DNA from: a virus
Direction: 5' to 3' (one strand)
DNA: 46,173 nt
Virus record (IMG/VR): IMGVR_UViG_3300043446_001882
Location: 1-46,173 of that record
Shown piece by piece: positions 1 through 46,173 of the stretch. The translations under genes were made by a program, and so were the position numbers. Under the pieces are notes generated by a model that was not told the DNA's origin, searched no databases, and worked only from the letters and a program-made list of their open reading frames with translations. Each line of letters opens with the position of its first letter. Position 1 is the first letter of the stretch.

Positions 1-1474
1 CGGCGTTACCAATTGGAGTAGCTTGTAGTCCACCTAAGTGTTGTGCTGGACCAGCGGATACCATTGACCCTGTCAATGTTAAGCCAGATCCATTGATGTT
101 GCCTGTCACCCCCAATGTACTACCAACTGTGGCTGTACCGTTTACAGTCAATGCACTTACAGTAGTATTACCACTAGCACCTATAGTGGTGAATAATGCT
201 GTGCTTGGTGTTACATTACCAATTGGCGTGGCCTGTAAACCACCCAAACCACTGATAGTAGTAATAGCAGTAATAGATGTATTACTAGTCAAAGCTGCGC
301 CGGTTATATTACCAGTGGCACTTACAGTAGTAAATTGACCTGTGCTGGCCGCAGCGTTACCAATTGGAGTAGCTTGTAGGCCGCCTATATGCTGTGCTGG
401 ACCAGTAGACACCATCGATCCAGACAGTGTTAGCCCGGATCCATTAATATTGCCTGTTACTCCAAGAGTAGAACCAATTGTAGCTGTATTATTTACAGTC
501 AATGCACTTATTGTGGTATTGCCACTGGCACCCAGTGTAGTAAATAACGCCGTACTTGGTGTTACGTTACCAATTGGCGTGGCTTGTAGTCCGCCTAATG
601 CGCTTAATGTTGTAACGGCAGTTATTGATCCGTTGCTAGTTAATGCTGCGCCAGTTATATTACCCGTGGCGCTTAAATTTGTAAACTGACCTGTGCTTGC
701 AGTTACATTTCCAATTGGTGTAGCTTGTATACCTGCTACTGCCTGCAATGTAGTTGTAAATACACCGCTGGTATTTACAGTTAAACCGTTGGCAGTAAGA
801 TTTCCGCCCACGCTTTCATTTCCAGTAACAATTAAGTTACCAGAAGTTATGACTGAGCCGGTACCGTTGGCCGAAAAAGTTAAATTAGCATTTAGCTGAT
901 TGGTACTTATATTACTACCAGTAAAAGTGATGTTACCTAATGCGTTTACTAGTCCTTTAGTGCCAACATAACGATAACCCTCAATGTAAATTACATTACC
1001 CGTAACTGCTGTAGGAACGTTGGTGTCTGAGAAATTTAGTACGCCTGATTGCGGATCAAAGAACCAAGCATCATTATTACCGCTACCGTCCGGAGGTAAA
1101 CTTGTACCTGTGGCCGCGGCGTTTGCTGCACCCGAAGGCGCAGCCCAAACTTTGGGTTGATATGTAGAACCAAATTCTGGACCGATCCAGTCTGTTAAAC
1201 TAGTCAGCCAAGTTCTGTTTGTAGAAGCAGTTGTGTCGTTTGTTGTACGGATTGCCCCTGTGCCCACATAGACGTTTATTATAGACGAATTCGCAGCAGG
1301 TGCTGTGCCAGGAATTTGGTTGCTATATACCCAAACTGTGTCGCCTCGTAGTAATAAAGGACTGGCTATCGACTCGTTACTAGGGTTTTTTACACTCGAT
1401 GTGTCTGTCTTAGCTACGCCGTACCCTAACTTTTTGTATAGGTAGTCTACTTTTTGTGAATCAGATATTGCCAT
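1..1474 (-). CDS. Tail fibre-like virion protein, N-terminal 491 residues (runs off left edge)
   Basis: The reading frame is open from an ATG at 1474 to the window edge, so the C-terminus is missing. The start lies one base after the stop of the upstream fibre gene. Residues 1 to about 200 form a non-repetitive N-terminal part (MAISDSQKVDYLYKKLGYGV), probably the virion-attachment end. After that the protein is Gly/Thr/Asn/Ala-rich and repetitive: the motif ATPIGN recurs five times, spaced alternately 70 and 47 residues apart, giving a 117-residue super-repeat. Such repeats with 'LGVTGNI' and 'ALTVN' strings are typical of trimeric beta-rich phage fibres. The role as a fibre is inferred from composition and from the neighbouring fibre genes; the receptor is unknown. 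Confidence 0.75.
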   Translation of the reverse strand, partial: MAISDSQKVDYLYKKLGYGVAKTDTSSVKNPSNESIASPLLLRGDTVWVYSNQIPGTAPAANSSIINVYVGTGAIRTTNDTTASTNRTWLTSLTDWIGPEFGSTYQPKVWAAPSGAANAAATGTSLPPDGSGNNDAWFFDPQSGVLNFSDTNVPTAVTGNVIYIEGYRYVGTKGLVNALGNITFTGSNISTNQLNANLTFSANGTGSVITSGNLIVTGNESVGGNLTANGLTVNTSGVFTTTLQAVAGIQATPIGNVTASTGQFTNLSATGNITGAALTSNGSITAVTTLSALGGLQATPIGNVTPSTALFTTLGASGNTTISALTVNNTATIGSTLGVTGNINGSGLTLSGSMVSTGPAQHIGGLQATPIGNAAASTGQFTTVSATGNITGAALTSNTSITAITTISGLGGLQATPIGNVTPSTALFTTIGASGNTTVSALTVNGTATVGSTLGVTGNINGSGLTLTGSMVSAGPAQHLGGLQATPIGNA

Positions 1475-1475
1475 A

Positions 1476-4400
1476 TTAGTTTGTCGCCGCTATTATACTT
1501 AATGCTGTCACAGTTTGACCTGAGTACAGTTTCAATCTTACAAAAATTTCATTAGTAGCTGTGCTACTAGAACTTACTGTACCAAATGTACAAGTTTTGC
1601 TTTGTGTTCCAGAACTATTAGATACAAATACACCTCCTACTGCACAACCATTTGAGCCGTTACCACCAGCACTTACATTGGCGCCCGGGACTCCTGAACC
1701 ACTGTATGCTATGCCCATGTCAATCCACCCATTTAATGTACTAGTATTGTCAATGGTACTACCAGGCAATGCTACCCATACATTTCCAACGTTACCGGTT
1801 AAGCTAACGTTAAATTTACTAACTGCGGTTCTTGTAAATCTAAAAGTAAAATATTGAGCACCAGTTCGACCTGAACTTAAGTTTGGCCCAACTGGTAAAT
1901 AGCCAGTGCTGTAATTTGTTTGATCATGTTTTAATATTGCAGCAACTACAGTAGCATCATAAGTTTGTAGAGTGGATGTTTGACTATTAAATGCTGTATT
2001 GGCTGTAATAGTTGGCGTATCTGTGCTGCCAGGGTTAATTACTCGTAGAGCATTTCCGCTGCCTGTACCTACACTGGTTACAGTAATACTAGTTTCTTCA
2101 ATTTGAGTACTTGTTCCTGTTTTATACAACACGGTTACACCAGGATTAAATGTATTTGAACCTGTAGTATAACTATTATCTGCTGTTAAGCTAGGACCAA
2201 CACTACTAGAACTAAATCCGGAAATCACTGCTGCTGTAGTCGATATATACGCACTACCTGAGCTTACATATAAGTTTGGCGCTAACGGCCAAGCTACGCC
2301 TGCCCCGCCATAGGTCACACTGGATGGTGCTGCCATTGCTCCGCCAGCTGTACCTGTTACAAAAGCATATGCGTTTGAGCTTGCGCCACTTGGAAACATA
2401 TCACCGCTAAGTTTGCTAACGTTAGCAGTCAAAGTGAATACACTAGAACTGTTTAAATGAGGAATAGTACTAGAATATGTAGAGCTATTAGTAGTTAACG
2501 CAATATTGACATTACTCCAAGTTGGTGTTCCTGGTGAGCTGGCATCATAATACCAATAAGGTGTATTTGTTCCTGCTCCTGCTCCGCTATGTATAATATA
2601 AACTTCGTTCCAACCCGGGACAACGTTACCACTCAAACTACTACTAAATGAATACCAAAAACCTGGTGTTATACTTGACACGTTAGCATAATCGCCGCTG
2701 CGTGTAATAACTAAATTACCGTATGTGCCGCTTACATTTCCGGCTATTAATGCGACGTTACCAACTGCTATATTATTTCTATATGCAGTGACTGTACCAA
2801 GATCGCCGGGACCAACGTTGGCTATAGTTGAAGTTGTATATGTTGCTACACGTCGTACATTGCTAACACTGGTTCCAGCTGCAACAGATTTATTTGCTCC
2901 AACGGTGTTGTCTGTTTGAACAAAGTTACACATCCTATAAGTACTTAACGTACTAATAGTTAATGTTTGGCCGCCTGGAAAATTATTAGGCGCAGTAGGA
3001 ACTAATTTTCCTAATACAAAGTTTAATTGTGCAATACTGTTTGTAACGGATGTTGATGAAGTCAATGTGACTGCATTACTTACTAACTGGCCTGCTGTAT
3101 TTGTACCTAATGTAATTGCATTTCCGATAAAATTGGTTGCACTTAAATTGCCAGCAATTAAGTTACCAGTTACGCCCAACGTGCCACCGACAGTGGCTGA
3201 ATTGTTTACTGTTAATGCATTTGCCGTTGCATTTCCAGAAATAGATAGCCCGCTAAAAATTGGGCTGTCTGCTGTGCCCACTCCCAAATCAACTACATAG
3301 TTTGTACCCGAAGATGTTGATACAGTTAAGTTACCTGTTGTAGCATCATAAGAAACATTACTTACACCTGCTACAGCTACATTGCTAATCGAAGTAACTC
3401 GACCTTTTTCATCTACAGTTATACTAGGAACAGAACTAGCATTACCATACGTACCTGATGTTACTCCACTGTTTTGTAAACGTGAAGTGACAATATTGCC
3501 ATTTGAATCAATGACATTAAATCCAGCAACATTAACAGACAATGAACTTAATGTGCCGCTGATAGTTAATAAATTAGAAGCTTTATTAAACGTTAACCCG
3601 GACACTGCATTAACGGTATTATTGTCATTAAATAATACCTGAGTATTTGCTCCTGCTGCACTAATATTGCCAGATATATTACCTACAAAATTACCAAGAA
3701 AATAATTAGCAATAACATTTGAAGTAGTAGTTAAATTACCAGGTAATGTTAAATTACCATCTGCACCAAAGGTCCATAATTTATTTCCGGCATTCCAGCT
3801 AGTGCCAACATAAGCAGCATTATTGTCAACCCAAATATAAGTATTAGCATCATTGCTCTGCAATTCTGCCCATCCGCCTGGGCCTGCTATTAAATCGATA
3901 TTTTCGTTGCTTGTACCGCTTACATTAAGTTTACTGCCGCCAGGGAATACTAAGTTACCAGTATCTTCAAAGATCCAAGTATTAGATCCTGCTGTTGTTA
4001 CTGTTACGTTTGAATTTAAATAAACTTTTACATTGCTGGTGCCATTTTGTATACTGGTTGCATCAATACCGCTTAGATATCTGCCGTTACCCAAGAAGTA
4101 ACTAGCTGTTATATTACCACTAGCAATAATAGCATTAGCAACTTCTAAATTACCAGTTTCTACATTTTGATAAGTTATATTGCCGCCAACAAATAAGTTG
4201 CCGCCAACAGTGAAATCTCTTACTGTATTACCGGTATTTGCTGTTAAAGAGTTAACAGAATTTAAGTTTCCACTGTAAGTAGGTAAAAATGCCGATACGT
4301 TACTGTTGCCGTAATTTCCTGATGTTATTTGCCCGTTGACATACAAAGCACCATTTCTCACAGTGACATTTGCACCAGCTAATGTAATATTTGTGTTAAA

Positions 4401-4769
4401 ATAACCTTGAGTAAACTGATTAGTTACACTACCTACAGAAAATGCGTTAGATACTGTAGGTATTAAATTAGAATCAATTTGTCCTGTGCCACCAATTGGT
4501 GTTCCATTAGGATAAAATACTCCAGCAGTTACAATATAACCGGTTGATTCAATATTTCCGTAAGTGAATACATTACCTGCTCTTACATTCGAAGATGTTA
4601 CAATACTATTAGAATAAATGACATTTGTATTAAGTGTGGTGATGCCATTTCCCTGGAATACAGAGTATAATTCGGTAAAATTTTCATTTACTTTGGTAAA
4701 AGCAACAAGAATCGTGTCACCAGTTTGACTGTCTGGTCCGACTCCAAGGTTAATTGTTTGTTGTGACAT
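1476..4769 (-). CDS. Long tail fibre-like virion protein, 1097 aa
   Basis: The N-terminus (TINLGVGPDSQTGDTILVAF, then KVNENFTELY) is the common opening of tail fibre proteins in T4-like and many other phages and is thought to attach the fibre to the virion. Residues 40-560 are Asn/Gly/Thr/Val-rich with recurring units such as YFLGN, GNLTLPG and VLFNDNNTVNAVSGLTF. The last 500 residues are different, Ser/Thr-rich and aromatic, and probably form the exposed receptor-binding part. An AATAAATA late-promoter box sits 23 bases upstream of the ATG. The gene is co-directional with the fibre genes on both sides. The fibre role is well supported by family features; the target is not known. Confidence 0.8.
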   Translation of the reverse strand: MSQQTINLGVGPDSQTGDTILVAFTKVNENFTELYSVFQGNGITTLNTNVIYSNSIVTSSNVRAGNVFTYGNIESTGYIVTAGVFYPNGTPIGGTGQIDSNLIPTVSNAFSVGSVTNQFTQGYFNTNITLAGANVTVRNGALYVNGQITSGNYGNSNVSAFLPTYSGNLNSVNSLTANTGNTVRDFTVGGNLFVGGNITYQNVETGNLEVANAIIASGNITASYFLGNGRYLSGIDATSIQNGTSNVKVYLNSNVTVTTAGSNTWIFEDTGNLVFPGGSKLNVSGTSNENIDLIAGPGGWAELQSNDANTYIWVDNNAAYVGTSWNAGNKLWTFGADGNLTLPGNLTTTSNVIANYFLGNFVGNISGNISAAGANTQVLFNDNNTVNAVSGLTFNKASNLLTISGTLSSLSVNVAGFNVIDSNGNIVTSRLQNSGVTSGTYGNASSVPSITVDEKGRVTSISNVAVAGVSNVSYDATTGNLTVSTSSGTNYVVDLGVGTADSPIFSGLSISGNATANALTVNNSATVGGTLGVTGNLIAGNLSATNFIGNAITLGTNTAGQLVSNAVTLTSSTSVTNSIAQLNFVLGKLVPTAPNNFPGGQTLTISTLSTYRMCNFVQTDNTVGANKSVAAGTSVSNVRRVATYTTSTIANVGPGDLGTVTAYRNNIAVGNVALIAGNVSGTYGNLVITRSGDYANVSSITPGFWYSFSSSLSGNVVPGWNEVYIIHSGAGAGTNTPYWYYDASSPGTPTWSNVNIALTTNSSTYSSTIPHLNSSSVFTLTANVSKLSGDMFPSGASSNAYAFVTGTAGGAMAAPSSVTYGGAGVAWPLAPNLYVSSGSAYISTTAAVISGFSSSSVGPSLTADNSYTTGSNTFNPGVTVLYKTGTSTQIEETSITVTSVGTGSGNALRVINPGSTDTPTITANTAFNSQTSTLQTYDATVVAAILKHDQTNYSTGYLPVGPNLSSGRTGAQYFTFRFTRTAVSKFNVSLTGNVGNVWVALPGSTIDNTSTLNGWIDMGIAYSGSGVPGANVSAGGNGSNGCAVGGVFVSNSSGTQSKTCTFGTVSSSSTATNEIFVRLKLYSGQTVTALSIIAATN

Positions 4770-4791
4770 CCGCCATCTTTCCGGTTTAGTG

Positions 4792-4799
4792 TATTTATT
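4792..4799 (-). promoter_or_regulatory. Late promoter box AATAAATA
   Basis: Read on the minus strand this is AATAAATA, matching the NATAAATA form of the T4-like late promoter recognised by gp55. It lies 23 bases upstream of the 1097-aa fibre gene, the right place for a -10 element. Confidence 0.6.
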
Positions 4800-4815
4800 A
4801 CAACCGTAAAATGGA

Positions 4816-4855
4816 AAGACTTGGGCTACATAGTCTTTCTACTAGCCCAAGTCTT
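4816..4855 (-). terminator. Hairpin at the end of the collagen-like fibre gene
   Basis: A perfect 13-bp stem (AAGACTTGGGCTA at 4816-4828, TAGCCCAAGTCTT at 4843-4855) with a 14-base loop overlaps the stop codon of the 1735-aa gene. On the minus strand it is followed by TTTCCATTTT, a weak U-rich tail. A competing 8-bp stem, GAAAGACT (4814-4821) with AGTCTTTC (4832-4839), shares bases with it. It probably ends or attenuates the transcript before the next late promoter. Confidence 0.6.
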
Positions 4856-7800
4856 ATGCTCTACCGACTGCAATTTCAATTAATGCAAAAGTATTTTCTT
4901 CTGTTGCAGTAAAGTTTTCCAACGATCTTCCTACTACGCTACCAACAGCTGGAGTTTTCGATACTTGTAACAATCCACCCGGAGCACTAACTAACATATC
5001 CCCTTTACCCACTGGACCTGTTACTTTAGCAGGAACCCTGCCTTGTAGTGCTACAATGGCTCTGTATTCAGTTTCTAAATCAGAATTCATTAAGTATGCA
5101 GGTTTTTCTGATATAACACCTGCAACTCTTGTATCCATATAAGAATCGCTGATTGTAACTTCTTGTTCTCCACCAAATACTACCACAGTGCCTGTTTCGT
5201 ATAAATTATCAGCTTTGTAAACCTCTGCAAGGTCAGCGTATTGAGCGCTGGTAGCTGTACCAACAAATCTACCGCTGATAACGTTTCCGCTACTACCACC
5301 AAGAACAGTTAAGTTTCCAATAGACGGTATATACCTGAGACCTGGATCATCTGAATATACTGTTTGTATTGTTCCCACTGCTGGTACAAGAACAGGATAA
5401 AAAGTACTAGCACTTGATGTATCTGTAGCATTTAATTGCGTAGTAGATCCCGATCCGCTTGGTCCTTGTGGTCCTTGTGGTCCAGTTGGTCCTTGTGGTC
5501 CAGCCACCGAACTTGGAGTTCCTTGCGGTCCTTGTGGTCCTTGTGGTCCCTGTGGTCCAGCCACCGAACTTGGAGTTCCTTGCGGTCCTTGTGGTCCTTG
5601 TGGTCCGCGTGGTCCTTGTGGTCCTTGTGGTCCTTGAACTCCACCTATCCCAACGCCAGTTGGTCCTTGTGGTCCTTGCGGTCCTTGTGGGCCTTGTGGT
5701 CCTTGTGGTCCACTGGCCCCTACACCTTGTGGTCCTTGTGGTCCGGTTGGTCCTTGTGGTCCAGCTACCGAACTTGGACTTCCTTGTGGTCCTTGTGGTC
5801 CTTGTGGTCCTTGTGTACCAACACCTTGTGGTCCCTGTGGTCCCTGTGGTCCTTGTGGCCCAGGCACTGCGCTACCATTTCCGCTTGGACCTTGTGGTCC
5901 TTGCGGTCCGGTTGGTCCTTGCGGTCCTTGTGTGCCAACACCTTGTGGTCCTTGTGGCCCGCGTGGTCCTTGTGGCCCTGCATTACCAATTGGTCCTTGT
6001 GGTCCTTGTGGTCCAGTTGCACCAACAGCTCCGTTTAAGTTTACTGTCCATGCACTATAAGTTCCAGAGCCAACTGCTGTATCTATGCTAGCTACGAAAG
6101 CACCTGTCCCAGATGTGTAACTGGACACTGAACCAATCATATAGTTGGTGCCATCATAACTAATCAATATAGTTTGGCCCGAAGTATAAGCTAATCCTGT
6201 GCCAACCGTTAATGATTTGGTTCCTGTGCCAATAGTCAGACTTGTACTGCTTGTAGTTGTATATTTGTCCCCTGGGCCTTGCGGGCCTTGTGGTCCAGTT
6301 GGTCCTTGTGGACCTTGTGGTCCTGTTTGACCTTGTGGTCCCTGTGGTCCTTGCGGTCCACGTGGGCCTTGAGTACCTTGTGGGCCTTGTGCGCCTTGCG
6401 GTCCAGGAGCACCGTTCTGATTAATTGTCCAAGAACTATAAGTACCAGTCCCAACTATAGCATCAATATTCACAACCATAGCGCCGGTGCCCGAATCGTA
6501 GGACGTTACCGAACCTGTCATGTACTGTGTTGATGTATAAGAAATAATAATTGGTTGACCAGGTGTCCACGCCAATCCTGTTGTAACTGTTAAAGATTTA
6601 CTTCCGGTTGTAATACCCAGCGATGAAGTACTAGTTCCTTGATAAGTATCTCCTCGATTTCCTTGTGGACCCTGTGGACCTTGTGCGCCTTGTGGTCCAA
6701 GTTGTCCTTGTGGGCCTTGTGGGCCTTGTGGTCCTTGTGGCCCGGTTGGACCTTGTGGACCGCGTGGACCTTGTGGTCCTTGTGAACCTAGATCACCAGT
6801 TGCTGTAATAGTCCATGCAGATTGCGACCCTGAACCTGTATTGTAATCTACGTTAACTATGAATGTTGTTGAAGAATACGAAGTAATTAAGCCTTCCATA
6901 TAGTTTGATGGAAGAGTTGTGTAAGCAATTCTTACACGTTGACCAACAGTGAAAGCAGACGATGTAGAAGCTGCACTAACTGTCCAAGTTTTGCTACCAG
7001 TACCAAAAGTATTAGATGATGTAGATGTTAGTGAATTATAACCAATACCTTGTGGACCTTGTGGACCTTGAATTCCACCGATACCGCCTGGTCCTTGTGG
7101 TCCTTGTGCTCCTTGTGGTCCTTGTGCTCCTTGTGGTCCTGTATTGCCTTGTGGTCCTTGAGCGCCTTGTGGTCCAGTATTACCGATTGGACCTTGTGGT
7201 CCTTGTGGTCCAGTATTACCGATTGGACCTTGTGGTCCTTGTGCGCCTTGAACTCCCTGCGGACCTTGTGGTCCTTGTGGTCCTTGTGCGCCTTGAACTC
7301 CCTGCGGACCTTGTGGTCCTTGTGGGCCTGTTGGCCCTTGTGGACCTTGAACACCAGCCGGGCCTGAAGGACCAGCAGCTCCAGTTAACGAAATAGTCCA
7401 AGATGTATAAGTTCCAGAACCAGTCGTTGTAGTCACATTAACTACTAATGCCCCTGTTCCAGAATTGTAACTTGTAATAGTGCCTTGCATGGTGTTGCTA
7501 GCATCATACACTATGTTAACAACTTGACCTACAGCTAAAGCTAATCCTGTTCCTACAGTAAGACTCTTACTGCCAGTACCGATTGTCAAACTATTAGTGC
7601 TGGTAGTAGTATACTTGTCGCCCGCAAGTCCTTGTGGTCCTTGTGGTCCTTGTGGTCCTTGAACTCCTGTTGGTCCTTGTGGTCCAGTTGTTCCTTGTGG
7701 TCCTTGTGGTCCGACTGTTCCTTGTGGGCCTTGTGGTCCTTGTGGGCCCTGTGGTCCTTGTGGTCCCTGAGCACCTTGTGGTCCTCGTGGACCTTGTGTA

Positions 7801-10061
7801 CCCTGTGGCCCAGTTACTCCTTGCGGTCCTTGTGGTCCAGTTGGTCCTTGTGGTCCAGGAACACTACTGTCTGCTCCTGTTGGTCCTTGTGGTCCTTGTG
7901 GTCCTTGTGGGCCTTGACTTCCTTGTGGACCTGTTCCACCAGGGCCCGGACTTCCTGCAGGTCCTTGTGGCCCTTGTGGTCCTAAATTACCAATTGGACC
8001 TTGTGGACCTTGTGGTCCCTGTGGTCCTTGTACTCCCTGTGGTCCTTGTGGTCCTTGTGTACCAACACCTTGTGGTCCCTGTGGTCCCTGTGGCCCAGTA
8101 TTACCGATTGGACCTTGTGGTCCTTGTGCTCCAAAACCAGTTGGTCCTTGTGGGCCTTGTGCTCCCGGAACTCCAGACGGTCCTTGTGGACCTTGTGAGC
8201 CAATACCAGTTGGTCCTTGTGGACCTTGTGGACCTTGTGGTCCAGTTGGTCCTTGTGGACCTTGTGCGCCCGGGGCACCTTGTGGTCCTTGAACTCCTGT
8301 TGGGCCTTGTGGTCCAATTGGACCAATTGGACCTGACGGTCCTTGTGGACCTGATGGACCTGATGGACCGCGTGGACCCTGTGGGCCTGATGTTCCTTGT
8401 GGTCCTTGTGGTCCCGATGGTCCTTGTGGACCCTGTGGACCAACTGCTCTAACTCCATTTGAATAAAAGTAATCAGTAGCAAATACACCGTTAGGAGCAA
8501 ATACAACAACGTTTGGTACTCCTCTAATAGAAGAAGTAACATTACCATTGGCATAAACTATTACATTACTATTACCATTAATTAAACTAGTGCCGCCTGG
8601 AAGACCAGATAATAATGCACCATTTCCTAAGAAATAGCTTCCAGACACATTACCTGCTACTGTAAGAGCGTTAGCAGATTTTTCAAATGTAAATCCTGAA
8701 CTAGTACCAAGTTGTCCTGCATCATTAAATTGAACTTGGTTATTTGCGCCTGCTGCTGCGGCAACAATAAATGTTTGACCTGCACTTAGATATCTAATAT
8801 CAACAACTGGATCTGTTAAAGTCAGATTAGACGTAAATGTTATTATATTTGCATTTACTGTGTAATCTACATTTGGCTGTAAAAAATCATTTCCTTTTAT
8901 AACCAATAATCCTACTGCTGTTGTAGAATTAGTTAAAGGATATGATGCGCTGTTATTTCCTGAAATTGTTTGTTGGCCGATTAAACCTGCTACAGGAATC
9001 CATTGTGTTCCGTTATAATATTCAATTATAGTAGTGTCACTATTATATCGAACTGCGCCAGGTGTAGTAATACTAGATCTGTCTCCAGTGCTTCCGACTG
9101 GCAATCCTAGCGCACCTGCTGTTTGAATATTAACTAATTTTGTAGTTCCCGGAGCTAAGTTAAGATTGGCAGTTGTACTTAAAGTAGAAATAGTGTTGCC
9201 ACTGATGTTAATGCCGCCTACATTTGCTACATTAATATTTGCTCTTGGTATTGGTTGTAAATTTCCAAGAACTGTATTTTGAATACCGCCGCCTGCCCAT
9301 AAAGTGGTACCAAAAGTACCACTGTAGTTAACTGTTAATCCGTTAGCAGTCAAGTTACCTGTAACAATAACATCGTTGCCAAAAAATGCGCTGCCATTGA
9401 CATTTAAATTGCCGCCAAAATTACCATTACCATTGGCGCTGACGTTGCCACCAAAATTACCGTTGCCGTTGGCATTTACATTACCGCCAAAGTTTCCGCT
9501 TCCGTTGGCATTTACATTGCCACCAAAATTACCGTTGCCGTTCGCGCTTACATTACCACCAAAGTTACCATTACCATTAGCACTGACATTACCGCCGAAA
9601 TTACCATTACCATTAGCACTGACATTACCACCGAAACTTCCATTGCCATTAGCATTTACATTGCCACCAAATAATCCATCTCCGTTGGCTCTTATGCCTT
9701 GACCGAATATGCCTTCTCCATTGGCTTGTACGTTACCACCAAATAATCCACTGCCATTGGCTTGTACGTTACCACCAAATAATCCACTGCCATTGGCCTG
9801 AATATTTCCACCAAAAAATCCGCCACCGTTCGCAACAACATTACCGCCAAACAGTCCCGAGCTAACAACGTCGGCTGCGTTTGCCCAACGACGAGTACCG
9901 TCTATATTACCAACAAGTACGTAAGTATTACCTGCAGGTAATCCAAGATCTGGTTCTGCATTTTGAAGGTCTAGGTACGTATATCTGCCAGGATCAGCAT
10001 TGGCACTTGGTGTTTTCGGGACTCTCCCGCTTACAATGTTATCGCTTATCTTTTTAGACAT
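4854..10061 (-). CDS. Collagen-like tail fibre protein, 1735 aa
   Basis: Domains in order: N-terminal attachment part (1-74); thirteen 12-residue repeats of the pattern V-x-ANGxGxFGGN (about 75-230); a beta-rich section with [14 protein letters not shown] (about 230-535); a long collagen-like Gly-Pro-Gln region (about 540-1535) broken by four related modules of about 80 residues; and a C-terminal domain of about 200 residues with [20 protein letters not shown], seen at the end of many marine phage fibres and somewhat like the Peptidase_G2 chaperone region. Collagen-like Gly-x-y tracts form trimeric rods in phage fibres. The repeats are near-identical in DNA (GGTCCTTGTGGTCC), so repeat number could change by recombination or be misassembled. 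Function as a fibre is strongly supported; autoproteolysis of the C-terminus is only possible. Confidence 0.88.
5453..8450 (-). repeat. Collagen-coding short tandem repeats with four module insertions
   Basis: Nine-base units coding Gly-Pro-Gln and variants run through this stretch. They are interrupted at about 6022-6268, 6414-6655, 6794-7045 and 7380-7623 by related modules of about 80 residues with the shared pattern [10 protein letters not shown]...GQ...I.Y....M.G.ITSY.SGTGA, ending W-T-I/V. Antisense and shifted frames stay open here only because of the repeat. Confidence 0.85.
9372..9839 (-). repeat. Thirteen tandem 36-base repeats
   Basis: The repeats code the 12-residue unit V-x-ANGxGxFGGN at the N-terminal side of the collagen-like fibre. 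The central units ([12 protein letters not shown]) are identical in protein and nearly identical in DNA; the outer ones have drifted, as expected for growth by unequal recombination in the middle of the array. Confidence 0.85.
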
Positions 10062-10064
10062 AGT

Positions 10065-10397
10065 TTACTTTGTTTCTAATAGACTTAAAGTTAATTTTAA
10101 TGCAGCATTGGCACTTGCATTTGCTATAAAACTTTGACCCGCTGTTAGTACCAATTTTCCCACTAACACTCCAACTGCATCATTAGTTGGGACACTAAAA
10201 TTTTTAACCAATTCTGTGGTAACACTGCTTCCATCATAATGACTTGCTGTTACTCTTTCTGTGGTATTGCCTACATTTGTTACTTGTGCCATTAATACAA
10301 TTGTAGATGTGATAGGTGGTGCTGTGTAAATTATTGTATTTCCGCCAGTTATTAAGTTAGCAGTTACAGTTTTAAACGTATTAATAGGTGTTGCCAT
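10065..10397 (-). CDS. Small virion-associated protein, 110 aa
   Basis: I do not recognise a named family. The sequence is Thr/Val/Ala-rich with alternating hydrophobic residues (TSTIVLMAQVTNVGNTTERV, then KLVLTAGQSFIANASANAAL), which suggests a compact beta-sandwich. The 103-aa protein at 11702-12013 has the same layout: a beta region, then 'AGD/Q-x-(F/Y)-(I/V)-A', then 'ANANSA-(I/L)-x-(M/L)-TL'. The pair look like distant paralogues. It sits between two fibre genes with 3- and 6-base gaps, so it is probably a small fibre-associated or decoration protein. No signal peptide or membrane segment is seen. Confidence 0.6.
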   Translation of the reverse strand: MATPINTFKTVTANLITGGNTIIYTAPPITSTIVLMAQVTNVGNTTERVTASHYDGSSVTTELVKNFSVPTNDAVGVLVGKLVLTAGQSFIANASANAALKLTLSLLETK

Positions 10398-10403
10398 TTT
10401 TTA

Positions 10404-11690
10404 TTATCCTTCAATTGACAGAATGTACGGAGTCATAACTGCGAACAAACTTCGGTTAAAATCGTCGCCTTCGATGGTGCCAGTAGCTCGTACTACTGCA
10501 AGTCCTGGGCCTATTCTAAAATCGCCTTTTTGGTCTGTACTAGTCCAATTAACTCTGCCATAATTTAATTCTACTACTTCATTGGCCGGTATTGGAATAC
10601 CTCCATATTGCGGTAATGCATTTGATGGGTTAGTACCTGCCCCCACATATTCAAAAGTATGAGCACTGGCGCTGATTGTACTTACTTGGTACCCTAACAC
10701 TGATGTATTATTTGTAATAACGTTGCCTGTGTTTGTACTAAATCTAGATGAAATATTTACATTCCAAACATTACCATACGTATTTCCAAACGTAGATGTG
10801 ATATTACTGAATGTAGTAATAAAATACATGTTAGGATCGCCGTTGAACAATAATCCATTGTTAGTTCTCGGTGGCGAAGATACATAGGCAATGTTGCAAG
10901 AAGTTTCTCCAACTTGTATATTGCCCAATACGTTACCAGTAAATTGAGAACTAAAACCTTCTGACTTTAAGCCAACATTACCAATTCCACAATCGCTGCC
11001 GTTTAAAGTTAAGAAGCTTCCAGACTGTACCCAAATTCCAGTTTCACAGGCAATTGTATAAATGTTAACTGCTTGACTGTAGGCTCTATTGACCATTACT
11101 AGTCCGTATCCGCCGCGGTTAATGCTGGTAATAAATCCCAGAATAAATGCTCTAGTGGAATTTGTTCCTGGTACTAAATTGCCATCAATATATACTGTTG
11201 TTCCAGTTGTTGTAAAACTTGTTACGTTTTGAATATAAGGACTTACAAAAATTTCTCCTGCAGATAAATCTGGAGGGAAACTAAATGCTTTTCCTGTGTA
11301 ATTTCTAACAGTAATTCCCCAAACATAACTGCCGCCTTTCATATAGAACATGTCGCCTGTTCCGCCTGATGGTTGCACAAAAACACTGCGAACATCGTCG
11401 CCCACTAGTGCTACGTTTGCAGGTATTACTATTGGCATTGCTTCAGTATAAGTTCCGCTTGCTACCTTAACTGCTGTGCCTGACGTAGCTATAGCCATTG
11501 CTCCAGCTATTGTAAGTTTTGGTGTAGCCATGCTGCGACCGTCGTTGCTATCATTACCATTTTTTGCAACATATATGACATTATCGAAGGTGCTGTTGGC
11601 TACGGTCAATACAGGACTGCCGCCCGAGGTAACTTGAGCAGCATTTAGTTGATTAATGTCAATTTCAGTATTTTTAACTAATCGTCCCAT
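10404..11690 (-). CDS. Right-handed beta-helix (pectin-lyase-like) virion protein, 428 aa
   Basis: After a short N-terminus (MGRLVKNTEIDINQLNAAQV) comes VIYVAKNGNDSNDGRS, then TIAGAM and VKVASGTYTE, the usual opening of the pectin-lyase-like parallel beta-helix fold in phage tailspikes and surface proteins. Regular short strands follow (PANVALVGDDVRSVFVQP, GGSYVWGITVRNYTG, CETGIWVQSGSFLTLNGSDC). The C-terminal 60 residues (NYGRVNWTSTDQKGDFRIGPG) look like a separate cap. Such proteins can bind or cleave surface sugars, but no catalytic residues can be assigned here. It lies in the fibre block and is probably an adsorption or spike component. Confidence 0.72.
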   Translation of the reverse strand: MGRLVKNTEIDINQLNAAQVTSGGSPVLTVANSTFDNVIYVAKNGNDSNDGRSMATPKLTIAGAMAIATSGTAVKVASGTYTEAMPIVIPANVALVGDDVRSVFVQPSGGTGDMFYMKGGSYVWGITVRNYTGKAFSFPPDLSAGEIFVSPYIQNVTSFTTTGTTVYIDGNLVPGTNSTRAFILGFITSINRGGYGLVMVNRAYSQAVNIYTIACETGIWVQSGSFLTLNGSDCGIGNVGLKSEGFSSQFTGNVLGNIQVGETSCNIAYVSSPPRTNNGLLFNGDPNMYFITTFSNITSTFGNTYGNVWNVNISSRFSTNTGNVITNNTSVLGYQVSTISASAHTFEYVGAGTNPSNALPQYGGIPIPANEVVELNYGRVNWTSTDQKGDFRIGPGLAVVRATGTIEGDDFNRSLFAVMTPYILSIEG

Positions 11691-11701
11691 ATATATTTTT
11701 C

Positions 11702-12013
11702 TTAAACTGTAGTATAAGTTAGTGTCATTGATATAGCACTATTTGCATTTGCTCGAGCATAAAGCTCATCGCCATTATTTAAAAATAATCTTTCTGTATC
11801 TGCAACATACGTATCACCAGCAGCTACTACAACATTGCTATAAAGTACGTTCACATTTGATGGAGTACTTCCGCTGGATACTGCCCATAAACTAAATGTA
11901 GCATTTGCAGTAGTTGAATAATTGGCAAAATAAAAAGTTAAAGCTGCTGTAGAGCCTGAACTTGAATAGACCGACGAGGTCGTAGTTGTTAGATATGAAC
12001 TTTGTAATGACAT
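11702..12013 (-). CDS. Small virion-associated protein, 103 aa
   Basis: Ser/Thr/Ala-rich small protein (MSLQSSYLTTTTSSVYSSSG) predicted to be mainly beta strand. It shares layout with the 110-aa protein at 10065-10397, including 'VVAAGDTYVADTERLFLNNGDELYARANANSAISM'-type C-terminal features. It is separated from the next gene (12017) by three bases. No named family is recognised; a structural role is inferred from position within the fibre block. Confidence 0.58.
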   Translation of the reverse strand: MSLQSSYLTTTTSSVYSSSGSTAALTFYFANYSTTANATFSLWAVSSGSTPSNVNVLYSNVVVAAGDTYVADTERLFLNNGDELYARANANSAISMTLTYTTV

Positions 12014-12016
12014 ATG

Positions 12017-12541
12017 TTATCCAAATATAATTCCGTATTTTCTGACGCTGACATTAGTTGTTAACTCTGAACTTCGTACCCCTGCATTAACAAATATGCC
12101 GCTTCCGCCAACACCTGCATTACTGGCTGTAACTACTACATATCCTGTTTCACCTGCAGGTTGATCACTGAGTTTCTGTATTTTAGTATTATAACTGGTT
12201 AATATAGGTCCTCCAGTTGTGCCTATATTTGCAATCCATTGTCCAGCATAACTACCAGTTTCATCCCAATATATACCAACATTGGCTTGATTGCCCCTAT
12301 TATTTTTAACACCGCTTAGTCCTGATCTAGGACTTTCGCTGGTAGTCAAATTGGCATTTAAAGTTAAAATTGGATTGATGGTATCAAATGCTTGAACATT
12401 AGAATAAGTTCCTGTAACTACTAAATTACCGTCTACGTAGAGGGTATTCGTATTTACTGCAACATTACCCAATGGATTACCATCGTTCTTAAATGTTGTA
12501 ATAGTGTAATCACCAGTGTTTATTCTTTTGGTTGCGGCCAT
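12017..12541 (-). CDS. Virion structural protein, 174 aa
   Basis: The middle (TLYVDGNLVVTGTYSNVQAF, then DTINPILTLN) resembles the head of phage fibre proteins that begin with a 'YVDGNLVVTG' strand and a 'NPILTLNAN' strand. An aromatic section follows (VGIYWDETGSYAGQWIANIG). The C-terminus (NVSVRKYGIIFG) is short and hydrophobic. An AATAAATA late-promoter box lies 19 bases upstream of the ATG, so this gene probably opens a late transcript covering the small virion proteins and the beta-helix protein. A fibre-tip or adaptor role is inferred, not shown. Confidence 0.62.
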   Translation of the reverse strand: MAATKRINTGDYTITTFKNDGNPLGNVAVNTNTLYVDGNLVVTGTYSNVQAFDTINPILTLNANLTTSESPRSGLSGVKNNRGNQANVGIYWDETGSYAGQWIANIGTTGGPILTSYNTKIQKLSDQPAGETGYVVVTASNAGVGGSGIFVNAGVRSSELTTNVSVRKYGIIFG

Positions 12542-12559
12542 ACTAAGTCTCGTTTAGAG

Positions 12560-12567
12560 TATTTATT
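12560..12567 (-). promoter_or_regulatory. Late promoter box AATAAATA
   Basis: On the minus strand the bases read AATAAATA, 19 bases upstream of the 174-aa gene and just downstream of the terminator at 12598-12625. A terminator followed at once by a late box marks a clear transcription-unit border. Confidence 0.68.
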
Positions 12568-12597
12568 CAAAAAAATAATAAACTCTTTTTCAAAGAA

Positions 12598-12625
12598 AAA
12601 AATAGGCTGTTGCCAGCCTATTTTT
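12598..12625 (-). terminator. Rho-independent terminator after the 249-aa gene
   Basis: A perfect 12-bp stem AAAAATAGGCTG / CAGCCTATTTTT with a four-base loop. Read on the minus strand it ends in a run of seven Ts. It follows the stop codon at 12643 by 17 bases. Confidence 0.85.
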
Positions 12626-12642
12626 ATCGATTTTGGTATCAA

Positions 12643-13392
12643 TTAAGCATTGTCTACACGGACAAGAGCTACTGCTTGCCATGCAGGTTGCGAATCCAAT
12701 ACTGTTACTCCATCACTGTATGGAGCACCTAAATAGTAACGCCATTTTGTGTTGTCCCATTCCCAAACAAATTTGTTGCTAATGCGAGCAATATTAAATT
12801 GTTCTGTAACTGTGGCCTGGGCTGCACTGACTGTTTGAGTTGCACAGCTTACTGTAACGTTTGTTGCACTGTTAACTGCAACAATTGTAACATTACCAGT
12901 CAAACCTGTACCAGAAAGTTGATGATCTATGCTTGGTGTGCTGTACCCAGATACATTAGCTCCAGTCCATGTCACATAAGCATATGCTCTATTATTGGTA
13001 TATCCGCCGCCACCTGTTCCAATGTTAGCGGTATTAGCACCAAGTACAGTTGCCACGTTTGCTACTATTGCCATAGTGTTGGCAGTTGTTAATTCTGCAG
13101 AAGTTAAATTAACCAAAGATGCTACTGTAGTGTTCGCATCTGAAGAGTTATTAACTTCAAATTTACGCATACCTTTTTGGAAGATAATATAACCTGTATC
13201 AATCGCACCACCAGTATCTCTAATAAAGCTGCAACGAATAGTCGCCACTGTTTGATCTGTATCACCACCAGTGCCACCGATATTAGTGCCGTTAATTTGT
13301 GTCGGACTTACATAACTGTCCGTAACGATTGTGGCACCGGCTTCATATCCTGATGCTCCAGTTCTTGTGTGTTGTATTTTTAATTTTGCCAT
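12643..13392 (-). CDS. Virion structural protein, 249 aa
   Basis: Begins MAKLKIQHTRTGASGYEAGA and is rich in Ala, Thr and Val. A repeated Ala-rich middle (TTANTMAIVANVATVLGANT) precedes a beta-rich section, and the C-terminus is aromatic (NKFVWEWDNTKWRYYLGAPY). I do not recognise a named T4 counterpart. It has its own late-promoter box (13463-13470) and its own terminator, directly after the major capsid gene. A monocistronic late unit beside gp23 suggests an abundant virion protein, perhaps a head decoration or tail protein; this is inference. Confidence 0.65.
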   Translation of the reverse strand: MAKLKIQHTRTGASGYEAGATIVTDSYVSPTQINGTNIGGTGGDTDQTVATIRCSFIRDTGGAIDTGYIIFQKGMRKFEVNNSSDANTTVASLVNLTSAELTTANTMAIVANVATVLGANTANIGTGGGGYTNNRAYAYVTWTGANVSGYSTPSIDHQLSGTGLTGNVTIVAVNSATNVTVSCATQTVSAAQATVTEQFNIARISNKFVWEWDNTKWRYYLGAPYSDGVTVLDSQPAWQAVALVRVDNA

Positions 13393-13462
13393 TTCATTTA
13401 TTCCTTTATGTTAGCGTTCTAGGCTACCCGGAGTGGCGCTCACGAGAATCATAGTACTGTAA

Positions 13463-13470
13463 TATTTATT
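13463..13470 (-). promoter_or_regulatory. Late promoter box AATAAATA
   Basis: AATAAATA on the minus strand, about 70 bases upstream of the 249-aa gene and just downstream of the gp23 terminator. The leader is longer than for the other late boxes. Confidence 0.55.
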
Positions 13471-13481
13471 TTAAACTCAAC

Positions 13482-13507
13482 AAAAAACCGCCTTGCGGCG
13501 GTTTTTT
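13482..13507 (-). terminator. Rho-independent terminator after gp23
   Basis: A perfect 11-bp stem AAAAAACCGCC / GGCGGTTTTTT with loop TTGC. The symmetric A and T runs would let it work in either direction. It lies 35 bases beyond the gp23 stop codon. Confidence 0.88.
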
Positions 13508-13542
13508 GAACTTCCCATCCCGAGTGGTAAGTAAACTCTTGA

Positions 13543-14727
13543 TTACTGGAACGATAGGTTAGCTACGCTAATTTCGCTTAAGTAATCACCAGCATTGCCT
13601 AGAGACGATGCTGTGTTTGTTAACTCAACGTATCCGTAACGAGTCATAAAGCCTACGACTGGTTCGAATGTTGTTGGATCTAGAACAACACCAGAGCTCA
13701 TTAGAGGAATGTATGGGCAGTAGAATGCTGCGGCATCAGCCTCAGATGAACCTTTGTATCCAACTAGAACAGCCTGGCTATCGCTAGCATAGCTGTCTAC
13801 GTAAATACGCATTGCTCCGTTTAGTGTACCAACAAACTTTGTATTTGTTGGAGCTTCAAATGTACCTTCTGTTGTACGAGCGAAAGCACTGGTTGTTGCA
13901 GACTGTAGAACAGTCAATGCAGCTGGACTTACAACAGCCCAATTACCAGCGCCACGACGTGTACGCTGAGCGATCAAGTTAGCTGCACGATTGATAAGAA
14001 CAGCTAGAGCAGCGTGTTCGTCACCAACGAATGTAGCTGTACCAGATACAGCGGCTTGGTCATATGCGAAATCAGTAGCAGCAAGAGCACGTAGAGAACC
14101 AAGAACTTCTTGGTCAATTTCAACGGTAATTTCTTGTGCTAGAGCAGCCATAATTTCTGCTTCAATGTCTAGACCATGCATAGATTGTGCATCTTGTGCA
14201 GCCTCAAATGTCCAGCGAGCGCTTAACTTACGAGTTTTGGCTTCAACAACTTGTTTTAAGATCTGTACGTTGATCTTACGTCCTGGTACGCCTTCTAACG
14301 AAGATGTACTAGCAGCACGACCAGTTGTCAAAGAACCAGAATATGCTGTAGCAATCTTGAATGGGCTTAGTGCTTCGTCACCAGCAGTTGTACTTGTGTC
14401 AAATGGACTTGGTGCTGTAGCTGTAGCTGTTTCAGCATAACGAACACGTAGAGTGTGGATCTGTGCAACAGGTCCAGTCATCGGTTGAACACCAACGATT
14501 TCGTTAGCAATAACGGTAGGCATTACACGACGGATAACTGGTAGAATAACACGGTTAAGTGTAGCTACGTTACCTGCGCTTGTTGCTCCAGCTGTTGCAG
14601 CTTCAGCTAAGTGCTTACGAGTGTTTTCAAGAATAACACCCATTGTGGTTCTACGAGAACCGTTTAGACCTTCTAGCAGGGCATCTTTTGTTTCGCCCCA
14701 ACGGCCTTCTAATAGTGCTTGTGTCAT
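13543..14727 (-). CDS. 23: Major capsid protein gp23, 394 aa precursor
   Basis: Forms the hexamers of the phage head. Recognised by VMPTVIANEIVGVQPMTGPV, then AQIHTLRVRY, by MHGLDIEAEIMAALAQEITV and by the C-terminal VVGFMTRYGYVEL, all close to T4 gp23 segments. A likely gp21 cleavage site is LAE|A at residues 40-43, which matches the T4 LTE|A site by position relative to the core and would leave a mature protein of about 352 residues. T4 gp23 is 521 aa; here the region corresponding to the T4 insertion domain is very short. The gene follows gp22 by 23 bases with a good ribosome site (AAGGAAAG) and ends at a strong terminator, as expected for the most abundant virion protein. Confidence 0.95.
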   Translation of the reverse strand: MTQALLEGRWGETKDALLEGLNGSRRTTMGVILENTRKHLAEAATAGATSAGNVATLNRVILPVIRRVMPTVIANEIVGVQPMTGPVAQIHTLRVRYAETATATAPSPFDTSTTAGDEALSPFKIATAYSGSLTTGRAASTSSLEGVPGRKINVQILKQVVEAKTRKLSARWTFEAAQDAQSMHGLDIEAEIMAALAQEITVEIDQEVLGSLRALAATDFAYDQAAVSGTATFVGDEHAALAVLINRAANLIAQRTRRGAGNWAVVSPAALTVLQSATTSAFARTTEGTFEAPTNTKFVGTLNGAMRIYVDSYASDSQAVLVGYKGSSEADAAAFYCPYIPLMSSGVVLDPTTFEPVVGFMTRYGYVELTNTASSLGNAGDYLSEISVANLSFQ

Positions 14728-14750
14728 TTTTTTTCTTTCCTTATTAGGGT

Positions 14751-15848
14751 TTATTTAAGCCCTGCTAAACGTTTAATTTCAATGACATTATTATCATTGG
14801 GTTCAACGCTGACCTTAGCAGATTTATCTCCTGTCACTTCTTTACGACTTTCTGTTAACACTGGCTTTTCAGCTTTTGGTGCAACAGAGTTATTTAGAAC
14901 TGCGGGTAGATACTTTTCGTATGCAGACTTTAATCTGTCAGTCTGCACATTTTCTAGAAGTTGAATCATTACTGATTGCTTCTCTTTATTCAAAGGTTTC
15001 AACAAATCATTTAATGTTTGTTGACGCTCTTGAGATTCTTTAATAATACGAATTTCTCGGTCTTTTGATTCAACCAAAGCAGTTTTTTCAGCAGCAGCTT
15101 TTTTAGCTTCTGAAATTACTTGCTCTTTTTGTTCTATTGCTTTGCGTAATTTTGCAATTTCTGTATTCTCATTGAGATGAGTAATTGCAAATTCACTGGC
15201 GAAAGCTTCAAACAAGCGACGTCCAAAATTGTTCTCACGAGCAATTTGAATATCTTCTTTTAGTTGAGTCATTTCGGTCTCTAGTTTCTTAGATACAGAT
15301 TCTTTAACAAGATGAGCAGATTGTGCAACAAATTTCTTCTGTAGATCTGCTAATTTTGTTTTAGCTTCACGTACTAAACGAACTTTTGTTTCTACAATAT
15401 CTTGTTTGTCTTTAGCAAATTCCTGAATTTCTTCTGCTAGAGCTTTGATAACAAATTTTTCTAAGCGAGAGATATTTTCTTTTTGAACTTCACGATCGCT
15501 TCTTAATTCTTTAATTTCTTCAGCCAATTTCCCGACTAAGAATTTATCAAACTTGCCAACAGATTCGCTCATACGGTTGTTAAAACGTACACGATCTGCA
15601 ACTAGTTGCTCTTTTTCTTCCGCAAATTCACGGATTTCTGCTTGGAGACCTTCTGTGATCATTTTGTCTAGAGCTTCGACCATTACACTTTTATCGTGTT
15701 CGTAGCGACCAGAGAACTCTTCGCGAATTTCTGCGCGAATCTGTTCACGTGCTTCATTTAACTTAGTTTCCCAAGCTTCGCTGATAGCTTGCTTGGTGTC
15801 TTCGTTAATGATACCACTGTCTACTAATGGTTTGATAGCATCAAACAT
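14751..15848 (-). CDS. 22: Prohead core scaffold gp22, 365 aa
   Basis: A highly charged, Glu/Lys-rich, almost wholly helical protein with heptad-like stretches (residues about 20-280), as expected for the T4 gp22 scaffolding core around which gp23 assembles. The opening MFDAIKPLVDSGIINEDTKQ and the position between gp21 and gp23 fit the family. Several LxE or AxE triplets are possible cuts for the gp21 protease. The start at 15848 has an AGGAG site eight bases upstream. The C-terminus ends in VIEIKRLAGLK, possibly the capsid-contacting tail. Length is larger than T4 gp22 (269 aa). Confidence 0.9.
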   Translation of the reverse strand: MFDAIKPLVDSGIINEDTKQAISEAWETKLNEAREQIRAEIREEFSGRYEHDKSVMVEALDKMITEGLQAEIREFAEEKEQLVADRVRFNNRMSESVGKFDKFLVGKLAEEIKELRSDREVQKENISRLEKFVIKALAEEIQEFAKDKQDIVETKVRLVREAKTKLADLQKKFVAQSAHLVKESVSKKLETEMTQLKEDIQIARENNFGRRLFEAFASEFAITHLNENTEIAKLRKAIEQKEQVISEAKKAAAEKTALVESKDREIRIIKESQERQQTLNDLLKPLNKEKQSVMIQLLENVQTDRLKSAYEKYLPAVLNNSVAPKAEKPVLTESRKEVTGDKSAKVSVEPNDNNVIEIKRLAGLK

Positions 15849-15863
15849 GGATCATTTCTCCTG

Positions 15864-16502
15864 TTATATTTTTAAGTCTTTGATGAGGCGTTTTACTTCC
15901 TCAGCTAGAAACTTCTGTACTTTTTGATTTGCACCAGCATCTTTTGCTATATCGAGAACCCTGTGCCCATAGCGCATATTCATAAGTCCTTCGTAAACGG
16001 CTTTAGGATATGCATTAGGAGCACTTGGCTGTGCAACTATATCAACTGTGACTATTTCAAAGTCACTGACGTGCCCTGAGCTTTCGTTAACGTTGCCGCT
16101 ACCTCTGCTAGAAACACCTAACTTCACTCCCGAAGTCAACATAGCTTCCACTAGTTTACCCATTGGAGTTGGAAGAATTTTTAATTTACCAAAACCGTTT
16201 GGTCCATCCATCCACATATCTGTGATCATATGGCATACACGGTCTAAGTTAATTTTTAAGTCATCTGGGTGATCTAGTTCTCCTAAGACACTATAACCAC
16301 CTTTAATTTGTTTGTTAATGGCTTCTACTGCGTCGGTAATTTCATCCACAGGGTAAACACGCTGGTTAGCATTTTTTACCCCGCCTTGAATGAAAATACC
16401 TTTCATATACAGATTCTTACCGTTGCCATCAGCAGTAGACTCTGCTAGAACTTCCATTCTAGCATTGTCAAAAGATAAGTGTTCCTGTATTAAACTTTTC
16501 AC
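15864..16502 (-). CDS. 21: Prohead maturation protease gp21, 212 aa
   Basis: Serine protease that cleaves the scaffold and capsid precursors inside the prohead. Seen here: KNANQRVYP near residue 43, the histidine motif GELDHPDD (His78), the serine motif LGVSSRGSG (Ser131/Ser132) and VTVDIVAQPSAPNA (Asp154). These match the T4 gp21 / herpesvirus-assemblin type catalytic region. Length equals the family norm (T4 gp21 is 212 aa). The gene lies between the acidic core protein and gp22, the normal T4 order, with 9- and 15-base gaps. Confidence 0.93.
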   Translation of the reverse strand: MKSLIQEHLSFDNARMEVLAESTADGNGKNLYMKGIFIQGGVKNANQRVYPVDEITDAVEAINKQIKGGYSVLGELDHPDDLKINLDRVCHMITDMWMDGPNGFGKLKILPTPMGKLVEAMLTSGVKLGVSSRGSGNVNESSGHVSDFEIVTVDIVAQPSAPNAYPKAVYEGLMNMRYGHRVLDIAKDAGANQKVQKFLAEEVKRLIKDLKI

Positions 16503-16511
16503 AGCTATACC

Positions 16512-17510
16512 TTATTTTCTAAGCGGACTTTTGTCGTTAGTACCACTTACTTCAGTTTTTGTTGCAGCAGGTGCTTTACTCTTATATGCGGTTTTACCAG
16601 CATTAGCGCCAGGACTGTTTTGTACTTTACCAATTAAGTCAGAACCACCTTTTAACAATCCACTAGGATTTTTGTTTGGAGTTCCGCTTGGATCAGCTTC
16701 GGAAGCATTACCTAAGGCAAAAGCTTTTCCGCCCATGTCATTGGCTTGTTGTAGACCTGGCGATTTAGTATTCAAACTAGCTGTGCCGCCAGCACCGACT
16801 TCGCCTGTTTCGGTATTTTTACCTGGGTATGGATCACCAATTTTTTCAACGTATTCACGAATCCACTCAGCTTCAGTCATTTTCTTTGCTTTTTTGTCTT
16901 TAAGCATTTCTTCTTTTTTAGACTTCTTAGCTTCAGTCACCGATTCATCAACTTCTTCGCCTTCTTCAACGTCTTCTTCGTCGGATTCCATCATGCCGTA
17001 CTGACCTTCTGGCATTTGCTCATCACCTTCGTCGCCCATGCCCATGTCGTCGCCCATTCCGTCATCAGCACCGCCCATGCCCATGTCGTCGCCCATTCCG
17101 TCATCAGCACCGCCCATTAGTGCATCAAATTCAGACTTAAGCTCGTCTAATGCATCTTCAAGATCCATTACACGATCTTCGATGTCATCATCATTGCCCA
17201 TGTCCATGCCGTCATCATCGCCCATGCCGTCATCATCGCCCATGCCGTCATCGTCGCCTTCATCGCCGTCTTCTTCGGAATCTACTTCGATATCCATGTC
17301 TTCGGCTTCGTCCATGCCTTCTTCGTCTGCTGTAATTTCGTCAACCATTTGATCAACTTGGTTACCGCCAACTTCTTCTAAGTCTTGTTCATCAATAAGA
17401 CTTTCATAAATTTCACGACTCTTTTCTACCACGATTTGATGGAAAAGATCGCGAGCTTTAGCTTCGTCTTCGTTAATGATATATTCAATTAATTGCTCAT
17501 ATTTAGACAT
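16512..17510 (-). CDS. Acidic prohead core protein (gp67/gp68-like), 332 aa
   Basis: The N-terminus (MSKYEQLIEYIINEDEAKAR, then DLFHQIVVEKSREIYESLI) is the helical start shared by small core proteins found between gp20 and gp21 in marine T4-like phages. Residues about 60-190 are extremely acidic, with tandem repeats MGDDDG (three times) and GGADDGMGDDMGM (twice). A short basic stretch (KKSKKEEMLKDKKAKK) and a Gly/Lys-rich tail follow. A role in the internal scaffold is inferred from position, acidity and N-terminal similarity; T4 gp67 and gp68 are much shorter (80 and 141 aa), so this is an expanded form. Confidence 0.72.
   Translation of the reverse strand: MSKYEQLIEYIINEDEAKARDLFHQIVVEKSREIYESLIDEQDLEEVGGNQVDQMVDEITADEEGMDEAEDMDIEVDSEEDGDEGDDDGMGDDDGMGDDDGMDMGNDDDIEDRVMDLEDALDELKSEFDALMGGADDGMGDDMGMGGADDGMGDDMGMGDEGDEQMPEGQYGMMESDEEDVEEGEEVDESVTEAKKSKKEEMLKDKKAKKMTEAEWIREYVEKIGDPYPGKNTETGEVGAGGTASLNTKSPGLQQANDMGGKAFALGNASEADPSGTPNKNPSGLLKGGSDLIGKVQNSPGANAGKTAYKSKAPAATKTEVSGTNDKSPLRK
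17033..17258 (-). repeat. Short tandem repeats coding acidic units
   Basis: Two 39-base repeats start near 17041 and 17080 (coding GGADDGMGDDMGM). Three 18-base repeats cover 17205-17222, 17223-17240 and 17241-17258 (coding MGDDDG). Both lie in the acidic core-protein gene. Confidence 0.85.
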
Positions 17511-17619
17511 ATTTTTTGTTCCTTTATGAAATATGTATTGGAATTCTGTATAGTTATTTACAGAATATGCGTATTTTTTGGGTTAAATGGGTATTTTTTG
17601 ACTGATTTTATTAAACTAA

Positions 17620-17843
17620 TTAAAGACCAGTCTGCGCTGTTGCAACAGGTTTATATTGTGTGCTTACTTTTTCTAACTTTTTTTCATGTTCCAGTTTACG
17701 AGTATCATTCATTATTCTTAGCTTATTAAGCCTGTCTAATGTTAATCGAGTCTTTCTGGTATCTTTGGTCTTGATGACAGAGTTGTCATCTTTTTCATTG
17801 CGATAACCGTCTGGAATCTTGTTGTATAATTCTAAAAGTTGCA
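17620..17843 (-). CDS. Small conserved head-module protein, 74 aa
   Basis: Basic, helical protein (MQLLELYNKIPDGYRNEKDD, later RKTRLTLDRLNKLRIMNDTR). A small protein of this kind between gp20 and the core protein is common in marine T4-like phages and may be a prohead core component. I prefer the ATG at 17843 to the GTG one codon upstream (17847). The nonamer GGTAAATAC lies directly upstream at 17847-17855. No catalytic motif is visible. Confidence 0.65.
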
Positions 17844-17871
17844 TCACGTATTTACCAATTTGATATAATAC

Positions 17872-19587
17872 TTATAGGCCTGGTGGTGCTGGTGCTGCGG
17901 CTGCGCCAGCACCGGGTGGAGGTACTGCACCTTCGGGTGCTGCACCTTCAGGTGACTCGCCTTGACCTGGTTCGGGTAATTGAGCTGCTGCTTCTAAATC
18001 AGTATCTAAACCACCAGGGGTAATACCAACACTGCGAAGTCCTGCATCGGATGCCGGAGCTTTATCAATATCTCCTTGTTCCTCTGCCCACATGCGTTCA
18101 TTTTCAACCATTTCTTCTTCAGTTAAGCCTAGATATCTAGTTAATAAAAATCGTTTACTCAAATAAGGATAAGCTTCTAATTGTACAAATGATCCTATTC
18201 TTGATTGGTCCACTTCTGCTTGTCGGTAACTAGCAAAGTTTTGAGGTTCATTAAATTGCAATTCAAATAAATTATTATCAATGTTAATACCTCTCCAACG
18301 TAAGAATAATTTAAATTCTTGATCTAATTTTTCACAGATCATACGTTGCAAACGCATACAGTATTGATTAAAACGCCATTCCTGAATTAATGCTGTGCCC
18401 ACTCTACCATCACTGAATGAGTTAGGATTGCTAGTTCCATCATCTAAACCTGTGGGCAAATAACTAGCTGGGATACGTAAACCTCTGAATAACTTATTAG
18501 TAAAGAAGTGCAAATCCGTAATTTCGCCTAGATTACTACCACCTGGCAATGTATCAACTTTGCTGCCGCGACCCTCTGCTGTTTGCGGGAAAAAGTAATC
18601 TTCATTAGTGCTCAGTGGATTATAAGTTGCATCCATCATATTTTGCCCGCCACCAGTTTGAGTTGGAATACGTCGCTGATGAACTTCGTTTTTGACACGT
18701 TCCACAAATGCCATAGCCATGTGGCTGGGCATATTACCTACGTCAATATAAAAAATGCGGCGTTCTGGAGCACGTTGTACACGATAGATAATGATAGCAT
18801 CTTCAAGCAATTCTTTTTGTTTGAATACTTTAAACACATTTTCTAGTACACTGTTACCAAAAGGCCAACTAAAATCTAAACCTTCTGTCAATGTTAAATG
18901 AACAATATGTTCAGAGTTAACAGCTACTTCATTTTGAGCATGACTAAATCTACTACCGCCGCCATATGGATTTTTAGGTTGTATGTACGCTCCACTGCCA
19001 CCACCCACCTGTGGGTGATTGACGTTTACATCACTGGTATTAATGGTAGTTGCTGTTAAATTTTCAAAATTAGGTGCAATGTCTTTGACAATATACTGTT
19101 CTGGCTTCTTTCCTTCTGCCTCATTTACAATAATTTTAACGACTTTGCTCATTTCTACCCAAAACAATTTAAATGTTTCTGGGTCACGTATAAACACTTG
19201 ATCTCCGTATTTTATAGTATTACGGAACATTTTAAAAATTCTTTTGTTAAGATCATTCAAACTAACCCATTGAGTTAATTGTTCTCGAATAATTTTAACT
19301 TCGTTATCTGTGGGTTTTTCTTTCCAATAAAATTTAAATGCAGTACCGTTTTCATCATTGGCTTGAGTGCTAAATTCGCTTAGAATATCCAAGGCAGCAT
19401 TAACTTCACTGTCCATGTCCATTTGTTCATATTGATTATAACGCTCGATACGATTCGGATGCCCTATATAAACTTCTGGCAAGTTGCTTTGATAGTTCCT
19501 ATAGGTAAAATTTTGCCCTTGTGAGCCGTTAATTGGACTCACAGCGCCTGCAACATTGGCTACTTTAAAATATTTTTTCCACGCCAT
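17872..19587 (-). CDS. 20: Portal vertex protein gp20, 571 aa
   Basis: Forms the dodecameric portal through which DNA is packaged and nucleates head assembly. Diagnostic strings are RAPERRIFYIDVGNMPS, LPGGSNLGEITDLHFFTNKL, FRGLRIPASYLP and QEWRFNQYCMRLQRMICEKL, all typical of gp20 in T4-like phages. Length is close to T4 gp20 (524 aa); the extra residues include a Pro/Ala/Gly-rich low-complexity tail (about 530-571). The gene is first of the head cluster 20-core-21-22-23. An inverted repeat centred on GTAAATAC lies upstream (19603-19618). Confidence 0.95.
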   Translation of the reverse strand: MAWKKYFKVANVAGAVSPINGSQGQNFTYRNYQSNLPEVYIGHPNRIERYNQYEQMDMDSEVNAALDILSEFSTQANDENGTAFKFYWKEKPTDNEVKIIREQLTQWVSLNDLNKRIFKMFRNTIKYGDQVFIRDPETFKLFWVEMSKVVKIIVNEAEGKKPEQYIVKDIAPNFENLTATTINTSDVNVNHPQVGGGSGAYIQPKNPYGGGSRFSHAQNEVAVNSEHIVHLTLTEGLDFSWPFGNSVLENVFKVFKQKELLEDAIIIYRVQRAPERRIFYIDVGNMPSHMAMAFVERVKNEVHQRRIPTQTGGGQNMMDATYNPLSTNEDYFFPQTAEGRGSKVDTLPGGSNLGEITDLHFFTNKLFRGLRIPASYLPTGLDDGTSNPNSFSDGRVGTALIQEWRFNQYCMRLQRMICEKLDQEFKLFLRWRGINIDNNLFELQFNEPQNFASYRQAEVDQSRIGSFVQLEAYPYLSKRFLLTRYLGLTEEEMVENERMWAEEQGDIDKAPASDAGLRSVGITPGGLDTDLEAAAQLPEPGQGESPEGAAPEGAVPPPGAGAAAAPAPPGL

Positions 19588-19602
19588 TAATTTATTCTCC
19601 GG

Positions 19603-19618
19603 TTAGGTATTTACCTAA
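19603..19618 (-). promoter_or_regulatory. Inverted repeat upstream of gp20
   Basis: TTAGGTA-TT-TACCTAA, a perfect 7-bp inverted repeat with a two-base centre, 16 bases upstream of the gp20 ATG. It contains GGTAAATAC on the minus strand, which also occurs just upstream of the 74-aa gene (17847-17855). It could be a variant late promoter or an operator; neither is shown. Confidence 0.35.
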
Positions 19619-19621
19619 AAA

Positions 19622-21727
19622 TTATGCCAATGCTTCGAATATTTTTCCATTGGATGCCACCATATCATCCATTCTATTATTAAGTTTTTCCATAATACCT
19701 GTTTGATTAACTACTGCGGCTACAAGTTGCTCTGTACTGCTGTTTGTGCCAGTTAGTGCCACTAGCTGTCCTTTTAATCTTTCAACTTCCGCTGCTAATG
19801 CGGTATTTTGATCCCTAACTTGAGTTTGACTGTCTTGATCTTTATTACTAAGGTACGCTACCAGTTGAGCAGCCGCTGACTGTGCCGACGCTGACATCCC
19901 GGGATTACTAGGAGTCGACGGGTCAGCCTGGTATGATGTCGGTGTTCGCCCGCCATTTTGACCTGTGGCTATAGACACGGGAATTGGATTTTGTCCTGGT
20001 ACTACTGACACTGGCAAAGGATTGCCTCCTTCCGGCAACAAATCACGAAGCCGGTTTCGTTGAGTTTGAGGTATGTCGATGCCTAAACGTCGGACCATTT
20101 CATCAATGATTTTACCAAGTGACTCTTTTAGTTGGTCAGGTGTAGTTGGTATTTTCTTTAAATTTTCCAATAAAGTTGTAATACTTTGTTGACTCTGCAC
20201 CATTGACAACGTTATACTATTCAAATAGTCCATTATCGGGCCTATTTTTTTAATATTGTCGAGTACAGTCTTATCGATTTCTCGTTGTATTCTATTACGA
20301 TCTCTTTCAGCGTCCACAAAAGCTTTGGTGGCAGCATCAGTTAATACACCACTAATATCGCCCCCTTCTTTGATAAGTCTTTCAACAGTAGGCCCTATTT
20401 GTTCAATAAAGTTTGCACTGTCCACTAGCTTTGACGCTGTTCTTATTTGACTTAGTACAAAATTATTCATTAATGAAGGCGGTAACTCAGCCAAATTCTC
20501 GACGCTGTCAACAAATCCTTTATAAGCGTCCTTATTTGCACTTATAAATCCTGCATATGTTCGCCTGAAATCAGTAGACGCTAAATTTATATTTTGATAA
20601 AACATCTCCATGGTGTTGGCCATTAATTGATTGCCTTTTCCGAATGCAATCATTGCAGGATCTATTACTTTTCCTTCTGTCCTGACTAATTCCATCAAAT
20701 ACTGCCCGGCTTCGGTACCGAATTTAGACGTAGCAATGGCAAATGCTTCCTCTGTATTCAGTCTGGCAGTGTCGCTCATTCTGCCAAGTTTTTGTTTGTA
20801 TGCTAAATCTCTTCTACGTTCTTCTTCTTCTTTTTTACGGGCATCTGCGCTTTGTCCAGTCAATGATGTTAGTTCTTTTTGTCTAATCAAATATTCCTGG
20901 ATAGCCTCCCGCTGTTTGTTAAAATCATCTCTGCGTTTATTGTCAGTTAAGCCCAACTGTGCTTGTAAAGCTAGAAAATTAGAAACTCCTACGCTTATAT
21001 TTTCAATGTTTCCGTATAGTGCAACCAGAGCGTCTGAAGAATCATATATGCTTGCTGAATAATTTGCAACTTCATACCCTGCATCCTCTACTCTTTTACC
21101 CATTTTAGTTAAATTTTCTACATTGGTAGTTATAATTCTACCAAATTCAAATAAAGGAATTCTAAGCTTTGCAGCCTGGGCCCCCATCGACGATATACTT
21201 GCGCCATAATTAGCACCAGCTTTAGATAACGCAAGGAACTGATCTGCAACTTTTTGAGCACTTTCTAATTGAAATTTAACTTGCTGAGTCAGCAAATCCA
21301 CCATTGCTGTGGCACCAGATGCCACCGCTTCACTGGCTCTGCCAAAGCTTACACCTAGAAAACTTGTACCGCTCAGTGCTTGTCCAACTGCTCCAGTAAA
21401 TTTGTTGAATATACTTGTTATCGCATCCAACGTAGGAATAACACTGGTAAATGCTTTGTCTGCGCCGTATATACTAGATGTTAATCCAGTTAAACTCCCA
21501 ACAAAACTGGTGCCTACCCCTAGAAAACTACTAAATTTTTGAGTAGTTGCAGTTGCACTGCCCTGCAATTGCTGCATAGCTTGACTGCTTAACGTAGCAG
21601 CATTGGCATTACCAGTATTGGCAGCACTGGCTCTTCCCAACGCCGTGATCAATTGTTGCATAGCACCTGACGTATTGTTGGCCGTCAGTCCAAGTTGTTG
21701 CAGTAATTGTTGTGTTTGGGTATCCAT
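19622..21727 (-). CDS. Probable tail tape-measure-like structural protein, 701 aa
   Basis: Gln/Ala/Ser/Thr-rich N-terminus (MDTQTQQLLQQLGLTANNTS), then hydrophobic, glycine-rich stretches around residues 70-175 (FSSFLGVGTSFVGSLTGLTS), then long amphipathic helices with charged segments (RKKEEEERRRDLAYKQKLG), a Pro/Gln-rich linker (about 575-625) and a C-terminal coiled coil (LAAEVERLKGQLVAL). This architecture fits a tape measure or hub protein; T4 gp29 is 590 aa. The divergent neighbour, gp26, is a baseplate hub gene, which supports a tail role. No sequence motif proves it. A late-promoter box lies 41 bases upstream. It could instead be an unrelated virion or injected protein. Confidence 0.5.
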   Translation of the reverse strand: MDTQTQQLLQQLGLTANNTSGAMQQLITALGRASAANTGNANAATLSSQAMQQLQGSATATTQKFSSFLGVGTSFVGSLTGLTSSIYGADKAFTSVIPTLDAITSIFNKFTGAVGQALSGTSFLGVSFGRASEAVASGATAMVDLLTQQVKFQLESAQKVADQFLALSKAGANYGASISSMGAQAAKLRIPLFEFGRIITTNVENLTKMGKRVEDAGYEVANYSASIYDSSDALVALYGNIENISVGVSNFLALQAQLGLTDNKRRDDFNKQREAIQEYLIRQKELTSLTGQSADARKKEEEERRRDLAYKQKLGRMSDTARLNTEEAFAIATSKFGTEAGQYLMELVRTEGKVIDPAMIAFGKGNQLMANTMEMFYQNINLASTDFRRTYAGFISANKDAYKGFVDSVENLAELPPSLMNNFVLSQIRTASKLVDSANFIEQIGPTVERLIKEGGDISGVLTDAATKAFVDAERDRNRIQREIDKTVLDNIKKIGPIMDYLNSITLSMVQSQQSITTLLENLKKIPTTPDQLKESLGKIIDEMVRRLGIDIPQTQRNRLRDLLPEGGNPLPVSVVPGQNPIPVSIATGQNGGRTPTSYQADPSTPSNPGMSASAQSAAAQLVAYLSNKDQDSQTQVRDQNTALAAEVERLKGQLVALTGTNSSTEQLVAAVVNQTGIMEKLNNRMDDMVASNGKIFEALA

Positions 21728-21767
21728 ATTCTATTTTTAGGCTAGTTTAACCAGATAAGTATTAGTA

Positions 21768-21775
21768 TATTTATT
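21768..21775 (-). promoter_or_regulatory. Late promoter box AATAAATA
   Basis: AATAAATA on the minus strand, 41 bases upstream of the 701-aa gene in the divergent gap with gp26. It may serve the whole head cluster downstream. Confidence 0.5.
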
Positions 21776-21786
21776 GGAATAAAATA

Positions 21787-22629
21787 ATGGCAAATAGTAC
21801 AAATCCATTGGCAAAACATTTTAGGCAAGCACAATTATACCTAAAATTGCCCAGTCAAGGACGTTGGTATCCTCCAGGTAGCTTAGAAATGCCTGTTACC
21901 GGAGAACTACCTGTTTTTCCAATGACTGCCAAAGATGAGCTAATATTAAAAACCCCAGATGCTTTATTAAATGGGCAAAGCACCGTTGAAGTAATTCAAA
22001 GTTGTGTTCCTGCCATCAAAGATGCATGGAAAATGCCTTCTATTGATTTGGATGCAGTTTTAATAGCTATCAGACATGCTACATATGGCACTGGTATGGA
22101 CTTTGTCAGTGTTTGTCCCCACTGCAAGAGAAAAAATGAAAATACTGTAGATTTAAGCGTATTGTCTGGTCAAATTACATGTCCAGATTTTGAATCAACA
22201 ATTAAAGTAGAAGGGTTGGAAATTTATCTTAGACCTCAGACTTATCAACAATTCAACAAAGCCAGTTTAGAAAATTATGAACAACAAAGGTTGCTGGCTG
22301 TGGTCAACGATAATTCATTGAGCGAAGAAGAAAAACTAAGTCAATTTAATAATGTATTCAAAAGATTGCTTAATTTAACTGTAGAACAAGTCAGTAAAAG
22401 TGTGGCTGCAATTAAAACAGAAGAAGGCGTGTTAGTCGAAGATGAATCCCAACTTCATGATTTTTTCCAAAACTGTAATAAAACTGTGTGGGATGCAGTA
22501 AAGACTAAGTTAGAAAGCTTTGGGGATCAAAGTCCATTGAAAAAAGTACCAGTGGTCTGTGAGCACGAAGACTGCGCCAAGGCCTACGAAACACCATTGG
22601 TATTTGAACAATCAAGTTTTTTCGTATAA
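21787..22629 (+). CDS. 26: Baseplate hub assembly protein gp26, 280 aa
   Basis: Belongs to the T4 baseplate protein family that includes gp26. Seen: LYLKLPSQGRWYPPGSL, LPVFPMTAKDELILKTPDAL, LNGQSTVEVIQSCVPAIKDA and RHATYGTGMDFVSVCPHCKR, all conserved in T4-like hub genes. Cys110 and Cys113 (CPHC) with a later TCPDFE and C-terminal CEHEDC pairs suggest a zinc site. T4 gp26 is 208 aa, so this is longer at the C-terminus. It is followed after five bases by gp51, another hub factor. The pair stands alone on the plus strand between two minus-strand blocks. Confidence 0.88.
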   Translation: MANSTNPLAKHFRQAQLYLKLPSQGRWYPPGSLEMPVTGELPVFPMTAKDELILKTPDALLNGQSTVEVIQSCVPAIKDAWKMPSIDLDAVLIAIRHATYGTGMDFVSVCPHCKRKNENTVDLSVLSGQITCPDFESTIKVEGLEIYLRPQTYQQFNKASLENYEQQRLLAVVNDNSLSEEEKLSQFNNVFKRLLNLTVEQVSKSVAAIKTEEGVLVEDESQLHDFFQNCNKTVWDAVKTKLESFGDQSPLKKVPVVCEHEDCAKAYETPLVFEQSSFFV

Positions 22630-22634
22630 GGCTT

Positions 22635-22853
22635 TTGAGTTTAGACAATGAATCAATTGTCGAAATGATCAATGACTTCGACAAAGATTCAAAAGCCTTA
22701 AAGAAAAATATATTTAAAATATGTTGGTATATGAGGGGAGGACTCTCATTCACCGAAGCCATGGAGCTAGGCTCTCAAGATCGAGAGCTAATTAATAGTG
22801 TAATAGAAGAAAACATCAATACTACTAAAGAAACAGGATTGCCATTCTTTTAA
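22635..22853 (+). CDS. 51: Baseplate hub assembly catalyst gp51-like, 72 aa
   Basis: Small acidic protein (SLDNESIVEMINDFDKDSKA, then LKKNIFKICWYMRGGLSFTE) matching the small ORF found after gp26 in marine T4-like phages and called gp51, needed for hub assembly. The start is a TTG at 22635, five bases after the gp26 stop, with AAGG just upstream; the first in-frame ATG would remove ten conserved residues. T4 gp51 is 249 aa, so the assignment rests on context and on small marine homologues rather than on T4 itself. Confidence 0.65.
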   Translation: MSLDNESIVEMINDFDKDSKALKKNIFKICWYMRGGLSFTEAMELGSQDRELINSVIEENINTTKETGLPFF

Positions 22854-22909
22854 GATGTGCTACGCACATCTATCACTTTCGCTATCGCTCAGTGATTAAT
22901 TTTTTTTTT
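22854..22909 (+). terminator. Tandem hairpins with T-run after gp51
   Basis: A 7-bp stem GATGTGC-TAC-GCACATC (22854-22870) starts at the base after the gp51 stop. A second stem ATCACT/AGTGAT (22872-22877, 22891-22896) is followed by a run of ten Ts (22900-22909). Together they look like the end of the gp26-gp51 transcript. The second hairpin competes with TCGCT-CGCTC / GAGCG-AGCGA (22879-22890, 22912-22922). Confidence 0.65.
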
Positions 22910-23281
22910 AAGAGCGCAGCGATTTAAGTTTCATCCAGATTAATCGGTCACACTTTGCCCGCACAGGGCAAAGAAATGAGTGAGCTTCATCCGAGTAGCA
23001 CAGTCACTTAGCGTTACAACATTACAGAGGCGGTTGTCCGGTACCTCGAGTTGCGTCTTATCACAACGGCGGGTTTATATCTATACGCTAACATACATAT
23101 AAACCGTGTAGCATCACTGCTACGTCTTTTCAGCCTTTAATCCTATTCAAACAACCAAATTGCGGCATTGGCAATCATCATCCTTTCGGGTAGTGGTTGA
23201 GTGCTCACTAGCACGGTGAGTCTTCCATCCCTGCGATCCGAGATCCAGGTGTAGGGCACATGAAGTTGACCTGTGCGAGTC
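22854..23281. other. Gene-free, G+C-rich region with dense inverted repeats; possible structured RNA
   Basis: No credible reading frame was found. Hand counts give 30/60 (22981-23040), 32/60 (23161-23220) and 33/60 (23221-23280) G+C, against 15/60 in the neighbouring gene (23521-23580). Stems include CTTTGCCC/GGGCAAAG (22953-22973), GGTTTATAT/ATATAAACC (23072-23105), GTAGCA/TGCTAC (23108-23123), CTCAC/GTGAG (23204-23220) and GCACA/TGTGC (23256-23276). G+C-rich islands in A+T-rich genomes often mark structured RNA. I see no tRNA, tmRNA, RNase P or group I intron core that I can identify. The strand is unresolved: the region lies between convergent genes. Confidence 0.5.
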
Positions 23282-23716
23282 TTAGATGCTTAGTTTGCCT
23301 TTTATATGGGAGCCATGAATACGGCAATTAATTATGCCGTTATAATAATCGTCTGATTCTAATACACGCCTGGTAAATTGTTCTCTTGCCTCAACATAAC
23401 TACATTCTGCTTTTGAATTACAATAATAAAGTATTTCTCTGGTAAAATTTTCAGCCCCTAATTGTTCTATGTCTTTTTTTAATTCAGGACTTGATCCATA
23501 ATAATCTCTCCAGTCACTGTCGATTTTTGAGCGAATTTTCTTTTTCTTTTTAGTGCCGTTTTTTAATTTTACTGTTTTTTGAGTAGTTTTTGCGAACTTT
23601 GCCAGTTTTTTGCCTATGTATTTTTTGCCTGTGATGTTATTTGTGATGATGTAAACGAATCCAACACAATCTTCGGGTAAAGATTCTATTAGAGTTTGTT
23701 GATAGAGCCATGTCAT
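23282..23716 (-). CDS. SegE-like GIY-YIG endonuclease, 144 aa
   Basis: The N-terminal half carries a GIY-YIG core: GFVYIITNNITGKKYIGKKL (residues 19-38). Downstream come DSDWRDYYGSSPELKKDI and the probable metal-binding glutamate in YVEAREQF, followed by YYN. This matches the SegE-type GIY-YIG proteins common in T4-like phages, small nucleases related to homing enzymes. A Lys-rich insert (KLKNGTKKKKKIRSK) may contact DNA. The gene starts 12 bases after the radical-SAM gene and closes the operon, next to the structured region. It is strongly A+T-rich. Whether it cuts DNA or acts as a mobile element is unknown. Confidence 0.82.
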   Translation of the reverse strand: MTWLYQQTLIESLPEDCVGFVYIITNNITGKKYIGKKLAKFAKTTQKTVKLKNGTKKKKKIRSKIDSDWRDYYGSSPELKKDIEQLGAENFTREILYYCNSKAECSYVEAREQFTRRVLESDDYYNGIINCRIHGSHIKGKLSI

Positions 23717-23728
23717 TGTACATACTAA

Positions 23729-24961
23729 TTATGCCTTAAAGTTTGTTTTAAAATATTTTGCTATATCTGGTTGATCTAGCCAGCCCCATAATGAAAGTTT
23801 TTGATAAAGTTTTTCAGTCAATGTTGGATTATTTGGTTGTAATAGTGCCGTGATGATTGATTTTATTTCGTTGTCTATATGTTGTTTAAACCAAGTTGGG
23901 TCCCTGGGATTGCTGTTTATCGGAGCAGGATCACTGTGAACCCATTTATTATATTGTTCAATTAAGTTTTCTTTGATATCTGTGGGTAATTGAGAAATCT
24001 GCAGATAATCAGGTCTAGTTAAAATATTAGTCATTACATCTAATTTTCTACTTATACACCACTTATATAAGTCATCCAACGTGTGTACACTTAATGCGCT
24101 AGGAACAGGTCGTACTGTGACGTAAACATGCCCTTCTTTTCGATGTTTTAAATATAAATCGATGTTATCTAATACTAGTTGTGTGTTAGATCCTTGTCTA
24201 ATTAGATCATTTAACGTGCCCATGCATTCTATGCTAATACCTACATCTACATGTCTAAATGCATTAAGTTTTTCCATTAGACTTTGATTAAAAATTGTGC
24301 CATTAGTAGTGAACCCTAGATAGATGTCAGTTTTGTTTGCCTTAAGTAATTGATCTATTAGATTTTCAAATTTTGGATTTAATAAAGTTTCACCGCCTAT
24401 CAAATGGACAAATTTTAAATTTGGTGTATTGCAAATAGTTGAAACTACGTGATTCCATGCAGCTTCGTCTTCGGTCCAATTCATTCTAGCAGGCCCATTA
24501 TAAGTACCTGCTTTAATTTCTGCCACAGCAATTTTACTACTAGCAGTGGGCCCGCAAATTCTGCAAGCCAGATTACATTCATTACCCAAACTTATGTGGT
24601 AGCTATTAATGGTTGGTTTTAAATTTTGAAAATAATCTTTATCAAACGTTTCATAAAACCGTAAAGGCTGAATATCACTTCTAAGATTTTCTCTGACACG
24701 TTTACTAACAGATCCAATTGATTCTTCATGATAACACATGCCGCACAAAGGTTCACTGACCCCATTTAGTTTATTATGCCTTGCAATTTCTTGATGCTGC
24801 CCCACGACCCACTCATCAATAGTCATTGAATGTACATTATATTTTTTTGCTTCTGGAGTTCCGCTGATTCTGTTAGGCTGGGCGCCGCAAGAATGATAGG
24901 TTCCGTCTGCATTAATATGCACTTCGAACCATGGCACTGTGCAAAATATTTTATCTATCAT
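23729..24961 (-). CDS. Radical SAM protein with N-terminal twitch domain, 410 aa
   Basis: Residues 1-95 look like a twitch (auxiliary iron-sulfur) domain: FCTVPWFEVHINADGTYHSC with Cys7 and Cys25, then PLCGMC with Cys73 and Cys76. The radical SAM cluster motif is CNLACRIC (Cys129, Cys133, Cys136), followed by HLIGGETLLNP (189-192, GGE motif) and GFTTNGT. The order twitch then radical SAM matches the N-twitch radical SAM family; substrates are unknown. I place the start at ATG 24961, overlapping the previous stop in ATGATAGATAA. The open frame upstream of it (to 25048) lies inside the neighbouring gene and has no family resemblance. The enzyme should cleave S-adenosylmethionine to make a radical; what it modifies is not known. 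Confidence 0.88.
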   Translation of the reverse strand: MIDKIFCTVPWFEVHINADGTYHSCGAQPNRISGTPEAKKYNVHSMTIDEWVVGQHQEIARHNKLNGVSEPLCGMCYHEESIGSVSKRVRENLRSDIQPLRFYETFDKDYFQNLKPTINSYHISLGNECNLACRICGPTASSKIAVAEIKAGTYNGPARMNWTEDEAAWNHVVSTICNTPNLKFVHLIGGETLLNPKFENLIDQLLKANKTDIYLGFTTNGTIFNQSLMEKLNAFRHVDVGISIECMGTLNDLIRQGSNTQLVLDNIDLYLKHRKEGHVYVTVRPVPSALSVHTLDDLYKWCISRKLDVMTNILTRPDYLQISQLPTDIKENLIEQYNKWVHSDPAPINSNPRDPTWFKQHIDNEIKSIITALLQPNNPTLTEKLYQKLSLWGWLDQPDIAKYFKTNFKA

Positions 24962-25919
24962 CTTTGCACTTAATTTTACAAACGTCCAAAGGCATGACTT
25001 GTAGTCGTAGCATAAACTCTCCCCACAGGCTATCAGCCAAAATTTCATTCAATGAACGAGTTTTTACATTTAATTGATCTTTATATTTTTGTACAAAATC
25101 ATTAGATTGATACCCGCTGTTAAACCAAGGGCAAGGAAAAACTAATCCTTCTACATTAATAAACAGTTCTTTTTTCCAGTTCATGCACCTGGCCCACTCG
25201 TGCCTATCCACTGTGTAATTAAATCTAATGGGAATTTGTCTGTCAGACAGTTTTGCTGTTGTTTGTAAATAAACTTTGCTAGAATTATGATGTTGCTCGT
25301 TCTTTGGTTTTAACGGATCTTGTCCGTCAATGGAATATCTGCCATCGAACTTTGTACTAGAAACTGTTTGTAGAACATCAACGCCCAAACTTTTTGCCAG
25401 TTGTTTTATGTCATCCATTCGATTTTCGTTAAAATTAAAATAGATAGTGCTCCATTTAATAATGCAATTACTGTTCTTTCTCAGTGTTTTAATTCCGGCA
25501 ATAATACTGTCATAGTCACTGTTTACTCTGTATATGTTATTACTGACATTATCCCAACCGTCGACGCTAAACTGTACAGTGTCTTCGTGATTTAACAAAC
25601 TGGCCAATTTCAGCCACCATGATTCTTTTTTGTAACTGCCATTGGTTACAATAAACAATTGAATAAAAAATTGCTTGGCATATTCAACTATTTCCAAAAA
25701 ATCAGTGGCATAAATCGGGTCTCCTATATCTCCACAAAAAATTATTTTTTTAACATTCATTAATGTTTCGGGAGGAAACGCAATTTTAAATTCTTCTATA
25801 GAAAATTCTTGATTTAACGTGCCAGGTTTCAACTCAGTTCTCGGGCATCGAGGGCATTTTAACATGCACTTGCTGCTGACTTCTATATGAAGCTCCTGAG
25901 TATTAAACAATGTCGACAT
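24951..25919 (-). CDS. Radical SAM/SPASM-like protein, 322 aa
   Basis: The radical SAM motif lies near the N-terminus, CMLKCPRC (Cys18, Cys22, Cys25), followed by FCGDIGDPIYATD in the place of the GGE motif and LFIVTNGS. The C-terminus has four cysteines placed as in a SPASM or twitch cluster: Cys245 (ARCMNW), Cys263 (VFPCPWFN), Cys314 and Cys318 (VCKIKC). The domain order (radical SAM then auxiliary cluster) is the reverse of its neighbour, so the two are not simple duplicates. It overlaps the gp46 end by 17 bases and its partner by 11, which suggests coupled translation. SPASM proteins often modify peptides, but no precursor peptide gene is visible nearby. Confidence 0.87.
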   Translation of the reverse strand: MSTLFNTQELHIEVSSKCMLKCPRCPRTELKPGTLNQEFSIEEFKIAFPPETLMNVKKIIFCGDIGDPIYATDFLEIVEYAKQFFIQLFIVTNGSYKKESWWLKLASLLNHEDTVQFSVDGWDNVSNNIYRVNSDYDSIIAGIKTLRKNSNCIIKWSTIYFNFNENRMDDIKQLAKSLGVDVLQTVSSTKFDGRYSIDGQDPLKPKNEQHHNSSKVYLQTTAKLSDRQIPIRFNYTVDRHEWARCMNWKKELFINVEGLVFPCPWFNSGYQSNDFVQKYKDQLNVKTRSLNEILADSLWGEFMLRLQVMPLDVCKIKCKDDR

Positions 25920-27675
25920 CGGTAGTGTAACTAGTAAATCCGTTTTCTTTTACAACGGTTAAGATGTTATTAACCCTGCCAGCCAGTTCGTCCTTGTGAC
26001 TAACTAGCCAAACACTGCGATCACTTTCCCTGCTCATTTTCTTTAATATAGCCAAACTATTTTCAACACCGCTGGCATCCATGCCGCTGTCGACTAGTTC
26101 ATCGATAAACAATAGGTTAATAGGCTGATATAGGCTTTCCCACACATCACGGAAACTCCACGACAATGAAAGAATTAATCGATTACGTTCTCCCCTGCTG
26201 AGGTTGTCAAAATCCAATTCACGTCCTAATTCTTCAATGCTAACAGTTAAATCGTTGTTAAACTTTACAGTATGCGGTAAGCCGATTTTATCTAAGTAGT
26301 AACTAAGTCGTGCATTTAAGTGATTTAAATTTTGATCAATGATCTTTTTACGAATAAAGCTGTCTTTGTTAGTCAGTAACTTAATCAGAAAATCTTGATG
26401 ATCTTTAATTCTAGTTAGTTCATTTAACGTATCGTAATTAATTTCTTGCAAAGCCTGTTCACGCATTTCCACAATTTGATCTGCATAAGGATCTGTTTCT
26501 TGTTGTTTCGAATTTAACTGGGTCAGTACACTGGCCATACTACTGCGATGCTCGAAAGCATCGCTTTCACTGTTATAAAAAGTCACAGGCTTAGTGCCCA
26601 ATTCTCCCAATGCAGTAAGTGCATCAGTGTGTTCCATCCATTGCGTGTTAGTAGCAAGAGCTTGCAGTGCAGATTGTTGCAGTGTTTTCTTTTTTTCTTC
26701 TAATAGAGTTTGTTGCTTAGAGTCATGGAACGCTTGCCCGCATGAGTGACAAGTATGATTCTCCAATGCTTGGATTTCATTTTTGAGCTTTTCAATTTCA
26801 CGAGTTTCCCTTGCTTCGTCCTGTTCGCATCTTTTAATCCATGCTTTTAAATCTTTAATTGTTTTTTCTTTAGAGTCATAGTCGCTTAATTGTTTGTGTG
26901 CCTCTAATTCTGATTCTATGTCTAGCTCTGCCAGTTGATCATATGCAGTTTGCAGACCAGCAACATCTTCTTCGTGTTTTTTACTCCATAAAGTCTGACG
27001 GCGGATTAACGCATCAATTTGATCCTGGATTCTTTTATTGGCATCTTGTACAGCCTTGATTCTAAATTCTTCGCTTTGAATAGCATCTTTAGTATCTTTG
27101 TTTTGTTGTTTTAATGCTTCTGCTTTTTCACTTAGCAGAGTAATACCCAATAGCTGCTCGATTATTGTTCGCTGATCATTGGCTTTTAAACTTAAAAACG
27201 GTTCAGTATAAGTATTCAAAGCTACGATGTGTTTGAACATATCGTGACTCATGTTTAACAGTCGTTCAATTTCTTGTTGAGTTTCTCTACTGTCGCCTTG
27301 ACTGTTATCATCCTTGGTTTCTAATTCAGTGTCATTGACATAAAATTTAAGCACATTGGGTTTACGCCCACGCTCAATTCGATATGTCATATTATCACAT
27401 TCGAAATCAATGGTAACTAACATATGTTTGCTGTTGGTTTTATTAATCAAATTATCTTTTTTAATATTTGTTAATGCTTGGCCAAACAGTGCATAGCTTA
27501 AGGCATTAATGATTGTTGTTTTGCCAGTACCGTTTCGTGCTCCGCTGTCGTCGCCACCCAGATCTAAATTTTCTCCCAAGACTAAAGTTAAGTCATGTCG
27601 ATCAAAATCTATACCTTGCGTAGCATTGCCTACACTCATAAAATTTTTAACTGAAAGAGTTTTTATTTTAAACAT
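25903..27675 (-). CDS. 46: Recombination endonuclease subunit gp46 (Rad50/SbcC-like), 590 aa
   Basis: ATPase partner of gp47 in DNA end processing and recombination-dependent replication. Visible: MFKIKTLSVKNFMSVGNATQ at the start, Walker A GARNGTGKTT (45-54), a central coiled coil with a zinc hook CHSC (about 310), the ABC signature LSRGERNRLILSLS (about 490) and Walker B LLFIDELVDSG (about 523). Length is close to T4 gp46 (560 aa). Unlike T4, gp46 is separated from gp47 by three unknown genes, yet all remain in one overlapping operon. G+C is higher here (27/60 and 31/60 in sampled blocks) than in the flanking unknown and radical-SAM genes. Confidence 0.95.
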   Translation of the reverse strand: MFKIKTLSVKNFMSVGNATQGIDFDRHDLTLVLGENLDLGGDDSGARNGTGKTTIINALSYALFGQALTNIKKDNLINKTNSKHMLVTIDFECDNMTYRIERGRKPNVLKFYVNDTELETKDDNSQGDSRETQQEIERLLNMSHDMFKHIVALNTYTEPFLSLKANDQRTIIEQLLGITLLSEKAEALKQQNKDTKDAIQSEEFRIKAVQDANKRIQDQIDALIRRQTLWSKKHEEDVAGLQTAYDQLAELDIESELEAHKQLSDYDSKEKTIKDLKAWIKRCEQDEARETREIEKLKNEIQALENHTCHSCGQAFHDSKQQTLLEEKKKTLQQSALQALATNTQWMEHTDALTALGELGTKPVTFYNSESDAFEHRSSMASVLTQLNSKQQETDPYADQIVEMREQALQEINYDTLNELTRIKDHQDFLIKLLTNKDSFIRKKIIDQNLNHLNARLSYYLDKIGLPHTVKFNNDLTVSIEELGRELDFDNLSRGERNRLILSLSWSFRDVWESLYQPINLLFIDELVDSGMDASGVENSLAILKKMSRESDRSVWLVSHKDELAGRVNNILTVVKENGFTSYTTDVDIV

Positions 27676-28520
27676 AAGTGTTGTCTGATTTCTTTAGTGT
27701 TTGTAAAATATTGTGGTTGGTAAAAAGGCATTTCTATTTCAAATTGCTTTTCTAAAATACCATTAATGTAACTTTCCTGTAATAAAGACAGCGCCGGTAT
27801 CGTAAAATTCTCATTGGTTAACGTCTTATCGATAATCAAATCACACTGTGTTTTTCGATCCTTGAATATCTGTTTACTAATAAAAATTCCCCATATTTCT
27901 TTTAAACTGTCTGTGTCTACAGTTGTATTAAAAGCCGAAGCTAACTCTTTAATATTTCTTTCAAACAATTCATAATTATAAAAGTTTTTATAAGAAAAGT
28001 CGACCACATTGGCGCTATAGCCGTATTTCAATTGATCTAGCTTACCCATGAACCCGTGTTTTTCCGGATGTTTGAACCCAAATTTAAAAAATTCTCTTAG
28101 AATATATCTAGGACAATCGGGATTACCTGCAGAAATTTGATTATAGGGATAAGCAGAGTTAATAGAATCTATCAGATATGTATAATATTTACTGTTTAAT
28201 AATTTGTTGTATGTATCTTTTTCTAACAAGTTATCTTCAATGCCCACGTCTCCTACACGTAAAAATGCACCTGACGTTAGCGTGAGTAGATCATCGTGCT
28301 CGAATGTTATCCTGATAATTTTGTTAGACAGCGGTAAATTATTTTCACTGTAATGGTCGGCAACGAACAATTTATTTTTATTATAGTCTTTTGATTTAAT
28401 ATGACTTGCCCCTAATTTATTAAAAGGAAGAACTTCACTGGGAATATTTGCAATAAATGTATTACAAATATATTCTAAGAAATGCCCATGGGAGCCGGCG
28501 ACAAAATCAATTGAAATCAT
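27663..28520 (-). CDS. Unknown protein between gp47 and gp46, 285 aa
   Basis: I do not recognise the family with confidence. The N-terminus, ISIDFVAGSHGHFLEYICNT, looks like a first strand, a glycine-rich loop and a helix, as in nucleotide-binding or sulfotransferase-like folds, but no standard Walker A or PAPS-binding motif can be proven. Later parts include FEHDDLLTLTSGAFLRVGDV and NPDCPRYILREFFKFGF. It overlaps gp46 by 13 bases and the 182-aa gene by 14. Base composition is very A+T-rich (17/60 G+C at 28381-28440). It could be a transferase acting on phage or host surface molecules, which is a guess. Confidence 0.65.
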   Translation of the reverse strand: MISIDFVAGSHGHFLEYICNTFIANIPSEVLPFNKLGASHIKSKDYNKNKLFVADHYSENNLPLSNKIIRITFEHDDLLTLTSGAFLRVGDVGIEDNLLEKDTYNKLLNSKYYTYLIDSINSAYPYNQISAGNPDCPRYILREFFKFGFKHPEKHGFMGKLDQLKYGYSANVVDFSYKNFYNYELFERNIKELASAFNTTVDTDSLKEIWGIFISKQIFKDRKTQCDLIIDKTLTNENFTIPALSLLQESYINGILEKQFEIEMPFYQPQYFTNTKEIRQHLCLK

Positions 28521-29055
28521 AATTTTTTATTTTTCTAAGATGTAAAGTAAAAGTCAAAGTATCATACTGTAAAAAACAAGGAATGAACTTTTTAGGAACT
28601 ATGTCAATTAAGTTTTGTAACCTGTTTGTAAATCTAAAATCTCCTGTGGTCTTTAAGCTAGAGCGAATTATTACAGTGTCGGAATTAATTGAATCTGTTA
28701 ACTTAATAAGAAAGTCTTTTGTTTCGACTACAGATTTATATTTTAATACTCTGGGATGATCTAAGATCAAAGTGCTATAAGGATCATCTATATTTGGAAT
28801 GCCAGTATCAGTAAAAATTTTATCAAATTTTGAATTATCTAATTTAAACTGTTTTATCATAAAAACATCTTCTATTTTTAAAATATTCTCGTTTGGAAAA
28901 TGTTTTTGATAGCACCAACCAGCTGAATCAAATATAATTTTAGTGCCTTGACACTTTTCTAAATCTATTAACCCGTCTTTATCTAGCAAAGCCACTGGGT
29001 AAACTTTGCTATAAAAATCATCATAATTATTATCAGTTACTTTTGTTTGTTGCAT
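28507..29055 (-). CDS. Unknown protein between gp47 and gp46, 182 aa
   Basis: No family recognised. The sequence alternates strands and helices (GTKIIFDSAGWCYQKHFPNE, later SDTVIIRSSLKTTGDFRFTN), compatible with a small Rossmann-like domain. It shares with the next protein upstream (148 aa) the layout '(I/V)(I/V)(A/F)..S(A/P)GW' early and an aromatic beta strand at the C-terminus, so the two may be distant relatives. It overlaps both neighbours (14 and 23 bases). G+C is extremely low (12/60 at 28801-28860). Confidence 0.6.
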   Translation of the reverse strand: MQQTKVTDNNYDDFYSKVYPVALLDKDGLIDLEKCQGTKIIFDSAGWCYQKHFPNENILKIEDVFMIKQFKLDNSKFDKIFTDTGIPNIDDPYSTLILDHPRVLKYKSVVETKDFLIKLTDSINSDTVIIRSSLKTTGDFRFTNRLQNLIDIVPKKFIPCFLQYDTLTFTLHLRKIKNYDFN

Positions 29056-29479
29056 ATATCCACGTCAACGGCTGTACAAAATTAAAATGACTGCCTTTAT
29101 CATTGTCAAAGTAACCCGATTTTTTAATTTCAAAATTTGGCAAAATTTTAGATACTAAGTCTATTAGAATTTGTCCCGAAGGACTAGCATCGTTAAATGT
29201 CAGATTAGTATCGTTTCCTAAAATTAAATAACGATTAATACCTAAATAAAATGAGTTTGCTGTTTTCAAAGTCTGAATAAAAGTTATTAAATCAGACAAC
29301 CATCCAGGTGAATTATAGATAGCAACTACGTGATTGCTAGCATCATCTAATGTTAGTTTGCTTGCAAATTCGGAATCATGTCCCACATACTTTACAGGCA
29401 TCCCTTTAAATAAATCTAAGATAATGTTGTCTTGGTCACAATTATTATCGCCTAGCTGAATTGATCGCCAACTTTTCAT
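29033..29479 (-). CDS. Unknown protein directly after gp47, 148 aa
   Basis: No family recognised. It starts one base after the gp47 stop codon, so translation is likely coupled. Features: HVVAIYNSPGWLSDLITFIQ, YLILGNDTNLTFNDASPSG and an aromatic C-terminus (FNFVQPLTWIYATNKSN). The pattern suggests an alpha/beta fold without membrane segments. It overlaps the 182-aa gene by 23 bases. Position between the two halves of the gp47/gp46 nuclease might mean a link with DNA metabolism, or simply cargo inserted in the operon. Confidence 0.6.
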   Translation of the reverse strand: MKSWRSIQLGDNNCDQDNIILDLFKGMPVKYVGHDSEFASKLTLDDASNHVVAIYNSPGWLSDLITFIQTLKTANSFYLGINRYLILGNDTNLTFNDASPSGQILIDLVSKILPNFEIKKSGYFDNDKGSHFNFVQPLTWIYATNKSN

Positions 29480-30496
29480 TTATAAATTTCTGTAAATATT
29501 TAATAATAAATTGTTATCATAGTGATCGCTGGTAATCGCAGTTAATTGATTGGTAACAATTTGATCAACACTTTCAAAGGCTACATTTCCCTGGATAGCA
29601 AATTCATTTAAGTCTGCATTTTTTTGCGGAATCAATGTAATCTCTCGCAATTTATGAGAGTCTAAAAATGTTTCTTTGATAAATGTAGCTTCTTCATAGC
29701 TAATGTCGATATCGATATTTACACGAACATGCATGCCTTCGCCTAACACAGAGTCGGCATTATTTAAAATAGCCCCAAGCCCTAACACACGATAACGCGG
29801 CTGGTTAGGCCATGCATGATACTCAGGCTCTTTACCCCATTCGATTATACACAGTCCACGTTCGTCATCGCCAGCATCGGCATAGTTGTGCGGGAAACAG
29901 TTTCCAATGTAAGTGATGTTTTGTCGTTGTTGGCGCTTGTGGAAATGTCCAGTAAAAACTTGTTCAAAGTTTCCAAAATGATCATTTTTAATTTCGCCGT
30001 GGTCTGGCATCTGTACCATAGCATTCATATAAAAGTGTGGCAGTTCGAAATGCCCAAACATATACTTGCCTTTTAGTTTAGGTATCCTCTTATGATCATC
30101 TCCACACAACCAAGGGGCGATAACAACGTCGCCACTAGAAAACCAGTCATTGCATATTTGAACATTGGGTAAGTGTCGCGCCCACTCCACTGACTGTATA
30201 TCGCGCTTATCACGATAATACAAGTCGTGATTACCAGGAATAAAATACACACAATCGAAATTAGCATTCAAATGCTCCAGTGCTTTTAAGCTGTAGTTCA
30301 GTGTGACGATATTAAGACTGGCTCTGTTATTATGCCAGTCTCCCAAAAACATGGCTGTCTCACAACCTTCTTCCCGTGCTTTAGCAGTGGCCCACTTAAC
30401 AAAATTCAAACAGTCTTCATTGTGTTGTTGACTGTTAGATTTGAGCCCGAAATGTATGTCAGTAAAGACAGCAGCTTTTTTAAATAAATTAGTCAT
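29480..30496 (-). CDS. 47: Recombination endonuclease subunit gp47 (Mre11/SbcD-like), 338 aa
   Basis: Metallophosphoesterase nuclease that works with gp46. The metal-binding motifs are all present: DIHFG (13-17), GDWHNNR (about 52), GNHD (about 92) and GHFHKR (about 188). Length equals that of T4 gp47 (339 aa). It lies 16 bases after gp55 and is followed with no gap by the first of three unknown genes. It is expressed in the operon from the promoter at 31419-31448. Confidence 0.95.
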   Translation of the reverse strand: MTNLFKKAAVFTDIHFGLKSNSQQHNEDCLNFVKWATAKAREEGCETAMFLGDWHNNRASLNIVTLNYSLKALEHLNANFDCVYFIPGNHDLYYRDKRDIQSVEWARHLPNVQICNDWFSSGDVVIAPWLCGDDHKRIPKLKGKYMFGHFELPHFYMNAMVQMPDHGEIKNDHFGNFEQVFTGHFHKRQQRQNITYIGNCFPHNYADAGDDERGLCIIEWGKEPEYHAWPNQPRYRVLGLGAILNNADSVLGEGMHVRVNIDIDISYEEATFIKETFLDSHKLREITLIPQKNADLNEFAIQGNVAFESVDQIVTNQLTAITSDHYDNNLLLNIYRNL

Positions 30497-30512
30497 CTAC
30501 ACAGTATAACAT

Positions 30513-31394
30513 TTACTCGTCGTAAAAGCTAGTCTGTCCGCCACCAGAATTCATTCCTTGCCTGGTATAACTAGGATTCAAGTTATTCATTTCTAATATA
30601 TCATCACGTAAGTTTTGATTACGTTTTTCAATATTAAGAACTCTGGTAAAGCTGTTTGTGATGGCCGCGGTATAGTAAGCAAACGGATTTTGGCTTTTGG
30701 ATTCATCAAATTGTAATCCGATTTGACTCAATTGCAACAATGCTTGGCTACGCATTTCATCGTTGTAAGTATAACCTCGCCAATTGCTTCTAGTAGCATA
30801 ACGTTCACAGAGCTTCATAAACATGTGAGCAAGTTTATTAGTCATAGTACCGTGGTCTTTATTAAAAGATCCAGTGTCCAGGGGGCCCTTCCAATGACTT
30901 TTGCCGACTAAAATAGGATTACCTTCTTCGTCTACTTTGTAATGAAAAAACGGGGGAAAATTAACTTTTACATATTTGTTATGTTTTGGATCATCTTCGT
31001 CGTACTCTGTATATGCAGTGTTTTCTTCATCATCGAATAATTCTTTGGCAGCATCCTTGGCTTTTTTGGTTTTTACGTCGTCAATGGGTATATGTTCCCA
31101 CGTCATAACTCTGAATACCACATCTGTTTGAGGAATCTTTGTGTATTTGATTTCAAATTGGTCTGCTTTTTGTTTTTCGCCAGTCTCTGCTACAGCAGTT
31201 TCGTGGGCCAGTTTGCTTAAACGTTCAGCTCTAGCTTTTCGAGCAGCCAGAATGTTCTTTTTGTTTATCTTGCTAAAACTGTCAAGAATTAGATCATAAT
31301 CTGCTACGTCTGGACTTGAATAAGCACAGTATGAATTTTTACTTTTATGAATCTCTTTAAGGATATCCTTGTTATTAAGATAATTGTGTTTAAT
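30513..31394 (-). CDS. 55: Late-transcription sigma factor gp55, 293 aa, probable ATT start
   Basis: Directs RNA polymerase to late promoters. The C-terminal half (NPFAYYTAAITNSFTRVLNI, then EKRNQNLRDDILEMNNLNPS) matches gp55. The conserved N-terminal motif, NYVNNKELLQAI in T4, appears here as NYLNNKDILKEI, but it lies upstream of every ATG, GTG or TTG in the frame. The frame is open back to a TAG at 31424. An AGGAG ribosome site (31402-31406) stands seven bases before an ATT codon at 31394, so ATT is the likely start. Starting at the first GTG (31121) would give 202 residues and lose 91 conserved ones. The region between the two halves (about 50-150) is a charged insertion absent from T4 gp55 (185 aa). 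Confidence 0.85.
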   Translation of the reverse strand: MKHNYLNNKDILKEIHKSKNSYCAYSSPDVADYDLILDSFSKINKKNILAARKARAERLSKLAHETAVAETGEKQKADQFEIKYTKIPQTDVVFRVMTWEHIPIDDVKTKKAKDAAKELFDDEENTAYTEYDEDDPKHNKYVKVNFPPFFHYKVDEEGNPILVGKSHWKGPLDTGSFNKDHGTMTNKLAHMFMKLCERYATRSNWRGYTYNDEMRSQALLQLSQIGLQFDESKSQNPFAYYTAAITNSFTRVLNIEKRNQNLRDDILEMNNLNPSYTRQGMNSGGGQTSFYDE

Positions 31395-31401
31395 TTTTAT
31401 A

Positions 31402-31406
31402 CTCCT
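31402..31406 (-). promoter_or_regulatory. Ribosome binding site AGGAG deciding the gp55 start
   Basis: AGGAG on the minus strand with seven bases (TATAAAA) before the ATT codon at 31394. Spacing is ideal for ATT and far too short for the ATA at 31400. The inferred mRNA start from the promoter upstream would lie only a few bases before this site. Confidence 0.7.
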
Positions 31407-31418
31407 CAGGGTTGGTAT

Positions 31419-31448
31419 ATACTAACATGTTCGCAACTACAATGTCAA
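31419..31448 (-). promoter_or_regulatory. Sigma70-type promoter for the gp55-gp47-gp46 operon
   Basis: On the minus strand, TTGACA (31443-31448) is followed after 18 bases by TAGTAT (31419-31424), a perfect -35 and a four-of-six -10. The expected start, near 31412, gives a short leader containing AGGAG. An imperfect palindrome GTTGGTATATACTAAC (31411-31426) overlaps the -10. This suggests early or middle expression by unmodified host polymerase. Confidence 0.6.
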
Positions 31449-31478
31449 CCGATCATAAAAATACCATATATTTAAATC

Positions 31479-31486
31479 GATAAATA
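31479..31486 (+). promoter_or_regulatory. Late promoter box GATAAATA
   Basis: GATAAATA on the plus strand, 19 bases before the ATG at 31505, where AGGTGA serves as the ribosome site. It should drive the baseplate genes and lies back to back with the gp55 operon promoter. Confidence 0.65.
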
Positions 31487-31504
31487 TCTAATATAGGTGA
31501 AATT

Positions 31505-32413
31505 ATGCCAGGATCTTACCAGACTTCAGGATACCAAACAGACGGGTCTAATCAAACTTCGTTAGCTGCTGGGCAAAACACAGGCGGAGCACTAAATCCG
31601 GCTGACTCTAGCGGATTAAGATTAGCTGGTGCTGGATTGACGCCGGGCGCAGGTGGATTACTGTCTGACCTTGCTGGTACAGTATTTAACAATGTAACGT
31701 TCAAAGGCGCAGATGGTCAATTGATACGTCCGGAATATGATTGGAGACTGCGAATAAGCATGGCAAAATATGCAGCCAGTTTGTTTTACGATAATCCAGC
31801 TAACCCATTGATGACACCTTTAAGCAGTATTACTGGAACATCTGGAGTAGTTTTTCCTTATACGCCAGCGGTGACTATCAGTCATAATGCAAGATATACA
31901 TCTCAAAGCTTGACGCATAGCAATTATAATAGCTATTTTTATGACGGCAGTGAAATACCTAGTATACAGATTAACGGAGAATTTACAGTACAAAACGTAG
32001 TAGAAGGCCAATATTTAATGGCGGTAATTCAATTTTTTAGATCTGTAACAAAAATGTTCTTTGGGGCCGATACTAACGCTGGCAGCCCTCCTCCTTTAGT
32101 GTTCTTAGACGGGTACGGGCCATCGTACTTGCCACATGTACCTTGTGTAGTGCAATCATTTAGCCATACTATGCCAGCTGAAGTAGACTATGTACAAATC
32201 CCAGTGGGTGCTCCTTTAAGTACTTCAGGTGTGCAACTGCCCACCAATGATGTGTTGGGAGGCCCAGTGAGATTGCCTACTAGTAGTACAATAAATGTAA
32301 CATTACAACCAGTCTACAGTAGATCTAATATATTCAATAACTTTACATTAGATAAATTTTCAAAAGGTAAATTAGTTCAAAATGGCACATCTAGCATAGG
32401 AGGGTTCCTATAA
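31505..32413 (+). CDS. Baseplate tail-tube cap/initiator protein (gp48/gp54-type), 302 aa
   Basis: After a Gly/Ser/Thr-rich N-terminus (1-65) comes a beta-rich domain with IPSIQINGEFTVQNVVEGQY, LMAVIQFFRSVTKMFFGAD and PCVVQSFSHTMPAEVDYV. The C-terminus has VTLQPVYSRSNIFNNFTLDK. This pattern fits proteins placed before gp53 in marine T4-like phages and annotated as gp48 or gp54, which cap the hub and start tail tube growth. I cannot tell gp48 from gp54. The gene overlaps gp53 by one base and has its own late promoter. Confidence 0.65.
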   Translation: MPGSYQTSGYQTDGSNQTSLAAGQNTGGALNPADSSGLRLAGAGLTPGAGGLLSDLAGTVFNNVTFKGADGQLIRPEYDWRLRISMAKYAASLFYDNPANPLMTPLSSITGTSGVVFPYTPAVTISHNARYTSQSLTHSNYNSYFYDGSEIPSIQINGEFTVQNVVEGQYLMAVIQFFRSVTKMFFGADTNAGSPPPLVFLDGYGPSYLPHVPCVVQSFSHTMPAEVDYVQIPVGAPLSTSGVQLPTNDVLGGPVRLPTSSTINVTLQPVYSRSNIFNNFTLDKFSKGKLVQNGTSSIGGFL

Positions 32414-32712
32414 TGGCGGTTCAATACTCTAAGGACAGTTTATATGCTAAAACTCCATTTTACGGCAACTTTTTAGACTTTGCAAATTTTCCCACTATCC
32501 CAAGAAATGCAGACGATGTAGTTTTTACTATTAATAAAACTTATCAATATAGACCCGACTTGTTAGCCTATGACTTATACGGAGATGCAAATTTATGGTG
32601 GGTATTTGCATTGCGTAATCCTAATACAATCAAAGATCCATTATTTGACATGCGTATAGGAAACAAAATTTATTTGCCTAAGAAAACTGATATCATTGGA
32701 GTTTTGGGTTAA
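32413..32712 (+). CDS. 53: Baseplate wedge protein gp53, 99 aa
   Basis: The string YQYRPDLLAYDLYGDANLWW, then VFALRN and IKDPLFDMRIGNKIYLP, is the gp53 wedge family signature, with a LysM-like 'G..I.LP' end. T4 gp53 is 196 aa, so this is the conserved core only. Its ATG overlaps the stop of the previous gene. It joins baseplate wedges into the hexagonal baseplate. Confidence 0.87.
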   Translation: MAVQYSKDSLYAKTPFYGNFLDFANFPTIPRNADDVVFTINKTYQYRPDLLAYDLYGDANLWWVFALRNPNTIKDPLFDMRIGNKIYLPKKTDIIGVLG

Positions 32713-32715
32713 GAT

Positions 32716-35568
32716 ATGTCTGTAGCAGAGTTACCGGGAGTCGATAGCCAATCAGTTGCCACTGTAACCGCAGTAGCGAATCCTACTGCTGTCACTGCAA
32801 CTAATGTTCGCAGTGAAGTTACCTCAGGAGAAACTGTTAGTGCAGCAGACATCAGAGCGTTTGCCGACATTGGGTATACGCCAGCAAACGGAGTTAGTAC
32901 AGGACAGACAGTACAACAACCGATTGCCAATCCTCTTCACGACTACGAATCGTATACCTATTGTTTGAGTTTACATATGTTAGGTATTAATGATTATAAT
33001 TCATTAATAGGACAGGATAATCCAATATACACTCCTAAAAATGTGTTAGTAAGCAGCGCAGGCAGGTACGGGGCATCTTTTGTTAGAAATCCAAATTGGA
33101 CTGAAGATTTTTATTTTGAAGATTTAAAAATAAAAACTGTGATCAATACTACTAAGAGAAACAGAAATGCCAATATAGTAGAAATTAGTTTTTCCCTAAT
33201 AGAACCATTGGGATTTACACTAATTAATAGATTATTAGCTACAGCGGCAGAAATAAACGGAAATAGTCCTGGTAGTTACATACACATGCCTTATGTGTTA
33301 CAAATTGATTTTTTTGGTACAATAAACGGAGAGCAAGTTAATCCAGATAATACACTTACTTCCGGGCCAATTAAAGGAATGACAAAAATTATTCCTATTA
33401 GACTAACATCAGTCAAAAGTAAATTAACACAAAAAGGTACAGAATATCAATTTGATGCTGTACCTTTTAATCACCAAGCATTTAACCAACTGTATATTTC
33501 TTTACCACATAACACAACCGTTACGGGCACAAAAATAACCGATATTTTTGGTGGCAGTTTTGATGATAATACTGTAGATTTAAATTTTATTCAACGCAAT
33601 GACGAATATAAAACAGTGGCAAGAGAAGCAAGAGAATTGAGGGAACGATCAAAATCTACCACAATATCAGATCAAGAAGCACAATCAATATTGGAAAGAT
33701 TGTCAGCACTACAAACACGTATACAAAATGAATTTGCAACTTTTGGAATAACAGGGTATTGCGATGCACTTAATGCGTGGTTCGAAGATCAAAAAAAACA
33801 AGGCATCATCGGAGCAGTTAGTGCAGTACAAGTAGTATTTGATCCAGAAATAGCACAAAAAGGTATATTGTTTAATACCGGTGCTCCTAATAATATTGCT
33901 GCTGTTCCAGCCAGCGGTAATAGCACAGCAGCAAAAAAAATCGATATTCAAGCCGCAGGTAATACTGCGGCCAGTAATAAAGGTCAGATCGTGTTTAATG
34001 GCGGCACTATAAACATACCTGCAGGTACTACGCTGGATAGATTGATAGATTGGGCAGTGCGAAACAGTAACTATATCGGGGATCAGATATTTGATAATGC
34101 TGACGCTACCAAGATACGTAACGGTGCCGACCCAATAACTATAGTAAAAACTTGGATTGATTGGTATAAAATTGTTCCAAAAATAAGAGTTTTATCGTTT
34201 GATCCTTTGCAAAACCGTTATGCCTTGGCCATTACATTCTACGTAAAAAAATATAAACTAAGTGCAAAGTATCCGTATGCACCAAAAGGCAGAGTTCCAG
34301 GATATGTAAAAAAATATGACTATATTTTTACAGGAAAAAATAATGATATTATCGATCTGCAAATAGACTTCAATACGTTATATCTAGTAGAACTAACAGC
34401 AGCACAATCTAAATCTAAAACAGTTCAAACAGGTACGCCATTAGGAGCAGGTAGAAATATTGACGGGACTTCGCCGGATTCTCCGCCTGCGCTTAACCCC
34501 GACGAACCTGTAAGTCAAAATGCGTTTCTGGTACAAACCGGAGTTGTAGCTGATACAAATGCAACAAATATAAGGTCTGGGGATAAAATTGCACTAGCAA
34601 CTAAAGCTGGTGATCTGCACAGGTCTTTGATGAACGGCGCCCGGGGAGATATGATCAACGTTAATATGCGGATAATAGGGGATCCTCATTTTATAAAACA
34701 GGATGATTTATTTTTTGGACAAAATATAAACAATATTCAACAACAATTTATTCAAAGCAATATATTCCAAAGTTTATGGATGGACAACGGCGAGTTATAC
34801 GTTTATCTAAATTTTGAAAGCCCTTTAGACTATGACGAAACACTGGGTATTGCTCAAGTAAATAGTGCTGCTAACAAATATAGATACAGTGAATTCAGTG
34901 GTGTATACAACATCGTCACTGTAGACAACTTGTTTGTCAGAGGAAAATTTGAACAAACATTGAATTTAGTTAAATTATTATATGATCAGGCAGGCCAGCC
35001 AATCACGAACGTAAGTCAACGAGTGGAAAGTTCTTTTAATAATTTGTTACAACCTACGACAATACCCATACGAAATGCGGGTCCTAGAATTAATTCAGCT
35101 GCCTTGTCAGTACCCCTTGACTCGGCGGCAGGCTTTGCATTGGCCGCGGCCACTAATCCTGCACAAGCAGCATCCACGTTAGCGTCTATGGCCACTGGTA
35201 TAGCATCACAAGTAGTAGGGGCTGTTGCTGGGCGACTGACTCAACAAGGAATAGACGCTGGAATAAAAGCTGTTAAATCTATATTTGACAGCCCTACATT
35301 TAGCACTAAAGCCGCAGACTACGAGACGTTTAAAGCCACAGAATCAAATTACGGAGCGTTCGGAGAAGCGCCAACAGGAGCAGCTCCAGCTGGAGCTGTT
35401 GATGTTCCGGCAGCCACTGGTGAAGTTCCTTTTAATGTACCTGGAGATTTTAATCTTGACACTTCTACAGTGGTAGCCGAATTGGATGTATCTAATTTAG
35501 ATACCTTAGCAGGTCTTGAAGATCTTGACTTTGCGTCCGGATTTGATTTAGGCGGTATCTTTGCATAG
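32716..35568 (+). CDS. Large baseplate (probable hub) structural protein, 950 aa
   Basis: I do not recognise a T4 counterpart with certainty. The N-terminal 75 residues are Val/Thr/Ala-rich. Residues about 75-300 contain YTYCLSLHMLGINDYNSLIG and EDLKIKTVINTTKRNRNANI; about 640-760 contains VNMRIIGDPHFIKQDDLFF and LDYDETLGIAQVNSAANKYR, then FSGVYNIVTVDNLFVRGKFE, the kind of beta-rich sequence found in gp27-type hub proteins. The last 180 residues are Ala/Gly/Pro-rich, and the C-terminal 40 are acidic (FDLGGIFA end). The position between gp53 and gp5 supports a hub role, since T4 gp27 binds gp5. Length is far above T4 gp27 (391 aa). Confidence 0.55.
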   Translation: MSVAELPGVDSQSVATVTAVANPTAVTATNVRSEVTSGETVSAADIRAFADIGYTPANGVSTGQTVQQPIANPLHDYESYTYCLSLHMLGINDYNSLIGQDNPIYTPKNVLVSSAGRYGASFVRNPNWTEDFYFEDLKIKTVINTTKRNRNANIVEISFSLIEPLGFTLINRLLATAAEINGNSPGSYIHMPYVLQIDFFGTINGEQVNPDNTLTSGPIKGMTKIIPIRLTSVKSKLTQKGTEYQFDAVPFNHQAFNQLYISLPHNTTVTGTKITDIFGGSFDDNTVDLNFIQRNDEYKTVAREARELRERSKSTTISDQEAQSILERLSALQTRIQNEFATFGITGYCDALNAWFEDQKKQGIIGAVSAVQVVFDPEIAQKGILFNTGAPNNIAAVPASGNSTAAKKIDIQAAGNTAASNKGQIVFNGGTINIPAGTTLDRLIDWAVRNSNYIGDQIFDNADATKIRNGADPITIVKTWIDWYKIVPKIRVLSFDPLQNRYALAITFYVKKYKLSAKYPYAPKGRVPGYVKKYDYIFTGKNNDIIDLQIDFNTLYLVELTAAQSKSKTVQTGTPLGAGRNIDGTSPDSPPALNPDEPVSQNAFLVQTGVVADTNATNIRSGDKIALATKAGDLHRSLMNGARGDMINVNMRIIGDPHFIKQDDLFFGQNINNIQQQFIQSNIFQSLWMDNGELYVYLNFESPLDYDETLGIAQVNSAANKYRYSEFSGVYNIVTVDNLFVRGKFEQTLNLVKLLYDQAGQPITNVSQRVESSFNNLLQPTTIPIRNAGPRINSAALSVPLDSAAGFALAAATNPAQAASTLASMATGIASQVVGAVAGRLTQQGIDAGIKAVKSIFDSPTFSTKAADYETFKATESNYGAFGEAPTGAAPAGAVDVPAATGEVPFNVPGDFNLDTSTVVAELDVSNLDTLAGLEDLDFASGFDLGGIFA

Positions 35569-35587
35569 TATTTTATCATAATTAAAA

Positions 35588-37738
35588 ATGTCATTTAATA
35601 AATCATATTTAGGCACCAAACAGCCTAGTTATATCAATCAAAGCGATGCTGAATTACCAATTAATTCGGGTATATATGTAGGGGTAGTCAAACGAATAGA
35701 CACCAGTACACGCAGCGGCAGGGTATGGGTATATATCCCTCAATTTGGCGGCCCAGATCCCAACGGCGCTGAAGATTGGCGTTTAGTTTCATATGCAAGT
35801 CCATTTATGGGTAAAACTTTGGGTGCATATGGAGAACTAGGTAAACCTAATAGTCTTGCCGACAATACATTTGCAAAAAGCACCCAAAGTTACGGATTTT
35901 TTATGACTCCGCCTGACGTGGGCAGCGAGGTTTTGTGTTGTTTCGTACCAGGTAGTAATGAAGGATATTGGTTTGCTTGTGTCAATAGCAGCCTGACCAG
36001 AAATATGGTGCCAGCTATTGGTTGCGTCCCTTATTCTAATATTCAAGTTGAGAGTGTTCAGGAAGCAGGCCTGGCTCCTTATCTCAGAGTTGATTACAGT
36101 TATCCTGTAGCAGAAGCATTAGATAACTTAAATGCAATCTATAATTCATCGGGCGGAAGTCTACCAAATATTAAAAAGCCAATTCACGTACCTCAAACAG
36201 TGATATTAATAAGGCAGGGACTGGATGGCGATCCTATCCGCGGCGCAATCAGCAGCAGCTCACAAAGAGACCCAATTAGTAGTGTTTTTGGTTTCAGCAC
36301 ACCCGGGCGCCCTTGGGGACGACAAGATCCCGCTAACGATCCTAATTTAAATGAAAAATTGGCTACTGGCAAATTTAACCCAGATGATTTTAAAGTTACT
36401 ACTCGATCCGGCGGTCACAGTTTAGTTATGGATGATGGCGACATATATGGAAAAAATAATCTAGTCAGATTACGTTCAGCCAATGGCCATCAAATATTAA
36501 TGAATGACAGTGAAGGGTTAATATACATCAGTAATAGCACAGGAACTGCATGGGTAGAACTGACTAAAGAAGGCGATGTATTAGTTTACAGTGGGAGAGA
36601 TTTGTCTATTAGGACTCGCGGCAATTTAATGATGCACAGCGATAATTCTATCAGTTGTTTTGCTAGACAAAATATTAATTTAGTTGCTGGTGCAAGTGTA
36701 AAAATGCAGGGACAAATTGTACAAGCCAGTGCCGACACAGCATTAAATTTTTACGGAAAACAAGCACAATTAAAAAGTCAGTCGTCTATGGGAATAATAT
36801 CTGGTAGCGGTATGTCTATTAAAGCCAGCGGACCAATTAGTATTAATGGTTCAGCAATAGCACTTAATGGTGGCGGGGGCGGGGGAGAAGTTTCTCCTCC
36901 CCAAAAATTACAAATTTTTAATCTGTCAGACGCAAGATACGACGGCTATAATTGGTATGTAGAACCAAATTCTTTGAGATCATCTAATTACAAAGTACCA
37001 ACTCATGAGCCATATATTAGGGGAAATGTTCAAACTGCTATACAGCAACAACAAGATATTATAAACAGTTTAGCAGTGGATATTGATGGGAATCCGATTA
37101 GTCCTCCTATCGGTATTACTCCCAAAGGCCCTGAAGCGGCATTAAATCAAGAGTTGACCATGCAAGCACCTGCCGGATCTTTTATAGCTCAGCCTGTTCC
37201 GCAAGCAGGTATGGGTATATTGAATCAAGATCAGCTAAGAGCGTATATGGCTCAAACAGGATATTCTGAAAGTAGTAGTAACTATTCATCTGAAAATAAA
37301 TTTGGATATCAAGGAAAATATCAATTAGGATCCGCTGCATTACAAGATCTAGGATATGTAAAATCGGGAACACCGCAGACTGTTGAAGCACTCAATAATC
37401 CAAATAACTGGACAGGAAAAGATGGAATTACCAGCGCAGAAGTTTTTAAAACTAATCAAAGCGTTCAAGAGTCTGCTATGTATAACTACACTAGGCAAAA
37501 CTATGCAACATTAGAGCGACAAGGTGTAATAACAGCTACCACAACAGCAGAACAAGCAGCTGGAATTTTAAGTGCCAGTCATTTAGTGGGAGCTTCTGGT
37601 GCAGCTAATTGGTACAAAAATGGTGGAGTTGTGCAAGATGCCAACGGTACTACTGCTAGTTCTTACTATAACAGAGGAGTTTATAGTCAAACTCAAGTTC
37701 CTGTAATTGCAGCCAGTAACGCCAGTAAACCCGGATAA
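35588..37738 (+). CDS. 5: Baseplate spike gp5-like protein with C-terminal cell-wall hydrolase, 716 aa
   Basis: The N-terminal OB-fold domain (about 1-150) is VgrG/gp5-like: SGIYVGVVKRIDTSTRSGRV, then WVYIPQFGG and PPDVGSEVLCCFVPGSNEGY. A spike section follows (about 270-435) with GHSLVMDDGD, LRSANGHQILMND and NINLVAGASVKMQG. After a linker with poly-Gly, residues about 545-690 look like a muramidase/transglycosylase domain: GYSESSSNYSSENKFGYQGK, YQLGSAALQDLGY. In T4 gp5 the lysozyme sits between the OB fold and the beta helix and is of a different type. It should puncture the outer membrane and open the cell wall on infection. Glu in SESSSN is a candidate catalytic acid. Confidence 0.85.
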   Translation: MSFNKSYLGTKQPSYINQSDAELPINSGIYVGVVKRIDTSTRSGRVWVYIPQFGGPDPNGAEDWRLVSYASPFMGKTLGAYGELGKPNSLADNTFAKSTQSYGFFMTPPDVGSEVLCCFVPGSNEGYWFACVNSSLTRNMVPAIGCVPYSNIQVESVQEAGLAPYLRVDYSYPVAEALDNLNAIYNSSGGSLPNIKKPIHVPQTVILIRQGLDGDPIRGAISSSSQRDPISSVFGFSTPGRPWGRQDPANDPNLNEKLATGKFNPDDFKVTTRSGGHSLVMDDGDIYGKNNLVRLRSANGHQILMNDSEGLIYISNSTGTAWVELTKEGDVLVYSGRDLSIRTRGNLMMHSDNSISCFARQNINLVAGASVKMQGQIVQASADTALNFYGKQAQLKSQSSMGIISGSGMSIKASGPISINGSAIALNGGGGGGEVSPPQKLQIFNLSDARYDGYNWYVEPNSLRSSNYKVPTHEPYIRGNVQTAIQQQQDIINSLAVDIDGNPISPPIGITPKGPEAALNQELTMQAPAGSFIAQPVPQAGMGILNQDQLRAYMAQTGYSESSSNYSSENKFGYQGKYQLGSAALQDLGYVKSGTPQTVEALNNPNNWTGKDGITSAEVFKTNQSVQESAMYNYTRQNYATLERQGVITATTTAEQAAGILSASHLVGASGAANWYKNGGVVQDANGTTASSYYNRGVYSQTQVPVIAASNASKPG

Positions 37739-37746
37739 ATATTGAT

Positions 37747-38124
37747 ATGGCAATGTATAACGGGTTTAGTACCTTAAATGGTAGCAAAAAATTCAAACTA
37801 ACAGACTTTGAGTTAGTAAAGCAAGATTTGCAAAATCACTTTGGCATTCGTAAAGGTGAAAAATTAATGAATCCTGAATTTGGAACAATAATTTGGGACT
37901 TATTATTTGAACCATTGAACGAAGATACTAAGAACGCCATTATACAAGACATTAAAAAAATCGTTGCCAACGATCCAAGAATTGCTGCCCAAAATGTAAT
38001 CATAACTCAATACGACAGAGGGTTGCAAATCGAGTTAGAGCTAATTTATATTTCCACTAATCAAGTTAACAAGCTGGCATTGAAATTCGACCAACAAAGT
38101 AAACAACTTAACACAACTCTTTAA
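37747..38124 (+). CDS. 25: Baseplate wedge protein gp25, 125 aa
   Basis: Lysozyme-related fold of the gp25/GPW family; a central wedge component that contacts the sheath. Seen: FKLTDFELVKQDLQNHFGIR, GEKLMNPEFGTIIWDLLFEP and the EPL variant of the EPR core motif. Length matches T4 gp25 (132 aa). It lies between gp5 and gp6, as usual in marine T4-like phages. The ATG at 37747 has another ATG two codons on. A GATAAATA at 37734 is too close to act as its promoter. Confidence 0.93.
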   Translation: MAMYNGFSTLNGSKKFKLTDFELVKQDLQNHFGIRKGEKLMNPEFGTIIWDLLFEPLNEDTKNAIIQDIKKIVANDPRIAAQNVIITQYDRGLQIELELIYISTNQVNKLALKFDQQSKQLNTTL

Positions 38125-38143
38125 ACTACCATATTTTGTTCTC

Positions 38144-38151
38144 AATAAATA
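38144..38151 (+). promoter_or_regulatory. Late promoter box AATAAATA
   Basis: AATAAATA on the plus strand, 17 bases before the gp6 ATG, with GAGG as ribosome site in between. It gives the long gp6 and giant virion gene their own late start. Confidence 0.62.
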
Positions 38152-38168
38152 CATAAAACGAGGATGAT

Positions 38169-41100
38169 ATGGCAATTACTACACGTCAAAGCAGTCTATT
38201 AGTTAATCAAGACTGGACCAAATTATACGAGAGTTTTAGAAACGCAGACTTCCAAGCCTACGATTTCCAAACTTTGCGTAAGTCGATGATTGACTACTTA
38301 CGCATTTACTATCCAGAAAATTTTAACGATTTCATCGAATCTAGTGAGTATGTTGCTCTAATAGATTTAATTGCATTTTTGGGACAGAGTTTAGCATTTA
38401 GATCTGACTTAAATGCAAGAGAAAACTTTATCGACACCGCTGAACGCCGAGACAGTGTTTTAAAATTAGCTAAACTTATCAGTTACATCCCAAAAAGAAA
38501 TCAAACTGCCAATGGGTTTTTAAAATTTGAAAGTGTTCAGTCATCGGAGCAATTACAAGATAGCAATGGTATAGATTTAACTAATTTAATTGTTAAATGG
38601 AATGACAGCAGTAATATTAATTGGTATGAGCAGTTTGTGACAATTTTAAACTCTGCATTTCCGACTAATCAACAAATTGGAAGACCTGCAAACTCACAAG
38701 TTATCAGTGGAATAACCAACAGCGAATATAACATAAATTTACCTCCGGGAACTCTACCTGTTTTTTCATATAGCACCCAAGTTGAAAATGCAGCTTTAAA
38801 TTTTGAAATTGTCAGCGGAACCAGTGTCGGGCAAAGTTACATATACGAAGCCGCCCCTGCTCCCGGAAAGCCGCTTAATATTATATACAAAAATGATAAT
38901 CTAGGAAACAGCAGTAATAACACAGGATTCTTTTTTTATTTTAAGCAAGGATCATTGCAAAGTCAAACATTTGGATTTTCAGAAAGTATCCCTAATAATC
39001 TTGTTAGTATAAACACCGACAACATCAATGACACAGATGTGTGGTTATACGAAGTTAATAGCTTAGGCGGCACAGGCACACAATGGAGTCAAATTCCATC
39101 AGTGACTGGAGTAAACATAATCTATAATAACAATGCACCTAAGAAAAGTTTTCAAGTATCTACTAGAGGAGCTGATCAAATTGATCTTGTTTTTGGTGAT
39201 GGTACTTTTGCGGCCATACCACAAGGCTCGTTTAGAACTTACTATAGGGTAAGTGCAGGACTTAGTTATTCTATTACTCCGGATGAAATGTCTAATATAA
39301 GATTTGTTGTTCCTTATATTAGTAGGAGTGGTAGATTAGAAAATTTGACCATTATTGCAAGTTTAAAATATACAGTAGCCAATGCAATACCAAGGGAGAG
39401 TTTAACTGAAATAAAAACTAAAGCTCCACAATTATATTACACTCAGAATCGAATGGTAACGGGCGAAGATTACAACACTTTTCCCTACAGCAATTATAAT
39501 TCTATTAGTAAAGTTAAAGCAGTTAATAGAACTAGCAGTGGAGTAAGTAGATATTTAGACGTTTTTGATACTACAGGCAGATACAGTAGTACAAATATTT
39601 TTGCACAGGATGGTATAGTTTACAAAGAAGATGCTGACAGTAGCTTTAATTTTACTTTTAGTACCACGTCTGATATTAATAGAATAATTCAAAATCAGAT
39701 TTTACCAGCTATACGTAAAAAAACATTGCAACATTTTTATTATGAATACTTTAATAGATTTTCTTTAACAAATTTATATTGGAGTAGAAGTGTAGTGGGT
39801 TCAGGATCTAGTTCAGGTTATTTTATAGATAATCAATCTAATAAAATTGGAATAGGCCCCGGGGTCGTTGGCAATAACAAATACATGGCCGAAGGCAGTA
39901 TTATTGTATTCAGCCCAGGTCAAAATAATTATTTTAACAGCGCCAACGAAATAGTTCCATTGCCCAGTGACGGTCAAGTTCCACAAAATGGCCAGCCATT
40001 GATATATGCCAGTATTACACAGCTAGTAGGTAACGGTAATCAGGGCAATCTTCCAACAGGACAAGGCCCTGTTGGATTAAGCATGAACGTTCCTAGTAAT
40101 GCACAAGCATTGGTGGTAATTCCAGGATTTAGCAATAGTTTTAGTACTTCGTTTGTTGCTCAATTGATTTCTTTAATCAGTAATTACACAGAATTTGGAA
40201 TAAGATACAGTCAAGAAAGTCAGGATTGGGTTATTGTTAACAGTGAAGACTTAAATTTAGAAAATGCTTTTAGTCAGCAGTACCAAGGATCTACTGTTGC
40301 ACAAAATCTTGACTCTAGTTGGCTATTGGCTTTTACTATTAATAGTAGCACTTACACTACTCAAATTAGAGGACTAAGTTATATCTTTGAAAGTGTAGCA
40401 GAGACTAAATTTTATTTTGATGATAGGGTAAAAATATTTGATCCTGTGACTGGATTTACAGTAAATGACAGTGTCAATGTTTTAAAAGTAAATGGAAATC
40501 CAGATACAGGAATTCCATTAACAGAAAATGTATTATTTTACATATATAATCAAATCGCAGAATCTGATGGTTATGTTGATGCTAGCAAAATATTAGTAAC
40601 ATACAGTGATATTAATAACGACGGAGTACCAGACGATCCGGACATATTTAATTCTGTTGTACAACCTATAATAAACATTTATGCAAATACTGCTGAGATT
40701 ATTCCATTTATCGAAGTTTATCCTCTTGGACAAACTTTTTATACGTCAGACAACAACTCTTATTACAAGATAATATCTACGAATAATGCCAGAAGTTTGC
40801 AATTACAAACATCGACCCAATATGAAAAATTTGTATTTTTTACAAAAACTTACGGGTACAACAGTTTTGTAAGTTTTGAACCAGTTCCTGCAGGATTAAT
40901 AAATGCTGAATTCCCCAATGAAGTCAGTATAGTTGCCAACATCAATAATTATCCAGCTGGGCAAATTTTTTACACTTATGCAGATGAAAAGTTTTATGTT
41001 TTAAGCGTAACAAATAATGTACGATCACTGACAGAAAGCAACGATTATCTGGCCAGAGTTGGAAGACCTAGTTTGTATTTTCAATATAGACATAATGCTC

Positions 41101-41714
41101 CAGGAAGCAGAAGAATTGATCCAAGCCCAAGTAACATCATTGATTTGTATGTATTAACTAAAGAATATGAAACTAATTATAGAGCATGGGCACTGGACGT
41201 CACTGGCACTATTTCGGAACCAGATAAACCTACAGGAGAGTCATTGAGATTAACTTTCAATAGTCTTGAAAATTATAAATCAGTGAGTGATGCTATCATT
41301 TATAACTCTGCAAAATTTAAACCTTTGTTTGGAAATAAAGCTCGACCCGAGCTTCAAGCTACTTTTAAAGTTATTAAAAATCCAAATGTTAATTTGACAG
41401 ACAGTGAAATAAGAAGTCAAGTATTGGCTTTGATTAACTCCTTCTTTGCTGTAGGCAATTGGGATTTTGGTGAAACTTTTTACTTTACAGAATTGGCAAC
41501 GTATATTCAACAAGGGTTGGCGCCAAATATCAGCAGTATGATTATAGTTCCGAATAGTACAGGACAGACTTACGGATCATTGCAACAGATTAGCAGTGAT
41601 CCCAACGAAATTTTAATTAGCTGTGCTACTGTGCAAAATATTGAAATTATTAGTGCAATTACGGCAGCTCATTTGAACGTACAAAATTTGGCGGTAAATA
41701 CAATTATTAATTAA
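38169..41714 (+). CDS. 6: Baseplate wedge protein gp6, 1181 aa
   Basis: The N-terminus is diagnostic: QDWTKLYESFRNADFQAYDF, RKSMIDYLRIYYPENFNDFI and SEYVALIDLIAFLGQSLAFR, then DLNARENFIDTAERRDSVLK. Further gp6/gpJ-like parts include ELYYTQNRMVTGEDYNTFPY-type sequence (about 420-440) and a C-terminal PELQATFKVIKNPNVNLTDS and LVNSFFAVGNWDFGETFYFT-like region. T4 gp6 is 660 aa; the extra 500 residues lie mainly at about 560-1010 and are probably added surface domains. gp6 forms the inner ring of the baseplate that triggers sheath contraction. Confidence 0.93.
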   Translation: MAITTRQSSLLVNQDWTKLYESFRNADFQAYDFQTLRKSMIDYLRIYYPENFNDFIESSEYVALIDLIAFLGQSLAFRSDLNARENFIDTAERRDSVLKLAKLISYIPKRNQTANGFLKFESVQSSEQLQDSNGIDLTNLIVKWNDSSNINWYEQFVTILNSAFPTNQQIGRPANSQVISGITNSEYNINLPPGTLPVFSYSTQVENAALNFEIVSGTSVGQSYIYEAAPAPGKPLNIIYKNDNLGNSSNNTGFFFYFKQGSLQSQTFGFSESIPNNLVSINTDNINDTDVWLYEVNSLGGTGTQWSQIPSVTGVNIIYNNNAPKKSFQVSTRGADQIDLVFGDGTFAAIPQGSFRTYYRVSAGLSYSITPDEMSNIRFVVPYISRSGRLENLTIIASLKYTVANAIPRESLTEIKTKAPQLYYTQNRMVTGEDYNTFPYSNYNSISKVKAVNRTSSGVSRYLDVFDTTGRYSSTNIFAQDGIVYKEDADSSFNFTFSTTSDINRIIQNQILPAIRKKTLQHFYYEYFNRFSLTNLYWSRSVVGSGSSSGYFIDNQSNKIGIGPGVVGNNKYMAEGSIIVFSPGQNNYFNSANEIVPLPSDGQVPQNGQPLIYASITQLVGNGNQGNLPTGQGPVGLSMNVPSNAQALVVIPGFSNSFSTSFVAQLISLISNYTEFGIRYSQESQDWVIVNSEDLNLENAFSQQYQGSTVAQNLDSSWLLAFTINSSTYTTQIRGLSYIFESVAETKFYFDDRVKIFDPVTGFTVNDSVNVLKVNGNPDTGIPLTENVLFYIYNQIAESDGYVDASKILVTYSDINNDGVPDDPDIFNSVVQPIINIYANTAEIIPFIEVYPLGQTFYTSDNNSYYKIISTNNARSLQLQTSTQYEKFVFFTKTYGYNSFVSFEPVPAGLINAEFPNEVSIVANINNYPAGQIFYTYADEKFYVLSVTNNVRSLTESNDYLARVGRPSLYFQYRHNAPGSRRIDPSPSNIIDLYVLTKEYETNYRAWALDVTGTISEPDKPTGESLRLTFNSLENYKSVSDAIIYNSAKFKPLFGNKARPELQATFKVIKNPNVNLTDSEIRSQVLALINSFFAVGNWDFGETFYFTELATYIQQGLAPNISSMIIVPNSTGQTYGSLQQISSDPNEILISCATVQNIEIISAITAAHLNVQNLAVNTIIN

Positions 41715-41725
41715 ATTTAAATTTC

Positions 41726-44700
41726 ATGCCTATTACAAAAACTATAAATTTTCTACCAGGGGTATTTCAGTCTGACACCAACAGAAAATTTTTAAATGCC
41801 ACGGTAGACCAGCTAGTCACAGAACCAAATTTGATTCCGATAAACGGATATGTGGGAAGAAAATTTGCACCAGGATTTTCTAGCATAAACTCTTATGTAC
41901 TAGAACCAAGTGCAGATAGAGCCGATTATCAACTTGAGCCCAGTGTTGTTGTTAAAAATACTACCAGTAACGAAGTAGAATTCCAGACCACTTATCCTGA
42001 AGTATTACAAAAACTTGATTTTTATGGCGGCAAGACAACCAACCAAGACACATTATGGACCAGCGATTTTTATAGTTACAATCCTAGAATAAATGCAGAT
42101 GCATTTATTAATTTTGGACAATACTATTGGTTACCAAACGGGCCCACAGCAGTAGATGTCTATGCAGGAAATGCAGATTTAGAAAGAACATTTTATGTCT
42201 ACCCAGACAGCAGCTTAAATGTTTATAACATCAGTGGGTATGGAACAGTGCCAAATCCAGACATTGTTCTTGTTAGGGGCGGAAATTACAAATTTATTGT
42301 AAATCAACCAGGTAAATCATTTTACATACAGACAAGCCCGGGCGTGTCCGGACTCAGCAACAAAACTAATCAAAGCACCAGACAAATTCTAGGAGTTACT
42401 AACAACGGCACAGACAACGGCACAGTTTCTTTTAATGTACCTAATGCAATAGATCAGGATTTTTACACTTCTATGCCAGTTGTGCAACTAGTAGACCTAG
42501 TGAGCACAGTCAGCTATGCTGATTTGCAGGGAAAATTATTATCTGAAATAAAAAATCAGTACGGCGGCATAGACGGTCAAAATGCGAACCTGAACGGAAA
42601 GTATTTAATTTTTGGAAATTATAGACCGGATGACGCAGCTTGGACCAGTGGTTCTACCGTAGTTTCTACCAGTGAAAGATACGGTATTTGGAAAATTGTA
42701 TTAACCCCATCGGGCGTAGATTATATTTTTAATTTAGTGTACTATGTTCCAATACCAGAAAACAACAAAGTAATCATATTGTCGGGTATCGAGTATGGTA
42801 ACACAGAATGGTATACGAATGCTCAGGCAAGATTAGAATTGATTCCAGTAATTACAGCTCCATTGACTGAGTTATATTATCAAGACAGCGAAGATCCTAG
42901 CCAATACGGCGTGATAAAACTAGTAGAAGCGGCTGGTAATTATATCAACGTAGAAACAGAAATACTTGGTAAAACAGGTTATGTTAGCCCCAACGGAGTA
43001 ACATTTACAAACGGTCTTAAAATTGTTTTCGACAGCAGCGTAACTCCGGAATATTATAAGAACAAAGAATATTATGTAGAAGGGGTCGGGTCTGGCATCG
43101 TGCTAGTGGCAGTAAGTGATCTAATTATCAATGCCGCACAAGCTAAAAATAATTATCAACCCGGCCAAAATTTTGTTTTATATGCATCCGCACATTTAAA
43201 TGCAGCAGCAGATCAGTTAACTATAACTACGACTGATAACCCAGACGGTACTAATGTAAAAGTTGGGCAATTTCCTAATAGTGTAAACAGCAATTACATA
43301 ATTGAGCAAGATATAGAATTTAGATACCCATACAGAGCAGGACAAGACGTCCCTGGAGAACATGAAAATTTATTGTTTTCTGCAGATAATATTGGAGTAA
43401 CTTTACCGGGCATAGTAATTAACGGTGTTAGCAACGGTGCAACGGTACCCGGGCAGAATAACACTGTTTGGCATTACGACACTAATCAAGTTTTAGTGAA
43501 TGGGCAAGACATTTACGGTGGTTACACTTCGGATACCGGTCGCTATGCATATACTAGCAGTAATTTTATCACTGCAAATGCATGGGGAAATTTATCTGGA
43601 TTCATAGACGGTTACACTGATTTAACAACCGGTCACAGTAAATTGATTGGCTTTGCAAAAGATGGTTATCCAATTTACGGACCATTTGGTTATGATAATC
43701 CCACAGATAGTGCCAGTGGCATTATTCGTATGATAAGCTCTTATATTGCAAACAATGATGGCTTATATCGCCCACCTGCTCAGACTGTGACAATAACATC
43801 TGACGTCGTTAGTTCTAACTTTATCACAGTGTCTAGTACTAACGGCATTAATCCTGGTATGCGTATTACTACAAATTCTGGCGGACTAACAGAAGGTACA
43901 TACTGGATTGTAAACAACGGACTTAAGACGGCACAAGGGTTGCCTGATTTTATAGGAACAATTAGTCAAGTTCAATTGAATGCCAATGTTACACTTCCCG
44001 CAGGTACAACATTAACATTTGAATTTTTGCCTGGTGCCTTTATTGAAGATTACACATACGACCAAAACACAGGAACACTGGATCAATATAATGGAAGATT
44101 TTGTGTAACACCCGAGTTTCCTAACGGGACATATGCGTATTTTGCCACACAAAATTCCATTAATGAACCAGTTTATCCTTACATAGTGGGCCCTGCATTC
44201 TACGGTAGTACAGTCATTGACACTAACACCAGTCTTGCAACCCCCGATTACATAATGATAAGCAGGGCCAGCAAAGACTTGAATCCGTGGACAAGAAGAA
44301 ATCGTTGGTTTCATAAAAATGTCTTAGAACAAACAACTGCATATACAAATATAGAACAAATCATTGATTCAGAAAATAGAGCTAAACGGCCTATCATTGA
44401 ATTTGATAGTAATCTTCAATTATTTAATTTTGGAACTACTGCTAAACGCCCAGTAGATATATTTGATACTACCATCGAAACTCCATTTTCAACTGTTGAA
44501 GGAGTAGAAGGCATTTTTGTTGATGGAATCGAATTAGTTGAAGGCATGAGAATAATATTCGGTGCTGATCAAGATCCAAATACAAAGGCTGCTATATGGA
44601 TAGTTAATTTTGTAGACATCTATGACGATGTTACAAAACCCAAAATTATTCATTTAACTCCAGCTGAAGATAGCGCAGTATTAGAAAATGAAACTGTCAG

Positions 44701-46173
44701 CGTTTTTAACGGTGTAATTAATAACGGTAAGAGTTTTTGGTATAACGGATCTGCTTGGTTAGAAAGCCAACAAAAACTTACAGTTAATCAACCGCCACTG
44801 TTTGATGTATTTGACAATGATGACATTAGTTTCAGCGACATAAACAAATACCCAATAGTTAATAATCAGACACGTTTCCAAGGAACTAAGATATTTGGTT
44901 ATAAACTTGGAGAGGGTGCGCCGGATCCTGTTTTGGGATTTTCGTTAGCTTATAAAAATTTTAATAATATTGGCGATATTGAATTTGAAAATTACTACGA
45001 AACCTCAACGTTCTCCTACGGAGAAAATGATAGTACATTAATTAAAAATGTAAATTCAGGTTTTTTACATAAAAATAATGTTGACGGTACAATTAGTAAA
45101 ATTAATACATGGACTAATGTTAATACTCCTACTAGACAAATGCAAGATCTTGCATTTACCTATGATGGTATTACAAACAGGTTCACTATTGACATATTGC
45201 CAGATTTGTCAACAAACGAACCAAACTTAATAGTTTATGTCAACGCTAAACGTTTGCCAATTGCAGATCTTAATGCATATCCTCTTCCTAATAATAATTT
45301 ACTGTTAGTGATAAATCCTTTAAAGATTACTGAAGGGGATAGAATTGATATCCTTGTGTACAACAGCACTGACGTAAGTAAAATTGGATTTTATAATGTT
45401 CCTTATAATTTAAACTATAATCCACAAAATGCATTATTAAAATATCCAACGTTAGGCGAGCTAAGAAATCATATTGGACAACTAAGTCAGAATAATTTAC
45501 TGTTCACTGGTTCGTATCCTGGCGTTAGTAACCTTCGAGATTTGTACATAGAAAATTTTGCTGGAACTATGTTACAGCAAAGTGCTCCTATTTCTTATGC
45601 TAGTATGTTCTTAAGTGATGAAGAATTTAATTTTGTAAGCTCATTACTTAATGCACAACAAGAATACACTAAGTTTAAAAATAAATTTTTAACAATTGCA
45701 GGTAGGACTAGTCAAATTGATACAGCCAGTCCAGTTACTGGTGTTGATTATATTATCAAACAAATCAACATAATTAAAGACAAAACCTTCCCTTGGTATT
45801 ATAGTGATATGGTGCCATATGGAGATAATAAAAACACAATAACTTATAATGTGTTTAATCCTAATCAAAGAAACTACGAAATCACTGAAATTTTCAATAA
45901 CGAAGTAGTGGGTAATAAAGCAATTTTAGTCTATTTGAATTCTACTCAGTTGTTATACGGCATTGATTATTCATTTTTAACTACCGGGCCTGGACTAAGA
46001 ATTTTAGATTCGGTTACTTTAAATATCGATGACACTATTACCATAGTAGAATACTATGACACAGATGGAAATTGGATACCCGAAACTCCGACTAAATTAG
46101 GATTGTATCCTAAGTTTACTCCTGCTATATACACAGACTATACGTACTCAACTCCACAAACATTTATACGAGG
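41726..46173 (+). CDS. Giant virion structural protein with YHYH-type motif, first 1482 residues (runs off right edge)
   Basis: The frame is open from the ATG at 41726 to the window end. The N-terminus (MPITKTINFLPGVFQSDTNR, then KFLNATVDQLV) is typical of the very large structural protein after gp6 in marine T4-like phages. Residues about 553-690 contain VWHYDTNQVLVNG and LIGFAKDGYPIYGPFGYDNP, the hallmark of the YHYH domain family, whose function is unknown. The protein is Asn/Tyr/Thr-rich throughout. It starts 11 bases after gp6 and is probably a baseplate or peripheral tail component. Its true length cannot be given. Confidence 0.78.
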   Translation, partial: MPITKTINFLPGVFQSDTNRKFLNATVDQLVTEPNLIPINGYVGRKFAPGFSSINSYVLEPSADRADYQLEPSVVVKNTTSNEVEFQTTYPEVLQKLDFYGGKTTNQDTLWTSDFYSYNPRINADAFINFGQYYWLPNGPTAVDVYAGNADLERTFYVYPDSSLNVYNISGYGTVPNPDIVLVRGGNYKFIVNQPGKSFYIQTSPGVSGLSNKTNQSTRQILGVTNNGTDNGTVSFNVPNAIDQDFYTSMPVVQLVDLVSTVSYADLQGKLLSEIKNQYGGIDGQNANLNGKYLIFGNYRPDDAAWTSGSTVVSTSERYGIWKIVLTPSGVDYIFNLVYYVPIPENNKVIILSGIEYGNTEWYTNAQARLELIPVITAPLTELYYQDSEDPSQYGVIKLVEAAGNYINVETEILGKTGYVSPNGVTFTNGLKIVFDSSVTPEYYKNKEYYVEGVGSGIVLVAVSDLIINAAQAKNNYQPGQNFVLYASAHLNAAADQLTITTTDNPDGTNVKVGQFPNSVNSNYIIEQDIEFRYPYRAGQDVPGEHENLLFSADNIGVTLPGIVINGVSNGATVPGQNNTVWHYDTNQVLVNGQDIYGGYTSDTGRYAYTSSNFITANAWGNLSGFIDGYTDLTTGHSKLIGFAKDGYPIYGPFGYDNPTDSASGIIRMISSYIANNDGLYRPPAQTVTITSDVVSSNFITVSSTNGINPGMRITTNSGGLTEGTYWIVNNGLKTAQGLPDFIGTISQVQLNANVTLPAGTTLTFEFLPGAFIEDYTYDQNTGTLDQYNGRFCVTPEFPNGTYAYFATQNSINEPVYPYIVGPAFYGSTVIDTNTSLATPDYIMISRASKDLNPWTRRNRWFHKNVLEQTTAYTNIEQIIDSENRAKRPIIEFDSNLQLFNFGTTAKRPVDIFDTTIETPFSTVEGVEGIFVDGIELVEGMRIIFGADQDPNTKAAIWIVNFVDIYDDVTKPKIIHLTPAEDSAVLENETVSVFNGVINNGKSFWYNGSAWLESQQKLTVNQPPLFDVFDNDDISFSDINKYPIVNNQTRFQGTKIFGYKLGEGAPDPVLGFSLAYKNFNNIGDIEFENYYETSTFSYGENDSTLIKNVNSGFLHKNNVDGTISKINTWTNVNTPTRQMQDLAFTYDGITNRFTIDILPDLSTNEPNLIVYVNAKRLPIADLNAYPLPNNNLLLVINPLKITEGDRIDILVYNSTDVSKIGFYNVPYNLNYNPQNALLKYPTLGELRNHIGQLSQNNLLFTGSYPGVSNLRDLYIENFAGTMLQQSAPISYASMFLSDEEFNFVSSLLNAQQEYTKFKNKFLTIAGRTSQIDTASPVTGVDYIIKQINIIKDKTFPWYYSDMVPYGDNKNTITYNVFNPNQRNYEITEIFNNEVVGNKAILVYLNSTQLLYGIDYSFLTTGPGLRILDSVTLNIDDTITIVEYYDTDGNWIPETPTKLGLYPKFTPAIYTDYTYSTPQTFIR

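What the first reader, a model, noticed from the sequence alone, without database searches (positions are those of the whole stretch)
22854..23281. Structured G+C-rich island without a gene: possible new phage RNA
About 430 bases with no reading frame, 50-55% G+C in sampled 60-base blocks, next to a gene at 25%. It holds at least seven stems of 5 to 9 bp, several mutually exclusive, and a similar core near 22931 (TTTCATCC) and 22986 (CTTCATCC), each followed within about 20 bases by GTCAC. In a compact phage genome such non-coding space is costly and suggests function, for example a structured RNA or a packaging or replication site.
Basis: partly seen in the sequence, partly recalled or inferred. 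Interest (0 to 1): 0.7.

Follow-up and report, generated by a model that had tools for sequence, protein, structure and literature searches.

The report
Large structured RNA in lake phages
This gene-free stretch encodes a roughly 440-base, elaborately folded RNA shared by hundreds of T4-like phages known from metagenomes; databases list only its first third, and the unlisted part carries two short identical motifs that always change together from phage to phage, as if one unknown partner had to read both.

Summary
The island is real and is an RNA gene on the minus strand, window ~23295 to ~22854. Its first 133 bases (23281-23149) match Rfam RF01718, Polynucleobacter-1, a 2010 computational family of unknown function (112 bits, cut-off 37). 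RF01718 covers only a third of it. More than 200 IMG/VR loci show that conservation and compensatory change run through the whole island. They support two pseudoknots and about ten helices. In 16 of 16 large phage contigs both halves occur once, side by side. The RNA lies just downstream of a SegE-like GIY-YIG nuclease gene, in T4-like phages; no isolate examined carries a recognisable copy. Each holds a 7-base motif that varies between phages but is identical within each RNA (first six bases 149 of 150; at least 45 concerted changes on the tree). No pairing partner was found in the RNA or in neighbouring genes. I read it as a scaffold RNA that presents two identical sites to one unknown trans partner. 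That it is a large structured phage RNA is near certain; the mechanism is inference. It is a new, extended form of a known family.

The parts
22854..23295 (-). whole large structured RNA (about 440 nt; ends approximate)
   Evidence: conservation and covariation across 74 and 122 aligned loci run through this span; no ORF
23149..23281 (-). 5' domain, Rfam RF01718 Polynucleobacter-1
   Evidence: 112.1 bits, full model 1-141, gathering 37
23107..23125 (-). variable hairpin between the two domains (GACGUAGCAGUGAUGCUAC in the window)
   Evidence: covarying pair 23122/23109; pairs 71-81% standard in A2
23070..23107 (-). hairpin whose loop takes part in pseudoknot 2
   Evidence: covarying pairs 23104-23097/23073-23080 and 23093/23084; apical pairs 90-100% standard
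23008..23091 (-). pseudoknot 2: UUAGCG (23091-23086) with CGCUAA (23013-23008)
   Evidence: 85-98% standard pairs with several pair types; 23091/23008 significant
23033..23067 (-). pseudoknot 1: GUUGU (23067-23063) with ACAAC (23037-23033), in the loop of the GAGG/CCUC stem
   Evidence: 99.3% of cells paired, 3 of 5 pairs with changes on both sides; 23065/23035 significant
23016..23054 (-). helix 23054-23050/23020-23016 enclosing stem 23047-23044/23030-23027
   Evidence: 96.5% and 90.5% of cells paired, double changes in 5 of 5 and 1 of 4 pairs
22986..22998 (-). twin motif copy 1: X1X2-ACUC-GGAUGAA
   Evidence: same first six bases as copy 2 in 149 of 150 RNAs; concerted changes
22953..22973 (-). 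hairpin between the twin copies (UUUGCCC..GGGCAAA)
   Evidence: 92.6% of cells paired
22930..22942 (-). twin motif copy 2: X1X2-AUCU-GGAUGAA
22854..22895 (-). two 3'-terminal hairpins
   Evidence: covarying pairs 22892/22876, 22891/22877 and 22870-22865/22854-22859
23282..23716 (-). SegE-like GIY-YIG nuclease gene directly upstream on the same strand
   Evidence: PF19835 5e-34; same neighbour at 179 loci
21787..22629 (+). T4 gp26-like baseplate hub gene, convergent neighbour
   Evidence: PF12322 2e-12, phrog_150

Best explanation
SHOWN: the island is a ~440-nt structured RNA gene on the minus strand of a T4-like phage, conserved in place among many relatives, and RF01718 is its 5' third. INFERRED: it is made at the 3' end of the gp46-(radical SAM)-segE transcript and persists as a stable RNA or RNP. 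The 5' domain and the pseudoknotted 3' domain form a rigid scaffold that holds out two copies of a 7-base recognition motif, one on each side of a hairpin. Both copies must match the same partner: most likely another nucleic acid of phage or host, otherwise a dimeric protein. When the partner's sequence shifts, both copies shift, so bound partners are counted, bridged or sequestered in pairs.
For: RNA: Rfam match; 54 covarying pairs at E up to 0.1 among 109,746, most of them standard pairs; pair counts 94.5% against 83.4% in shuffles, 145 double-change cells against 40, and the signal collapses when partners are slid by 1-3 columns; G-U pairs are common on this strand, which fixes the orientation; 16 of 16 co-occurrence of the two halves. 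Scaffold: two pseudoknots. Twin reading: copies identical in 149 of 150 (about 24% expected from the motif frequencies); X changed 23 times with joint count 23, Z 11/11, Y 4/4, W 8/8; divergent members keep identity with new letters (GTATGAA, ACATGAA, AGCTGAA, AAAGAAT). Trans partner: the X columns covary only with each other (score 152, next best 18), and no column of segE, gp26, orf72, gp46 or orf701 tracks X.
Against: No transcript was seen and no promoter was found upstream of the RNA. No partner was found: complements of the motif are not enriched in the contigs and match none of 51 shared gene groups. If each copy simply base-paired with a trans strand, G-U intermediates with one copy changed should be common, and only one was seen. 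That fits direct contact between the copies, or a strictly symmetrical reader, better than two independent guides.
Confidence: 0.5

Rival explanations
1. The two motif copies contact each other directly, in parallel, through non-Watson-Crick like-with-like pairs (G.G, A.A, U.U), within one RNA or across a homo-oligomer, so the twin motif is a tertiary or assembly contact and needs no third partner.
For: Identity holds position by position in the same order; flips are frequent and intermediates almost absent, as for base pairs in direct contact; no third column covaries; GOLLD and ROOL show that large phage RNAs can assemble without protein (PMC12286853).
Against: Parallel like-with-like pairing over 7 bases, with all four letters allowed at some positions, has no precedent known to me. 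The antiparallel copy1/copy2 helix that RNAalifold proposed is rejected: its best combination (A in copy 1, G in copy 2) is never seen.
Confidence: 0.25
2. A cis-acting 3' UTR element of the gp46-segE operon (RNA stability, processing or termination), not an RNA that acts in trans.
For: It follows segE on the same strand at 179 loci, has no promoter of its own, and a late promoter of the next unit follows it in 30 of 165.
Against: Size, two pseudoknots and the twin constraint far exceed what a UTR needs. The RNA persists where other ORFs replace segE or lie between it and the RNA (L195, L183, L220, L223, L149).
Confidence: 0.2
3. A cis-regulatory leader or riboswitch for the following gene, as Weinberg et al. 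2010 marked Polynucleobacter-1 (RNA y, cis-regulatory y, switch ?).
For: Table entry in PMC2864571.
Against: The following gene is not constant and lies on the opposite strand in about 75 loci, including this window; where it is on the same strand, a T4 late promoter often intervenes.
Confidence: 0.03
4. RNA partner of the adjacent GIY-YIG nuclease, for example as guide or cofactor, by analogy with HEARO/OMEGA RNAs and their nucleases.
For: Nuclease and RNA adjacent and in the same orientation at 179 loci.
Against: segE relatives occur in over 500 isolate phage records, and the four genomes checked lack both halves of the RNA; segE columns do not track X; the RNA survives segE replacement.
Confidence: 0.05

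Closest known systems
Polynucleobacter-1 RNA, Rfam RF01718 (Weinberg et al. 2010, PMC2864571)
   Same: The 5' 133 bases match the full model far above its cut-off; freshwater; a contig with the RNA (G004) carries a betaproteobacterial tmRNA, in line with Burkholderiales.
   Different: RF01718 stops at 141 nt. The real unit is about three times longer, with two pseudoknots, a twin motif and terminal hairpins, sits in T4-like phages, and does not look cis-regulatory.
GOLLD and ROOL RNAs (large ornate phage RNAs, PMC12286853)
   Same: Large, phage-encoded, pseudoknotted, non-coding, function unknown.
   Different: Unrelated sequence (no Rfam match), smaller (about 440 against 659 to over 800 nt), placed next to segE and not in a tRNA island. 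Oligomerisation untested.
HEARO/OMEGA RNAs and IS110 bridge RNAs (from memory, as analogies)
   Same: Structured RNA next to a nuclease gene; a bridge RNA has two loops that read a shared short core.
   Different: No transposon, no IscB or IS110 gene, position fixed in the phage genome, no target found.

Membership tests
RF01718 Polynucleobacter-1 | covariance-model score above the gathering threshold over the full model | tested here: met
   112.1 bits against 37, positions 1-141
RF01718 Polynucleobacter-1 | covarying helices of the family consensus | tested here: met
   pairs 23274-23272/23258-23260, 23199-23195/23152-23156, 23173/23161 and others significant
RF01718 Polynucleobacter-1 | cis-regulatory position, as marked in 2010 (an attribute, not a model feature) | tested here: not met
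   following gene variable, antisense in about 75 loci
GOLLD / ROOL | match to the Rfam model | tested here: not met
   no match in the window or in 14 related loci at gathering score, none in the relaxed search of the island
GOLLD / ROOL | homo-oligomeric RNA cage | not testable with these tools
   needs cryo-EM or native mass data
HEARO / OMEGA, group I or II introns | match to the Rfam model | tested here: not met
   only RF01718 reaches threshold
tRNA / tmRNA | ARAGORN or Rfam match | tested here: not met
   0 genes in the window

The most novel reading that the evidence does not exclude
The twin motif is a new mode of RNA constraint: two sites in one RNA that must be identical to each other while their letters are largely free, because a single partner, or a direct like-with-like contact, reads both at once. 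This would be a paired-site recognition or assembly principle not described for any phage RNA.
Probability: 0.35. Interest if true: 0.9.

Novelty: new variant of a known kind. Interest (0 to 1): 0.7.

Why it matters
A catalogued RNA family turns out to be a fragment of a much larger phage RNA that is common among lake phages yet absent, in recognisable form, from the isolate records searched. The concerted twin motif gives a sharp, testable handle on function: change one copy, change both, and see what binding or assembly is lost. It also shows that covariation without base pairing can expose partner recognition that standard RNA searches ignore.

Tried and rejected
Antiparallel pairing of the two motif copies: rejected, the best WC combination never occurs. 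An internal pairing partner of the motif: none among 472 columns. A partner in segE, gp26, orf72, gp46, orf701 or the k0 cluster: none above background for X. Enrichment of motif complements in contigs: none. A shared gene holding each phage's own complement, in eight large contigs and 51 ortholog groups: none, within the null. Sigma-70 or T4 late promoter upstream of the RNA: none. A match in sequenced phage isolates by blastn with four family members: none. Cellular genomes: exact core pattern 0; the loose pattern gave 4 unrelated hits without RF01718. Literature on transcripts of the PA5oct gap: paper not held. Transfer of the motif with a recombined block: unlikely, because X correlates with no column lying between the copies.

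Full report
WHAT IS THERE. The stretch 22854-23281 holds no gene. G+C is 46%, against 33% for each neighbouring gene. Rfam finds one family in the whole 46-kb window: RF01718, Polynucleobacter-1, at 23149-23281 on the minus strand, 112.1 bits against a cut-off of 37, full length. The 2010 paper lists this family as Burkholderiales, fresh water and estuary, probably cis-regulatory, with a question mark on riboswitch (PMC2864571). No other paper in the library names it.

SURROUNDINGS. The window is a T4-like phage fragment: portal (17872-19587), gp26-like baseplate hub (21787-22629), SegE-like GIY-YIG nuclease (23282-23716, minus, directly 5' of the RNA), two radical SAM genes, and a gp46/SbcC-like gene. 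The portal's nearest isolates are jumbo T4-like phages such as PA5oct, at 51% identity.

THE RNA IS THREE TIMES LONGER THAN RF01718. A scan for the RF01718 core in IMG/VR stopped at its limit with 119 stretches. Beyond the RF01718 end, these loci stay alignable through the rest of the island. A second scan for a core of the distal part, chosen to match variants absent from most of the first set, gave 120 stretches, mostly new, nearly all with the same architecture. Nine of 14 diverse ones carry RF01718 above threshold, and two very divergent ones score just below it. With a covariance model R1 of the distal domain, 16 of 16 large phage contigs that have one half have the other, once each, in the same order; four isolate phage genomes have neither.

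COVARIATION. I aligned 122 representatives (mean pairwise identity 62%). I tested all 109,746 column pairs with a G-test corrected for background (APC), against null alignments in which the inferred substitutions were placed at random along the tree. 54 pairs reach E 0.1 or better, most of them standard pairs, and they span the island from 23274 to 22854. Counts on 63 sequences of the distal domain: 94.5% of cells paired (83.4% in shuffles), 145 cells changed on both sides (40 in shuffles); sliding partners by one column drops pairing to 44-53%. Two pseudoknots stand out. GUUGU 23067-23063 pairs with ACAAC 23037-23033 (99.3% of cells paired). UUAGCG 23091-23086 pairs with CGCUAA 23013-23008 (85-98%). 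G-U pairs are frequent when the minus strand is read and would be C-A mismatches on the other strand, so the RNA is the minus strand.

THE TWIN MOTIF. Across 150 unique RNAs the six bases after ACUC and AUCU vary between RNAs (GGATGA 54, AGATAA 38, GGATAA 23, AGATGA 18, GCATAA 12, and others), yet the two copies agree in 149 of 150; from the frequencies alone about a quarter should agree. The search pattern did not force equality. By parsimony, position X changed 23 times in copy 1 and 22 in copy 2 with joint count 23, Z 11/11/11, Y 4/4/4, W 8/8/8. Divergent members keep identity with new letters (GTATGAA, ACATGAA, AGCTGAA, AAAGAAT). The four bases just before stay different between the copies, so the copies are not being homogenised as a block.

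WHAT READS IT. The X columns covary with each other (score 152) and with nothing else in the RNA (next 18), nor with segE, gp26, orf72, gp46 or orf701. Complements are not enriched, and no shared gene carries each phage's own complement. An antiparallel helix between the copies, which RNAalifold draws, fails because its best pairing never occurs. This leaves a trans partner that reads both copies, or a direct non-canonical contact between them. I favour the former slightly.

EXPRESSION AND POSITION. No promoter was found upstream of the RNA; a T4 late promoter follows it in 30 of 165 loci and belongs to the next unit. segE is the upstream neighbour at 179 loci; at most of the remaining genuine loci the contig ends, or another ORF replaces segE or lies between. 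The downstream neighbour varies, and is antisense in about 75. I infer co-transcription with segE and later processing. This is not shown.

HOSTS AND ISOLATES. blastn finds no isolate with the RNA. One 192-kb contig with the RNA carries 23 or more tRNAs and a betaproteobacterial permuted tmRNA, so its host is plausibly betaproteobacterial. In the nearest isolates the same place between gp46 and gp26 is a gap of several hundred to about 1,000 bases without convincing genes in PA5oct, Phosso and SD-1_S14. Those gaps fold unusually well (z -2.3, -4.7, -3.0), but neither R1 nor RF01718 matches them. Whether they hold a diverged form of this RNA is open.

VERDICT. A real, large, pseudoknotted phage RNA: a known family for its first third, new for the rest, with an unexplained concerted twin motif.

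Noticed in passing
L255 ~5840-7180 (PA5oct 75835-77180), L256 5760-6770 (Phosso), L258 1600-2500 (SD-1_S14): The syntenic gp46-gp26 gap in isolated jumbo T4-like phages is long, lacks convincing genes and folds strongly, but matches neither R1 nor RF01718; possible diverged forms in phages that can be grown.
   Followed up: partly
L267 6863-7271 (contig G004) and 10051-16562: Phage-borne permuted betaproteobacterial tmRNA (RF01850 131.7 bits, RF04321 143.2 bits) next to a cluster of more than 20 tRNAs on a contig that carries the RNA.
   Followed up: partly
window 23190 and 23180 (RNA strand): A C/U against U/C swap in the 5' domain covaries strongly although neither combination is a standard pair (score 156), perhaps a conserved C-U mismatch.
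   Followed up: no
L132, L149, L164, L190, just after the CCGCC core: A variable insertion of 0-90 nt in the 3' domain, in some loci a long inverted repeat (TGTTACATAAAGATGACAT...), AT-rich in others.
   Followed up: no
window 23282-23716: PHROG phrog_447, to which this SegE-like GIY-YIG protein belongs, is labelled NAD synthetase and the label is copied in many cyanophage records; Pfam shows a GIY-YIG endonuclease.
   Followed up: yes
window 23729-25919: Two overlapping radical SAM genes between gp46 and segE, one with a SPASM domain; also seen in several relatives.
   Followed up: no
window 5401-8400: Stretch of 46-59% G+C with strong AT skew inside a 1735-aa ORF on the minus strand, probably a repetitive fibre gene.
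   Followed up: no
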